A DNA stretch of 64,000 bases, taken from assembly GCA_949987705.1 (NCBI GenBank), contig OX465281.1:173490516-173554515 (forward strand), given 5' to 3'. This document shows, in pieces, positions 1-64,000 of this stretch (within the stretch, counting starts at the first letter, position 1; each line of letters begins with the position of its first letter). The notes beneath the pieces are model-generated. The model saw only the letters and a list, made by a program, of their open reading frames with translations, had not been told where the DNA came from and made no database searches. This stretch comes from Thereva unica. Lineage: Eukaryota > Arthropoda > Insecta > Diptera > Therevidae. The position numbers and the translations under genes are program-made.

Positions 1-2
1 AC

Positions 3-836
3 GACCAATACCTCCGCACAGGAATTGGAGAAGTTACCAAATCTACACAAGCCGTTGCTGGGTTTTCAAGAGTTTTCTTAGAAAATCTTTTACAATTTTA
101 TATATTTTGGCGTGCACTTGCTAGCACAAGCACGCATATTGAATTAATCAATCATTTTGTACAAATAGACAAGAAGATGTGGAGGTACCTGAAAATCCAG
201 GTAAATCATCCATCTTTGATCAAGTACTGCTGGATGGAGTGCACATGCATTACCGTTCTCGTTTTTGGAATGCAACTATTCAAAATTATTGTTCTGATAA
301 TAGAGTACGATGGTGATATAGTGGATGTTACTTTTCTACTTTCACTCGCTGTTCAAAAGAGCACTTTTGTAGCAAAATTACTCTATATACGTCATTGTGC
401 CCGGCTTATATATGCACGGCTGGATAAACTCTCGTCGGCTGTTGATAAGTTATTTATGAAACTCGATAGCCGCGATAAAATTACGCAAAATTTCGAAGAG
501 AGGATCGAAAGTATCTTGTGGATTGTAAATGATTTGTGGCATGCAAAATGTTTATTAGAAAAAACTTTTGGCCGGATTCTATTCTTCAGTATTCAATACG
601 ACATGATTTGTAATGTGTTTAAGCTGTATTCAATATGTATCAAAGTTTTCTATGGACTGGAGGAAAGGATCGAATATTACTCTTTAGCAGGGATGATTGG
701 TGCTGGTATACCTTACATAATTATTCTACCCATGCTAGTGCTAGCACTTCATGATGTTGGGGAAAAAGTTTGTTTCTGTTTTCAAAAAAAAAATTATGTT
801 AATAATATTTATTTTTCAGTTTTTCTTTGTTTATAA
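3..836 (+). CDS. Gustatory-receptor-like (7tm_7) exon, partial at window edge
   Basis: The frame is open from base 3 to the stop at 836, about 277 codons, so the exon starts outside the window and the internal ATG at 177 is probably not the start. The peptide has alternating hydrophobic spans (around WMECTCITVLVFGMQLFKII, the FLLSLAV stretch, and IIILPMLVLAL near the end) separated by a charged helical region with the loosely conserved pattern of insect gustatory receptors (long Lys/Asp/Glu-rich loop, then LWHAKCLLEKTFG and FKLYSICIKVFYGLEE). Such receptors are ligand-gated cation channels in the membrane of taste neurons. The last coding part is probably near 768, where GT follows a purine-rich stretch; the tail to 836 is then intron. 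No key motif such as TYhhhhhQF is present, as that lies in the missing C-terminal exon. Family assignment is from overall pattern only. Confidence 0.55.
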   Translation, partial: DQYLRTGIGEVTKSTQAVAGFSRVFLENLLQFYIFWRALASTSTHIELINHFVQIDKKMWRYLKIQVNHPSLIKYCWMECTCITVLVFGMQLFKIIVLIIEYDGDIVDVTFLLSLAVQKSTFVAKLLYIRHCARLIYARLDKLSSAVDKLFMKLDSRDKITQNFEERIESILWIVNDLWHAKCLLEKTFGRILFFSIQYDMICNVFKLYSICIKVFYGLEERIEYYSLAGMIGAGIPYIIILPMLVLALHDVGEKVCFCFQKKNYVNNIYFSVFLCL

Positions 837-965
837 ACTAAGTTCTTGCAATAATTTGAAATGTGATAAGGAGACTTTGTATATGGTAAAATGCATGCAC
901 TTTTCAAAAAGTACCCAGAATTTATAATTTGAAATTGTCGCGTAAAAGATATAGCTAATTTTTAA

Positions 966-1267
966 CTTTCCAGTTTATAAGGAAGTTATTGTAATTGGTC
1001 CGAAAATCGAAATCGTACTTTTCATCGTATATTTATTTTTCAAAGTCCCAATAGCATTTTAAGCAAGTGTGTGTGTGCAGGCGTAAGTATGTGGTCTTTT
1101 TTCTTTCACGATATCGCGCGAACCAAAAAAGATCGACTTCTTTGAAGTGCCAATCGACACGTATTAACGAAAATATGACCTAAAAAGGTTTTCTTGAGAT
1201 TCGTATAAGCCGTTTTTGTTTTTTATTTGTTTAAATGAAATCCGTAATTTTTGATCCTGTACGATAT
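966..1267 (+). mobile_element. Helentron/INE-1-like repeat, copy 1 left part
   Basis: Diverged copy of the family seen cleanly at 36718-37757. It starts after TTAA (962-965) with a version of the conserved 5' end CTTCCCAGTATAGGAAG, includes the GGTCCGAAAATCGAAATCG block and one monomer with CACGATATCGCGCGAACC, then is cut by an I-type LINE. It resumes at 5993. Confidence 0.7.
1254..1267. repeat. 14-bp target-site duplication of I-type LINE, left copy
   Basis: ATCCTGTACGATAT occurs here and again at 5993-6006, flanking the composite LINE insertion. The sequence belongs to the Helentron-like host repeat (equivalent of CCTGCACGATAT), so the duplication records insertion into that repeat. Confidence 0.85.
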
Positions 1268-1651
1268 TTATTATTATTATTATAAGGAATGAGGGGCAAC
1301 CCATATGGTAAACACAATCAGCCTTCCGAATGAAGGCAAGAAGGTCTTTAATTGATGAAGACCGGACTTGGGCAGGGCTTAAGAACTCTCTGATAAACGT
1401 TCTTCTTCTAAGCCAGATCAGAGCAGGACATTCACAAAGAATATGTGTGGAAGTCTCGTCGCCTTTCAAGCAGAGCCGGCATTCTGTCTCTTGAGACAGT
1501 CCTAGGTTGTGGAGGTGGTACCGCAGTCCTACATGGTTAATGAGATAACCCACCATCAGTCTTAGGTCCGCTCTGTTTAGAGTGATAGTGCCCCTTAAGG
1601 CAAAGGGTCTTATAAGATCTTTAGCTTGTCTAAGACCTGGGACTGACTCCC
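1268..1651 (-). pseudogene. I-type LINE ORF2 C-terminus with zinc finger
   Basis: Minus-strand frame from about 1556 shows MVGYLINHVGLRYHLHNLGL followed by CRLCLKGDETSTHILCECPAL, a C-x2-C-x8-H-x4-C arrangement characteristic of the nucleic-acid-binding finger at the end of I/R1/Jockey-type ORF2 proteins. The frame runs on into the ATT/TAA-repeat tail (a run of Ile) without the normal stop, so a small frameshift near the end is likely. It is separated from the RNase H part by a MITE and is not functional. Confidence 0.75.
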
Positions 1652-1660
1652 AATAGGCTA

Positions 1661-2143
1661 CACTGATAAAAAAACATTCTTGGCTTAAGACATTTTTTTT
1701 TTAACCAAGCAAATCATGTTTTGCATATTACGAAAACAAAATTGTCTTCGGATAAGCAATACTCATAGTCTTGGTTTTAGTGTCTTGGATGAAGACAAAA
1801 GTTGACTAGAAGTAAGAAAAAAAAATTCTTGGTTTGAGATACTCATTTTTTTAATTTAAGCAACTCAAAGTAATAAAATAGTGAATTGCCTCAATAAATA
1901 TTCTCGAATTAAAACTTCATCGTGTCTTTATTTAATATAAATTTTGTTTTTAATAAAAAATATTTAGTTTCTTGAGTAAAAAATTATTATTGAGCGAAGA
2001 AATACAATTGCTTGGCTCAACAACTTCTAGTGTCTTACTCTGACACAGCATTCTCATGTTAAGACTGAAAAATGTTTCTACTCAAGACAACGAAACGAAG
2101 ACTATGGAATTGCTGGAATCAAGACAATTTTTTAGTTTTTGTG
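1661..2143. mobile_element. Mariner-like MITE with TA duplication
   Basis: AT-rich 483-bp block with no coding potential, inserted in the I-type LINE. Left end CACTGATAAAAAAACATTCT and the reverse complement of the right end CACAAAAACTAAAAAATTGT are imperfect inverted repeats, both followed by a TCTTG-type motif. Each end abuts TA (1659-1660 and 2144-2145). TCTTGG/CCAAGA words recur through the interior. Family assignment rests on TA duplication and CAC start only. Confidence 0.55.
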
Positions 2144-2828
2144 TAGTTTTATTCTCTTAATCCACTTTTCGTTCAAGGACTTGGAGTGGACCAAGAGATG
2201 CCACAGAAGGGTTCTGGGCCCTGGAACAATGTCTCAGACCCCTCCCTCGCGAGGCTGTCTGCAGCCTCATTTCTCTCGATACCCCAGTGTCCGGGGACCC
2301 AGCCGAGCGATACCTCGTTTCTTCTGGTCAGGCTTTGGTGTACGTCAAAACACCCTGCTACTATTTTGGAAGAAAACTTCCACGATGAGAGTGCCTTGAT
2401 AGCAGGTTGGCTGTAAGAAAATATTTTGATGTTGGCGCCTTTCAGACCTTTCTCAAGGTTGAGCCTAGCGTAGGTCGCAACGGCATGTATTTCAGTCTGG
2501 AAAACAGAGGACCACTTACCCATTGCAATCGAGACCTTGGAATTGGGTCCGGTGACACCAGCCCCTATGCCATGTTCCATCCTTGAACTGCCAGTAAACC
2601 AGTGAAGATGTTTTGGATCCCCAGGAAGAATAAGTTCCTCTGAATTTCCTTTGGAACCGCAGTTGACTAACCATATGGTCGGATACGCGGAAAATGGAAA
2701 TGTTTGGGATATTTTTAAGGATATCCAACAGGTTTAACGATCGTATTGTACATCCAGTACATCATTTGTGGTGTAAGACCCCATGTCTTACCCAGAAGCC
2801 TTTTGCAGGCCCATATGGCCCTTGTGGC
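2144..2828 (-). pseudogene. I-type LINE RT C-terminus and RNase H fragment
   Basis: On the minus strand a frame at 2173-2580 carries RNase H features: a Gly-rich start (GIGAGVTGP), E in QTEIHAVATYARL, and the WVPGHWGIERNEAADSLARE block that contains the conserved His and Asp. The usual Asp in the second motif appears as SYSQPA, so one catalytic acid is lost. Upstream (2580-2800) other frames encode ALWACKRLLGKTWGL-like and MMYWMYNTIVKP-like RT C-terminal sequence. Several frameshifts; a relic. Confidence 0.75.
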
Positions 2829-3325
2829 TTTTTTTTGTGATAGACTAGACACTAGAGGCTTAGGCAGAGTCCCTTTGTAATGTCGACAATCTAGGTTCTC
2901 GTATACATTGAAGAACAGCAGCTCTAGCCGGAAGATAGAGAGAGAAGAAAGGGAGAGAAGAGGCGGAAGGAACTGTCATAACCTATTCGCGATAAATTTT
3001 TATCCCAACTACTCGTAATCATTTCGCGAATCTGACATCGGGTCATGGAGAACAACTCGCTGGAGTGTTATGTCTCCTGAAACGAGTTGAATCTCATCAA
3101 CCAACCGATGGCATGTGCTTGGTGGAGCGGGGAAGGACCAGGGAAGGCTATGACAGGAGGAATTAGGACTGTAAAGAGGGAAGAAGAGAGAAGGAAAGTT
3201 ATGTAGGTGGGAAAGTGGAAAAGGCGAAGGACCGTGGGTCTGGCCGGGATTCGAACCCGGGACCTCTGGGATAGCAGTCAGGCGCCTTAACCCTAGACTA
3301 TCGAGGCCCCCCCAGACCCACGGTC
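2829..3325 (-). mobile_element. tRNA-derived SINE, copy 1
   Basis: Minus strand: tRNA-like head at about 3244-3311 with an A-box-like GATAGTCTAGGGTTAAGGCG and a B box GGGTTCGAATCCC, then a body with ACTTTCCTTCTCTC and CCAACCGATG-type blocks, then a 3' tail (AGGCTTAGGCAGAGTCCCTTT on plus) and poly(A) (poly(T) at 2829-2836 on plus). Inserted in the I-type LINE, whose codons are contiguous across it. The extra 13 nt at the 5' end (3313-3325) are complementary to 3230-3243. Confidence 0.85.
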
Positions 3326-3484
3326 TTTGCTGATGACGTAGTCTAGTTGAGCGTTCCAGTTCAGCCTCTTGTCTAAATTTGCTCCCAAATATTTGACTGT
3401 GTCTGAGTACTCAGCTGTAGTACCCTGGGTACAGATAGGACCTAGGTCCACTTTGTAGCGTTTGGAAAAAGGTACCAGGGCAGC
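3326..3484 (-). pseudogene. I-type LINE ORF2 fragment between SINE and LINE B
   Basis: The minus-strand frame reads LVPFSKRYKVDLGP then VKYLGANLDKRLNWNAQLDY, the conserved block that follows the YADD region in I/R1-type reverse transcriptases. It continues the fragment at 5941-5992 and is continued at 2828. No independent function. Confidence 0.7.
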
Positions 3485-3615
3485 CTTTTTTTTTTTTTTA
3501 TGAAAAAACCAAGCTTAGGTGTAACCCTTTGTACTACCAGTCCGTCATGTCGTTCAGTTCATGGTGCAATGTCTAGTAGTAGCTTGGTTTGAAGAATAGA
3601 GGAGAATAGGAAAGG

Positions 3616-5293
3616 TTAGAGGGGGTCTGGAGGGTGTAGAAGAAAATGACGGTGAACCTCACGTTTGAACTCTAAGATGTTGTACGAGTTCGGAAATACT
3701 GACTGCGGGAGATCATTCCACAATCGAGTTGTTCTATTCATAAACGAACTTCTAAACCGTATTGTGCGTGAACGAGGGGGCTGTAGGGTATGGGGGTGAG
3801 CTTGTGTTGCGGGAAAAGTATTGCCGTGCAGGCAGGAGGTCCTGAATTTCGGTGGAACAGTCGCCATGGTAATAGCGATAAAGTATGGAGAGGGCTGCTA
3901 CATTCCTACGGTGGCTCAAGGTGTCTATGGAGGCGCGAAAGGGGCCATCACCAATGAGTTTGAGGGCACGATTTTGCACCTTGTCGAGACAAGCCAAGGT
4001 GGTTTTTGGGGCGCCTGCCCAGATATGTGAGTTGTATTCGAGGCGCGGCCGAATGTAGGATTTGTATATTGTAGCCAGTGCGGCTGGCTGGAGGAGGAAC
4101 TTGCATCTCTTGAGAAATCCAAGGCATTGGGAGGCTTGTTTGGCGATTTGGAATATGTGATCGTTCCATCGCAAATGCTCCGTTAAAGTTACCCCTAGGA
4201 TGTTGAGAGTTGAGTCAGCCGTTAGATTCTCTCCATCCACCGAGACAGGAGGAAGGTCGGTACAATTTTTGTTGGAGATCAGACAGTGCTTCGTTTTTGT
4301 GGCATTGAATTCGACGCGGTTCATTTCGCCCCAATGAAGAATCGATTCGATATCCCGGTTGATCGAAGCCGACATCAGTTGACGGTGGTAAAGACAAGGT
4401 CTGGCGCGTGCTTGTCTTATATTGTCGAAGGAGTAAGAAAAATTCAGAGTACCGTCGTCAGCGAAGCAGTGAAGTGGGTTGGAGGGGATTGAGAGCAGAT
4501 CATTAATGAAGATTAGAAAAAGTGCGGGTGAGAGAATTGACCCCTGGGGAACTCCGGCCGAGATGGCGTGGGGGTTGGATTCGACGCCGTCCAATACTAC
4601 CTTGATTGAACGGCCTGAAAGAAAGCTCTTAATCCAGTTCTTTAGAACTAAGTGTATACCAATAGCTTGGAGTTTATTCAACAGAGCTGGGTGCCATACT
4701 CTGTCAAAAGCCTTTGATATATCTAGAGCAACTAGGCTAGACTCACCAAAGCTGTGAATGCTTTGGTTGATACGCTCGGTTAAACACACAAGCAGATCGC
4801 CAGTAGACCGTTTAGATCTGAAGCCGTATTGCCTGTCGTGTATAATTTCGTTGGATTCTAGATATTTCATCAGCTTTTTATTGATTATTGTCTCCATGAT
4901 TTTGGAGAGAACAGAAGTAATTGCTATTGGGCGGTAGTTTAAGGGGTCGCTGGCTTCACCTTTTTTTGGGATTGGCTGAACATGAGCTAGTTTCCAAGAG
5001 TCGGGATACACTCCGGAGAAGTAAGACAGGGCAAAAAGTTTGCGCAGAGGTTTAGCCAAAGGTGAGGCACATTTTTTAAGTACCATAGGGGGGATTTTGT
5101 CGGGACCAGTGGATTTATTGGCGTCGAGTTCCTTGAGACACCTAAACACCTCGCGAGTCCTGAAGTGAACTCCGTCCATTGAGTGGGTGGTATTCTCGAG
5201 AGTGGGGGGTGACATAGCAGCATCGGGTAAAGAAGAATTTGCGGCGAACAGAGAAGCTAATAGGTCGGCCTTGGGTTTGCTTTCTGTTATCAC
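3616..5293 (-). pseudogene. LINE B ORF2 reverse transcriptase, frameshifted C-terminus
   Basis: The 513-residue frame ending at 3752 contains the non-LTR RT domain in order: TGPDKIPPMVLKKC, NYRPIAITSVLSKIMETII, QYGFRSKRSTGDLL, VALDISKAFDRVWH (catalytic Asp), AGVPQGSILSPALFLIFIND, CFADDGTL (FADD active site), then LNILGVTL and LRWNDHIFQIAKQ. The conserved C-terminal block RTTRLWNDLPQSVFPNSYN with FKREVHRHFL lies in another frame (3616-3867), so a frameshift near 3800-3850 separates it. No RNase H is present. The start given is the first Met of the frame; the real ORF2 begins upstream and its endonuclease is absent. Confidence 0.85.
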
Positions 5294-5352
5294 TTCCTTG
5301 TTGTGAATAAAAGGAGGTGTTGAGGAGGAAGTGAAATTCTTCTTGATGGCAG

Positions 5353-5851
5353 TTTTTTTTTTTTTTTTTTTTTTTTATGTGGCAGACTAGAGGCTTAGGG
5401 AAAGTCCCTTTGTACTGTCGACAATCTATTTTTTTTTTTTTTTTTCCATATACACCGTCGAACAGCAGCTCTAGCCGGAAGATAGAGAGAAGAGAGAAAG
5501 AAGAGAGGAAGGAACTGTCACAACCTGACTGCGATATTTTTATTCCACCAACTCTCAACCATTTCGCGACTCTGACATCGGGGCATCGAGAACAACTCGC
5601 TGGAGTGTTATGCCTCCTGAAACGAGTTGAATCTCTTCAACCAACCGATGGCATGCGCTTGGTGGAGCGTGGAAGAGAACTAGTGAAGGCTATGACAGGA
5701 GGAATCAGGAATGTAAAGAGGGAAGAAGAAAGAAGGAAAGTTATGTAGGCGGGAAATTGGGAAAGGCTAGGACCGTGGCACCACCGGGATTCGAACCCGG
5801 GACCTCTTGGGAAAGTAGTCAGGCGCCTTACCCCTAGACTACCGAGGCCCC
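5353..5851 (-). mobile_element. tRNA-derived SINE, copy 2
   Basis: Full-length minus-strand SINE inside LINE B ORF2. The head has A box GTAGTCTAGGGGTAAGGCG and B box GGGTTCGAATCCC (about 5784-5851); the body contains CGCATGCCATCGGTTGGTTG; an internal poly(A) tract (poly(T) 5428-5446 on plus) precedes the terminal tail CTTAGGGAAAGTCCCTTTGT and a long poly(A) (poly(T) from 5353). LINE B coding sequence resumes directly at 5852. Confidence 0.88.
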
Positions 5852-5992
5852 AAGGACCAGAAGTTTTTGCTGCCTGTAGTGGAGTTAAGAATCTTACTTC
5901 TCAATCTATCATCAAATGATGATTTGACTTTCCCCTTATTTGACAGACCCTTCTTGGAACACCATCTTTGAACTTCTCGCAGTGCTGTTCTC
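5852..5992 (-). pseudogene. LINE B 5' remnant joined to I-type LINE RT remnant
   Basis: Minus strand: TALREVQRWCSKKGLSN (I-type LINE RT, 5941-5992) runs into KSSFDDRLRSKILNSTTGSK (LINE B, equivalent to VKNSFDSKLRSKMRNASSGSK at 9060-9130). This junction marks the 5' end of LINE B copy 1 within the older LINE. Confidence 0.7.
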
Positions 5993-6160
5993 ATCCTGTA
6001 CGATATAGTGCCAATCAAAAACGATATCAAGTTCTTTGAGGTGCCGATCGAATGAAAGAAACCCGTTTTAAATTAAGTTACCTTTTTGGATTCAGCAGAA
6101 TGGTAGCTTCCCAACAAGACATGACTTGTCAGAATCAAAGCACTCTTTAAACACCATGCG
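5993..6160 (+). mobile_element. Helentron/INE-1-like repeat, copy 1 right part
   Basis: Begins with the second copy of the 14-bp duplication (5993-6006) and continues the host repeat: TTCTTTGAGGTGCCG, then AAAGAAACCCGTTTTAAA and ATGACTTGTCAGAATC, which match 23355-23480 of copy 2. The right end fades out near 6160. Confidence 0.7.
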
Positions 6161-6490
6161 ATTTGCGTTCCGGATTAAAAATTATTTAGTGGCTAATTTT
6201 TTCACTAGCACGCACGCACTCGCAGTACGCATAGCGAACAAATAGGTATGTCACAAAAGTACGCACGCTACTGCCACAAGCACGAAAATCTAAAAATTTA
6301 TTCGCTAGAGGCATTCGTTATCTATCTATGTATCTACACAGGGTGTATCAGTTAAAATGTCGAAACGCCTGGCAGTGGATAGGTCTTGAATAGACGGACA
6401 AAAAATCGTACGGGTGGGGTGGGGGAAATCATAACGGCTTAGCCGCTAGGACGTTTGGGACTTTTTTGGTAGAGGTTTACATACATATTA
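6161..6490. other. No recognisable feature
   Basis: AT-rich, with scattered ACGCACGC words and an ACAGGGTGTATCAGTTAAAA string near 6338. No frame or repeat partner identified. Confidence 0.4.
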
Positions 6491-6560
6491 CACTGTATTT
6501 TTGCAACCCTATTAGATATTTTCATGAATAAGGCAGCAATCTTCGCAGAATGCTCCCACT
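6491..6560 (-). repeat. Dispersed repeat, inverted partner at 20365-20432
   Basis: CAACCCTATTAGATATTTTC and ATGAATAAGGCAGCAATC here match the reverse complement of 20365-20432 with few changes. In both places it borders an inverted-repeat element, so it may be part of a larger transposon end. Confidence 0.6.
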
Positions 6561-7281
6561 TATCTTAGGGTACGGTTTCGCTGGAAGCTGTCGGCAGCGG
6601 CCACTAACAGCGAACTGTCGAAGCTCGCTGCTGAAAATGACTTCCACTTTCCCACCTACATAACTTTCCTTTTTTCTTCTCCCCTCTTTACATTCCTGAT
6701 TCCTCTTGTCATAGCCTTCGCTAGTCTTTCCTCGCTCCACCAAGCACATGTCATCGGTTGGTTGATGAGATTCAACTCGTTTCAGGAGGCATAACACTCC
6801 AGCGAGTTGTTTCTCGATGCCCCGATGCCAGAGTCGCGAAATGGTTGGGATTATGTGGAATAAAATATCGCGGCTAGGTTGTGGCCGTTCCTTCCTACTT
6901 CTCTCTCTTTCTTCTCTCTATCTTCTAACTTTTTTTTTATGTGGCAGTGCTAAGCTCAGGAGTCACCCTTTGTACTACTAGTCCGTCATGTCATTTGTCA
7001 TGTCATGGTGCAATGTCTAGCAGTAAGCTTAGTACGGGAGGGATGGTGGGGGAATAGGTTAAGGATTATAAAGGTACGGGGGTATTGAAGAAGGTGGTGA
7101 TGAACCCTGCGTTTGAACTCTTGGATGTTGTAGGAGCTCGGAAAAACTGACTGCGAAAGATTATTCCACAGTCGAGTTGTTCTTTTTACAAACGAATTCA
7201 TATCTTGTTGAGTGCGTGAAAGGGGGAGTTGCAGGTGGAGGGAATGAGACGAGTGGGCTAATCTGGTGTTGCGGGTATAGG

Positions 7282-7862
7282 CAGCGAGCACTAATAACAA
7301 GAGTGATTAGGTAGAGCTCAAGGACAAGTAAAAGAGTTAAACATATGAAAGAAGAGATTAGAAATAACATTAAGCAAAAATGTCAAAAAAATAATAACAA
7401 ACGCGCGATGGAAATACATCTTATGCAAAAAATACATTATTACGAAAGAAACAGAAGATGTTCCTTGATTCCCCTACTGGAATGTTTACATTCAAATGGA
7501 AGCAAAACTGGAACAGAGCAGTAATTTGATGGGTAAACATTTCGTGTTGGTATAGCGATTTTGGCTTACGAATGCACATGTATTGTTGTTTTGGGCGTAC
7601 GAATGCACTTGTATTGTCCATTAAAAAAGGCGGGAATCTTATAATATACATTCCAGCCACTTCCCCTTCATTTTTTATCTTTCTTTCACATACGCTGCGT
7701 TTAGTGGCTAAGTAATTCTGCCTTCTTTTATCATAGATATTACTTCTTTGTTCATTTTGACTTTTTCACTCCTATTGAAATTTTTATCAGCTGATTTCAA
7801 GGGCAATGAAACATTTTTAAAAATTTGTTCTAGCTCATCACTCTTGTTATTAGTGCTCGCTG
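7282..7862. mobile_element. hAT-like MITE inside LINE B
   Basis: A 581-bp element with a perfect 26-bp terminal inverted repeat starting CAGCGAGCACTAATAACAAG. It is flanked by GTATAGG on both sides (7275-7281 and 7863-7869), an apparent 7-bp duplication (8 bp if the shared G is counted). LINE B sequence is contiguous once it is removed. CAGCG termini with a 7-8 bp duplication suggest hAT; there is no transposase. Confidence 0.8.
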
Positions 7863-7910
7863 GTATAGGATTGCCGTGGAGGCAGGAGAGCTTTTAGCTC
7901 GGAGGAACAG

Positions 7911-9400
7911 TCAATGAAAGTAGCGATAAAATTTTGTCAGTGCAGCTACATTCCTACGGTGGCTCAAGGGGTCGATGGTGGAGCAGATGGTGTCGCCATC
8001 AATTAGTTTAAGGGCCCTTTTTCGGACCTTATCTAACCATGCTAAGGTGGTTATTGGAGCGCCGCCCCAAACGATGGAGTTATATTCGAGAAGAGGCCGA
8101 ATGTAGGATTTATAAATAACAGCACCGGCCGATGGCTGGAGGAGGAACTTGTACCTCTTAAGAAATCCCAAGCACTGGGATGCTTGTTTGGCGATTTGGA
8201 ATATGTGGTCATTCCATCGCAAGTCTTTGGCTAAAGTCACGCCTAAGATGTGTAGGGATGGGTCGGCCTTTAGTACCACGTCATGCACTTTCAAGGATGG
8301 TGAGGTGTTGATCTTTTTCTTTGAAATAAGACAGTACTTGGTTTTGGTGGGGTTGAATTCAACACGATTCTTCTCTCCCCACTCTAGAATGAGTTCAATG
8401 TCGTTATTAATAGAGTTGAGCCTTAGTTCACGATTATCAAGACAGGATCTGGCATGAGTCTGTCTTGCATCGACGCTGTACGAGTAACGTAGAGTACCGT
8501 CGTCAGCGAAGCTGAGAAGTGGGTTGGAGGGGACTGAAAGTAGGTGATTTATAAAAATGAGAAATAGGGCCGGTGATAAAATTGACCCCTGGGGGACTCC
8601 CGCATTGATGGGGTGAGATTCAGATTTGACGCCATCCAATACCACCTTAATTGAACGGCCGGAAAGGAAACTCACATCCCACTTACACAGAAGCGAGTCA
8701 ATTCCAATAGCTTTGAGTTTAGCTAACAAGGCTGAGTGCCATACTCTATCAAAAGCCTTGGAGATATCCAAAGCAACCAAACTGGATTCACCAGATCCAT
8801 GCAAACTTTGATGGAGGTGCTCTGTAAGGCAAACTAAAAGATCACCAGTGGAGAGAACCGGAATCTGAGAACCGGAATCCGAGAACCGGGGGTAGCGTAT
8901 CAGTTTCGGGTAGAGAAGAATTTGATGCAAACAGAGATGCTAGTAAATCGGCCTTGGGTTTGCTGTTTGTTATCACCTTCTTACTGTGGATAAGTGAAGG
9001 AGTTGTGGATGAAGTGAAATTCTTCTTAATGGAGCTTACCAAGGACCAGAAGTTTTTGCTACCAGAACTTGCGTTACGCATTTTACTTCTCAACTTGCTG
9101 TCAAATGAATTTTTGACATTCCTGATGGTGACTTTACAGGAATTTCTAAGTTTTATATATTCTTGACGGAACGATTCACTCGGAAAACTCTTGTATGCTC
9201 GAAAGGCGGCTTCTTTGTTTCTAATTGCGTTCATACACTCCTGATTAAACCATCTGTTGGGCGTAGGCTTCACAGATTTGGTAGAATGAGGAATGAATAA
9301 ATGCATTCCTGCCTGAATGATCCTGGTGATACGGATAGCGACAGAGTTGATGTTTTTGGTTCGGAAACACTGGTCCCAGTCAGTGGCTTGGGAATAATGA
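7911..9400 (-). pseudogene. LINE B ORF2 reverse transcriptase, copy 2
   Basis: Two overlapping minus-strand frames. The 8842-9438 frame gives the linker before the RT (PNRWFNQECMNAIRNKEAAF, GSKNFWSLVSSIKKNF, KPKADLLASLFASNSSLP). The 7911-8930 frame gives RT motifs STGDLLVCLTEHL, LDISKAFDRVWH, AGVPQGSILSPALF and SFADDGTLRYSY. Between them a short duplicated GAGAACCGGAATC string (about 8852-8888) replaces the conserved N-terminal RT blocks, so this copy has an internal deletion and is dead. The first residues of the longer frame come from the flanking SINE. Confidence 0.82.
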
Positions 9401-9500
9401 ATAAGCTCCAACCAGAGAGCTGCTGTTCGACATTGCACTCTATACGAAAAAAATAGATTGTCGAACAGTACAAATGGGCTTTCCTAAAGATAAAAAAAAG

Positions 9501-9800
9501 TGATTTTAGTTAGTTTTTTTTACAATAAAGGTCTTGGTGTAATTTATTCCAAAATGGAACCAAATTTTTCTTTTGATTCAGGCACATCTTGCAATTCTTA
9601 ATCTTGAAAATAAGGATTATAAAAATTTATTGATAAAAACTCCTCAATTAACAAAAACTTTGCAATATCCATTACTTTTCAGTTAATTTTTTTCACCTGT
9701 TGAACCAACAATTGACAACAAATAACTGCCGGCAGCCATGCAACAGTTTCAACCAAATTACTTGACCGCGCTGCTCAGTTATTGCAGCTGATAACCACCG
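9501..9800. other. No recognisable feature (interior of putative transposon)
   Basis: AT-rich, no open frame or repeat partner seen, apart from the inverted terminus at its right end. Confidence 0.35.
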
Positions 9801-9904
9801 TCGGTAGCTGCTGTCGACAGCTCCCAGCGAAACCGTTCCTTAAAACTGTAAAAGTCTAGGGGTCAACTCACCAACGTCCAGAGTTATGAGTCATCGAAGT
9901 CAAA

Positions 9905-11100
9905 ATGTTTTTAGCTTTTTCAAAAAAAAAAAAAGCTTATACAGAGGCTCTGTTCGTCTGTCCGTCTCTCCGTCTGAAGCCTACTTTCATCTCTGAAAGT
10001 ACTGCCGCTACAGACTTGGGCCATATCACAAAATGTAGCTCTTGGTCAAAAGACCAAAAACTGAGAAAAAGGTCTGGAAATTTTCTGGTTGAAATGGTAT
10101 ATTTAAACAACAAAAAAGAGCCTTTAAAGAAAATATTGTGACTAATTTTTGTGTTCTAAGGCTTATAACTTCCCTTCCCTTCCCTCTGACATGGGTATCA
10201 AATGAAAGGATATGGCAGGTAGAACACAATTAGCTATGTGGCGTCATTCTAAATTCAAAATGGCGGCCAATTAACTTACACTACGTGTCGTCAAATCTTG
10301 GAAGTTAAATTTGACCCACTTCCCGGTTTCGGATAGAGCTGAAATTTTGCATACACGTTTAGTTTGGATGACAATGCAATCTGGCCATTTTGTAAAAATA
10401 TCAAGATGGCGGTTCCAAAATGGCGGCCGATTTTTGAAATTGTGCTCCGCGGCCCTCTGACATGGCTATCAAATGAAAGGATATGACAGGTAGAACACAA
10501 TAAGCTATGTGGCGTCATTCCAAATTTAAAAAGGCGGCCAACACTAAATTGCGGAAAGCTTATAATAGACTAAAAAGTAGAAAATATAACCGATCAACTT
10601 CGAATTTTGCACACACTCGTAGTTCAGGTGATATTTAATGTGTATGAATGATGAAATGAATAGCTGAGTTGAGGGTGAATTGAAAATAAAGAAGAAATAC
10701 ACGTTACAAAAAATCACAAACAAACACAGAGATGCTGCTGTCAACTAAATTCAACTACTCAAATACTGAACTCATGTCCGTATGAATAATTTCAACTCAA
10801 CCCAGGTAGCAGAGCTGATTCGAGTTCAGTCAACCTTAACCCAACTCGACTCCCGTTTACATGTAGTTAGACTTGGTTTCAACTGGAGTTCAACTCATCA
10901 TGTATAAGTACTAAATGTAATCTGACCTTTTTGTAAAAAAAATCAAGAAGACGATGGCGGCCGTTTTTGCAATTATGTTCCACCGAGCCCACGACATGGG
11001 TATCAAATGAATACAGTAAACTGTGTGACGTAATTTTAAATCTAATAGAATTGCCATCATAAAATGGCGGAATACATATAATAAACTAAAAAGTAGAAAA
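9905..11100. repeat. Dispersed repeat family with GGTATCAAATGAAAGG units
   Basis: CTCTGACATGGGTATCAAAT then GAAAGGATATGGCAGGTAGA and AGCTATGTGGCGTCATTC occur at about 10180-10260 and again at about 10453-10530; a shorter copy lies at about 10990. Each unit is followed by AAAATGGCGGCC-type sequence. The same words recur inside the Helitron at 26618-27623, inverted at 22150-22450, and at 51530. 10103-10165 is also repeated inverted at about 41645-41700. No coding capacity. Confidence 0.65.
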
Positions 11101-11622
11101 TAAAATAAAAGGTTAAAAAAAGTTTTTTTTTTAAAATTCTTTTAATTAACTAAAAAATGTACTGAAAAGTAAAAAATAAAAAATATTTAAAAGAAAGCGT
11201 GAAATTTCAATTTTAATGAAAAAGTTAATTAAAAGAATGGCGCATTTTTCATCAAAAAATTTTGTTAGAATTTTCTTCAAAGTGAATTGAGCAAAACAAC
11301 AAGTTTAAATTAATTTTTTTTACTTCGCCTTATAAATTAATACATAAAATCTTAAATATATTGAAAAATAAAACAAAATTAAAAAAGATGATTTTATAAA
11401 AAAATGTGAATTTTAAATTAACAAAGCAAAAAATTGAGGGTTATTGTAAATCTCACGCGATTTACAGTTATATTTTCAATTTTTGATGAAAAATGCTCCA
11501 TTCTTTTAATTAACTTTTTCATTAAAATTGAAATTTCACGCTTTCTTTTAAATATTTTTTATTTTTTACTTTTCAGTACATTTTTTAGTTAATTAAAAGA
11601 ATTTTTTTAACCTTTTATTTTT
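11101..11622. repeat. Fold-back palindrome with ~150-bp arms
   Basis: Left arm about 11101-11262 and right arm about 11478-11622 are near-perfect reverse complements (for example AAGAAAGCGTGAAATTTCAA on the left, TTGAAATTTCACGCTTTCTT on the right), separated by about 215 bp of AT-rich loop. No gene inside. The shape fits a Foldback-type element or a MITE with very long terminal repeats. Confidence 0.8.
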
Positions 11623-11784
11623 TTGACATGAATACGTCTCTTTTGCTTCCAGAACAAAAACCGATGATAACGAAATTATGGCATATAGTTTTTATTTGCA
11701 GCTCAAAAACTATTGTTTATGTTGAATAAAGAAATATACCATGACGTGGATGAAGAATCAAAGAATTTTATTGTTTACATTTGA

Positions 11785-12240
11785 TTTCCTTTTTTTTAAG
11801 CTATGATGATTATATTGTAGTGTTTGTTAAATACTTTGTTAAGTTTTAGATTACGCAATCTCACAACTTATAACCTACATAAGCCTTTAACAAAAACTTT
11901 TCAAGATTAATTATATATAGCGTTGGTCAGTGTGATACTTATGAATCTCCATGGCCAAACTAGGATACAGCATTATGACAATAATTAAATCAATGCAACG
12001 TGAAATAAAAGTTTTAGTTAAGAACGGATTTGGCTTATTTAGCTTATTATAGATTGAGTTATAGCTCACAATTGAATATGTACCAAAGGTTTTAATTAGT
12101 CGCCGCTTTGAGATTTTACCATCAACGCAGGCTTAGTTTATTATACTACAATAAATCATCGTAGCTAAAAAAGAGTATTCAAATTCATTAAGAATCGAAC
12201 CCGGGCCCTTTCGCACCCCGATCTAGCGCCTTCCTATTAC
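11785..12240. repeat. Dispersed ~350-bp repeat, copy 1 (partner 39300-39712)
   Basis: AAGCTATGATGATT to TTAGTCGCCGCTTTGAGATT matches 39361-39700 over about 350 bp with few changes. At 12139-12240 the start of the unit recurs inverted with a tRNA-like stretch (minus strand GGCGCTAGATCGGGGTGCGA, then a B-box-like GGGTTCGATTC). The partner has this stretch in direct orientation just before the body. A SINE or MITE; the family is unknown. Confidence 0.6.
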
Positions 12241-12289
12241 TCCAAACACTAACTTGTAGGAATGTGGCAATAAACATATGTCAAACACG

Positions 12290-12564
12290 GTTGGGTATCA
12301 CGACCCCGGCTTCGGACGGACACACGGAACAAAATAAAATACCAGCTATTCCATTTGAACTAGCGTCTGTATGTATTTGGTGTTCTTTCTCAGGATCATA
12401 CAGTGTCAATACAGGGTCTTCACCTAGTGCTTGTTTTAGTTGGTTGAAGGCGAATAACTGTTCCTTTCCCCAATTAAACTGATGATCGTTATCCTTTTTT
12501 AGCAGCTGGGTTAAAGGTCTTGCTATCGCTGCGTAATTTTTAATAAACTTACGGAAAAATCCTG
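12290..12564 (-). pseudogene. Gypsy RNase H fragment
   Basis: Minus-strand translation shows FFRKFIKNYAAIARPLTQLL, FNWGKEQLFAFNQLKQAL and HTDASSNGIAGILF, the RT-RNase H linker and the first RNase H catalytic block. It continues the 14081-15704 fragment in the same frame once 12569-14080 and one TTAA are discounted. It stops in the RNase H domain at a repeat boundary. Confidence 0.8.
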
Positions 12565-12568
12565 TTAA

Positions 12569-14080
12569 GGGCCTAATACACTCAATCGAGCAATTATAGG
12601 GTATCGCGCGCCCGCGAATATTAAGAAAACTATCCAGCCAAATGAAATAATTTAAATTAGGTATTTTTAAGAAAACATAAATCTAGCTATTCATGGTGGA
12701 AAATTTTAATATTTTTTATTAGTATATTAGTTATAATGGTTCAAAGTTCCGTACCTGCGCCCGGAAAATACTCCTATTTAGGTGGAAAAATTTTAAAATT
12801 TTTTTAATGTACGATAAACTTAAATCGATTATCTAGCTATTCATGGTGGAAAATTTTTGAATTTTAGCCTTCTTTCATGAGTAAATTATGTTTTAAAAAT
12901 TGTCCACAAAATTTAAGAACGAAAATTCCCTAAAATTCTTCAGTTGTAATACATCAAATTTCCGCTCCAAGCAAATCTCTGCGCTAGTTGTATTCTGTAT
13001 AAAGCATTTGCGTAATCATACACGAGATGCGTTTGTATAAGTGAGAGCTTCTGCTTCGGCTTTTGCAGGGGAAATTTCAAACCTTTTTTGTTGCAGGCAT
13101 GGATGGTGATCGTATTTTCGGGAAAAAATAAAATCTGAGGAAAAATCGGTTTGTTTGGCAAGAATTTTAATGACTTGCTTGATGGTGATTTCCTTGATTT
13201 GAGAATTTAGGGATTCTTGCCCGGTGGTCAGGTAGTGATCAATCGGTGTTTATTATCTTGGCTTTATGAAAAACCCAAGAAAATATTTTAATGGCAAATA
13301 CTACCTTCATGTAATAATTAAGTTTTATGACATCCTTGTTTTTCGTTATTGTCTTGTTAGCCGTAACAACTTCCCGGAACTAGATTCGCAAAAAAGGTGT
13401 ATCCCTTGCACAGGTATTTTACAACATGAGTGTAGATAAATTTTGCGTAAATTCATTTTTTATGGTTTTTATTATTTTTGTATGTAAATATGGGCTTTGC
13501 TGGACCTCTGGGTTAATTTGGTAGGAGGTCCGGAAATTCGGAAAGTCGGGGGTGTTTTTCAGATTTTTTAGTAAAGGGGGTGGGAGCCAAACAAAAAAAA
13601 CTAGCAGAAGCAAAAGCAGCGATATCAAAATTTCACATGAATGAAAAATTTAAATATCAAACAAAAAAGATCTATTCTCATATCCCATGACAGGAACAAG
13701 TTCGTAGAATGCATTACTGCGACATTAATTCAATTTCCATTCATAATTATCTAACACTGGCTTCAATTTCTAGCCGGCGACACCGCAGAAGAGATTTCTT
13801 GAAAGTCGCCAGAAAATTTACCTCGGGCACGCACTCATAAAGTAAAGCCCAACAAGACATACGAATGCAGCCGAACCCCTTTATTGTGCAAAGATTTCCC
13901 CTCCGGCGGCCGTGTTGTGCACTGCAAGCAGTGCACAACAGGTAATTTTGACTGTGTTAGGATGTTTTTGAGATTGGGTTAGTTTAATTTTGTGACTGTA
14001 TTTTTTTTTAAGCTTCCCTTAATATTTTGTTGTTGGAACTGAATTTCATGTTGGACTTCGTCGCTGAGTGTATTAGGGCC
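12569..14080. mobile_element. piggyBac-like non-autonomous element (TTAA flanks)
   Basis: A 1512-bp element. The left end GGGCCTAATACACTCA and the reverse complement of the right end are identical over 16 bp. Both ends abut TTAA (12565-12568, 14081-14084). It sits exactly within the Gypsy pol reading frame. The interior is AT-rich with no transposase; a GGTGGAAAATTTT string is repeated near 12690 and 12846. Confidence 0.85.
13913..13940. repeat. Perfect short hairpin
   Basis: TGTTGTGCACTGC, two bases, then GCAGTGCACAACA: 13-bp perfect arms with a 2-nt spacer, inside the piggyBac-like element. Function unknown. Confidence 0.8.
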
Positions 14081-15704
14081 TTAATCCTAGAAATCGTCTT
14101 AAGCTTGTAATATTCGTTGGTATTGGAAAGTTTCTTATGCTTTCAATCTTTCGAAACCCTGGTCTGATTCCCTCACTATTGATTTGATGACCTAAAAAGG
14201 TTATCTCTTCAGTTAGAAATAGGCATTTCTTCAATCGGAGTGTAAGCCCTGCTTGTGAAATTAAGCTCAGCACTTCACGTAATTTACATAATCCATCTTC
14301 TACATCCTCGGACGCGATGATGACTTCATCCATATATGCGATCTTTTTTCCTTTCATCGGAGCAAACAGTTTAACCATCATTTCTTGGAAATAACTCGGC
14401 GCATTCATTAGACCAAAAGGCATTTTATTAAATTGAAAATGTCCATCATGCGTAACAAATCCTGTATATTTGCGCGAGGATTGGTCTATCGGAATCTGGT
14501 AAAACCCAGACATAAAATCCAAGACAGTGAAGTATCGCCCTCCTGAAATTGACGCCAGCTGTTCTTCAACCACAGGCATCTGAAAGGGTTTCTTCTGCGT
14601 AATAGCGTTAAGTTCCCGATAATCGACGCACATTCGTTCTTCTCCATCATGTTTCTTGACCATTACAATTCGCGACGAGTATTCGGAATCGGTAGGTTCT
14701 ATAATCTTATTCTTAAGTAATTCCTCAATTATTTCGGTTACTTTAGCCCTTTGAGCAAATGGTACTCGTTGAGGTCGATGCACGATTGGCTTGTTTTCTT
14801 TCAATTTTATCGACATTGTTACGGTCTCGCAGCATCCTAACTGAGACAAATCACTTGCAAAGCAATGTTGAAATTCGTTCAATACCGTTTTTAGACGTTG
14901 CTCATCGTTCATAGACAAATTTGGGTTGAATTTGAGGTCCTTCGAATCCAAAACCTCCAAGCGGCATTTACCTCGTTCAACAATCAGTCGATCATCCTCT
15001 GAGCATAAAAGGTCTGCCCCTAACAGTATCGGATACTTTAGTAATTCATCGTTGACGATAGGAAGGCGTGCCTGTATTTCCTTCTCATCTATTTTTAAAT
15101 TTACAAGAGCGACTTGGTTGACTTCTACTAACCCTCCGGTAAAACCCTCTAACAAGATGGGGTTGCTTGGCTCAAATTCCCCAAGGAATTCTGCTGTAGA
15201 CTTGTTGATTAAACTTCGTTGGCTACCGGTATCGACGAATGTCTTCATCGGCGTCCCATTAACAATTACTTCTTTCGTCACCGTAATCGGTTTACTTCTT
15301 ATGGCAGAAATTTTAAATATCTTATTAGACGGCTCATTTGTTTTCTGACTTCTCCCGGCTTTTTCTTGGCATTGTTCGGCTGCATGCCCCGCCTTTAAAC
15401 AATTAGCGCAACGAATGCGACGTGGTGGCTGTGGACATTTTATCGAGATGTGTCCATGTTCGAAGCAGTTGTAACATTTTACAGGACTCGTATTATGATA
15501 TCGGGGTTGTCCTGCTTCCGCTGTTACTGGCGATGGTTCTACTGATGGTTTATTTTCCGTATTCGTAAAATAGCGCGGCTTTTTATTAAATTCAAAACTT
15601 TCCCTGCAGCTGTTAGTTACGAATCGCCAAATTGCTAGTAAGAGCTCAGTCACGGTACCAAAATATGTAGTGGCTATCGAATTCTGAAGTGAACGATGTT
15701 TCAC
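14081..15704 (-). pseudogene. pol: Gypsy gag C-terminus, protease and reverse transcriptase
   Basis: The frame begins in the gag C-terminus, continues through two CCHC zinc knuckles (CYNCFEHGHISIKC, CANCLKAGHAAEQC), an aspartic protease (FVDTGSQRSLI), and an RT with MCVDYRELNAIT, FTVLDFMSGFYQIPID and FNKMPFGLMNAPSYFQ. The active-site box reads AYMDEV, with Glu in place of the second Asp of YxDD, which should abolish polymerisation. The frame ends at the piggyBac-like insertion. Gag and pol are in one frame here, as in several Gypsy lineages with knuckles and protease fused. Confidence 0.88.
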
Positions 15705-15788
15705 TCCATGCCGGAAATATTTAATGATGGCTTCGTCGGTTAGATTGCCATTCCTCCCTAGCGCAACAATTCTATAATAATACTAATA

Positions 15789-18218
15789 CTTCTTCTTGGC
15801 GACTTCAATTTACCCAATATTCAGTGGGTATTTGACGAAGCTGACGACAACTACCTCCCCGAAGGCAATTTTAATTCTAAGGAATCCTGTTTTCTCAATT
15901 CCTTATTCTCACTTGGCCTTAATCAAATGAGTGGTGTCACTAATATGTTAGGGAGACAGTTGGATCTTGTATTCTTTACTGACTCAGGAAACATGATTGT
16001 TGAACCCAGTCCAATAGTCATGACGTCCGTTGACAATTACCACCCTCCTCTCTCGCTCAATTACTGCTTGAACTCAAAGAACAATCCTTGTCCGGAGGCG
16101 GTAACCCATTCCTTCAACTTTAAGAAAGCTAACTTTAATGAACTCTCATCTAAGCTTGCCTTGATTGATTTCAACAGCTTACTTTCCGCAAATGAGCTGG
16201 ATGTCGATGTGGCACGGTTTTATACCGTACTATATGAAGCTATTGCTTCATGTGTACCTTTTGAGCCCCAAAAATTGCGCAGTTCTACTCCACCGTGGTA
16301 CAATAATGAGCTGAAGCATTTAAGGAATCAGAAAAATAGACTCTGGAAGACCTATTTAAAAAGGAAGGATTCTCCGAGTCATATTACATTTACTGATTGC
16401 TATAACAGATTTCGTTTACTCTCTTCTGCTCTGTATGGCGAATATCTCAGCAGCATGAGGGACCAGGTTTATACTGATCCTAGAAACTTCTTTAAATTTG
16501 TAAACTACAAGAAAAAAGTTGATAACTACCCAAATACTATGCAGCACACTAACTGGTCAAGTAGTGACTCTTCCTCTATTTCCAACATGTTTGCTTCATT
16601 CTTTCATCAATCTTTCACCCCTTCTAACTTTCAGCCTAATGACAATAATTTTCGTCATATAACTCCACCCCGAGAGGCTACTAGTTTATCTCTCTCAATT
16701 TCCACTGACGATATCATGAAACATATTGATGAACTCCCATACGATTTCACTTCCGGCCCTGACGGTATACCTCCTGCTCTCCTTAAATCCTGTGTGGAGG
16801 TTCTCCAGTCTCCACTTAAAACCCTTTTTAAAAAATCCTTAGATAAAGGGTATTTCCCTACTCTTTGGAAGAATTCGTTCATAATTCCTATTCACAAAAG
16901 TGGTAGCAAGAACGAAATATCGAATTACAGACCAATTGCCAAGCTGTCTGTCATACCAAAACTTTTTGAGTCAATCATTTATTCTGCAATCGTGCCCATC
17001 TGCAAAAAGCTTATTTCTACAAACCAACATGGTTTTCTTCCAGCTCGTTCCACTACCACCAATCTCCTTGAATTCACTTCCCATGCTGTTGAAGGCTTCG
17101 TTTCCGGTTGCCAAACTGATTGTGTTTACACTGATTTCAGTAAGGCATTTGACAAGCTTTCCCACTCCATTATACTTTTCAAACTAAAAAAGTTAGGTTT
17201 CCCTGTAGCCCTTCTATTATGGTTCCAGTCCTACTTAGCTGACAGGACCTACCAAGTCCTTTTCCGTGGATCCAAATCCGCGACCATTGAGGCGTCATCC
17301 GGTGTCCCTCAAGGCAGTCACCTTGGCCCTATCCTCTTTATTCTTTCTATTGATGATATTGTTACCTTGCTAAGACACTGCAGAATCCTGATTTATGCTG
17401 ATGACATCAAATTGTACCGTCACGTAAAGAGTATGGAGGACTGCAAACTTTTGCAGGTCGACCTCGACACCTTTTTCTCTTGGTGCGCCAACAACAACCT
17501 GGTTCTTAATATTAGTAAATGCGAAGTCATGACTTTTTGTAGGCGACGTGATCCTATAATTTATAACTACTCATTCTCTGGTGAGGGTGTCCCCCGTGTT
17601 AATTTAGTCAAAGATCTCGGGATAAGATTTGACACCAAGCTAGACTTCTCTACTCATATCAACTATATTTCTTCCAAGAGCAGCTTAGTCTTGGGTTTTA
17701 TAAAAAGGTGGTCCAAAGAATTTAACAGCACCCTGATCACTAAACACCTATACATTTCCCTTGTCAGACCTTTACTTGAATATGCGTCCCAGGTTTGGTC
17801 TCCTCACTATTCTTCGCATGTTGGAAAAATTGAGTCGGTTCAACGTAGGTTCGTTCGATTCGCATTGAATCACCTTCCTTGGGAAGACCCTTTAATTCTT
17901 CCACCATATGAATACCGACTTAAGTTACTCAACTTAAACACTCTCCACAAGCGTCGTGAGGTGGCCGATGTTGTTTTCGTTCACCAGCTTCTTAATGGAC
18001 GTGTCGACTCAGGTTTTCTAAGGCGCCGTGCGTCGTTTAGAGAGAGCCGATACAATCTGAGAGGACCACCGCTCTTACACATCAACTCCTCTAACACCAA
18101 TTATGGCCGATTTGAGCCTGTTAATCGCATGTTCATTAATGTAAATAAAAATATTAATGTTTTTAGCGTAAGCACTAACAAAGACCTGCTTAAAAGGAGT
18201 CTATTTGTTGTCTCATGA
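15789..18218 (+). CDS. Jockey-like LINE ORF2 (endonuclease C-terminus and RT)
   Basis: Open without a stop for 810 codons. It starts in the APE-type endonuclease (LLLGDFNLPNIQW, then GRQLDLVFFT and DNYHPPL), so it is 5' truncated and has no own start; the first internal ATG is 15927. The RT is complete: NYRPIAKLSVIPKLFESII, QHGFLPARSTTTNLLEF, VYTDFSKAFDKLSH, SGVPQGSHLGPILFILS, IYADDIKLYR (YADD intact), then EYASQVWSPHYSSHVGKIE. The C-terminus has LRGPPLLHINSSN and NRMF-type sequence, as in the Jockey/CR1 group. It sits in opposite orientation within the gag of the Gypsy element. No RNase H. Confidence 0.88.
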   Translation, partial: LLLGDFNLPNIQWVFDEADDNYLPEGNFNSKESCFLNSLFSLGLNQMSGVTNMLGRQLDLVFFTDSGNMIVEPSPIVMTSVDNYHPPLSLNYCLNSKNNPCPEAVTHSFNFKKANFNELSSKLALIDFNSLLSANELDVDVARFYTVLYEAIASCVPFEPQKLRSSTPPWYNNELKHLRNQKNRLWKTYLKRKDSPSHITFTDCYNRFRLLSSALYGEYLSSMRDQVYTDPRNFFKFVNYKKKVDNYPNTMQHTNWSSSDSSSISNMFASFFHQSFTPSNFQPNDNNFRHITPPREATSLSLSISTDDIMKHIDELPYDFTSGPDGIPPALLKSCVEVLQSPLKTLFKKSLDKGYFPTLWKNSFIIPIHKSGSKNEISNYRPIAKLSVIPKLFESIIYSAIVPICKKLISTNQHGFLPARSTTTNLLEFTSHAVEGFVSGCQTDCVYTDFSKAFDKLSHSIILFKLKKLGFPVALLLWFQSYLADRTYQVLFRGSKSATIEASSGVPQGSHLGPILFILSIDDIVTLLRHCRILIYADDIKLYRHVKSMEDCKLLQVDLDTFFSWCANNNLVLNISKCEVMTFCRRRDPIIYNYSFSGEGVPRVNLVKDLGIRFDTKLDFSTHINYISSKSSLVLGFIKRWSKEFNSTLITKHLYISLVRPLLEYASQVWSPHYSSHVGKIESVQRRFVRFALNHLPWEDPLILPPYEYRLKLLNLNTLHKRREVADVVFVHQLLNGRVDSGFLRRRASFRESRYNLRGPPLLHINSSNTNYGRFEPVNRMFINVNKNINVFSVSTNKDLLKRSLFVVS

Positions 18219-18431
18219 CTGTTTATGTGTTTCGCATGCAATTTTTATTGGTACTCAATCTTTTATGTTTGCATGTCTCAGCTGAGCCACGGCAGTGGTA
18301 AATATTTCTCAGCCCTGCTGGGAAGTGCGCCTTCTGCGTTATAAGGGAAACTCTATATATGTATATATATACATATATATTATATATATATATATATGTA
18401 TGTATGTATGTGTATGTATATATAGATTTTC
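18219..18431 (+). other. LINE 3' UTR and TA/TG microsatellite
   Basis: About 130 bp after the LINE stop with no frame, then a (TA)n/(TG)n tract at 18352-18425. A similar string (AAGTGCGCCTTCTG) lies on both sides of the tract (about 18326 and 18448), both resembling gag codons QKAHF on the minus strand, so a local duplication is likely. Confidence 0.6.
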
Positions 18432-19289
18432 ATGCTTAGCTGAAAAGTGCGCCTTCTGTGCTAGAAGGGTTAACTCTTGAGGATAATCTTCGATAGACTC
18501 TGAAGTCTGTCTTGTTGCGTCCATTAAACGAAAATGAATGTCGGCCTCGGTTTCCGAAATTGGGATATCACGCAAAAGCTGTTGAGAGAATAAAATCCAA
18601 GAGCTAAATACCTGGTCAAATCCTTCGTTCCAAACCTTCGCTGGACCTTTCAATTTTGCCTGCACTGCAAATAGTAACACCTTTTCATCCCATTGATATA
18701 CGTCATTCAGCCTATTCACACGATTCACGAACTGCGTAGCATTCAACGACGTTTTTGAAGACGGATCAAAGACCGGTAAGACATCTATTACGTCTCTAAC
18801 CTGGGAAAAAGTGCTGGCGTTGAACGACACACCGCTTGCGAAATTAGTTGCGTTTGTTGTTGAATTTGCGATGGGTATCACTGTGATTTCCGGTGATGTG
18901 TTTCCTCCTGGCGGAGCGCTCGGAGTAGAATTTAACTCTTCACGGACATTATTATTTCGAGAATCCTGTGGACTTGCTGCAATTGGAACGGTTGATGGAT
19001 CCTCTTGTTGTGCTAGTCGTTGGGCTAATAATTCGACAGTCTGTGTCAGCTTTGTTAGCTGACTAGCCAACATGGGAAGTGACGCTTCGGAATTTTGGTT
19101 TTGCGCGGCCATTGCGTGAATTGGAGATTGATTCTCCTCGTCTCGCTCCATTTCGACTTCGTCCGTTTCCAAATGATTTATGATTCTCGCAATCAAATCG
19201 GTCTTGCAACCAGTAGTAGCCAGTTGATGTTCGTTCAAGATCGATTTTAACTCAGGCACTCGTAGATGTTGTAGCTTCACTTTTACCAT
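18432..19289 (-). pseudogene. gag: Gypsy gag N-terminus with SAP domain
   Basis: Starts at the ATG giving MVKVKLQHLRVPELKSIL; this and the following TTGCKTDLIARIINHLE match a SAP motif (two short helices with a Gly turn), a DNA-binding module found in some Gypsy gag proteins. A Gln/Asn-rich linker and a capsid-like segment follow (FVNRVNRLNDVYQWDE, ARLKGPAKVW-like LKGPAKVWNEGF, SIEDYPQELTLLAQKAHF). The frame then runs into the TA microsatellite, so the end is artificial. The rest of gag is at about 15600-15770, beyond the LINE. Confidence 0.8.
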
Positions 19290-20360
19290 TTTATTTGTTA
19301 ATTTTCTATTAACCTTCCTTTTTACCGGCACGATAATATTCAAAATTTTCCGATTGAGCCAAATTTATTTCATTCACAGCTGTCAACACTTCTATACGTA
19401 TTCTAACTAACACTTCTATACTAGTCCAATCAATCTACGGAATCACCATGTTAATTTCCAGACAATTGAAGGCAGGAAAAAAAATATGGGCGTGTAGAAC
19501 ACTTAATTTGAAGAATGATAGCGTTTTTTTTTACGGAACTGCATTGGCGAACTTAACCTAAAAAATTCGCAAAAGTCAAAAAACCGGTTTTTCGCCAATA
19601 AAACAAAAAGTTGAGCTCGGATCCGAAAAAGTTAAATTATAAAGTTATAGGTATTAAAATTATCTTTCAATTGATGTGGTACAAAATATTGGTTAGTGTC
19701 TTATACATGGAGAAAAATGCTAAAAACCGCTAAAAAACGCTTCTTTTTCTTTTATTTTTTTCTTTTTATTGATGCGACCTAGAAACTTTTTATTTGGTAA
19801 ATATGTTGCTTTTGGCAATCTGAAAACTCATTATTTTTTTTGGCTCGAAATTTTGCAAAATATGGGTGAAATTTCGATTTATGTAAAAAAAAGCGTTTTC
19901 GTAAAATCCTTCGTCTACAGCTCCTCGACCTCGTAGGACATTTTTTCGAAGCTCGTTTTCTTCGTTAAGAGTTGGACTATCATGCACTATAAGTTAAAAT
20001 TGGAGTTTTTCAATTTTATGTACAAAAAACTCCACCGCAAAAAAGACAAGTTTTTTTGCCGCAAAAAAGACAAGTTTTTGTACTGCAAGTTTTTTATTTC
20101 ATTATTTTTCGACTCTAAACTACTATTTAATAAAAGTAAAAGGTATTCTAAAGAATACCATGAAAAAGCGTAATTAGTGGCTAGTCTCTAGGCACAACAT
20201 ACCACTAGTTTTTTTTTTACTAGAATTTCCACCTCAACCACCCTTTTCTCCAAACAATACGTAATTAACCAATATTTTTTTTACAAAATTTCCTATGAAT
20301 AATGTCTAACAACTATTATGCTACGACGTTTACTTTTGAAGTTATTAGCAATTGACTTTC
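19290..20360. other. No recognisable gene
   Basis: AT-rich sequence that may include the leader of the decayed Gypsy element next to its gag. No LTR, primer site or conserved frame seen. Around 20035-20080 a GCAAAAAAGACAAGTTTTT string is tandemly repeated. Confidence 0.4.
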
Positions 20361-20592
20361 ACAGTTTTAGATAGGTGGACGTATTCTGCGTAGATTGCTA
20401 CCTTATTCATGAAAATATCTAATAGGGTTACAAAAAAAAATTTAAAAACCGACTTCAGAAAAAAAGCACGAAATGAACAAAAAAGGATGAAATAATTGTT
20501 TGTAATTCTTAACAACATTAATCCAATCAGAATGGATCTAGAAAGAAGAATCACTTTTGAAGACGGTGCTAACACCTGTGGGTGATGTATTA

Positions 20593-21332
20593 AGCCGCGT
20601 CCACACCAAAGAAACATTTATGAAACATAAACATTTTTGAAACAAACATGTATCCGACACATTTTTTAAATATTTTTAAAATGTTCAAAAACAATTCGGA
20701 AACATTTGAGAAACACCCGCCACTGTTTCTTTGGTGTGTACGTTATTTTTCAAGTTTCTGGAAACAGAAAAGTTTACCCAGTGTTTTCCATTTGAAGTGG
20801 GAAACAATGAATGTTTCTATTGTGTTTCAATCAATTAAGCCACAGTTTTTATGCATATTTGTAGTGGATTCGTAATCTTTAAAGCATCAACATGGATAAC
20901 TTCAAATGGGATATGGAGAAAACAATTGAATTGATCAAAAAGATTGAAATGAAGCGAATAATCTGGGATGCAACGGATTCCGATTATAAAAATAAAACAA
21001 AGAAAGGTGAAGCGGTTGCAGAAATTTCTAAGGAACTACATTTAGATTCAGAACAAGTTAATAAAAAGTTAAATAATTTTTTTAGCAGAAATGTTCATTA
21101 CTATTTAACAAGCAGAAAATAGTGCCGCGTGATCAGGCGAATACATTTTACAACACTGAAACATATCAGAAACAAATTCGTTTCCTCATTTCTTGTACAA
21201 TTGTTCTTCAAATGTTTCAAAAAGGTTTTTCAAACATATTCAAAACATTTATTAAACAGTTTTAAAAACTAGAAAAAAAACTCTGCTTCTGTTTTGTTTC
21301 TTTTACAATGTTTCCTTGGTGTGGGCGCGCCT
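20593..21332. mobile_element. PIF/Harbinger-like element carrying a MADF gene
   Basis: Left end AGCCGCGTCCACACCAAAGA and right end (reverse complement) AGGCGCGCCCACACCAAGGA are inverted repeats of about 25 bp; both ends abut TTA (20590-20592, 21333-21335). Subterminal regions are packed with GAAACATTT/AAATGTTTC words, as expected of transposase-binding arrays. A 3-bp TTA duplication and an accessory Myb/MADF-type protein are Harbinger hallmarks. TTAA duplication is an alternative reading. No DDE transposase. Confidence 0.7.
20892..21122 (+). CDS. Small MADF-domain (Myb/SANT-like) protein
   Basis: 76 residues from an ATG to TAG. The pattern fits an Adf-1-type MADF domain over nearly the whole length: FKWDMEKTIELIKKIEMKR, then IIWDATDSDYKNKTKK, AVAEISKELHLDSEQV and NKKLNNF, with the conserved Trp, Leu-Ile, Trp-Asp, Tyr-Lys-Asn and the final Lys-x-x-Asn. 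MADF domains bind DNA. It is the only frame in a 740-bp Harbinger-like element, so the likely role is terminal recognition as the accessory protein of PIF/Harbinger transposons. The last MADF helix looks shortened (FFSRNVHYYLTSRK). It may be a relic of a longer frame or a captured host gene; no BESS motif follows. Confidence 0.7.
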   Translation: MDNFKWDMEKTIELIKKIEMKRIIWDATDSDYKNKTKKGEAVAEISKELHLDSEQVNKKLNNFFSRNVHYYLTSRK

Positions 21333-21607
21333 TTAAGAGCATAAGCCTAACAAAGAAGTAAAAGCAATTCCCGAAGCAATAGTTAGTACAATCAAAGTCA
21401 ACTACTACCTGGCACCGTCTTCAAAAGTTAATCTTCTTTCTAGATCCATTCTGATTGGATTAATGTTGTTAAGAATTACAAACAATTATTTCATCCTATT
21501 TTGATCATTTTGTGCGTTTTTTTCTGAAGTCGGTTTTTAATTTTTTTTTTATTTCGTACTTTTTAGTCCATTCATTTTTCTCGGGGGCAATATAAAAAAA
21601 ATTATTA

Positions 21608-21897
21608 AGGTAGGTCTACACGGCACAAATAGATCGTTGCGTGTGAACTCAACTGTTCGGCTTGCACAATCTAAATGGTTTCGATTGTACCAAACATGTC
21701 TCGGTGATGTTCGTCCACTTGCTCCCCCGTCCTTATCACAATCAATGAAACATAATATAACGCGTAGATAAGTATAAATAAAATGCGCAATAGCTAATGG
21801 AGGTAATTTTCAATCGTCGTTTGCCCTCAGTTTATTTACACAATTCGACTTGCGCCAGACAATTTAAAAAACTAAATCGTTGCGTATGAGCCTACCC
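21608..21897. mobile_element. MITE with TTA flanks
   Basis: 290-bp non-coding block. Left AGGTAGGTCTACACGGCAC and right (reverse complement) AGGGTAGGCTCATACGCAAC are imperfect inverted termini; ATCGTTGCG also recurs near both ends. TTA at 21605-21607 and 21898-21900. Probably Harbinger/Tourist type. Confidence 0.6.
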
Positions 21898-21900
21898 TTA

Positions 21901-22450
21901 AGATAAGTATGACACGCTGCCGTAGTATCGTTTAACCGACGATGCAGCGTATGATTCTTCTTTTTAAATCCATTCGGAGAAATATAACACGCCGCCGCGC
22001 CATCGAAAATATCTAAGCAGTAGCTAAATAGTTTTTGCAGTAATGTATTTGCATATTTTCGGACGGAACTTATTTAATGTGAAACAAAATTCTCCGGGGG
22101 AAATTAAACGAAATATTTATTGTGAAGTCGATAGCTTACTGTACTATACTCGTCATACACTTTCATTCGATACCCATAACAAGGACGTTGTAAAGAAAAA
22201 GTAAGCTGTCATTTTGTGTTGGCCGCCATTTTGGGTTTTGAATGACGCCACATAGCGAAGTGTGTTTTGTCACACCCTTCCACTTGAAACCAATTTCGGG
22301 GGCCAACGATCCCAATTGCAAGTTCGACTGCCATCTTGGAACCGCCATTTTAATTTTTTTACAAAATGATCAGATTGTATTGTCATGCGAACTATACGTA
22401 TATGTGTAAAATTTGCAGTTGATCGGTTATATGGAAGAGGGTCAAAATTA
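21901..22450 (-). repeat. Unassigned stretch, then inverted copy of the GGTATCAAATGAAAGG family
   Basis: Nothing recognised at 21901-22140. From about 22150 the minus strand carries the dispersed family also seen at 10160-10600 (ATTCGATACCC, AATGACGCCACATAGC and GCCGCCATTTT in plus orientation). It is diverged and shows no coding potential. Confidence 0.5.
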
Positions 22451-22593
22451 AGTACTTAACATTTGTTTACAGTACACACACACAAATCATGGAAATGTAA
22501 GCTTAATTGTCATAGATAGCAGGTTTCTATACTGCTCGCAGACGATTGCGACGTCGATTTTCTCCTCATAGATCTTGTGCCGCTTTTTTTTAA

Positions 22594-24040
22594 CTTCCCA
22601 GTATAGGAAGTTATTGTAATCGAAATCGAAAATTTAGACGTATTTTCATCTTTCAAGGTCCCAGGAGCATAAGAAAAAACCGGGAGAAAGTATGTGTGTG
22701 CGTGTGTGTGCATACGGATGTGGTCATTTTTTCCTGCACGATATCGCGCGAACAAAAAAAGATATCGACTTCTTTGAGGTGTCGTTCGAAGCGTATTAAC
22801 CGAAATATGATCTGAAAAGATTTTCATAAAATTCGGTCGAGACGTTTTTTTGTTTAAGCGGCGTAAGTGATTTTTGTACCTGCACGATATCGCCCGAACC
22901 ACGAAAGATATTCACTTACTTGAGGTGCCGTTCGAAGCATATTAGCGACAATATAATCTGAAAAGATTTTTATAATATTCGGTCAAACGGTTTTTTGGTT
23001 TAAATGACATAAGTGATTTTTGTACCTGCACGATATCGCGCGAACTATAAAAGATATCGACTTAGTTGACGTGCCATTCGAAGAGTATTAACCAAAATAT
23101 GATCTGAAAAGATTTTCATAAAATTCGGTCGAACCGTTTTTTTGTTTAAAAGACGTTTATGATTTTTATACCTGCACGATACCGCCCAAACAAAGAACTA
23201 TTCGACTTCATTGAGGTGCCGAAAAAATAATATTAACGAAGAAATGCTCCGGAAAAAATTTCATGATATTCGGTCGGGCCTTTTTTGTTTAAATAGAAAA
23301 ACTTCGGGTAATTGTCAAAAAGACCTTAAAATGACAAGTTTTGCTAATATCTCATAAACTCGATGAAAAGAGTAAAGAAACCCGTTTTAAACGAAGTGAT
23401 ATTTTTTGGGTTCTGCTCAGCGATAGCCTTCGAACAAAACATCACTTGTCAAAATCCGACAATCTTTCAAAATCGTGGAAAAATTTCGTTACCCTTTACA
23501 AACAGCGCGAATTTTTCAAACCTTGGATTAGCACGTTTTGACGTGGAATTGTTTTCTACGCGTGATACAGTTTCAGGAAATTGTGGTTTATCCCGGGATT
23601 TCTAGTAGTTACCGCAAAATTTGTTCTTTTTGGTCAAGTCTTACAAGTACTTAACAATTACAGTTTTGCTAATATCTCCGGAAAGCTTTGGAATTTCCAA
23701 ATGAAGTCATTCGCTTCTCAGTTTGTCAACGGCGCTTCAGCACGCTCAATACGAATTTGAACACCCGCTTTTGTGCAGCGATCGAAATACGAAGGACTTG
23801 TTTGTTTGCTAACGTTCAGGAAAAACAAATTCTCTAGAAAAATCTTGTGGGTTTACTACTATTATAGTTATTTGAACTAGCTTCTCTCGGGATTGCTTTG
23901 TCATCAGTTCTGATACTAGCCAATATTCCACTAGTGCCTACGTATAACTATTTTGTAAGAAGTCAGTCTATTCCATCTTCGTTCATCATACTGGGAAGTT
24001 AAACGTGTGGACCAAAGGGGTCAAACCCACATCCCTACTA
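22594..24040 (+). mobile_element. Helentron/INE-1-like repeat, copy 2
   Basis: Starts CTTCCCAGTATAGGAAG after TTAA (22590-22593). It contains at least four 146-bp monomers (TGCACGAT at 22735, 22881, 23027, 23173), a unique right half, and the inverted terminal word ATACTGGGAAGTT (23988-24000) followed by the tail with GTGTGGACC and GGTCAAACCCACA. The last bases are mutated and abut the poly(A) of a LINE B copy. Confidence 0.85.
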
Positions 24041-24346
24041 TTTTTTTTATGTGGCAGTGCTAAGTGCTTATGTAGAGTCACCCTTTGTGCTACTAGTCCG
24101 TCATGTCATTTGTCACGTCATGGTGCAATGTCTAGCAGTAAACCTAGTACGGGGGGGGGGTATAGGTTAAGGGTTAAAAGGTACAGGGGGGTATCGAAGA
24201 AGGTGGTGATGAACCCTGCGTTTGAACTCTTGGGTGTTGTAGGTGCTCGGAAATACTGACTGCGAGAGATTATTCCACAGTCGAGTTGTTCTATTAACAA
24301 ACGAGTTCATATCTTGTTGAATGCGTGAAAGGGGTAGTTGCAGGTT
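24041..24346 (-). mobile_element. LINE B 3' end, copy 3
   Basis: Poly(A) (poly(T) from 24041) and 3' UTR ATGTGGCAGTGCTAAGTGCT, continuing into the C-terminal ORF2 codons to about 24346. Directly upstream (on minus) is an ORF1 fragment rather than the reverse transcriptase, so the endonuclease and RT are missing. Confidence 0.85.
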
Positions 24347-24376
24347 GACAGTGGTTCAGGTTTATCTGTATGAACC

Positions 24377-25085
24377 TTATCTTCTTCTGCTTCTCAGTGC
24401 CTCTTTAAACGCCGGACATCTACTATCTCCAGTAACGTGCCCGCTATCCCTGCTCTCTACTTCCCTGCAAATTAGGCATATGACAGCTTGGTCACACTCC
24501 TTTACCTTGTGACCCTCTTTCCCGCAGGCTCGGCACAGCCTTGCTCTATCCTGGCTGGTGCTGCAGTTTCTCGCTATGTGACCGAACTTTATGCATTTGA
24601 AGCATCCCAGCCGACTCGAACGTTACCTGCTACAATAGCCTTCTTCGCAGCTTCAACAGGCAGGCTTATAAACGACGTCTGTGTGCCCCCACGACTCTCT
24701 TAGCCTGAGGACATCCTTTTCCTCGACCTTCAGACTTAGGTGGGTCCTCAGGGCTTCGCAGACCTCTTCCTTGGTTGTGATCTCGTCCAAGTCTCTACAC
24801 TCGATCACTACCGTATTAGTACTGGCTCTCACCTCAGCCACCCCGTTAATCGATGCTTTCACCTTCTGTTCTAAGTCCCCGGTCTTAGCACCTCCTCTCT
24901 TAAGCTCCAGCAGGAGATCGCCCTTTTGCGTTCTCTACGGCGCTTGCGCGGCCGCGGCTCTTTGCTTTTCTCTTGTGGCCGTTTCTCTCCAGCATCATCG
25001 GTTGAACGGCTCTCTTGTTTTTGCGGAAAATCTTCTGTTTGAGCCGACGTATCCACCAGCTCTTTCGCCCTTTGTTGCTTTACTA
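24377..25085 (-). pseudogene. LINE ORF1 (gag-like) fragment with three zinc knuckles
   Basis: Minus strand: basic Lys/Arg-rich segment (GEKRPQEKSKEPRPRKRRR), then a conserved block (VVIECRDLDEITTKEEVCEA, LRTHLSLKVEEKDVLRLRES), then CFKCIKFGHIARNC, CRACGKEGHKVKEC and a CLIC-type finger, ending at TAA (24377-24379). This order is typical of ORF1 RNA-binding proteins of I/R1/Jockey-group LINEs. The reading frame is broken between the blocks. It lies immediately 5' of a LINE B 3' end in the same orientation, so it may be LINE B ORF1 in an internally deleted copy. Confidence 0.78.
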
Positions 25086-25361
25086 TTTCCTCGATTAGAT
25101 TTTTTTCACTTTTTCGAAGTTTTTAAAAAAAATTTCTTGTTCACCATCATAAAAGAAACTACATGTATTAAAAAAAGGAAAAACCTCATAGGATCGATGC
25201 GATGCACAAAAATTAAAAGAGATTTTTTTCAAATTTGAAGTCATTTTTTGGGACTTGAATAAGATATTTTGACCTGAAATTTTAACCATTTATTGTTCAT
25301 ATTATATGTAAGTTGACTGAAAAAATCCCAAGAAGCAAAAATGTAGTGGATACGTAACTTG

Positions 25362-25640
25362 TCCAACCGGTTATGTGTTGTTGCTCCTAAAAATTTTATT
25401 TATCTGTGGGAACATGCTCCCGCTATTATTTTGAATAGCGCGAATTTTTCTGTTCCAGTACAGATTCACAGACTGTGAAAATTGTTGCCTTAATAGTTGT
25501 TGGAGATTTTTCATAACCGAGTTAAGAGTTACAATCTCCGGACTTCGTCTATCCTGAAACTGACGGTGTAGGGCTTTTAGTCTTGTTAGTATTCGACTTT
25601 TATGTTTTTGTAGTGCGTCGATTTTAGCGTTTCTGTAAAA
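25362..25640 (-). pseudogene. Probable LINE ORF2 linker fragment
   Basis: An open minus-strand stretch of about 95 codons reads KIDALQKHKSRILTRLKALH, then SVNLYWNRKIRAIQ and MFPQINKIFR. This resembles the helical linker between endonuclease and RT in Jockey-group LINEs (the conserved W...l and f..l positions). No catalytic motif is included. The 250 bp before it (25086-25340) hold nothing recognisable. Confidence 0.4.
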
Positions 25641-25676
25641 GTCTGTACTGTTTTTTTTTTCTTTGTCTTTGGGTTC

Positions 25677-26055
25677 TTAACAGTTACAGTTTTGCTAATA
25701 TCTCCGGAAAGCTATGGAATTTCCAAATGTAGTCATTCGCTTCTCAGTTTGTAAATGGCGCTTCAGCCCGCTCAATACAAAGTTGAACACCCGCTTTAGT
25801 GCAGCGAACGAAGTACGGAGGAAATGTTTGTTTGCCAAAGCTCAGGAAACACAAATTCTCTATAAAAATCTTGTGGATTTAATATTATTATAGTTATTTG
25901 AACTAGCTTCTCTCGGGATTGCTTTGTCATCAATTCTGATACTAGCCAATTTTCCACTAGTGCTAAACTAAAAAAGTCAATTTATTCCATCTTCATTCAT
26001 CATACTGAGAAGTTAATCGTGTGGACCGAAGAGGTCAAACCCACATCCCAACTAG
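25677..26055 (+). mobile_element. Helentron/INE-1-like repeat, copy 3 (right half)
   Basis: Direct repeat of 23645-24040 in copy 2 with about 90 percent agreement by eye (TTTTGCTAATATCTCCGGAA, CTTCTCTCGGGATTGCTTTG). It ends with ATACTGAGAAGTTAATCGTG and CATCCCAACTAG at 26055, followed by TTGT. Confidence 0.8.
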
Positions 26056-26617
26056 TTGTTAAATACATATATGAAAACTAATGAAAACACGTTTTTTTTC
26101 ATAACACGGATGGATAGAATAGAGTCCCGGGTAGTACATTTGTTGAGTGAGGATCACTTATCGTACACGTAACTTTGCAGAGTCAAAGATGAACAGAAAA
26201 GCACACCGCTTTATGCGAAGGTTGCGGTGATTAGTGTACCCTAGAACATTTCTCTTTGAACAGACAGCTTTTTTTTTATTTCCTTATAAAGACTTTTCAC
26301 TGTGCTTTTTATTTCATAGCTTTATAATTTGTAAACTGATCTTTATGATTTTGATCATTTTAGAAAGGTAATAATCTGTAGAATGGATAAAAATATTAAT
26401 TGACTCTATTAGGGCTGATAAAATGGTAATTAGGGTTGAACAAAGTGAAAAAAGGTAAAAAATCATCTTTTTTTAAGATTTCGTTCGCCATGAGCGACCT
26501 CTAAATCTTTTCCGATTTGCCTAAAATTTTAAATTTCTTAGTTTTTTTGTCTATTCGCATATTTCCAGGGGGTGAGACCCAAAATTGAAGCACTTTTGCA
26601 AATAACGGCCACCCTAA
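26056..26617. other. No recognisable feature
   Basis: AT-rich intergenic sequence with no frame or repeat partner identified. Confidence 0.4.
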
Positions 26618-27622
26618 TCTATATCTATAAAAATCTCGTGTCACAGTGTTTGTTACCGAACTCCTCCGAAATGGGTTGACCGATTTGTATGAAATTTTTT
26701 GTGTATATTTGGTAGGTCTGAGAATAGGTCGTAGGCTATTTGTTATACCTTTAACCAAAAAAACAGCTGAAAAAATCCAAAAAAATGGTAATTTTAGGAA
26801 TTTTCACTTCATTTTAGTTTCAATAGCTTCATGGCCTAGCTATTGTATGACAGCTTCGTAAATGTAAAATTGTCGTTAAATTGAATCATTACATTTAATG
26901 ATAATTTCAAATTTACGCAGCTGTCAAACAATAGGTAGGCCATGACGATATTGAAAATAAACTGAAATGCAATAAGCAATTAAGTATATTGAATATACGG
27001 TAGATCCATGGCGGCCGTCTCAAAAAGTCGGATCAACACTTTCATCACAACCCCGTCGACGTGGGTATCAAATGAAAGGGTGTGATAAGTAGAATACAAT
27101 AAACAATAAAGTACACTCAATATATCGTTAGATCAATGGGGGACGTCTCAAGAGGGCGGATTACCACTTTATTCACAATCACCTCGACATGGGTATCAAA
27201 TGAAAGGGTATGATAAGTAGACTACAATTAGCAATAGAGTATACTCAATATACCATTAGATCACAACACCCTTGACATGGGTATCAAATGAAAGGGTATG
27301 ATAAGTAGAATACAATTAGCAATATAGTATACTCAATATACCATTAGGTCCAGGCGGCCGTCTCCAGAGGGTGGATTACCACTTTCTTCACAACTCCCTC
27401 GATATGGATGTCAAATGAAAGGGTATGATAAGTAGAATACAATAAGCAATGTAATTCAATATACCGTTAGATTCATGGCGGCCGTCTCAAGACCCATGTA
27501 CCCGTTCTTTAAGGCACTTCATCTGTGTAAAATTCATATCTCGAAAAATACCAAGTCAATGGATGGTTTTAATTGGCTACTATTGGCTTATGGGTGTAGC
27601 GAGGCGTACCGGGTCCCAGCTA

Positions 27623-27623
<1 letters not shown>
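26618..27623 (+). mobile_element. Non-autonomous Helitron
   Basis: 1006 bp. The 5' end TCTATATCTATAAAAATCTC is preceded by A and followed by the GTGTTTGTTACCGAACTCC and ATGGGTTGACCGATTTGTAT region common at insect Helitron 5' ends. The 3' end GGGTCCCAGCTAG is preceded by a GC-rich subterminal segment and followed by T. No target duplication, as expected for A-T insertion. The interior holds four diverged units with GGTATCAAATGAAAGG (about 27064, 27192, 27282, 27407) alternating with GCGGCCGTCTC segments. No ORF. Confidence 0.85.
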
Positions 27624-27688
<65 letters not shown>

Positions 27689-27929
27689 GTGGTGAAAAGC
27701 AAAAACCGCTTAAGTCGACTTAAGACAAAATTGAGTTAATTATGTCATTGAATTCTCCGTATAAGAATCCCCATCGACACAAAATTTGATTCTTTTAGGA
27801 CCAATATTTAGAAAGTTATGATACATTGTTTTTTCGCTTTTCCATTACAGATTGAATAACTTTGATTCTTAAAATCGCTCTGGTGTAAAATCATGTTTTT
27901 TGACTTAAGCGGTTTTTGCTTATCACCAC

Positions 27930-27971
<42 letters not shown>
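27624..27971. repeat. (TA)n microsatellite, split by a MITE
   Basis: TA repeats at 27624-27686 and 27932-27971, interrupted by the MITE at 27687-27931. Confidence 0.9.
27687..27931. mobile_element. MITE with 30-bp inverted repeats in (TA)n
   Basis: 245 bp, left end CTGTGGTGAAAAGCAAAAAC and reverse complement of right end CTGTGGTGATAAGCAAAAAC, each continuing CGCTTAAGTC: one mismatch in about 30. The TA tract on both sides hides the duplication; TA preference fits Tc1/mariner. No ORF. Confidence 0.85.
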
Positions 27972-27973
<2 letters not shown>

Positions 27974-28005
27974 ATCCATAATTAAAGATAAGTTTTAGCC
28001 GGAAG

Positions 28006-28009
28006 GCAT
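28006..28009. repeat. GCAT target duplication of Gypsy element (left)
   Basis: GCAT precedes the LTR here and follows the other LTR at 39155-39158. Confidence 0.8.
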
Positions 28010-29618
28010 TGTTATATAAATTGTTATATAATAAAAATATAACTCACCACACAACTGTTATTTCAATTATTAACCAACTGTTGTATAAAATAACAACACT
28101 CTTTTACTTATTTTTTGTTTTCATATATCACGGGGTTTTTTTTTTTTATTTACTGATTGATTTCATAAATTGTTCTAATAAAAAAACAACACTCACAATA
28201 ATTATTTTTTTTTTATTTTATTAATATTTATTTATTATTACTTAAAATAGTTATAGTGCAAAAATACACTAATATATCTTATTGCCGAAATGCACTAATA
28301 TAACTTCCTTCTTTTATTAATATTTATTATTATTACTTAAAATTGTTATAGTGCAGAAATACACTAATTTAACTTATTGCCGAAATGCACCAATATAACT
28401 TTCTTCTTTTATTAATATTTATTATTATTACTTAAAATTGTTATAGTGCAGAAATACACTAATTTAACTTATTGCCGAAATGCACTAATATAACTTTCTT
28501 CTTTTATTAATATTTATTATTATTGCTTAAAATTGTTATAGTGCAGAAATACACAAATATAACTTATTGCCGAAATGCACCAATATAACTTTCTTCTTTT
28601 ATTAATATTTATTATTATTACTTAAAATTGTTATAGTGCAGAAATACACTAATTTAACTTATTGCCGAAATGCACTAATATAACTTTCTTCTTTTATTAA
28701 TATTTATTATTATTACTTAAAATTGTTATAGTGCAGAAATACACTAATTTAACTTATTGCCGAAATGCACTAATATAACTTTCTTCTTTTATTAATATTT
28801 ATTATTATTGCTTAAAATTGTTATAGTGCAGAAATACACAAATATAACTTATTGCCGAAATGCACTAATATAACTTTCTTCTTTTATTTAAAATTGAAGA
28901 CAATTTTCACACCCGCCGCCGTGATAGTTCAAACAACACCCTTTTTTTTTTTTTTAAAACCAACCGCCAACTTCGATCAACTTCGATTTTTAAAATCTCG
29001 ACGCGCCCGCCGCCGCTAAAGGTTAGAACAACACTTCTTTTTTAAAGAAAACGCCCGCTCGCGCTCGTGGTTTAGACAACACTTAATTACTTTAAAGTTT
29101 CACCCGCCGGTGGTGGCATGGAAAATTGTCCACCGGCTGGGAAAAACTCGCCCTTGAATTCGTTCCCACCTGCGCAACTTGCTTACCGCGCGCTTCTCAC
29201 GCGGCGTATTGCAAGTTGCGCTTGATTATTGTTGGGTGGGTCAAATTACTTTCAAGAAAGTCCAAGTCAAGATCACTGTTTGCCAGAAAAGCTTGGGAAG
29301 GGTGCAAAGGTAATTGCGCACCTTGCAAATCTCACAAAATGTGCGCGGATCAGGTTACGTCTGGAAATGTTACATTTTCCGTTGGAGTGGATTTTTGTAC
29401 GTTGAAGATTTGTCCGTTAAGGAATTTTGTACATTTGAAAATGGAAACAAGATCATAATTTTCCGTTTAGGATTTGTTGTTCGCAGGGAGCTCATATTGC
29501 ATCAAACTCATTAACTGCGAATTTGATGTAAAAGGCTCCCTGTATGAAAGTATATGGGAATTTGTCTAAGGGCTCCGTTTCTCACCGAGAGAGACCCTTA
29601 CAAATTCTGTATGTAACA
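28010..29618 (-). repeat. Gypsy 3' LTR
   Basis: 1609 bp, TGTTATATAAATTGTTATAT at the left border and TGTATGTAACA at the right (plus strand). It contains the 95-bp tandem array and a GC-rich CCCGCCGCCG stretch. A plus-strand frame of 110 codons (29126-29458) is antisense to the element and probably not a gene. Confidence 0.92.
28213..28890. repeat. 95-bp tandem repeats in LTR (about 7 units)
   Basis: The word CTTTTATTAA recurs at exactly 95-bp steps: 28311, 28406, 28501, 28596, 28691, 28786, and a final variant at 28881. Units carry ATAGTGCAGAAATACAC and TTATTGCCGAAATGCAC. Unit variants (TTACTTAA or TTGCTTAA; CTAATTTAAC or CAAATATAAC) recur in blocks, suggesting higher-order duplication. Confidence 0.9.
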
Positions 29619-29630
29619 TTCCTTCCCCCC
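29619..29630 (-). other. Polypurine tract of Gypsy element
   Basis: Minus strand GGGGGGAAGGAA directly abuts the 3' LTR; it is the expected plus-strand DNA primer. From 29631 to 30090 lies about 460 bp of non-coding sequence after pol. Confidence 0.8.
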
Positions 29631-30090
29631 TGGAATAAGAGAATCGCTACGAAACGAAGTAAGTAGAGCGATTCTCTGTTTGGATAGTTTGTGGTGAAGG
29701 TTTTGGGCTCGTCTCGCGAACTAGGGGGAGTTTATTGGATTGACGTAGCGCAGGTGAGATTTTTCTGGCGATCTCTTCAACCCTTTTGTATGAAGGTGGG
29801 TTGGTAGAGTGAGGCGTAGTGACGCATTATAAGGAGGCGTGGTGAATGGCGGTATGGCGGCCCGATTTACCCTATGGGTATTGGGGTCCCAGGCCCTGGT
29901 TGTACTAATTGTATGGAAGAGGCCCTTGGTAATGTGTGGGATCTACTTAGAGGCCGCACCGCGTATCGTCACCTGTGAATAACTTTATGGTATTATTGGA
30001 GGTTATCGATGGTACTCCAAGGTTGATGGTGCTAAAGTTAGTTTCTTTTATTACCGGAAAGTAGGGTAGGACTTAAATGGTGGCGTAGAG

Positions 30091-33000
30091 TTACGTTTTA
30101 TTTTCGTAAAACGGTTTCAAGCGATTATTATGGACGGTGACCAATCTCCTATTTATTTTGATGGTAGTGTTTACAGCGCTTGGGACTGACACTACCGTAT
30201 AGGGCCCGACCCAGATTTGGGATAATTTATGCTTCCGAGCTTCGTTACGTAGGAGGACTTTGTCCCCTATGTGGAGTGTGAGTGGGCGTACGTTCCCATC
30301 ATAATATGCCTTGGAGCGGTTCTTGCTGGCAAGTAGGTTCTTGCGGGCTAGGGCATAAGATTTTTGCAACTTATACCGGAGTTGGTGGTAGTAACTCTCG
30401 TGGTTGTAAAGTGGCTCCGGGTTGCGTTTAAGGTTGGACGGGACGTCGGCAATGAAACCATATAGGCAGTCCATGGGGGTAAGTTTGGTCCCCTCGTGTA
30501 CGCTATTATTGTACACGAACGCTGCCGTGCGCAGAAACTGGTCCCAATTGTTTGGGCTCTCATCTACTATTGTACGTAGGTACTCGATTAGAGGTCTATG
30601 AGCTCGTTCTAGCGCGCCGTTGGATTGTGGGTGGTAGGCTGAGGTCTGAAGTTTTTTAACTTTTAAGAGCCTACACACGCCCTTGAAGAGGTCACTCAGG
30701 AAATTTGATCCCTGGTCGGTGACTATTTGTTTGGGTATGCGATAGCGCGTGACGATTTCGTCGAAGAAAATTTGTGCTATCGTTTGGGCTTCCCCATTGG
30801 GAATGGCATACCAGTCGACGAATTTTGTCAGGTTATCCTGGAAGGTTAGGATGTATTTATTTCCGGAATGGGTTTCTTCCAGGGGACCTACTACGTCTAA
30901 ATAGACTTTTTCGAAGGGCTTTTCTGCTATGTCTGTAATAACCATGGGCATTCGGAATTGTCTAGAGGCCTTCATGGTTTGACATTTCTTGCACCTTCTT
31001 ATGTAGCGAGTGATATCGCGGAACATGTGTCTCCACCAATATTTACGACGTACGCGATTATATGTCTTAACGACTCCCTGGTGTCCGCCGAAAGGGGAGT
31101 CGTGGTAGTCTTTCAGTATTGTAGTGATTTCTTCGGGACTTGTAATCACTTCAACTTTCCTTCGTAGCTCGCTGGAGCTATCTTTGGAGGCTTCGACGGG
31201 TTGTGGAATTTCCGTTTCAAGGTCTGTTTCTTTAGGCCCTTCGTCGATATTGGGGGCTTCTGCAGTTGGAACGAGTTCGTCTTTTTCCTCATCCTGCATT
31301 TTTTGTGCCTGAGCCCTAGTGACCGCGTTGCATTGTTTCGGTCGTTCACTAGGAGGCAATGTATTTCCGTGTCTCTCGGGCGATATAATTAGGGGTTCAT
31401 CGGGTTGGTGAATTAGAGCTTCCACCGTGAAGGTATTGGGCTCTTCTGCTCTTTGGGGAATCCGGCTGAGAGCATCAGCATTTGTATTGTATTTACCCGG
31501 TTTATACTCAATTTGGTAATCGTATTCGGACAATTTATGGTGAAACCTAACGAGTCGAGTTGTGGGGTCCTTGACGTTGAAGACTCCCTTGAGAGGTTTA
31601 TGATCTGTATAGACCGTAAACTTTCGACCCATCAAATAACACCTGAAGTTTTTAACAGCCCATACTATGGCTAGCAGCTCCTTTTCGACGGTGGAGTAAT
31701 TGCGCTCCGCCTTGTTTAGAGTGCGACTTGCATAAGCTATGGGCTGGTCTTGGCCTACGATTCCTTGAGAGAGGACTGCTCCGAGTGCCTCACTGCTGGC
31801 GTCCGTTGTTAGATTGAACGGTTTTTCGAAATCAGGGTATATCAGCAGTGGTGGGGAGACTAAAGAACGCTTCACCGTTTGAAATGCTTCCTCGCATTTT
31901 GGCGTCCATGAGAATTTCGCGCCCTTTCTTAGCAAATTTGTTAGGGGGCGTACGATCTTAGAAAATTCTGGGATGAATTTTCTATAGTAGTTGGCAAGGC
32001 CCAAGAAGGACTGGACTTGCCTGACAGTTCGGGGCGCCGGGAAGTTTTGGACACACTCCGTTTTTCTGGGATCTGGTAGGGCTCCCTTTTCAGAGCATAC
32101 ATGACCCAGATAGACTACTTCCTTTTTCAAAAATTGGCATTTCTCCGGTTGCAATTTGAGGTTGTTTTCCCTCAACCGGTCGAATATGCGTCGTAGCTTG
32201 GAATTATGATCCTCAAGGTTCTTACCATAGATGACTATGTCATCTAGGTAGACGAAGCATTCGAGGCCTTGTAGACCAGTAAGGACATAATTCATTAGTC
32301 GCTGAAACGTAGCCGGGGCACCTTTTAACCCGAACGGCATACGTTTGAACTCATAATGGCCATAGTTCGTGCTAAAGGCCGTCTTGGGGCGATCCTGTGG
32401 TTCCACTAGTACTTGGTGGTAACCACTGGCCAAGTCGAGGGTAGAGAAATATCTCGAGTGACCGAGCTGGTCCAGGATGTCCTCGATCCTTGGTAAGGGA
32501 TACGCATCACCTATTGTCTTTTCATTAATTTTGCGGAAATCCACTACTACTCGCCATTTTTTCTCACCGTCGGGGCCCGGTTTTTTCGGTACCACTAGTA
32601 GGGGTGAGTTCCACGGACTTTTACTGGGTTGGACAATATCGTTGTCCAACATTTCTTCTAATTGGTCATTGATGACTTGTCTCTGAGTTTCCGATAGTCT
32701 ATACATTTTTTGATTAATATATTGGTCGTAGACCATGGGGATTTCGTGTCTTAGAGCTTCCGTGTAGGTTAGCTTGTCCCCTTTTAAGTGGAATATATCG
32801 GCATATTCGTAACAAAGATCCCGTATGGACCGCTTCTCGTCGGCCGTTAGAGGGTGGTCGAGGCTGAGTTCCTCGTCTAGCTGTTTGAAGCGCGTTTCAC
32901 GCTCAAGGTCCGGATCCTCTTGGTCCGGGAATATGTATCGTAGATGACGGATGGAATCGGTTTCCTTTTCATTCTTTCCCAACTTCACTTTTGCCCTTTT

Positions 33001-34044
33001 TCCCTGGGGTATACCTTGCGGGATTGCACCATTATTGGGTATACTTTGGAGTCTTGCGTTAGATGGCGATGGAGTACTGGCGTTCCTGAGACCGTCTGGT
33101 TCAGAGCCTGTAAGATACTCACATGCGTCATTAGCATTCGTTGGAGACTTAGGGTTGTTGTTAGAGGCTAGGTGAATAGTCGTGTAGTCTTTGATTGGGG
33201 CGAGCGTAAGGGATAGGCTCGTCAGGACTACTGGTTGGGTGTTAACGTTGATGAGACCAACATACACTGTTTTTGTTCCAGTTGGCAAGAGGGAATTGGC
33301 GAGGAATACTCCTTCGCTCGGCTCGTAAGATTCACAGAGCATTTCCTCCTCTAACCTTAGGGGAATGGGGACCACCATTTGAGACCGGCTTGGTAGGCGA
33401 ATGGATTTCTCCAATGCCACGTTATAATTGCCTGAATTGGCCTCATAGTCGTTGGAGTTGTTTTCCAACCTTGAACCATCTAGAGATAGGCAGCTGGTAT
33501 TCCTCTCTGAGGCTACCTGGGAGACACCACCGGGGTTTATCTCGGCTACTACGAGTTGAGATTCCCTAGTTTGGGTTTGCTCCTGCTGCTCTCTAGTGTT
33601 TGACTTGGCGGACCCATTGCGTAATGGAATTGCAATTTCTACTGGGTTGATTTCCGTGCGAGGAAATCGCAGTGTTTGGTTTGGACCTTCGACGTTACAG
33701 TTTTTGGAAAGAAAGTCGTTTCCTAACAGACCATCGTTAGGGATTTCTTGTGTGTTTTTCACAATTTGGAAGGTGCATGGGAGGGGGGTGTTTAGAATGA
33801 TGTTCCCCTGACAGCTCCCTAATGTTTGTCCTTGGCCGTATGGCGTTTGTAGTGTGCATTTTTTAGTGGGATCTGGTAGGTTGGGATCCTTTAGTTTTTT
33901 ATGTTTTAATATACTGACCTCAGCGCCGGTGTCCACTGCTAGGTCGGCTTTGCCGTTAAGGCTTATGTCTAGAGGAAGAGTGACGAGTGGAACACTTGGT
34001 TCGGGCGCATGAGGCCCCCCTTTAGTACTATTTTGAGGGTTTAT
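30091..34044 (-). CDS. pol: Gypsy Pol: protease, RT, RNase H, integrase
   Basis: Open frame ending at 30091. It overlaps the gag stop in the -1 frame, so expression by -1 frameshifting is likely; the start shown is near the gag stop, and the first GTG is 33936. Order: protease (VDTGAEVSIL), RT with WRVVVDFRKINEKT, STLDLASGYHQV, FKRMPFGLKGAPATFQ and FVYLDDIVIYG (YLDD about residue 563 from the GTG), RNase H (TTDASSEALGAVLSQ, YSTVEKELLAIVWAVKNF, YTDHKPLKGV), integrase zinc finger (HDSPFGGHQ...CKKCQTM), and DDE core (YLDVVGPLEE, VTDQGSNFLSDLF, SAYHPQSNGALERAHRPL), then a GPYTVV C-terminal domain. All catalytic residues seen are intact. Confidence 0.93.
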   Translation of the reverse strand: MNPQNSTKGGPHAPEPSVPLVTLPLDISLNGKADLAVDTGAEVSILKHKKLKDPNLPDPTKKCTLQTPYGQGQTLGSCQGNIILNTPLPCTFQIVKNTQEIPNDGLLGNDFLSKNCNVEGPNQTLRFPRTEINPVEIAIPLRNGSAKSNTREQQEQTQTRESQLVVAEINPGGVSQVASERNTSCLSLDGSRLENNSNDYEANSGNYNVALEKSIRLPSRSQMVVPIPLRLEEEMLCESYEPSEGVFLANSLLPTGTKTVYVGLINVNTQPVVLTSLSLTLAPIKDYTTIHLASNNNPKSPTNANDACEYLTGSEPDGLRNASTPSPSNARLQSIPNNGAIPQGIPQGKRAKVKLGKNEKETDSIRHLRYIFPDQEDPDLERETRFKQLDEELSLDHPLTADEKRSIRDLCYEYADIFHLKGDKLTYTEALRHEIPMVYDQYINQKMYRLSETQRQVINDQLEEMLDNDIVQPSKSPWNSPLLVVPKKPGPDGEKKWRVVVDFRKINEKTIGDAYPLPRIEDILDQLGHSRYFSTLDLASGYHQVLVEPQDRPKTAFSTNYGHYEFKRMPFGLKGAPATFQRLMNYVLTGLQGLECFVYLDDIVIYGKNLEDHNSKLRRIFDRLRENNLKLQPEKCQFLKKEVVYLGHVCSEKGALPDPRKTECVQNFPAPRTVRQVQSFLGLANYYRKFIPEFSKIVRPLTNLLRKGAKFSWTPKCEEAFQTVKRSLVSPPLLIYPDFEKPFNLTTDASSEALGAVLSQGIVGQDQPIAYASRTLNKAERNYSTVEKELLAIVWAVKNFRCYLMGRKFTVYTDHKPLKGVFNVKDPTTRLVRFHHKLSEYDYQIEYKPGKYNTNADALSRIPQRAEEPNTFTVEALIHQPDEPLIISPERHGNTLPPSERPKQCNAVTRAQAQKMQDEEKDELVPTAEAPNIDEGPKETDLETEIPQPVEASKDSSSELRRKVEVITSPEEITTILKDYHDSPFGGHQGVVKTYNRVRRKYWWRHMFRDITRYIRRCKKCQTMKASRQFRMPMVITDIAEKPFEKVYLDVVGPLEETHSGNKYILTFQDNLTKFVDWYAIPNGEAQTIAQIFFDEIVTRYRIPKQIVTDQGSNFLSDLFKGVCRLLKVKKLQTSAYHPQSNGALERAHRPLIEYLRTIVDESPNNWDQFLRTAAFVYNNSVHEGTKLTPMDCLYGFIADVPSNLKRNPEPLYNHESYYHQLRYKLQKSYALARKNLLASKNRSKAYYDGNVRPLTLHIGDKVLLRNEARKHKLSQIWVGPYTVVSVPSAVNTTIKINRRLVTVHNNRLKPFYENKT

Positions 34045-35706
34045 TGTCGGGCCGGGGTTTCTTGGTCCGACTGCGGGGAGTTTCCCGCTTGTTGTGATTC
34101 CCAGCGCTGTCTTTGGTGACAGTCATCCACCGTGTGGCCACGTCTGTGGCAGAAATCACATCTACATCTAATATTGAACACCGACCTTGTGTTATTGGCT
34201 GTTTGTTGACGGCCATTAGGTTGGTTGGATCCATTATTCATGGGTCGGTTGGTTGGTTGTCGGTTAGCACCCTGGTTGGAGGGTTGTTGGTCGGGGTAGC
34301 GGTAATTACCCGTTTGCTGTGACCGCGGGTCTGGGTAACGATTGTTACCTTGGAACTGAGACCGTTGGTTGGAGTAGCGATTATTATTATTATTATTATT
34401 ATATGAAGGCCCCTGGTTTTGGTAGCGATTATTATTATTATTATTAAACGACGGCCCCTGGTTCTGGTAACGATTGTTATTATATGAGGACCTTGTGGGT
34501 TCTATTGGTCGGGGGCAGTCCCTCGCGTCGTGCGAGTTGGACCGGCAGATTATGCAGAAGGGCGTGTTTTTACGTTTTAAACAGTCTGCGTAAGTATGCC
34601 CTCTGTTTCTGCAGTAGCTACAGGTGATGTTTAAGGGTTTATTTTCATTTTTTGGAACGGGGTTTACAGTTGTTACTTGGTTGGCGCTTTGTAGTGGCGC
34701 CGGCGGTATTGTTTGTATTGTGTTTGCTGGGTTTGTGGGTGGGGCGTATGTTGTGTACATTACCTGTGGGCTTATCGGGCTTTGAAGTGTTGTTTGCGGC
34801 GTTGTTGGTGTTGGCGGGGCGGTATACTGAGTGTTTGTACTGGGCGTATGTGTTGGGGCTGTTTGATAGATATTTTCCGGCATATAGGTAGGGACTGGTT
34901 GTCCATAAGGGTTATATGCCGGTTGAGGCACTGTCATTTGATAGGAGGAATACATAGAATTTTGTTGCAGCTTCTCCATATCTAGTGCCTTTTGGGTTAG
35001 GCTGTCAAGTGTATCCTCTCCCAGAGTTAGTAGGTACTGGCAGAGGTGGGGGTTGGTAACCCCACTCCGCAGGGCATTTTTTGCGAAATCTTGCAGTTGG
35101 GCCTTTACGGCCGGTGCTGCCATCGCACCATATTTAGTGGTGGCCGCCTCTTCGCATAGTGACAACTGCTGTTTGATCCTAGTAGTATAGGCCGTGAGCG
35201 GCTCTAAGGGGAACTGGCGTAATTGAATTAATCTATTAACCAGTTCTTGATATGTTTCCCTGGGAAGATAGGTCCTGTTTAGGAGGTTTTCTGCCTCCTC
35301 AAAAGTGGCAGGTTGGGAGGAGGCAATTAATTGGTAGGCCTCTCCCCGAAGCCTAGTTGGGTAAATTTGAATAAAGGCGGCCTTTTCTGGTTCTGTCAGG
35401 CACTGTAGTACCCGACGGCAACAGCCTAGGAACATTTGTAGTTCAGTTGCCATCGTCGGGTTTTGGCCGCCAGAGAAAAGAGGGACTAGTTGGGCCGTTA
35501 ATTTGGCGACTTTAATATATTCGTCGGCCATGGCTGTAGGAAATTCTTTTTGTAGTAAAGATTTGACAAGACGACTGTCTTGAAAGGTCGCCTCCTCTTC
35601 CTCTAGGAGGGACAAGGATCGGGTTGAGAGATCGACCCAATCCGCGAGTAGATCTATGGGCGCGTAATCGGGCTCAGGCGGTTCAGTGTTACTGTTTTCA
35701 CAATGG
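34041..35706 (-). CDS. gag: Gypsy Gag with three zinc knuckles
   Basis: Frame ending at 34041, open upstream of the TTG at 35615 to about 35720. The capsid-like helical part includes FLGCCRRVLQCLTEPEKAAF, IYPTRLRGEAYQLI and NALRSGVTNPHL. A Pro/Thr/Gln-rich linker follows, then CCHC knuckles CSYCRNRGHTYADC and CIICRSNSHDARDC, an Asn-rich repeat region (runs of N with RYQNQGPS), and a third knuckle CDFCHRRGHTVDDC. The N-terminal part appears to be in another frame (35710-36216), joined through a 14-nt overlap, so gag is either frameshifted by mutation or made from two frames. Confidence 0.88.
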
Positions 35707-35709
35707 TCC

Positions 35710-36216
35710 CTATCCTCTATCTATACTAACCTTATCTACTACCTCAAGGGGGCGTGGGAGACTATTTTTGAAATTGAGGAGGTCCTGTTTAAATTTTAGG
35801 GCCTCCTCTTTGAATGCTTCGACTTTAGCCTTTCTTTCTAGGCTGGCCCTTTGGATTTGTTTATCCACGGCCTCAAAATGTACTATATTAAATTTTCCTG
35901 TCTCCTGCGCCCGCTTAAGTATGTATTCTAATCTTGATGTTAAACCTACTTGTTTCTCTCCTTCTCCTAAGATGGTTCCACTTCGGAGACGTCTGGGGGA
36001 TGTTTGGGGTGTTTCTGATGGGGTGGTTGTTGATTGCTGTGTTGATATTGGTGTCGAGGTGATCCCTCGTTGGGTCACCTGGCAGGACGCTGGGGTGTCG
36101 GTGGCTCCTGATGAAGTAGAGGGGCCTGGTGTGGTTAAGTCCCTGGCTGGTGTTTGGTGGTCCCTCGGTGGGGGAGTCTCGTGTTTGTTGTTGTCCCCTT
36201 GTTGGCCCTCGGACAT
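35710..36216 (-). CDS. Gypsy Gag N-terminal frame (168 aa), frameshifted from gag
   Basis: Starts at ATG 36216, the first ATG after the primer site region. Pro/Thr-rich N-terminus (STSSGATDTPAS, STQQSTTTPSETPQ), basic SPRRLRSGT, then a predicted coiled coil (ASLERKAKVEAFKEEALKF). It stops at 35710 where the main gag frame is just opening; the overlap is a repeated ATAG/GGATAG stretch that could have gained or lost bases. It could be a separate small ORF, but position suggests the gag N-terminus. Confidence 0.65.
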   Translation of the reverse strand: MSEGQQGDNNKHETPPPRDHQTPARDLTTPGPSTSSGATDTPASCQVTQRGITSTPISTQQSTTTPSETPQTSPRRLRSGTILGEGEKQVGLTSRLEYILKRAQETGKFNIVHFEAVDKQIQRASLERKAKVEAFKEEALKFKQDLLNFKNSLPRPLEVVDKVSIDRG

Positions 36217-36470
36217 AGGGCGTCTCCTGGGCAGGGATGAAGCCCACTAAAAGTCCCGCGATGCTATACAATGGGGGGGTGAGCGCGTGCTCGCCTGGAG
36301 CAGAGGCACCGTGGTTGTACACCCCCGAGCGAGGATTCGTGGAGGATCTGGGATATTTTATGCGCTGCAGTGGCAGACGCTAACACTGCCCCCAAGTCAG
36401 GCTCAGCCTTGGGTTGGAGGTCAAGGAGCCTAGACCAGCAGTATTAACGTTTTTACTATTTGCGCACCCA
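36217..36470 (-). other. Gypsy 5' leader
   Basis: Non-coding region between the primer-binding site and the first ATG; expected to hold the packaging signal. No motif identified. Confidence 0.6.
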
Positions 36471-36489
36471 GATCCTACCGGCTGCGCCA
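36471..36489 (-). other. Primer-binding site, TGGCGCAGCCGGTAGGATC
   Basis: Two bases inside the 5' LTR on the minus strand. It differs by one base from the site of the errantivirus at 50857-50875. The TGGCGCAGTCGG class is known from Drosophila gypsy-group elements primed by a tRNA-Ser. Confidence 0.8.
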
Positions 36490-36717
36490 ATTGTTATATA
36501 AATTGTTATATAATAAAAATATAACTCACCACACAACTGTTATTTCAATTATTAACCAACTGTTGTATAAAATAACAACACTCTTTTACTTATTTTTTGT
36601 TTTTTTTAAATTTTCATATATCACGGGGTTTTTTTTTTTATTTACTGATTGATTTCATAAATTGTTCTAATAAAAAAAACAACACTCACAATAATTATTT
36701 TTTTTTTATTTTATTAA

Positions 36718-37757
36718 CTTCCCAGTATAGGAAGTTATTGTAATCGGTCCGAAAATCGAAATCGAAAATTTCAACGTATTTTCATCTTTCAAGGTCCCAG
36801 GAGCATTTTAAGCAAAAAATTGGGAGGAAGTATGTGTGTGTGTGTGTGTGTATGTGCGTACGGATGTGGTCATTTTTTCCTGCACGATTTCGGGCGAACC
36901 AAAACTGATATCGGCTTCGTTGAGGTGTTGTTCGAAGCGTATTAACCGAAATATGATCTGAAAAGATTTTCATGAAAATCGGTCCAGCCGTTTTTTTGTT
37001 TGAGCGACGTAAGTGATTTTTGTACCTGCACGATATCGCCCGAACCACGAAAGATATTGACTTACTTGAGGTGCCGTTCGAAGCGTATTAGCGACAATAT
37101 TATCTGAAAAGATTTTTATAATATTCGGTCCAGCGGTTTTTTGGTTTAAATGACTTAAGTGATTTTTGTACCTGCACGATATCGCGCGAACTATAAAAGA
37201 TATCGGCTTAGTTGACGTGCCGTTCGAAGAGTATTAACCAAAATATGATCTGAAAAGATTTTCATAAAATTCGGTCGAGCCGTTTTTTTGTTTAAGCGGC
37301 GTAAGTGATTTTTGTACCTGCACGATATGGCCCGAACCACAAAAGATGTTGACTTACTTGAGGTGCCGTTCGAAGCGTATTAGCGACAATATTATCTGAA
37401 AATATTTTTATAATATTCGGTCCAGCGGGTTTTTGGTTTAACTGACTTAAGTGATTTTTGTACCTGCACGATACCGCGAACTAAAAACTATATCGACTTC
37501 ATTGAGGTGCCGAAAAACATTCATACAACAATTTTATATACATTTTCGTCATCCTAATCTTGTAAGTGCGCACATTAAGTTTGACATTTTAGCGAAAATA
37601 TTGATAAACAATTGTGAAGAATTCTCAGTATTATGCATATATTCTATATTGCCTATTGTTCATTTATTATTAAAATATCCAATCATAATATTCAACATCC
37701 ATCATACTGGGAAGTTGATCGTGTGGACCGAAAGGGTCGAACCCACATCCCAACTAG
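36718..37757 (+). mobile_element. Helentron/INE-1-like repeat, copy 4 (complete)
   Basis: 1040 bp, both ends defined by comparison with the empty site in the other LTR (28213 region). 5' end CTTCCCAGTATAGGAAG folds into a hairpin; GGTCCGAAAATCGAAATCG block; a GT microsatellite; five 146-bp monomers (TGCACGAT at 36881, 37027, 37173, 37319, 37465); inverted subterminal word ATACTGGGAAGTT; 3' stem-loop GTGTGGACC...GGTC...CCCACA; end CATCCCAACTAG. Flanked by TTAA on both sides (36714-36717, 37758-37761). No ORF. Subterminal inverted repeats, internal tandem repeats and 3' stem-loop resemble Helentron-type INE-1 elements; a TTAA duplication would instead suggest piggyBac. Confidence 0.9.
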
Positions 37758-37758
37758 T

Positions 37759-38427
37759 TAATATTTATTTATTATTACTTAAAATAGTTATAGTGCAAAA
37801 ATACACTAATATATCTTATTGCCGAAATGCACTAATATAACTTCCTTCTTTTATTAATATTTATTATTATTACTTAAAATTGTTATAGTGCAGAAATACA
37901 CTAATTTAACTTATTGCCGAAATGCACCAATATAACTTTCTTCTTTTATTAATATTTATTATTATTACTTAAAATTGTTATAGTGCAGAAATACACTAAT
38001 TTAACTTATTGCCGAAATGCACTAATATAACTTTCTTCTTTTATTAATATTTATTATTATTGCTTAAAATTGTTATAGTGCAGAAATACACAAATATAAC
38101 TTATTGCCGAAATGCACCAATATAACTTTCTTCTTTTATTAATATTTATTATTATTACTTAAAATTGTTATAGTGCAGAAATACACTAATTTAACTTATT
38201 GCCGAAATGCACTAATATAACTTTCTTCTTTTATTAATATTTATTATTATTACTTAAAATTGTTATAGTGCAGAAATACACTAATTTAACTTATTGCCGA
38301 AATGCACTAATATAACTTTCTTCTTTTATTAATATTTATTATTATTGCTTAAAATTGTTATAGTGCAGAAATACACAAATATAACTTATTGCCGAAATGC
38401 ACTAATATAACTTTCTTCTTTTATTTA
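37759..38427. repeat. 95-bp tandem repeats in second LTR
   Basis: Same array as at 28213-28890; the marker word runs from 37848 to 38418, 570 bp or six 95-bp steps, with the same order of unit variants. Confidence 0.9.
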
Positions 38428-39154
38428 AAATTGAAGACAATTTTCACACCCGCCGCCGTGATAGTTCAAACAACACCCTTTTTTTTTTTTTTAAACCAAC
38501 CGCCAACTTCGATCAACTTCGATTTTTAAAATCTCGACGCGCCCGCCGCCGCTAAAGGTTAGAACAACACTTCTTTTTTAAAGAAAACGCCCGCTCGCGC
38601 TCGTGGTTTAGACAACACTTAATTACTTTAAAGTTTCACCCGCCGGTGGTGGCATGGAAAATTGTCCACCGGCTGGGAAAAACTCGCCCTTGAATTCGTT
38701 CCCACCTGCGCAACTTGCTTACCGCGCGCTTCTCACGCGGCGTATTGCAAGTTGCGCTTGATTATTGTTGGGTGGGTCAAATTACTTTCAAGAAAGTCCA
38801 AGTCAAGATCACTGTTTGCCAGAAAAGCTTGGGAAGGGTGCAAAGGTAATTGCGCACCTTGCAAATCTCACAAAATGTGCGCGGATCAGGTTACGTCTGG
38901 AAATGTTACATTTTCCGTTGGAGTGGATTTTTGTACGTTGAAGATTTGTCCGTTAAGGAATTTTGTACATTTGAAAATGGAAACAAGATCATAATTTTCC
39001 GTTTAGGATTTGTTGTTCGCAGGGAGCTCATATTGCATCAAACTCATTAACTGCGAATTTGATGTAAAAGGCTCCCTGTATGAAAGTATATGGGAATTTG
39101 TCTAAGGGCTCCGTTTCTCACCGAGAGAGACCCTTACAAATTCTGTATGTAACA

Positions 39155-39158
39155 GCAT
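39155..39158. repeat. GCAT target duplication of Gypsy element (right)
   Basis: Matches 28006-28009. Confidence 0.8.
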
Positions 39159-39299
39159 AAGATAATTTAAGGCATAGATTAATTTAGAGTGCCTGCTGAG
39201 GCCAGTAAGTTAGATAGATAAGAATACGCTAGAATAATTAACTTTAAGCGTTTAAATTTATATTAAGATAGATGTTAAGGTAAATAAAATGCTTTTTAA

Positions 39300-39712
39300 A
39301 ACTAAAAGGCGCTAGATCGGGGTGCGAAAGGACCAGGGTTCAATTCTTGGTGAATTGGGGTACTCTTTTTTAAGCTATGATGATTTATTGTAGTGTTTGT
39401 TAAATACTTTGTTAAGTTTTAGATTACGCAAAGTCTCACAACTTATAACCTAGATAAGCCTTTGACAAAAACTTTGCAAGATTATTTATATATAGCGGTG
39501 GTCAGTGTAATACTTATGAATCTCCACGGCCAAACTAGAATACAGCATTATGACAATAATTAAATCAATGCAACGTAAAATAAAAGTTATAGTTAAGAAC
39601 GCATTTGGCTTATTTTGCTTATTATAGATTGAGTTGTAGCTCACAATGTTTTAATAGTAGTTTTAATTAGTCGCCGCTTTGAGATTTTACCATCAACGCG
39701 GACTTAGTTTAT
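39300..39712 (+). repeat. Dispersed ~350-bp repeat, copy 2 with tRNA-like start
   Basis: Begins with GGCGCTAGATCGGGGTGCGA and a B-box-like GGGTTCAATTCTT, then the body shared with 11785-12130. The tRNA-like start suggests a second SINE family, but no A box is convincing. Confidence 0.55.
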
Positions 39713-40637
39713 TCTAATTTTTTTGTTTTTCTGAAGAGATTCATACAAATTTAGTTAATAAAAACTTGAAAATATGCTTTTAGACAAAGGGCTGCAAAAT
39801 TTTTAGATTTTCAAATCATTTGCAAAATTTTTGTAAAATATTAAAAATTCTGAGAAATATCACTTCCTTATAGACTATAAGGACGGTCTTAAATACACCG
39901 TTCGTGCTACTTTTCGTTTAATATCTACTGACACTCACTAATATATTTAATAACTGTGATTATCCATTTTTCATAAACCTAGAAAATGTTTCGTTGAAAT
40001 CATACATATTTTTTTGTGATAAATCCACAGCAAAGTTCGATAAAATTGAGTATTTTTTTGGCTACAGCCCCACCAAAATGAGCGGCAAATAATAGCACCA
40101 CCAAAATGAGCAGCAAAATATGCATATAAACAAATAAATGCTTTATATTATTTCCGCGAAATTTTTTTCTTGAAAAAGCTAAAACTATACAATAAAGTAG
40201 ATATCTATCTGGTGGATAATAAACAGTAAGGGACCTAAATATATTTGTTTTATTTTAGGAATTATTGAGAAAATTTAAAAAATTCGACACAGTGGACTGT
40301 TGCATATGTCAGAGGACTGTATGTATATGTATATAAGTGAAATAAGCATTTATTAGTAGTATATGTATATACTTTAAAAACATTCTTTATAACGCATATA
40401 CATATGTATATAAAAAAACAGTCTTCCTCGGTAGTTCCAGGTTCTCTGTGTAGTTCCAAGTAAACTTTTGTTTCTTCCTTAGACAGTTTCTTCTTTCTCG
40501 AGCCATGATTAAAAGATGGTTATAGACCTAAAACAAAGGCAAAAGTACAATAAGGACAGTCCCCTAATAAATGAAACAGTCCCCTGTTTCTGTATGGAAC
40601 GGGGGACTGTTGACAAGGGACTGTTTAATTTGTGTAG
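39713..40637. other. No recognisable gene; GGGACTGT-rich patch
   Basis: AT-rich. At 40555-40640 the words ACAGTCCCC and GGGGACTGTT recur in both orientations and could fold. Repeated GTATATGTATA at 40320-40420. Confidence 0.4.
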
Positions 40638-41057
40638 GTCCCAGTAGGACCGGTAAGCTTACAGAAGTACTGAAATCAGCACTTACTGGTAAGGGGTAGG
40701 CCTTACCACACCCCTTACATTAGTGCTTATTTTTACACACGGTGTCATACTAAATTCTAACCACTTCTAAAGCTGATTGTCCTCCGTATCGAATGAGAGC
40801 CGGGCTATTGAGTATGCTAATGTCGCATTTTATGTCGACGAATATAATCGCCCGTTTTCTTTTTTTCTATAAAATTTATAGAAACTCCAGGAAAGCTCCC
40901 TTGGGTCTACTGGACTACACCTTACCATCTGCCTTCTCTTGTAATGGGTTAAATAAGGGCTCATCTAGCACCAAGAAAATAAGAGGTACCCCTTACCAGA
41001 TGAGTACTTATTTCAGTGCTCCATCGGTAAGGCCTTCCTAGAACTCCCACTGGGCTA
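40638..41057. mobile_element. MITE with ~75-bp imperfect inverted repeats
   Basis: Left AGGTCCCAGTAGGA and right (reverse complement) TAGCCCAGTGGGA are followed in both arms by CTGAAAT-A/C-AG, CTGGTAAGGGGTA and a TTAC-rich stretch. About 420 bp, no ORF. Target duplication not clear. Confidence 0.6.
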
Positions 41058-42062
41058 GGTTATTTCTATTTTATGGTTGACGCTTATCTACAGTTCTATC
41101 ACAGACTTAAATATCTGTAATACAGATGTTCCGCTTCATACAAAATTTTGTCAGCAGCAAATTTGCTGGGTATAAATACCAGCGCGAAGCTTTAGGATAC
41201 ACATTCCACATAAGCTCTCCGCGCATTTCCCCAAGTACTCAGTTGATAGACAAAGGAAGAGGCGAAGGGAAGAGTGGCTTCGAAACTTCATTCCACACGG
41301 ACGAAATGTATTTTTTCGCCTTCTCCACCCCTCACACACTTCCTTATCAGTCAGGCAATACGCAATAGCCCATGGAAATGGTACTTTAACATTGCAAAAA
41401 TGCAGGACAAGGTTTTATTGTTGGAATGTGTAGGGGGGGTCAGTGAGAGATTAAGTCTGAGTTTTCGGGATTCTAACCCCCCCCATTTGGCCGCCATCTT
41501 GGAAAAGGTGTGCAAATGGTTTTTCCACTATATTTCCGCAACGGTAAATCCTACAGAAAATTTGCAAGGACACTTTTTGTTTAGAATTAAATAATCTACA
41601 ATTTATTAGTTAGAAATTTTGTGGTAAAATGAATAATTAAGAAGTTATAAGCCTTAGAGCACAAAAATTAGTAACAATATTTTCTTTTAAAGGCTATAAC
41701 TTTTTTCCTTCAACTTTAACAAAAAAAAATAATTACAAGTTTTTTGTAGAGGGTTTCATTACAAATAATTTTACAGCGCCCCGAAGGTATGAAAGTGACA
41801 GATTTTCTAAATATTTTGTTTTACGATTTTACCTCCTACTTTCCTTAGAAATTAGCAATAGCAGGTAGCAAGTAATAAAAATGAATGAATGACTTTACCT
41901 TTTAAGAAATGCCGATGTTTGAGTACCGTAATAACATTGTTTAGCACTTTATTGGGAGTTTTTTCTATTACTGTTATGGAATGTTTTACAAGGTACGAGT
42001 TGGTTAAAAATGAAATTCTTTGAATAATAACATGTATTAGTTACTTCAATTTTTTGAAATAA
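41058..42062. other. No recognisable gene
   Basis: AT-rich. It has a TATAAATA at about 41172 with no supported gene after it, and a short stretch (about 41645-41700) that repeats 10103-10165 in inverse orientation. Confidence 0.4.
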
Positions 42063-42105
42063 CTAGCAAAAACCCGCGTGCGTTGCAACGCCTTTTAATA
42101 AAACA
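42063..42105 (-). mobile_element. Helitron 3' end
   Basis: Minus strand GGCGTTGCAACGCACGCGGG, then TTTTTGCTAG followed by T. GCGTTGCAACGC is a perfect palindrome that forms the subterminal hairpin, and CTAG-T is the Helitron 3' terminus. The element extends to the right, but its 5' end was not found. Confidence 0.7.
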
Positions 42106-43180
42106 AAAATATGTGTAAAACAAAAAAACTTTAGAGTTGTTACCTCAACTTTTTTTTTAAATTCGAGGATAATCATCACCTATCGGAAAACTTTTGTACT
42201 GCGTGCACAACAGATATCTAGCCAATTGTATTCAGAATATATCTTGTGCGCGAAGATTTTGACGTTCCCAGATAATTGGCATGCTGAACTTGCCCCATGG
42301 CTTATGAAGATTGCCAAACTTATAAGACGACACTACTGATTTCATCCTAAACAGGGCAGTTGCTGCTTCCCGTTTTCGTTTTTCGTCGTTTCCGGTCATA
42401 CCGCCCGCACGGCACTGGTTAACAATCCACTGTAACGCTTGTTTGTAAACGATGTTCGATGTTTCGCTTGTAAGTATTACAAAGTTTGTGGTATAGCCAT
42501 ATAGGTATTACTGAGGTGAGTCGACTTAGTTGAGTTGATATATTCGAAATCGTCATAAATGTCGCTCATCTAAATTTCCGCGTCTATTACGAACTTTCAA
42601 ACAACAGCCAGCAGCTAACAGTCATGATTCTCATTAATCTCAGAACATTTTCTATATCGTATATTGAGGAGAATAATTCTGAGTTTTCTCATTGCACTCT
42701 CATCTTTTGCTTTAAATTACATTTTCCAATTTGTCCCTAAATGAGTGATCATTTCAGACATGCATAAATATCATCGGGCTACATATCTGTCCGGACAGCC
42801 GACATTTGGCCGAAATCTATGCCAATAAAACAGTTACTCCTCAAAATAATTGGTTTTTACATCTTAAATCTCGCGCTGTTCTGTTAATACATATGTCCTT
42901 TATTTGCAATGGTACATTCCCAGACAACCATCATGCAGTCTTGTAAAACTTATGATTTGCTCCAGGCAGGTTTTTAGATATTTTCCACGCAGGATTTTCC
43001 GTATGGTGTTCTTCGATAAGTATCTAAAACATAGAATGGGCTGTTTTTCCTTATGTGAGTGAAACTCTGCTACTGTCCTGTTCTCATATTGGTCAAACAA
43101 CCTACCTTTAAAAATGTAAAAAACGTGAGAGTTTACCTATATTCTTATTCTATTAACACTGGAACTTTTTGCTAGCGCCC
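42106..43180. other. No recognisable gene (possible Helitron interior)
   Basis: AT-rich, only short frames, no family similarity recognised. Confidence 0.35.
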
Positions 43181-43185
43181 CATCT

Positions 43186-43330
43186 ATATATATATAAAAA
43201 TGGAACCTGATTTGTGTTCGGATATTTAAAACTTGAAAACGGCTGGACCAAATTGTATACTTTCTTTGCAGGTTTTTTTCGTAATTGCTATGTGAAGGTT
43301 TAGGAAAAAAACTGAAAAAATTCTCCACTG
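43186..43330 (+). mobile_element. Helitron 5' end
   Basis: TCTATATATATATAAAAATG followed by TTGAAAACGGCTGGACCAAA, the layout of insect Helitron 5' ends. Its 3' end was not found; the errantivirus at 43524 is inserted downstream. Confidence 0.6.
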
Positions 43331-43519
43331 GTGGCGCTGTAGGCGCACATTTCGTTTTTCAGTTTAATTTGTAGCAACCAAAATTTAAAAAATAAATTGA
43401 AATATTGTATCACTGGCGAAGACCCCTTTGAAAATTGTAACTTAGCATTAGACACCTCTTTATAAAATGTAATTATCAAATTCGTGGAAGAGAGTTCAAA
43501 CACATGACCTCTTTAGCTG

Positions 43520-43523
43520 CGCG
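43520..43523. repeat. CGCG target duplication of errantivirus (left)
   Basis: CGCG before the left LTR and again at 51214-51217. Alternating purine-pyrimidine targets are typical of gypsy errantiviruses. Confidence 0.8.
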
Positions 43524-43862
43524 AGTAATAGAACTCGAGACACGACGAGATAAAAAAAAATAATAAATTTAAAACGTTATAATTTTTCTTTATTAAAATT
43601 TTTACAACTTGAAATTGACTTTATTCTCTTGAGTGTTAAAACAGAACTGAGCTTTACTTTATTTTACGTTAAAAATGATACTTTACAAATTGGTCAAAAT
43701 TGCTTACGCTGAATTATTACAATTGGGCTATGGGATTGCTAACAATGCAAATTAATTGGAAATTTAAATTTAAAAGTTGGGAAATTCAAGAAAATGTTAC
43801 TATTGATTTGCTCAGCATGTCTGGTTGGTTTCCGGCACGTGTTGCATGTAGAACATGTAACT
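43524..43862 (-). repeat. Errantivirus 3' LTR
   Basis: 339 bp, AGTAATAGAACTCGAGACAC at the left and GAACATGTAACT at the right on plus. Same as 50875-51213 by eye. Confidence 0.95.
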
Positions 43863-43872
43863 CTTCCCCCCT
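43863..43872 (-). other. Errantivirus polypurine tract
   Basis: Minus strand AGGGGGGGAAG abuts the LTR. The env stop lies within the next few bases (43871), so the tract overlaps the env end. Confidence 0.75.
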
Positions 43873-45439
43873 AAGAGGAGAGCGACGGGTACAGGAACTG
43901 CAATTTTGTAGTTTCTGGTCCTGGAGCGGCTGGTGGTATGCTAAAGGTGCGTTTTCTTAGCTTATAGGCGACGTAGGCTAAAACATTGATCAACAGGATG
44001 ACTTGGACGGCTAGTAGAGTAAAGATGATGAAGGTTTTTGACTCCGTCTTGGCTTCGAGGAACTCGATCTGTTTCATATTTTGGATGTTGTACGTTTGTA
44101 GTTTTTGCAGGGTTATGTTCCTTTGGGTTGTGGTGAAGTTGATTTGGTTGAACAGGATCGGGTGGATTGTCATTTCGTCCCAATGTTTTTTTGGATGGCT
44201 TCCATAAGAGATCCCGTTTATTTGGACCTCGCAGTTTTCGAAGTGTAAAAGACCGTTTCCTATGATGGTTTTTGGGCTAAAATGACAAGTAGAGTTTATG
44301 TCTGTTTCTGTAACATTAATAAAAAGAATGTAATTGGGTTCCGGTTGATAGATTTCGGGTGACTGGTCAACTTCTGTTAGTTCGCACTCGGCTGGAATGT
44401 TCTGAATTATATCAAGAACGCATTTGGAGTTCCTGGAGTTCCTCTGGTAGGGCGGCCTTGTGCAGTAGAATACCTCTTCTATTTCTGGGCATTTTTCATC
44501 GAAAAATTGAATATCTTGATGGTTTAGGGTGATATAGGGTTTGGTTAGGATTTTTTCGGAATTTTGTATTGGGATCGGGATCAAATGAAAGAATGAATAA
44601 GTTTTATTTTGCATGATAGGAATTTGGATGTTAAATATGAGGTTTGTGCCGTTAAGGTATGCCTGTAAGCCTAGTAATTCGTATATGTGTTCTATTGATT
44701 TAATGTTTATCATTTCGTTTTTAAGTATTTTGAATATTTCTATAAGCTCGTCCGGGTTTAAGATTTGTTTTGAAATTATGTTAAGTTTTGCAAATAGTAT
44801 CGCTTCGGCTAGATTTGTTAGATGATTATGTAAAATTCCTATGTTGTAATTTACCTGATTCAGATATTGAAATTGCTGAAGGAGAAAGTGTTCTTTCTTT
44901 ATGTGATTATTAAGGGAATTTTGATTTTGTTTTAAATAATCACTTATTCTGTTTTGTTGTGCATTAATATGATTGGTTATGTTTTCAAATCTCTCGTTCA
45001 TACCATTATTAATTACAACTTGTTGATTAATTTCACTTTGTAATTTCGATTGATTAGATGTTATAGCTTCAATTTGATTATTTAAGCGTACGGCATCGGA
45101 AGCATCCATGTTACCCGTTATGAACTTTATTGCTGTACCTAATCCATTTATTATCCCTCTTCTAGATCTAGTCTTAGGGAGTAGTGCATATAACTTAAGT
45201 TTTAATTCATCTATCCTAACTTTGGTTGTCGTCACTGTGCTCTGTAGTTCGTCCGTATTGTTAAAGTGGTTTAGTGCGTCTTGTATTGTCGCTATTGTCT
45301 GTTCATAAGTCTGCAGTCTTACAATATGAATTAAGTTACTGTATCCTTCTATTAGTCTTGCGTTGCCTAATTTTAGAGGTAAAAGTCCTAGGTTGTTTCG
45401 TAGGTCATGTATTTCAAGTTTCTGTCCGTGGGTTGTCAT
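43871..45439 (-). CDS. env: Errantivirus Env (fusion-type envelope glycoprotein)
   Basis: 522 residues from ATG 45439, overlapping the pol end by 26 nt. It has a furin-type site RSRR at residues 91-94, followed by a Gly/Ala-rich fusion-peptide-like segment, long heptad-rich helices (about 110-215), a Cys-containing ectodomain with NxT/NxS sites, one transmembrane segment near residues 469-494, and a short basic tail. This is the F-protein-like architecture of gypsy and baculovirus envelope proteins. No hydrophobic signal peptide follows this ATG; a TTTCAG acceptor just upstream suggests that a spliced leader exon is used. Confidence 0.9.
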   Translation of the reverse strand: MTTHGQKLEIHDLRNNLGLLPLKLGNARLIEGYSNLIHIVRLQTYEQTIATIQDALNHFNNTDELQSTVTTTKVRIDELKLKLYALLPKTRSRRGIINGLGTAIKFITGNMDASDAVRLNNQIEAITSNQSKLQSEINQQVVINNGMNERFENITNHINAQQNRISDYLKQNQNSLNNHIKKEHFLLQQFQYLNQVNYNIGILHNHLTNLAEAILFAKLNIISKQILNPDELIEIFKILKNEMINIKSIEHIYELLGLQAYLNGTNLIFNIQIPIMQNKTYSFFHLIPIPIQNSEKILTKPYITLNHQDIQFFDEKCPEIEEVFYCTRPPYQRNSRNSKCVLDIIQNIPAECELTEVDQSPEIYQPEPNYILFINVTETDINSTCHFSPKTIIGNGLLHFENCEVQINGISYGSHPKKHWDEMTIHPILFNQINFTTTQRNITLQKLQTYNIQNMKQIEFLEAKTESKTFIIFTLLAVQVILLINVLAYVAYKLRKRTFSIPPAAPGPETTKLQFLYPSLSS

Positions 45440-48400
45440 TGTTAACCTGAAATTTACGTTTTGTCTTTAGTCTAGTCTTATGGATTTTTTGATTCTTATG
45501 TGTTACTATTGTTACTTTGTTATTTGTTTTAATTTTCTGTTTGCTAAATCTAGGTGTAATTTTATTTCTTCTACATTCCTTTCTGTAGACTAACTCATTT
45601 TCTTTAAACTCAATTGGGTCTACCCTGGATTTATTCAATTTTTCAATATTTTTATTAACTAGTCTTTCTACGTGTTCTTTAACTAATGGGTATAATTCTT
45701 TTTGAAACAGATTTAGTTTTTTAAGATATTCATGTTCAGAGTTGAAATTTATTTTTTCATTGAATTTGGAGGTTCTTCCGTAGAATAATTCGTAAGGAGT
45801 GTACTGGGTGGTTGAATGAATAGCGTTGTTGTAGGTAGTTAGAGTTTCTGTTAGAATCTCTTCATGGTCGTATTCATGCCGTTTTTCTTTGTACTTCTCG
45901 AGAATTATTCGGTAGATTTCTGTGAGTGTGGAGTGAAGTCTTTCGACTGGAGAGTTACTAGAAGTTTGTTGGAAGGATGTAAGGTGTAGTATTATATTAT
46001 ATTGGGTGCAGAAATCTTTAAAAATGTTCGAAGTAAATTCAGATCCTTGATCTGCTACTAATTTTGAAGGTATGCCATGAAGACTTACGAAGTGTTTGAT
46101 ACTCTTGAGTACGTTAAGACTTGTTCGAGCTGCTAATGTATAGGCTGCCGCGAACTTTGAAAATTTATCTATTAGGGTGAGGATTTGATTACCGTTGATA
46201 GTATAAATGTCGATGTGGATGATGTCCAAAGGCTTTAGGGGTTGTTCGGTCTTTTCAAATTTCAATTTTGGTGGATGTCGATCGTATTTGAATCTGTGGC
46301 AGGTTTCACAGTTGTTTATTATTTGAGCTATCTTGTTTTTCATGAACGGGAAAAAGTACTGTCTCTTCAAATGTCTCAAAGTTTCGTTGATACCTCGGTG
46401 GTTATTGTTAATATGGTATTCATTTATAAGTCGTTCTTGTTCGTCATTGTCCGTAATGTCAGTTAATGTCTCCGTACATCGTATTAACTTGAAGATCTTA
46501 CTGTTTGAGAAATATTTGGAATATATGGTTTGAATGATCTTAAAGGTATCATTGTCTGAGTAGATTGCTGATAATTTATTAGGTGCTAGGTATTTTTTAA
46601 GAATTTGGGTGATCTTTTCCTCTGTGAATTCCGCAGCGCGAAATGTACGACGTTGTTTGTTTCGAAATATTACTTCTAGGGACATTGGGGGTTTTGCATC
46701 TGTTTTGATCAATATTATCTGAAGATTAAACTCGTTCAAGGGTCGTTCGGAGATTGGAATGCCATCGTTCATGTTTTCCGTAGCAGTGTGAATCGTGGCA
46801 TCTGTATCGTCTTCTGAAGGTTGTTTGCTCTCTTCAATATTAATTTCTGCAGCTTTGTTGCTGCTAGAATTTGGTTGCATCCTGCTAAGCGCATCTGCGT
46901 TGGAGTTTTGGCTGCCCTTTTTATATACTACCTCGTAGTCAAACTCTTCCAGTTTGAGTCGCCATCTGATCAGTTTTGAGTTTTGTTCTTTAAAACTCAT
47001 GAGGTAGGTTAAGGGTTTATGGTCTGTTACGATTTTAAATTTTCGGCCGTACAGATAAGGCCTGAAATACTTTATGGCCCATACAATGGCCAGAAGTTCC
47101 TTTTCCACTGTTGAATAGTTTACTTCCGAGTCAGTCAACGTTCGGCTCGCGTAACAGATTGGTTTGTCGCTTCCAATTGGGCCCTGTGATAGAACGGCTC
47201 CAATTGCAACGTTGCTTGCGTCAGTTGTTAAGATGAATGGCTTCGAAAAATCCGGATATTGTAATATTGGATCATTCATTAAGAGGTGTTTGCAAGCTTG
47301 AAATGCCCTGAGATAGTTTTGGTCGACGTTTATTTTCCTTCCCTTTTTCAAACATTGGGTAAGGGGTTTAGTTATATTCGCAAAATCTTTAATAAATTTG
47401 CGGTAATAACCAAGTAGTCCGAGGAAGCTTTTAATCTCTCTTTGTGTTTTTGGAAGTGGGAATTCCTTTATGGCTCTGATTTTCTCGGGGTTTGGTTTAA
47501 CACCATCAGTGGACACAATATGCCCGAGAAAGGCGATTTCTTTGTGCAAGAATTCGGATTTGTCCATCTGGACCTTGAGGTTTGCTTCTCGAAGTTTGTT
47601 GAAGACTTTTCTTAGGTTTTCTCCGTGCTCTTGGAGCGAAGTGGAGAAGATGATGATATCATCTAAATATACTAGACAAATTTTGCCCTGTAGCTCTTTG
47701 AGGATGTTGTCCATGACGCGTTGGAAGGTGGACGGGGCATTTTTCAACCCGAAGGGCATACGTGCGTATTCATAATGACCACCTTCTACAGTAAAGGCTG
47801 TTTTCTGCACGTCCCGTGGATCCATCTCAATCTGGTGGAATCCACTCGCAAGATCGAGAGTACTGAAGTATAAACTTTTGCCTAGCTTGTCTAATATTTC
47901 TGTAATATTAGGAATAGGGTAACGATCGCTAATCGTTTTTTCATTAAGCTTGCGGTAATCAATTACCAGTCTCCATTTTTGTTTCCCACTCGCGTCCTTT
48001 TTCTTTGGGACTATCCATACTGGAGAACTCCAAGGAGAATACCTTGGTTTTATAATCCCTTGGTCCAGCATGTCACTAATTTGTCGTCGCACTTCCTCTT
48101 TGTGGACGTATGGATATCTATAGGATTTCGTATAGATAGGAATGTCGTCTGTGGTTAATATCCGGTGTTTAATTTGATTAGTGAAAGTCAGTTTTTGGTT
48201 CTCGCGGAAGAATATATCGTCGTATTCTTGACATATGTGGAAAAGAAGATCTCGTTCTTCTTTGTTTAGATGAGAAGAACGAAGTTTATGGATGACATTT
48301 TCGGGAGTTACGGGATTTTTGTTATCTGGACAATTTATATTAAAAGAATTGACTTCAACATATTTATCTGTTATAGGTTCTACCTTTAACGGTTGTTCTA

Positions 48401-48989
48401 AGAACACCTCTTGTTCCAGGTTCGATGAATTAACTAATTCAACAAGGCTGTACCAGGCTGTGGATCGGTAGATTCCTTCAGGTATATAGACACCTGGTTT
48501 TATTAAGGTGTTTTTAATGAAAATATCTCCGTTTTCACTATCAACTGGAATTTTTGCTATTAATTTGGATAACGGGGGAATTATAAATTTTTGCGACATT
48601 AAATTTGGCTTGAATTTAAGGGGAATGGAAATATTCTTTGTTACCAGTGTATCGTTTACTAAGTCTACTTTAGCGCCTAACGACCTTAGTGTGTCGAGTC
48701 CTAGCAATCCATCAAAATAACCGTGAAACTTGAATATTAGGAACGTACTTGTTCCAGGTTGTTTGAATTCGCAAAAATTTGGTAATGTGATTTGTTTGTC
48801 TAATGTATATCGGTTTAATACGGTGATAATAACTGTAGGTTTTACGCTTTCTAAATCATCCGGGTGGACATATTCTGGGCTTAAAAATGAGTCTGAAGCT
48901 CCCGTATCTACTAAAAATTTGAGTGGTCGGCCAGATGGAGAGGAGATTTCAATATAGGGTAGAACAGATCCATGCGTGTTGATGTCTAT
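45414..48989 (-). CDS. pol: Errantivirus Pol: protease, RT, RNase H, integrase
   Basis: Open frame overlapping gag in the -1 frame; the start given is near the gag stop because frameshifting is inferred (the first TTG is 48707). Protease FLVDTGASDSFLSPE; RT WRLVIDYRKLNEKT, STLDLASGFHQIEM, YARMPFGLKNAPSTFQ and LVYLDDIIIFS (YLDD intact); RNase H TTDASNVAIGAVLSQ, STVEKELLAIVWAIKYF, TDHKPLTYL; integrase finger (HRGINETLRHLKRQYFF, CETCHRF) and core (DIIHIDIYTIN, VADQGSEFTSNIF, SNSPVERLHSTL). The C-terminal domain is basic and ends within env. Confidence 0.94.
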   Translation of the reverse strand: MDINTHGSVLPYIEISSPSGRPLKFLVDTGASDSFLSPEYVHPDDLESVKPTVIITVLNRYTLDKQITLPNFCEFKQPGTSTFLIFKFHGYFDGLLGLDTLRSLGAKVDLVNDTLVTKNISIPLKFKPNLMSQKFIIPPLSKLIAKIPVDSENGDIFIKNTLIKPGVYIPEGIYRSTAWYSLVELVNSSNLEQEVFLEQPLKVEPITDKYVEVNSFNINCPDNKNPVTPENVIHKLRSSHLNKEERDLLFHICQEYDDIFFRENQKLTFTNQIKHRILTTDDIPIYTKSYRYPYVHKEEVRRQISDMLDQGIIKPRYSPWSSPVWIVPKKKDASGKQKWRLVIDYRKLNEKTISDRYPIPNITEILDKLGKSLYFSTLDLASGFHQIEMDPRDVQKTAFTVEGGHYEYARMPFGLKNAPSTFQRVMDNILKELQGKICLVYLDDIIIFSTSLQEHGENLRKVFNKLREANLKVQMDKSEFLHKEIAFLGHIVSTDGVKPNPEKIRAIKEFPLPKTQREIKSFLGLLGYYRKFIKDFANITKPLTQCLKKGRKINVDQNYLRAFQACKHLLMNDPILQYPDFSKPFILTTDASNVAIGAVLSQGPIGSDKPICYASRTLTDSEVNYSTVEKELLAIVWAIKYFRPYLYGRKFKIVTDHKPLTYLMSFKEQNSKLIRWRLKLEEFDYEVVYKKGSQNSNADALSRMQPNSSSNKAAEINIEESKQPSEDDTDATIHTATENMNDGIPISERPLNEFNLQIILIKTDAKPPMSLEVIFRNKQRRTFRAAEFTEEKITQILKKYLAPNKLSAIYSDNDTFKIIQTIYSKYFSNSKIFKLIRCTETLTDITDNDEQERLINEYHINNNHRGINETLRHLKRQYFFPFMKNKIAQIINNCETCHRFKYDRHPPKLKFEKTEQPLKPLDIIHIDIYTINGNQILTLIDKFSKFAAAYTLAARTSLNVLKSIKHFVSLHGIPSKLVADQGSEFTSNIFKDFCTQYNIILHLTSFQQTSSNSPVERLHSTLTEIYRIILEKYKEKRHEYDHEEILTETLTTYNNAIHSTTQYTPYELFYGRTSKFNEKINFNSEHEYLKKLNLFQKELYPLVKEHVERLVNKNIEKLNKSRVDPIEFKENELVYRKECRRNKITPRFSKQKIKTNNKVTIVTHKNQKIHKTRLKTKRKFQVNNDNPRTET

Positions 48990-50443
48990 ATATCCGGTGG
49001 GTTCTGAGAGGCTTTCGGAGAAAAATTTGAGTCATCTATTTCATAATTTTGCTCTTCTTCATTTGTAACTTCTGGGGTTTCGTCTCTCCACTCATAGTCG
49101 GGAATTTGGTTAGCAATTTGTTGGTCGTAATAATAATCTAATTGTTGGTGGTTTGGTTCGAAATGAGGATCTGTGTCTGTTGCTGAGGCTACGTGGAATA
49201 GTTCCTTGCTAGTAAATTTAGGTGGACCGGTTGGACGGAAGAAATTGTTTTGTGGGTTAATATTCTGCTGGTTCTGTGGATATCGATTTTGTCGGATATT
49301 GCTTGAACCTACATCCATGGGTTCAGGTTTGGGCAGATTTCTGTTGCTGGTTCCTTGGTTAAATTGCGACCTATGTTGGAAAAAGCTATTTTGATGCTGT
49401 TGAGGTCTTTGAGTATAGTTATTGGGATTGGTTGTCATTGGTCTATTGTTGAACATAGGGCGGAGTGTAGGGTAAGATAATCGGTTATTTGTTGGGGTAA
49501 AAGGGAGGAGTGTGCGATTATTTTGATACGCGGTAGTGTTTGCTGTTGGTCCTCTAAAGTGGGTTGGATTTGATGGATTTTTAGAAAGACTACTTAATTT
49601 TGTTTCATTGGAATATTTGGTAATAGAATTGTCATGTCTAGAGTATGATATGTTTTGTTCCTGAATACAATATGAGAAAGCCTTTGCTAAAGTATCCGGT
49701 TTCATCGCTCGGATAGTGGACCCAAGAGGCTCCTTAAGTCCCGATAAGAAGGCATTGAGACACATTGATGTATATAATTCCCGTTTTGCTGTAACTACGG
49801 TTCCGTTGGTTTCATGTATTTGGACGTGATTTGTCATGGTGGCAAGAATTTCTATTATTTCACTGTAGAAACGTTCAACGCTTTTATTTTGTTGCTTTAG
49901 ATCGTGAAGATCTTTAATTAACGAAGTTTCATTGCGTTTATCTGAATAATGGAGGATAAGATTTTGTTTGATTTGAAACCAATCCAACGGGGTACCGTAC
50001 ATATTCAATACCTCGTTGGCTGGGCCTTCAATTTTATTTCTAATTGCTCGGAGCAGGAGCTTACCATATGGCGTTCCTTCCGTTACTACAATTAACGATC
50101 TAATTTCCTCAACATTGTTCAGAAATTCATAAAGCAATCTAGGATTGCCATCAAATTTCGGCAAATCTTTAATGGCATCAGGTACTCGTAAAGAGTTAAA
50201 AATATCATTTGGAGTAAGCACTTGGTTGCCACCGGTGCCTGTAGCCATGTTGCTATAATCACGATTGTTATTTTCGGAATTTGAAAACACAAACAAATCT
50301 AAATTTTCAGTTGAGACACTTTCTTCTTTAATAACACTTTCACTATCGGAATCACTTTCTACGTTGTTTAAATTATTTAAGGAAAAAAATTTCTTTAATT
50401 TTTTATAAGGTTTAAATCTTTTACTAGGTTTTTCTAACGGCAT
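48986..50443 (-). CDS. gag: Errantivirus Gag
   Basis: 485 residues from ATG 50443. Basic N-terminus (KPSKRFKPYKKLKKFF), acidic Ser-rich stretch, then a capsid-like region with PKFDGNPRLLYEFLNNVEEI, GPANEVLNMYGTPLDWFQIK and LNAFLSGLKEPLGSTIRAM. A long Asn/Gln/Pro-rich C-terminus contains PEPMDVGSS. No CCHC knuckle is present, as is usual for gypsy-group errantivirus Gag. It is followed by pol in the -1 frame. Confidence 0.92.
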   Translation of the reverse strand: MPLEKPSKRFKPYKKLKKFFSLNNLNNVESDSDSESVIKEESVSTENLDLFVFSNSENNNRDYSNMATGTGGNQVLTPNDIFNSLRVPDAIKDLPKFDGNPRLLYEFLNNVEEIRSLIVVTEGTPYGKLLLRAIRNKIEGPANEVLNMYGTPLDWFQIKQNLILHYSDKRNETSLIKDLHDLKQQNKSVERFYSEIIEILATMTNHVQIHETNGTVVTAKRELYTSMCLNAFLSGLKEPLGSTIRAMKPDTLAKAFSYCIQEQNISYSRHDNSITKYSNETKLSSLSKNPSNPTHFRGPTANTTAYQNNRTLLPFTPTNNRLSYPTLRPMFNNRPMTTNPNNYTQRPQQHQNSFFQHRSQFNQGTSNRNLPKPEPMDVGSSNIRQNRYPQNQQNINPQNNFFRPTGPPKFTSKELFHVASATDTDPHFEPNHQQLDYYYDQQIANQIPDYEWRDETPEVTNEEEQNYEIDDSNFSPKASQNPPDI

Positions 50444-50856
50444 ATAATATATTTAAATAAAATAAGGTAAATTATGGATAGGATTTATGGAAAAATATTC
50501 AAAATTCGACTTACATTAAAATTATCAGGGCGATCATAATTGGCGACGATGTTCCCTCGTTGAGTTGAAGTTGCCCTTGGTACCGATGTTCCCTCGATGA
50601 GATGGATTTCCACTTCGATGTTCCCTCGATGAGATGGGTTTCCACTTTGTATCGATATTCCCTCGATGATCAATTCAGTTCCTTCGGTGTAATCTTGCAG
50701 CGCCAATATTCTGTCGGCGGTTTCACACAGATTTTCTTGCACTCACTAGAACTTTGGAATTGTACTTAGAATCCGCGAACTACTATGAAAACCGATAAAC
50801 CGTCGGCACTAGCAATATCACGATTTAAGCAATAACGTCACTACTGGATCCTTTCG
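50444..50856 (-). other. Errantivirus 5' leader
   Basis: About 410 bp from primer site to gag ATG. A GTTCCCTCGATGAGATGG-like unit is repeated at 50550-50680. A short frame (50485-50742) encodes the repeat and is probably not a gene; the leader may hold the splice donor for env mRNA (CTTACATTAAAATT region near gag). Confidence 0.6.
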
Positions 50857-50875
50857 GATCCTACCGACTGCGCCA
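50857..50875 (-). other. Errantivirus primer-binding site TGGCGCAGTCGGTAGGATC
   Basis: On minus, its first T is the last base of the LTR. The sequence matches the tRNA-Ser class used by gypsy-group elements. Confidence 0.85.
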
Positions 50876-51213
50876 GTAATAGAACTCGAGACACGACGAG
50901 ATAAAAAAAAATAATAAATTTAAAACGTTATAATTTTTCTTTATTAAAATTTTTACAACTTGAAATTGACTTTATTCTCTTGAGTGTTAAAACAGAACTG
51001 AGCTTTACTTTATTTTACGTTAAAAATGATACTTTACAAATTGGTCAAAATTGCTTACGCTGAATTATTACAATTGGGCTATGGGATTGCTAACAATGCA
51101 AATTAATTGGAAATTTAAATTTAAAAGTTGGGAAATTCAAGAAAATGTTACTATTGATTTGCTCAGCATGTCTGGTTGGTTTCCGGCACGTGTTGCATGT
51201 AGAACATGTAACT
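50875..51213 (-). repeat. Errantivirus 5' LTR
   Basis: 339 bp, same as 43524-43862 by eye, flanked by CGCG at 51214-51217. Confidence 0.95.
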
Positions 51214-51217
51214 CGCG

Positions 51218-52316
51218 CGTCGTAAAGTAGGATTAGAGAATAAAGAGATTCTTGAATCAAATTTTATGCATAAAAAAGGTCACAGATGTAAGAGCTTACT
51301 CGGAATGGTTTTATGACTTAGGTTTTGCATTGGGTTTTTTCAGATGTAATTATAGTGCGATGTCGTAGGATTTGCCAAAAGTGAAAGTGTGGTATTGAAT
51401 TTCTACAGGAACGGTTGAAGATTTAAAACCGGAAAGCAAAATGTTTTGTGATCATTGCGATCATTAGAGATTGTTGTAAGAAAATAAAGAAAATTAATCT
51501 ACACTAAAGAAAATTTGTTTTTTACAACGCTCTCGGTATGGATACCAAATAAAGGTGTATGATGAGTACCAATATGTCACCACAACATAGCGGTAGAAAA
51601 CTAAAAATATTGTTAAAAAAAACTTAAAAATACGCTTTTAGTATTTAAAAAAGAAACAAAAAGGAAAAAAATATGTTGAATGGAAACTTTTTATTGCTCC
51701 AGTATATATAATTTTTGTTCACCTTTTGCAATTGCCTTTCTAAACGCGTGTTTAGCAATTTTACCGAGCGGTCCCCCAACTAAGTACCAACCACGTGCAA
51801 TAAGCTGCCCTCTGTTATTAACCGATTAAGCTGGCGGGATGCCTTATTAGGGCTACCTCTGAGGAGATATGAGTTTTTTAATCTTCGAAACGGCGATATC
51901 GATAGCGCATAACCTACAAAATACGTAAAAACTATTTTATGAGCGTTTTAGATATACATATTTGCAAACTGATTTTTTGACCTGCAATTTATTTTTTGCT
52001 CCCATCTATCTTTGGAGAAATTCGACATTTTATTTATAAAAATGTTTTTAACGGGTGTTCCAATTTTTTGCTCTTCTCGATTTACGCTAAAAGTTCAATG
52101 TCTATTTTGACTGGGTACGAAAAACTGTGTACTCGTAAGTTTTAGGTCTGACTGTAAGACAATGTGATCTCTTTAACCATATCGGTACCAATTTATACGA
52201 AAATTGCATCATCAAGGCAACAAATGAGCTGAAAGGGCTGAAATAAATGTGTCCTTTGAGACATGTGAATTTGGGCGGGTGCTGGTGCAGTTTTATACGC
52301 TCATACAAAGAGTAGT
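51218..52316. other. No recognisable gene; one dispersed-repeat trace
   Basis: AT-rich. At about 51530-51600 CTCTCGGTATGGATACCAAA and GTGTATGATGAGTACC are a diverged copy of the GGTATCAAATGAAAGG family. Confidence 0.4.
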
Positions 52317-52665
52317 AGGGGGTCTCGGTAGCCTAGGGAATAAGGAGTCTGGCTACCATCCTAGAGGTTCAAGTTCGAATCTCGGCAGCACCACGGTCCT
52401 TCGACTTTTCCACTTTCCCACCTACATAACTTTCCTTCTTTCTTCTTCCTTCTTTACATTTCTGTTTCCTCCTGTCATAGCCTTCCTTAGCCCTTCCCCG
52501 CTCCACCAAAGCGCATGTCATCGGTTGGTTGATGAGATTCAACTCGTTTCAGGAAGCATAACACTCCAGCGAGATGTTTCTTGATGCCCCGATGTCAGAG
52601 TCGCGATAGTACCTAATGGTTGGGAGTAGGTGGAATAAAAAAAAATGTCGCGGTTAGGTCATGGT
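52317..52665 (+). mobile_element. tRNA-derived SINE, copy 4
   Basis: Plus strand with head GGGGTCTCGGTAGCCTAGGG (A-box region) and B box AGTTCGAATCTCGGC, then CACCACGGTCC, ACTTTCCCACCTACATAACT and TCATCGGTTGGTTGATGAGA. Ends near GTCGCGGTTAGGTCATGG, so the 3' tail is truncated. Confidence 0.85.
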
Positions 52666-53509
52666 TGAGTTATTGCACCTAGATGTAGCTTCTTAAATTA
52701 GTTTTCTATTAAGCCGCGATTTTAAAAATTCAACAATTTCAGATATAGTCCAGGCGCTAGAGCAGTGAAACCTATAAATTTTGGCGTGATGTAACGGACT
52801 TTTTTGGTGGAATCGGTCAACAATATCTAGGGGGTGCGCAAGCATGACACTGCCTGGAAAATTTTTGGTAGCCCAAAAACTGAAAAATTCTCCAAAAATT
52901 TCTTTCTTGTTAAATTTCTCTTAACGAAGACTTCTAGGCGAAAAATTTGTTGAGCATGTTTTGTTCGTTATTGGATTTGCTAAAACTTACCCGAAGGTGG
53001 ATTTTTGAAATTTGAATTTTTGCATTGCAAAATATCCGAAAACTGGGGAAAAAAGTACCTCACTTTAAAGTTATCCCAAGGAAAGACGAGACCATCATTT
53101 TCCAAATTAATTTTGGAATTAGATAGTTTAAGGCATTTAACTTATATCCAAAACCCGATCACCGCCGGCCAATTAGTTTTTGCATAATGCATTTTGCAAT
53201 TAAGTGAATTTAAAAAGTTAAATTTGTTACTGCGCGAAAAGAAAAACTCCCATGTTGGTCTGGATTTGTTTACGTATGCTCTAAAACTGTTTTTACAATA
53301 TGCAATCATAAAAATTCTGGTTTTTAAATTTTTTTTATGGTTTTTAAATCTTTTAAAATTTTTGGCAAAAAACTGCAACTAAGGCGTTTTTCTAGAAAAA
53401 TTGCTAACTCGGCGACGCCAGAAATGCTAGGCGCGTTTCAAATTCGCTCGAAAAAGGACTCAGTTTCTTTTTTTCGTAGTAGATAATAGTTTTTAGGATT
53501 GTATATAGA
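52666..53509. other. No recognisable feature
   Basis: AT-rich, only short low-complexity frames. Confidence 0.4.
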
Positions 53510-53515
53510 AGTACA

Positions 53516-53582
<67 letters not shown>
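53510..53582. repeat. (TA)n microsatellite
   Basis: Nearly pure TA repeats of about 65 bp, starting with ACATATATGTATATA. Confidence 0.95.
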
Positions 53583-53583
<1 letters not shown>

Positions 53584-54200
53584 TAGATTCCGGGTACTTT
53601 GTACGTGATATGTTCATACATATTTATTACATATTGGCTTTTTAATGAAACTGGCTAAAAGGACACTTGTGTTTAAGGTTGATCTCATCTTACTTAAAAT
53701 CAAGCATATGGAAAAAATTATGTACATTTCTGCAAACGGATATTTAACTGTTAATAGAGAATTGCTGTGGCATGTTCGTTACAAAACTTTTTTTAATAGT
53801 AATAAATAACAGTTTCTTTTCAGATTGCATCGATGTGTACAACAAATTTGGTTATATTAATGCAGTTTCAACAATGGGATGATAATAACAATATTAAATA
53901 GGCTCTTATGTTTGTTCAAAGAAATATTTTGCACCAACGAAAAAGATAACTGGGTGATAAAACAACGGGTGATTTCTGAGCTATAGAATAAAAAACTTAA
54001 AAAGGATGGAAAACCACTTTACTACACAACTTTTTTGTAGTTTAAATAAATTTACAACTTAAAACAAACCCAACAGGCTATTGATTTTTTTGTAACGCAC
54101 GCAACATATTGGTGTACTTAACTTCAATGTTAGCCTCAGTTCCCATACATTTTCACATAATGAACTCAGGAAAAATCAAGCCAACAAAACATGAAATCCT
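53583..54200. other. No recognisable feature
   Basis: AT-rich intergenic sequence. Confidence 0.4.
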
Positions 54201-54696
54201 GGGGTCTGTTCAAGATTTCTGCTATAGCAGCTTTAGTAGCAGAATTTTTAAACTGTCAAATTACAGCAAAGCAAGAAAAAGCTGCTGATATCTTGAACGC
54301 AAAAAAGCTGCTAGCATAGCTTTGTGTTAATGCATGTGTATGAGTATTTCTTGCAGTAAACTATTCCTCTCCCTACAATTAGAAAAAAGCCTGGCCGTGC
54401 AGTTGCAATCCCTAAATTTATTATTTAATATGTATTGATGTCAACAAAACCTCACTCGAGTCAGTCATTTTGGCAAAACGACCAATGACATTTACACACA
54501 CATGTATGATTTACGTGGCTGCTTTCTTGCTTGCAGTCGAAACTGCGAGCAACAAAAAGCAGCTACATTTGCAGCTTTTCTCGAATCTTGAACACAAAAA
54601 TAGCAGCTTCGTTAGCAGCTTTTTTGCTGTTTTGAACAGGAAAACCATGACAATAGCTGCTAAAAGCTGCTATAGCAGAAATCTTGAACAGACCCC
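54201..54696. mobile_element. MITE with 33-bp perfect inverted repeats and AGCAGCTTTT array
   Basis: 496 bp. GGGGTCTGTTCAAGATTTCT at the left is exactly inverted at the right, continuing GCTATAGCAGCTTT. Subterminal AGCAGCTTTT / AAAAGCTGCT words recur more than ten times. No target duplication is obvious (left flank CCT, right flank TGA). No ORF of substance. Confidence 0.85.
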
Positions 54697-54831
54697 TGAA
54701 CATGCCAGCTGGTGAAGCCACTTATGCGGATTCAAATGAACTTTATTGGAGTGAAGCCGGAGTATTTAATAAATTTGACGTGTTAAAAGTACGCAAGAAC
54801 TGAGATCCTAAAGATCTAACATCCCCAGCAC

Positions 54832-55180
54832 TCACTTTGCATAGATCAAGATTTGGTGCAAGTCTGCAAAGATCTCTGCGGCTTTTCCAGAAACACTAGT
54901 GCTATTTGAGTAATTTAGGCAATTGACATTATGAATGTTGAATGTTGAAATCACCTGCAACAATAATGATTTCACACTCCGTTTTGGAAAATAAAAGTTC
55001 GGAGATCCGTTGGAAATAGCATCGAAGCCTGAAGTGGAGGGTTTATTGCTTGTATTAGGACTTCTGTTTAAAAACAGAATATGGCAAGATGAGAAGAATA
55101 TGACGTGACTACTAAGAATTATTTTTAACCATTCAGAAGATGTGCTATTGTACACCTTCTGGAAAGCCACGTCATTCCTC
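54832..55180 (-). pseudogene. LINE endonuclease-domain fragment
   Basis: A minus-strand frame contains FNIHNVNCLNYSNSTSVSGK and AAEIFADLHQ, matching the GDFN-containing core of APE-type LINE endonucleases; the GDFN codons are present one frame over, next to a duplicated AACATTC. Only about 110 residues remain. Confidence 0.55.
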
Positions 55181-55384
55181 TCCTATGGTAGGAGATATTG
55201 AAATTTTGTATGAATTTTTAACACCTCTTCTTCAATCCCCAACTTAACCGATTCTTCCATTCCTACATGTCCGGCCCATTAATTATATCTGGATCGTGAC
55301 ATAGAAAGACTTAACTTTGATACTACTCTCTTTTATTCTCTCTATATTATTCTGTCTTCAACAATGCAGATATTCAAACAAAGA

Positions 55385-55720
55385 ATAGAGGACATGTTAA
55401 ATTACTTTGAAAGGAAGATTTTGAGAAGCATTATAGGCCCAATTTTTGAGGAAGGGACATGGAGAATCAGATATAACAGCGAGTTGCATGTATCAAATTT
55501 ATAACTGCTTAATGACGTTCATAAAACTCAATAGACTTCGCTGCGCTGTACACATCGAGCGCAAACCCGTAGGCAGGCCGAAGAAAAGATGGAATGATGC
55601 CGTTATAGTAGATGCGGAGGCATTATTACTCCGCACATTGAACTGGAGAACTTCGACCAGAAATCGAGAAGACTGGAGGAAAAGATTAGAGGAGGCCAAG
55701 GCTGGAGTTGGGCTGTAGCG
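55385..55720 (+). pseudogene. RTE-like LINE ORF2 C-terminus
   Basis: Two frames: YFERKILRSIIGPIFEEGTW at 55403-55460, then LNRLRCAVHIERKPVGRPKK, RWNDAVIVDAEALL and NREDWRKRLEEAKAGVGL ending at 55718. The GRPxxRW...D and W...WRxxLxEA pattern is the C-terminal end of RTE/BovB-like LINEs. It is frameshifted and lacks RT. Confidence 0.7.
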
Positions 55721-55739
55721 CCATTGGAAGTATTAGGAG

Positions 55740-56280
55740 CATGTCTTCGATACTAGTAGCTATACTACCAACCTCTCTCTTTACCATGGTCCCAATGGAC
55801 TTATATCCTATCTTTATCATTCTTCTTCTTTATAAAAACTCCTAGCACCTAACCGTCGCCGTTTCTTCGCACCGGCACGACCAAAAATCCCTAAAAGCCG
55901 TTCGGCCAAATTATTTTATTTTTGCCTTTTCAAGATGACTTATCGACAACACACGTTCGCTCTCATTAATATCGAATATCTAAAACCCCACTTTCAAAAT
56001 TACTCGATTAACCGAAGCTACTTTTAAAGTTCTTCCGTAAGGTTCAGCGTATATAAACGACGTGGAAGCGTTGAATCCATCGCCACTTAACGTCACGTTG
56101 AAACACTTTTAGATAAAACCTTACTCCTGACCTTCTGCTGAATTAACTAACATAGGCTTCTTCTTTGAATAATTTTTACATCACCAATATATGAATCCAA
56201 AAATCGATATTCGTCAATTAACGAGAAAATGTTCGAAATTGATGCAACATTGATAAAAAGTTGGTGAAAGTCTAAACTTA
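55740..56280. other. No recognisable feature
   Basis: No frame or repeat recognised. Confidence 0.35.
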
Positions 56281-56471
56281 GGCTAGCGACATACGATTAG
56301 GTTTTTCTCGTTCGGCTAACCATCCCCGATTTTCCCGTGCCCGTGATTACAATCTTTTTGGTTCTGAAACCCAGTTTTTTTTTAACCTTAACGTATGTCG
56401 CAGCTAATTGCTTCAGTTCCATTTGGCACAAAAAACCCGGTCCAGAGAAAACCTAATCTATGTCGCTAGCC
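56281..56471. mobile_element. Short MITE with TTA flanks
   Basis: 191 bp. GGCTAGCGACATACGATTAG at the left and GGCTAGCGACATAGATTAGG (reverse complement) at the right, both continuing TTTTCTC. TTA at 56278-56280 and 56472-56474. Harbinger/Tourist-like. Confidence 0.75.
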
Positions 56472-56484
56472 TTAATTGTTACCT

Positions 56485-56630
56485 TTTATATGTCATGGTT
56501 CAATGTCTATTAGTAAGCTAAGTTCGAAAATAGAAAAAGGATATGATAGGTTAACAGTGTAGTCTGGAGGATGCATGAGGAAGAGGCAGAGAACTCAGCC
56601 TTTGTTGATTTACTGTAGGTTTTGCTGCAG
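56485..56630 (-). mobile_element. LINE B 3' relic
   Basis: TGTCATGGTTCAATGTCTAT and TAGTAAGCTAAGT match the LINE B 3' UTR (TCATGGTGCAATGTCTAGCA at 7005), followed by diverged C-terminal codons. Old fragment. Confidence 0.6.
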
Positions 56631-57432
56631 TATAGTTTTATCTACATAAAAAATTATAAAGAATAGGTCTCTTAAGACATATCCTTAGTTCTGATACATA
56701 GCAAAATTCCAACAATAAAATATTAATATTAAAATAAATTGAAAACCATAAGGCAGGCCCGTTGGTAATAGTACAAACATGTGACTTTAACTTTAATTTT
56801 ACGATTACTTAAACCCCTTTCATTAATGCATACAGAAAATTCGATCTCTAAACTTCAGCTCTTCACTTCCTTTCAAATGTCAATAACTTTTAATTTATAC
56901 AAAACGCTAATATAAAATATATGCCGAAAAATATCATTATGAATGAATACATGCTGGCATTAATTTAATTCAGATTCATTCCATTTCTCCACATTAATTT
57001 TTTATTTCAAGCCAAAAAAAATGTTAGCCTTGATTTTGATCAAATTCGCATCGCGTCAAGTTCAAGGTTAGTAATCAAAATAATATTACTGTAACACACG
57101 TGCCTTAATTTATTTAAACCAAAGTTATTACACCTGGCAGCACAACAAGCATCAAGGCGCAATGCACTCTGCTGATGGAATCACTTCTTTCGTTTAATTT
57201 ATGGAAGCTAGAGAAGATTCCCCAAAAAATGCCGGTTGCTTATAACCAGTTGCCTTCATTTGCATTTAATAAATCGAAGTAAATCCAAGAATTTGACAGT
57301 TTTTTTTCCTCTGATTTGGATAAAAATGCAGAAATGACTGAAATTGATTTGGCTAGAATTAGTGGGATGCATCATGCGGTTAATGATGAAACTTAAATTT
57401 ATGGACTAAATTTACTATCCCAAGTGTATAAG
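56631..57432. other. No supported gene
   Basis: AT-rich. A short plus-strand frame (about 57279-57396) is noted in the rejected list. The right end is probably downstream of the peptide gene. Confidence 0.4.
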
Positions 57433-57438
57433 TTTATT
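57433..57438 (-). terminator. Possible polyadenylation signal of peptide gene
   Basis: AATAAA on the minus strand about 105 bp after the stop at 57543. Another AATAAA-like run is near 57466. Weak on its own. Confidence 0.4.
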
Positions 57439-57542
57439 TTTTTTTCTTTTTTAACAATAAATAAAAACAAATCAAACAAAAATCACATTTGCTTAAAAAT
57501 ACTAAAAGAATTGATATATGTAAGTCCAATCAAACTACATAA

Positions 57543-57851
57543 TTAATTACTTTCTGGTGGTGTAAACGTAGCGTCGATATGATGTTGACGTAACTGCTCG
57601 GACTCTTCGAGATCATCGATTAAGTCAATGAAGTTGTCTTCACCATCATCATCATCGTCATCATCATCAAAGGAAGCTGTTAAAGTTTTTTTTAACAGTT
57701 TTTATTTATTTATGCACAAATTGTAGAATATGTTTTTACCCATTCTTCTAGTGTTGAACGCTTCAATATCATATAATCCCTCGGGGCGGCCACTCACTAG
57801 AAGAGCTAAAGCACTGAATACCACTAAAATAAAAAAGGATATTTGTATCAT
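57543..57851 (-). CDS. Two-exon secreted acidic peptide gene (81 aa)
   Basis: Exon 1 57851-57740, intron 57739-57677 (63 nt, GTAAAA...TTTAACAG), exon 2 57676-57543; the splice is phase 1 and the frame stays open to TAA. Residues 1-20 are a classic signal peptide (MIQISFFILVVFSALALLVS), with cleavage likely after Ser20 or Gly21. The mature start is RPEGLYDIEAFN, followed by a dibasic RR at 35-36, then a run of eight Asp (41-48) and an amphipathic acidic part (GEDNFIDLIDDLEESEQLRQ) with a His pair near the end. No Cys. It could be a prohormone with processing at RR, an acidic calcium- or cation-binding secreted peptide, or a gland product. I recognise no family. The neighbours are mobile elements only. 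It is too short for single-exon ORF calling. Confidence 0.75.
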
Positions 57852-58610
57852 TCTAAAAATTTAGAAAATACAATTTTAATTACTTAAGCACATAACTATG
57901 AACACCTTCATGTTTGAGCAAAATCTTGAATTTCTGAACTTTACACTAGGAAAGACTTAAAGAAACTGAGACAGAATCAAGAGCGAACGAAATTTTTTAA
58001 AGGACACCGTTTAATGGTTTCGGCTTGAGATGTAGATAGCCCAATAAATTTCAGCAAATTATTCGGGAATATTATAAACGAGTTTTTGTATTCGTGACGC
58101 CTTATAAACAAAATCAGGCTTCATAATTAATGAAAGTTTTGCCAAAAAGAAATTAAAAACCTTTTTTTATCATCTCGGGCTCTAGCAAAAATTGTGTATA
58201 AGCATGTGCGAATATACCAATGTCCCCTATAACAGGGTCCTCAACTGCAGGGTATCCAGAATATGGCGCCAAAGCTCTTGTATCGCGAAACCCCGTGCCA
58301 GTGGGTGGCTAATTAATAGCTTTAATTCCGACGTGACGAATTCATTTACCTCAACTGGACCAGCACATTATAAGTATAACATGCTGGGAAAAACCTACTG
58401 TTGTTGGGACTAGAGTTTTGTTTTTTGTTTGTTATTCGATGAACAAATGTGAAGCGCACGTCTGAAATGTGTCTGCTAATAAATATTTAATGGTTAAATG
58501 ACCCATATTTAGGCATTTGGTTGTTACGTGCTGAAATTTCTTGGTGTTTATATAATATTACAAAAATATATATTAAATTTATGATAATATCTTAATTAAG
58601 ATTAATGCTA
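57852..58610. other. No recognisable feature (upstream of peptide gene)
   Basis: AT-rich; presumably includes the peptide gene promoter, but no clear TATA or initiator was identified. Confidence 0.4.
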
Positions 58611-58830
58611 GGGCCGCATCTGCGTGTATCGTCCCGAAGCTTCGCGCTATGACACGATACACGCAGATGTAACCGGCCATTATCGGCTATCGTCGCAAAC
58701 ATTCGGGCTGCGTATGAGTTATCGCGCGAGTGGCGATAATATGCGCGCTAATTCGTGTAAAATGACGAAGCCGCTAATACGACCACCGCATTATCGCGAT
58801 AACTTTTTAGCGTGCAAAGTGATAACCCGT
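58611..58830. repeat. CG-rich palindromic block
   Basis: Perfect 16-bp inverted repeat CATCTGCGTGTATCGT (58617-58632) and its complement (58654-58669) around a 21-nt loop that itself holds CGAAGCTTCG. Further TATCGCGCGA and TTATCGCGATAA palindromes follow. It stands out from the AT-rich surroundings and may be a MITE interior. Confidence 0.65.
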
Positions 58831-59336
58831 GGAAGTGATAACCCGTGTTACAAAAAGACACAACACACAAAACCTTCCATATAAATTTATATTCAATAAA
58901 TTTGATGTGTATTTGTTACCATTTGCGCACTCGAATCGTATACCAAACTCCTTCCTCTTAAATAGCGGTACAGTACTTGTAGGACTCCGGCCTCTTGAAG
59001 CTTCTTCTCCCAGCCGTCTCTACGTCTTGCCCGTTCTCAAAGTTTCCATATATCATCTAGCACGTTATCCATTTAGCTACATATTTCTACTATTAAAAAT
59101 CGATATTACCATTCTTTCCGAGCCATCGGAGTCATCCTGATTTATGTGTGTAACTAAATTTATTTTGTCATACATTTCTTAAAGCTCTCCTTTAGTTTAT
59201 TACACCCAGTACTGGCTTTAGAGGTGGTCAAACTCGTGCAACCGCCCGAAGGCGCCTGGTCCAAGAGAGCGACTGGTGCATGAGGACACCGCCATTACCG
59301 TAATGACCCAATTCATTCCAGTAATGTATTCATTTA
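58831..59336. other. No recognisable feature
   Basis: A direct repeat GTGATAACCCGTG occurs at 58820 and 58837; otherwise nothing is recognised. Confidence 0.4.
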
Positions 59337-59340
59337 TTAA

Positions 59341-59834
59341 CTTCCAAGTATAGAAAGTTATTGCAATCGGTCCGAAAATCGAAATTGAAATTTTCGACGT
59401 ATTTTCATCTTTCAAGGTCCCAGGAGCATTTTAAGCAAAAAATTGGGAGGAAGTATGTGTGTGCGTACGGATGCGGTCATTTTTTCCCGCACGATATCGC
59501 GCGAACCAAAAAAGATATCGACTTCGTTGAGATGTCGTTCGAAGCGTATTAACCGAAATATGATCTGAAAAGATTTTCATAAAATTCGGTCAAGCCGTTT
59601 TTTTTTTGTTTAAGCGGCGTAAGTGATTTTTGTACCTGCACGATATCGCCCGAACCACGAAAGATATTGACTTACTTGAGATTCCGTTTGAAGCGTATTA
59701 GCGACAATATAATCTGAAAAGATTTTTATAATATTCGGTAGAGCAGTTTTTTCGTTTGAATGACATAAGTGATTTTTGTGCCTGCACGATATCGCGCGAA
59801 CTATAAAAGATATCGTGCCGTTCGAAGAGTATTG
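59341..59834 (+). mobile_element. Helentron/INE-1-like repeat, copy 5 (right end lost)
   Basis: CTTCCAAGTATAGAAAG after TTAA (59337-59340), the GGTCCGAAAATCGAAAT block, and monomers at about 59488, 59637 and 59783 (149 then 146 bp apart). It ends abruptly at about 59834 where Helitron-related sequence begins. Confidence 0.82.
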
Positions 59835-59930
59835 TGATGATTTATGCGCCATCTGTTTGTCAAAAAGCATAACCAACGATTGTCGGTAACAACTCTGGTT
59901 GATGTCTGAACTAATGACTTATGTACTAAA

Positions 59931-61704
59931 CTAAAATTGGAACGCGCGATAAGTGAAGACAACTTCAAGCTTCTGGACGAAAAGAAAAGAACATACCACT
60001 AGGCTCGAGAAAAAGGACTCGAGAAGGTTCCAGAAGTTAAATAAAGGCTTTCCCAATTGTCGAATCATCGCAAAAAGATCTCTTTTTCGTTTGCTCCAGT
60101 ACCAAACCGAATTTGGTATTGATCGCAAAACAGCCAAATTACTTTCGATGCAATTATTAATTCTGATTCAATTTGCTGCCTTGTAATAGTTGTATGTTTT
60201 CCCACATGCTTGAATGCGATAGTAAGAGAATCACGAATTCTTAACCTCATAATTTTCATAGCAACGTACAATAAATGATATGGAGTAACTCCACGCCGGT
60301 CTGCTCTCCGTAATTCACTAGTCGCAATTGCAAATGGTGTTACATTTATTCCCTCTCTGAATGATCGGAAATGGCCCAAATAAATCGATGGAAAAGAAAG
60401 TTCTTCAGCATGTTCATCAAAAAGTATGCTTTTCGGAAGATTATTCTGTCCAGGTGCTATCCGTAAATACTCGTCATCATTCCACATCAGAGTATGTTGT
60501 TGCGCAGTGAGACTGTCTTCAATCGGTATATCTTCACTTATTTCTTCTCGATTAATTTCAGCAGTAGTATGGTCATCATTGAAAAAGCTTTCATTAATTT
60601 TAATATCGTAAAATAAATAAAGAGGAGTTTTAAGCAAGTACCGAAGCCATGTACGAAGTGTCCGTTTATTTACTAGTCCTACTAAGTAGCTTGATTTGTG
60701 AATTTTTTTTTTTCTTAATGTGAACGTTTATGCAATGATCATCATCAATATTCCGAGGCAAATGTTTCACCATATTGTCCACATCGACAGGTACGTTAAT
60801 AATTTGGCCATAAATTCCGTATTGTCCATGGACATGTCGCAACCTTCTTATTTGCATGAATGGGATCCGCGGAGAGACAAGTCTTTCAGAAATTAAATCC
60901 AGTGGTGGTAGGAATGCAGGTATCGCTTCATACTTGAATCCGTTGTATTTGGACATTGTTGGAATTACTTTTCTCTCGATTGCTTGAAAGCACGTGTTGC
61001 ACAGGGAAATATTCTTACTTGTATCATAATTTTCAATTATTACACGTAGAAGGTCTTCATGTTCAGCACGTGGTGGTTTCAAATCTTGTTGGAACCACAA
61101 TCGTTCACAAACGGAGCACACATAACCAAACATGTTAAAAAATTTTTTTCGAAATTCTTCGTGAGCAACTCTATTTCGACGAAATTGTGCGTATGGAGTT
61201 ACAAGCTGTTGATTAACTTGAAGGACACCTACAAATTTGCACATTTATGTTTTTTTTAATTCAGAAAATGATCAAATACACACTAATTTGAAGTTTATAA
61301 AAATGTACCTACAAGTACTCACAATCATTATCCACAATATCATTTTCAATTAAGGCATCACCTTCCACATTTGAAATATCCATGGGAATATCATCTGGAA
61401 AAAGTAACGAATGAGGTTATAAACATCATGTACGGTGAATATTCATCTGACATACAAGCACGCGTATTAGGACAAAATTTGTTGATTAGAAAATACTTGA
61501 GTACTTACTATGATCACTTTCACTATTTTTAACAGTAAAATCATCATTATGCGTAACAGAACTATCATTATACACATTCAATAACGTTTTTCGACGTGCA
61601 CGAAATTCACGAACACGTTCCGTTGAACTTTTTGCTGTCTTTTTAATCTTGTTTTCCCTTTTTTTTCGATAATCGCGACAATATTCTGCATTCGTTTTCG
61701 GCAT
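59931..61704 (-). pseudogene. Helitron RepHel N-terminal part, three exons, frameshifted
   Basis: Exon 1 61704-61509 starts MPKTNAEYCRDYRKKRENK; intron 61508-61395 (GTAAGT...TTTTTCCAG, 114 nt); exon 2 61394-61323; intron 61322-61229 (GTGAGT...TTTGTAG, 94 nt); exon 3 from 61228. Both splices keep the frame. Exon 3 encodes the Helitron N-terminal region: CSVCERLWF, SLCNTCFQAI, ISERLVSPRIPFMQIRRLRH and GQIINVPVDVDNMVKHLPR. A frameshift in an A-run near 60700 leads to the 60065-60637 frame (MWNDDEYLRIAPGQNNLPKS, ELSFPSIYLGHFRSFREG, GVTPYHLLYVAMKIMRLR), and another near 60130 to LRSIPNSVWYWSKRKRDLFA ending at LGKP. The HUH nuclease motif that should follow is missing. Confidence 0.85.
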
Positions 61705-61843
61705 ATTTGAAGAATTTTATTATAAAAATGATGATGATACAAAACACCACGGCTGTTATGATGTAAAATAATTATCAAACTTTGTATAAACACTGTATAA
61801 TGCTTCCTATCTCATTTTCTCCCACGTTAAATCTTATGAATGT
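61705..61843. other. Head-to-head junction of Helitron halves
   Basis: 139 bp between the minus-strand Rep start and plus-strand Rep C-terminal sequence. It should hold the promoter or 5' end of the minus part; no Helitron terminus was identified. Confidence 0.5.
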
Positions 61844-62683
61844 ATGTGTCTGTCTCTTTTTACTGTCGCTTTTTCGTTTCATAAATTTTCAAATCACAAC
61901 GATGCTAAAGAAGTTTTCACTTCAAAAAATCAAATTTCTTCTGATGAAGATTACTTTCATATTCTTGAAGCTGGAATTACTAGACCGAAAGTATTTTTGA
62001 AACGACAACCAAATGAAAAATGGCACAACCCTTTTAATCCTTTTATTCTCAATATATTACAATCAAATACAGACATGCAGTTCATTATCGAGGAATACTC
62101 TTGTGCCGCATACGTTGTTGAATATGTTAATAAAACTAATAGAGGCATTAGCAACTTACAACGTCAAATTCTTGAAATAATGAATGAGCATCCTGAATTT
62201 GACATAGTAGAAATAACGAGAAAAATGAGTGTAAATATGCTCAATACTGTTGAATTGACGAGCCAAGAAGCAGCGTGGTACTTACTTCGTGAACCTATGT
62301 CCAAAAGTTCAGTATCTGTTGTTTATATCTCTACCGTATGGCCTATTGAACGACAGCGTATTAAGCGAACACAAAAAGAATTAGACGAACTGAATACTAA
62401 TGAGAACTCAACAAATATTTGGAAGGAAAACTGGTTTGACAAATATGAACAACGGCCCGAAGAATTAAAAGAATTAACACTCGCACAATTCGTTGCAAAC
62501 TATACTAAAAATTCACAAGGAATGTATATACGTAGAAGGCAAAAACGCATCATTCGATATAGAAACTATGACTTAGCTTCAGATTACAATGAGTATAAAA
62601 GAGAAATGGTGACTCTGCACATTCCATTTCGTAACGAAGAAAACGATATTCTTGATGGATTTATGACGAAAATGAACATCTGA
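61844..62683 (+). pseudogene. Helitron Rep C-terminal part
   Basis: Plus-strand frame with Helitron Rep motifs: FLKRQPNEKWHNPFNPFIL, then CAAYVVEYVNKTNRG, which holds the paired Tyr of the Rep active site, then VNMLNTVELTSQEAAWYLLR and TVWPIERQRI, and YIRRRQKRIIRYRNYD. The first residues before about 61900 do not match. The HUH part is absent, and the frame breaks at about 62660 just before the linker to the helicase. The product should not be active. Confidence 0.88.
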
Positions 62684-64000
62684 TTTTAGAACGTCGTGAA
62701 GAGTTTGAATCTGACTTAGACATCAACAAAACTATTGAAATTTGTCGAAAACTATGTCGTGAAGATGATCAAGGGAACGATGACGACGAGGTCCACGATG
62801 TTGCTACCAGATTTCCAGAAGCCAATCCATTTCAAGCACTCTATGACAATCCAGATTTGAGCGTAAACAATGATTTACGCTTAGCGACTCTTAATAAACT
62901 CGGTGCCATTGCCAAACGTAAAGAAAATCTTATGCCTAATGAACAATATTATGAGTTGATGAAAATGGCAAACCAAGAACAGAAAGATCTTTTGATGCAT
63001 GTCATTCATAATCTTCAGTTAGAAAATTCCTCTCCGTTGCAAATTTTTTTCACAGGTCCTGCTGGATGTGGTAAAACGTTTGTGATCAGACTTTTGATGG
63101 AAATTTATAATCGTTATTCGGATACCGATGGATTTTGTAACGCTTATATCACATGTGCTTCAACTGGCAAAGCTGCTGTGGCTATTGATGGGACAACGAT
63201 ACACACGGCACTTAAGATAAGTCTTTCGAAATTGCTGCCTTTGTCAATTGAAATAGCACAACAATACAGATCACTGTTCAAATATGTTCGCGTATTAATT
63301 ATCGATGAAATCAGTATGATTGGGGCAGAGATGTTGTCGCAAATAGATTCAAGATTGAAGCAAATTACCGGTAATTTTCAAGTGAATTTTGGAGGATTAG
63401 ATATAATCTTGATCGGTGATCTACGTCAACTACCGCCGGTTCGCGCTACTCCGATTTATAAGCAAATAAAGCGACGAAGCAGGGCCAACACTTTGGCGAG
63501 GATTGAAATTCTTCGAACTGAGCGAAGTAATGCGACAGGCCAATCGGACTTTCTCAACAATATTAACAAAAATTGGTGATGGGCAGCTCTTAGATGAGGA
63601 CGAGTTGCAATTAATTGAATCACGGTTCTACTCTGAAGAAGAGGTTGAGAGAATTTGTCCCGACGGTATACGATTGTTTTTCGATAATCATTCAGTTACT
63701 GCATATAATAATAAAGTTTTGAACTCCGCAGTCGAAAAAGTTATTTCAGAAGCAACTGATGCATATATAGGTTGCAACAATATTGAACAGCAAGCATCTA
63801 TGCGTCAAAAGTTACACAAAATGTCAATAATTGATACAGAAGGTTTGCCTTATGAACTGACATTAGTTATCAATAAATCATACATCATAACAACTAATAT
63901 CGACGTGTCAGATGGATTGGCGAATGGTGCGACGGGAAAATTAGTTTATATTGAATATAATGACAAAGGAGAAGTAGGTCGTTTGTGGCTAGAATTCCCT
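62684..64000 (+). pseudogene. Helitron PIF1-like helicase, runs off window
   Basis: Frame from about 62660 (linker EEFESDLDINKTIEICRKL, DDD-rich stretch, RFPEANPFQALYDNP) through Walker A GPAGCGKTFVIRLL, CASTGKAAVAIDGTTIHTAL, Walker B LIIDEISMIGAEM and IGDLRQLPPVRATPIYKQ. A frameshift near 63470 moves the rest to another frame (FELSEVMRQANRTFSTILTK-type motif, IRLFFDNHSVTAYNN, KSYIITTNIDVSDGLANGAT, WLEFP at the window end). All belong to the SF1B PIF1 family helicase of Helitrons, which unwinds DNA during rolling-circle transposition. Two frameshifts make it a relic. Confidence 0.9.

What the first reader, a model, noticed from the sequence alone, without database searches (positions are those of the whole stretch)
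57543..57851. Unrecognised secreted acidic peptide gene hidden by a 63-nt intron
Two short exons join in phase to give 81 residues with a textbook signal peptide, an RR processing site, an Asp run and an amphipathic acidic tail. Exact GT-AG borders, retained frame and in-frame stop make chance unlikely. It is one of only two host-gene candidates in a transposon-dense window and matches no family I know.
Basis: partly seen in the sequence, partly recalled or inferred. Interest (0 to 1): 0.75.

Follow-up and report, generated by a model that had tools for sequence, protein, structure and literature searches.

The report
Small secreted acidic peptide gene

Summary
The reading is in the sequence: minus strand 57851-57740 plus 57676-57543 joins over a 63-nt GT-AG intron into 81 residues. 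It is better than chance, but the model is probably incomplete. A gene finder trained on this genome finds the three-exon model as the only one at or above 14 bits (up to 130 aa) in 64 kb, both strands; none of 150 shuffled windows reaches its 17.9 bits. One copy was found in the genome. No homologue and no family above threshold were found, but close kin seem absent from the database, so 'orphan' is provisional. No RNA or orthologue evidence could be had. Best reading: a lineage-restricted small secreted acidic peptide or prepropeptide; RR cleavage and a hormone role are guesses. Weakest point: the acceptor of intron 2.

The parts
57996..58001 (-). TATA-like box TTTAAA, 34 nt upstream of the initiator A
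   Evidence: the only one of 65 TCAGTY sites in the window (both strands) with one of five TATA-like hexamers 27-35 nt upstream; the hexamer list was chosen after this site had been seen
57964..57969 (-). Initiator-like TCAGTT; predicted transcription start near 57967
   Evidence: inference, no RNA data
57884..57911 (-).
   Evidence: its own coding score is small (+0.67 bits) and its GC (0.32) is like the 5' flank
57824..57883 (-).
   Evidence: (GC 0.15)
57740..57823 (-). Coding exon 2, 84 nt: rest of signal peptide (predicted cut after Gly21, coded at 57791-57789), RPEGLYDIEAFNT, RR at 57749-57744
   Evidence: (GC 0.45)
57677..57739 (-). Intron 2, 63 nt, phase 1, GTAAAA...TTTAACAG; acceptor weak; contains an in-frame TAA
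   Evidence: (GC 0.19)
57543..57676 (-). Coding exon 3, 134 nt: SF-D8 run (57668-57645), acidic predicted helix, HHIDATFTPPESN, stop TAA 57545-57543
   Evidence: (GC 0.40)
57433..57438 (-). Poly(A) signal AATAAA, about 105 nt after the stop

Best explanation
A genuine protein-coding insect host gene on the minus strand, found once in the genome, of three short coding exons (57911-57884, 57823-57740, 57676-57543) and two short phase-1 introns. It is transcribed from a TATA-like/initiator promoter near 57967 and ends after an AATAAA at 57438. It encodes an 81-residue pre-protein. The first ~21 residues (MKVFIVMCLMVFSALALLVSG) send it into the secretory pathway and are removed after Gly21. What is exported is a 60-residue, cysteine-free, strongly acidic peptide (pI about 4.05, 21 D+E against 4 K+R). 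It may then be cut at the single RR site into a 13-residue RPEGLYDIEAFNT and a 45-residue acidic tail with a predicted helix. SHOWN: the open spliced frame, coding bias, normal intron sizes, one copy by the searches run. INFERRED: transcription, splicing and secretion (about 0.8 if the gene is real), RR processing (about 0.4), and any signalling role of the N-terminal 13-mer (about 0.2). The gene is probably restricted to this insect lineage.
For: Spliced frame and phases. 38 of 39 short P450 introns taken from this same genome are 51-75 nt (median of the 39 is 61; the 39th, L053, was mis-called at 117), with GTAATT and GTAAAA donors and some weak A-rich acceptors, so 60 and 63 nt are normal. 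Gene finder: the three-exon model scores 17.9 bits, the only model at or above 14 bits and up to 130 aa in 64 kb x 2 strands; on the local stretch 57000-58600 it is best at intron penalties 6, 8 and 10; the best of 150 block-shuffled windows is 13.6. It beats the two-exon model at penalties 6-12. Codon log-odds 21.9 bits against the window, 12.1 without the D run; against local DNA the frame has 27.3 and the five other frames of the joined exons -6.4 to 9.8, with 3-14 stops. GC: exons 2 and 3 0.45/0.40, introns 0.15/0.19, 3' flank 0.19. TATA-like/Inr pair 56 nt upstream of the ATG. One match in 910 Mb. Phase-1 introns near signal-peptide cleavage sites are over-abundant (abstract of PMC1626468).
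Against: No transcript, proteome or orthologue evidence. Intron 2's acceptor is weak: at the 2.6 percentile of 39 training introns, and 15% of 6903 window AGs score as well; intron 1's acceptor is at the 7.7 percentile (without duplicates and without the first exon base the scores are 4.7 bits for intron 1 and 1.2 for intron 2). Exon 1 itself has almost no coding signal (+0.67 bits) and a GC (0.32) like the 5' flank (0.31-0.36); at an intron penalty of 14 the two-exon model wins. The synonymous-only codon signal is small (3.4-3.8 bits), so most coding signal is amino-acid composition. The Asp run is a GAT microsatellite, which opens frames by itself. The training introns are mostly two shared P450 positions and not independent. 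No SignalP was available; the signal peptide rests on hydropathy and inspection. With the length cap raised, a 270-aa ORF in L085 scores 21.95, so score alone does not prove a host gene.
Confidence: 0.68

Rival explanations
1. One reading: translation starts at 57851 and there is one intron; or the ATG at 57851 is used by an alternative transcript, possibly after a 5'UTR intron ending at 57853.
For: Same residues from Val11 on; the start context AGA-ATG has A at -3; an acceptor just before it (exon from 57852) scores 4.9 bits; 13.3 bits in the gene finder, and it wins if an intron costs 14 bits.
Against: The 28 private bases score -2.85 bits for coding and are 18% GC. The upstream ATG at 57911 would come first in scanning. 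None of the GTs 44-136 nt upstream of that acceptor scores above 0. Three exons score higher at penalties 6-12.
Confidence: 0.12
2. Chance: an unexpressed assembly of open stretches around a GAT microsatellite in AT-rich DNA, with accidental GT-AG borders.
For: Weak acceptor of intron 2, small synonymous signal, no homologue.
Against: 0 of 150 shuffled windows reach the score; codon log-odds stay at 12.1 bits without the D run; GC switches at exons 2 and 3 and the TATA-like/Inr pair coincide with the model.
Confidence: 0.12
3. A decaying pseudogene or a gene whose second intron is not spliced, so that only a 49-residue product ending ...NTRRMGKNIFYNLCINK is made.
For: In-frame TAA between the two main open parts; weak acceptor.
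Against: No paralogue found in the genome; exon 3 keeps coding bias and exon-like GC; intron 2's donor is in the top 1.2% of 6866 window GTs.
Confidence: 0.05

Closest known systems
Insect neuropeptide / peptide-hormone precursors with a short peptide directly after the signal peptide (e.g. proctolin-type layout; recalled)
   Same: Signal peptide, short N-terminal segment, dibasic RR, acidic remainder; length under 100 residues
   Different: Single RR, no amidation signal (no G before K/R at the cut), no repeated copies, no sequence match found to a named peptide
Lineage-restricted small secreted proteins of insects (orphan secretome: reproductive tract, salivary gland, immune peptides; recalled)
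   Same: Short, one copy found, predicted secreted, no homologue found, small exons with short introns
   Different: Nothing found to set it apart except the Asp run and strong acidity; tissue unknown
Coleoptericin (PF06286)
   Same: Weak alignment of residues 1-51 to the N-terminal part of the profile (E 0.3)
   Different: 11.7 bits against a cut-off of 25; the part after RR is acidic, not a Gly/Pro-rich antibacterial peptide (last point recalled)

Membership tests
Insect neuropeptide precursor | N-terminal signal peptide | tested here: inconclusive
   Hydropathy filter passed and VSG|R fits the -3,-1 rule (recalled); no SignalP
Insect neuropeptide precursor | Basic cleavage sites flanking the peptide | tested here: met
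   One RR at residues 35-36; no second dibasic site
Insect neuropeptide precursor | C-terminal amidation motif or repeated peptide copies | tested here: not met
   Sequence read directly: no Gly before the RR cut, no repeated unit
Insect neuropeptide precursor | Homology to a known precursor | tested here: not met
Coleoptericin | Pfam score at or above the curated cut-off | tested here: not met
   11.7 bits against 25
Cysteine-rich antimicrobial peptide or toxin-like peptide | Paired cysteines in the mature part | tested here: not met
   No Cys in residues 22-81
Transposon-derived or repeat sequence | Multiple copies in the host genome | tested here: not met
Lineage-restricted small secreted protein | No homologue outside the close lineage | tested here: inconclusive
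   None found, but close kin seem absent from the database: identities of the 120 listed trypsin hits are 34-53%

The most novel reading that the evidence does not exclude
The founding member of an unrecognised insect signalling-peptide family: RPEGLYDIEAFNT is released by signal peptidase and RR cleavage and acts as a hormone or pheromone-like peptide, with the Asp-rich helix as an acidic chaperone or sorting tail.
Probability: 0.1. Interest if true: 0.6.

Novelty: new member of a known kind. Interest (0 to 1): 0.35.

Why it matters
Short intron-split secreted-peptide genes are easily missed by annotation, above all in transposon-rich regions. If expressed, this is a concrete orphan gene with a testable three-exon structure and a testable mature peptide. 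Otherwise it is one of many orphan secreted proteins in insects, of moderate interest.

Tried and rejected
Homology: two 81-aa queries (both start models) found nothing. NCBIfam gave nothing, but it is a bacterial and archaeal library, so this says little. Four peptide strings were in 0 papers of the open-access library. The one other weak hit in the genome (L004, E 3.9) is an unrelated D-rich frame.

Database control: a trypsin of this genome found 7740 proteins, among the listed ones many from insects, but the 120 listed were only 34-53% identical. So the missing homologue says little about close relatives, which seem not to be held.

Alternative splicing: GTGAGT at 57797 as donor to exon 3 was read by eye and gives a poor frame; a 5'UTR intron ending at 57853 has no good donor; models with a third intron in exon 3 score lower.

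Training set: one of the 39 introns (L053, 117 nt) was mis-called by the motif search, as its start precedes the CIG codons; it was left in the profiles used.

Structure: only residues 39-81 (exon 3) were folded; helix 12-36 of 43, mean pLDDT 65, pTM 0.26, single sequence: weak evidence, no fold search made.

Order of insect: a trypsin expansion, no TTAGG arrays beyond 2 internal matches in 910 Mb and a few very large contigs suggest a fly; this is inference, not identification.

Full report
WHAT IS THERE. The claimed reading is exact: on the minus strand 57851-57740 and 57676-57543 join over a 63-nt GT-AG intron into 81 residues and a stop; without splicing there is a TAA inside the intron. 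The window lies on a 259-Mb contig of a 910-Mb genome, and its long ORFs look largely like those of transposable elements (by eye). So the exons are not part of a repeat family, with the caveat that this DNA search skips very common words.

A BETTER MODEL. Just upstream stands CAAAC-ATG AAG GTG TTC ATA GTT ATG TGC TTA A|GTAATT, followed by a branch-like CTAAAT and TTTTTTATTTTAG|TG GTA TTC. Splicing these 60 nt joins codon 10 in phase and gives MKVFIVMCLMVFSALALLVSG-RPEGLYDIEAFNT-RR-MASF-D8-GEDNFIDLIDDLEESEQLRQHHIDATFTPPESN, again 81 residues. Both introns are phase 1. The predicted mature peptide is the same on both models.

TRAINING ON THE SAME GENOME. Trypsin and P450 loci were fetched. A spliced aligner and a motif search gave 39 short introns (38 distinct): 17 from the CIG motif in 30 P450 loci, 16 from 18 fetched stretches (2 gave none) and 6 from six further hits in P450 loci; one 959-nt intron was left out. 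38 of the 39 are 51-75 nt; the last (L053, 117 nt) is mis-called; the median is 61. Against them, intron 1's donor lies at the 26th and its acceptor at the 7.7 percentile, intron 2's donor at the 33rd and its acceptor at the 2.6 percentile. Among 6866 window GTs and 6903 AGs, the donors are in the top 1.8% and 1.2%, the acceptors in the top 5.2% and 15%. Intron 2's acceptor is the weak point. The set is dominated by two shared P450 positions, which biases the acceptor profile.

CODING SIGNAL. Of 464 open stretches of 45-110 codons in the window one scores as high per codon. Synonymous choice alone gives only 3.4-3.8 bits. GC is 0.45 and 0.40 in exons 2 and 3, 0.15 and 0.19 in the introns and 0.19 in the 3' flank; exon 1 (0.32) does not differ from the 5' flank (0.31-0.36).

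CHANCE. A dynamic-programming gene finder (codons, donor, acceptor, intron 50-76 nt, up to 130 aa, 8 bits per intron) returns the three-exon model at 17.9 bits as the only model at or above 14 bits in the window, both strands; on 57000-58600 the same model is best at penalties 6, 8 and 10. The two-exon model scores 13.3 on the same scale, loses at penalties 6-12 and wins at 14, so the choice between the two is moderate, not overwhelming. At 6 bits and 50 aa or more the window holds 5 models; the second, 13.1 bits, lies inside a retroelement-like ORF. In 150 windows shuffled in 2-kb blocks with dinucleotides kept, the best is 13.6 bits and none reaches 17.9. In 156 kb of real flanking DNA of 60 training loci there are 8 models at or above 6 bits (best per flank and strand); the five best (8.2-28.6 bits, two above 17.9) read as pieces of trypsin genes by eye; this control shares the training families. 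With the length cap raised, ORFs of 270 and 145 aa in L085 score 21.95 and 14.8.

SIGNALS AROUND IT. Of 65 TCAGTY sites in the window (36 + and 29 -) one has a TATA-like hexamer 27-35 nt upstream: TTTAAA at 58001 with the initiator A at 57967, 56 nt before the new ATG. I included TTTAAA in the list after seeing this site, so the count flatters it. AATAAA lies at 57438.

WHAT IT PROBABLY DOES. Signal peptidase would cut after VSG21 (inference from the -3,-1 rule, recalled). The exported 60 residues have pI 4.05, 21 acidic and 4 basic residues and no cysteine. Residues 39-81 folded alone give one low-confidence helix (pLDDT 65). RR at 35-36 could release RPEGLYDIEAFNT; nothing here shows that it does, and there is no amidation signal. 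The Asp run is a GAT repeat within the frame.

KINSHIP. The protein database does hold many insects, but a trypsin of this genome finds at best 53% identity among the 120 rows shown, so close relatives are probably missing. The abstract of PMC1626468 says that phase-1 introns are over-abundant around signal-peptide cleavage sites (abstract and outline seen). Results on phase-1 introns, orphan genes and proctolin precursors were otherwise seen only as search listings.

VERDICT. It is of moderate interest unless expression and processing of a signalling peptide are shown.

Noticed in passing
window 43871-50452: Three adjacent minus-strand ORFs (488, 1205 and 531 aa) that look like gag, pol and an envelope-like protein of an insect gypsy/errantivirus-type element; described from the ORF list only.
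   Followed up: no
window 29096-29458 and 38632-38994: Identical 120-aa open stretches lie on either side of a gag-pol-like element (ORFs 30091-35720), as a pair of near-identical LTRs of a young insertion would.
   Followed up: no
window 59316-59834: Repeat that includes a 149-base tandem unit (59489-59815), matching 39 other scored places at 90-94% identity out of 5646 first-look candidates; it begins about 1.3 kb from the gene.
   Followed up: partly
window 60065-63579: Helitron-like remains: a PIF1-type helicase ORF at 62656-63579 and neighbouring ORFs; the ORF at 60065-60727 matched no Pfam family.
   Followed up: partly
L006-L035 (C1:13.7-19.5 Mb and elsewhere): Large trypsin (PF00089) expansion: 573 first-look candidates in the genome, of which 150 were scored, with 152 matches, most listed ones without internal stops.
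   Followed up: no
window 58608-58672: Near-perfect fold-back (ATCTGCGTGTATCGT...ACGATACACGCAGAT) about 700 bases upstream of the gene, seen by eye.
   Followed up: no
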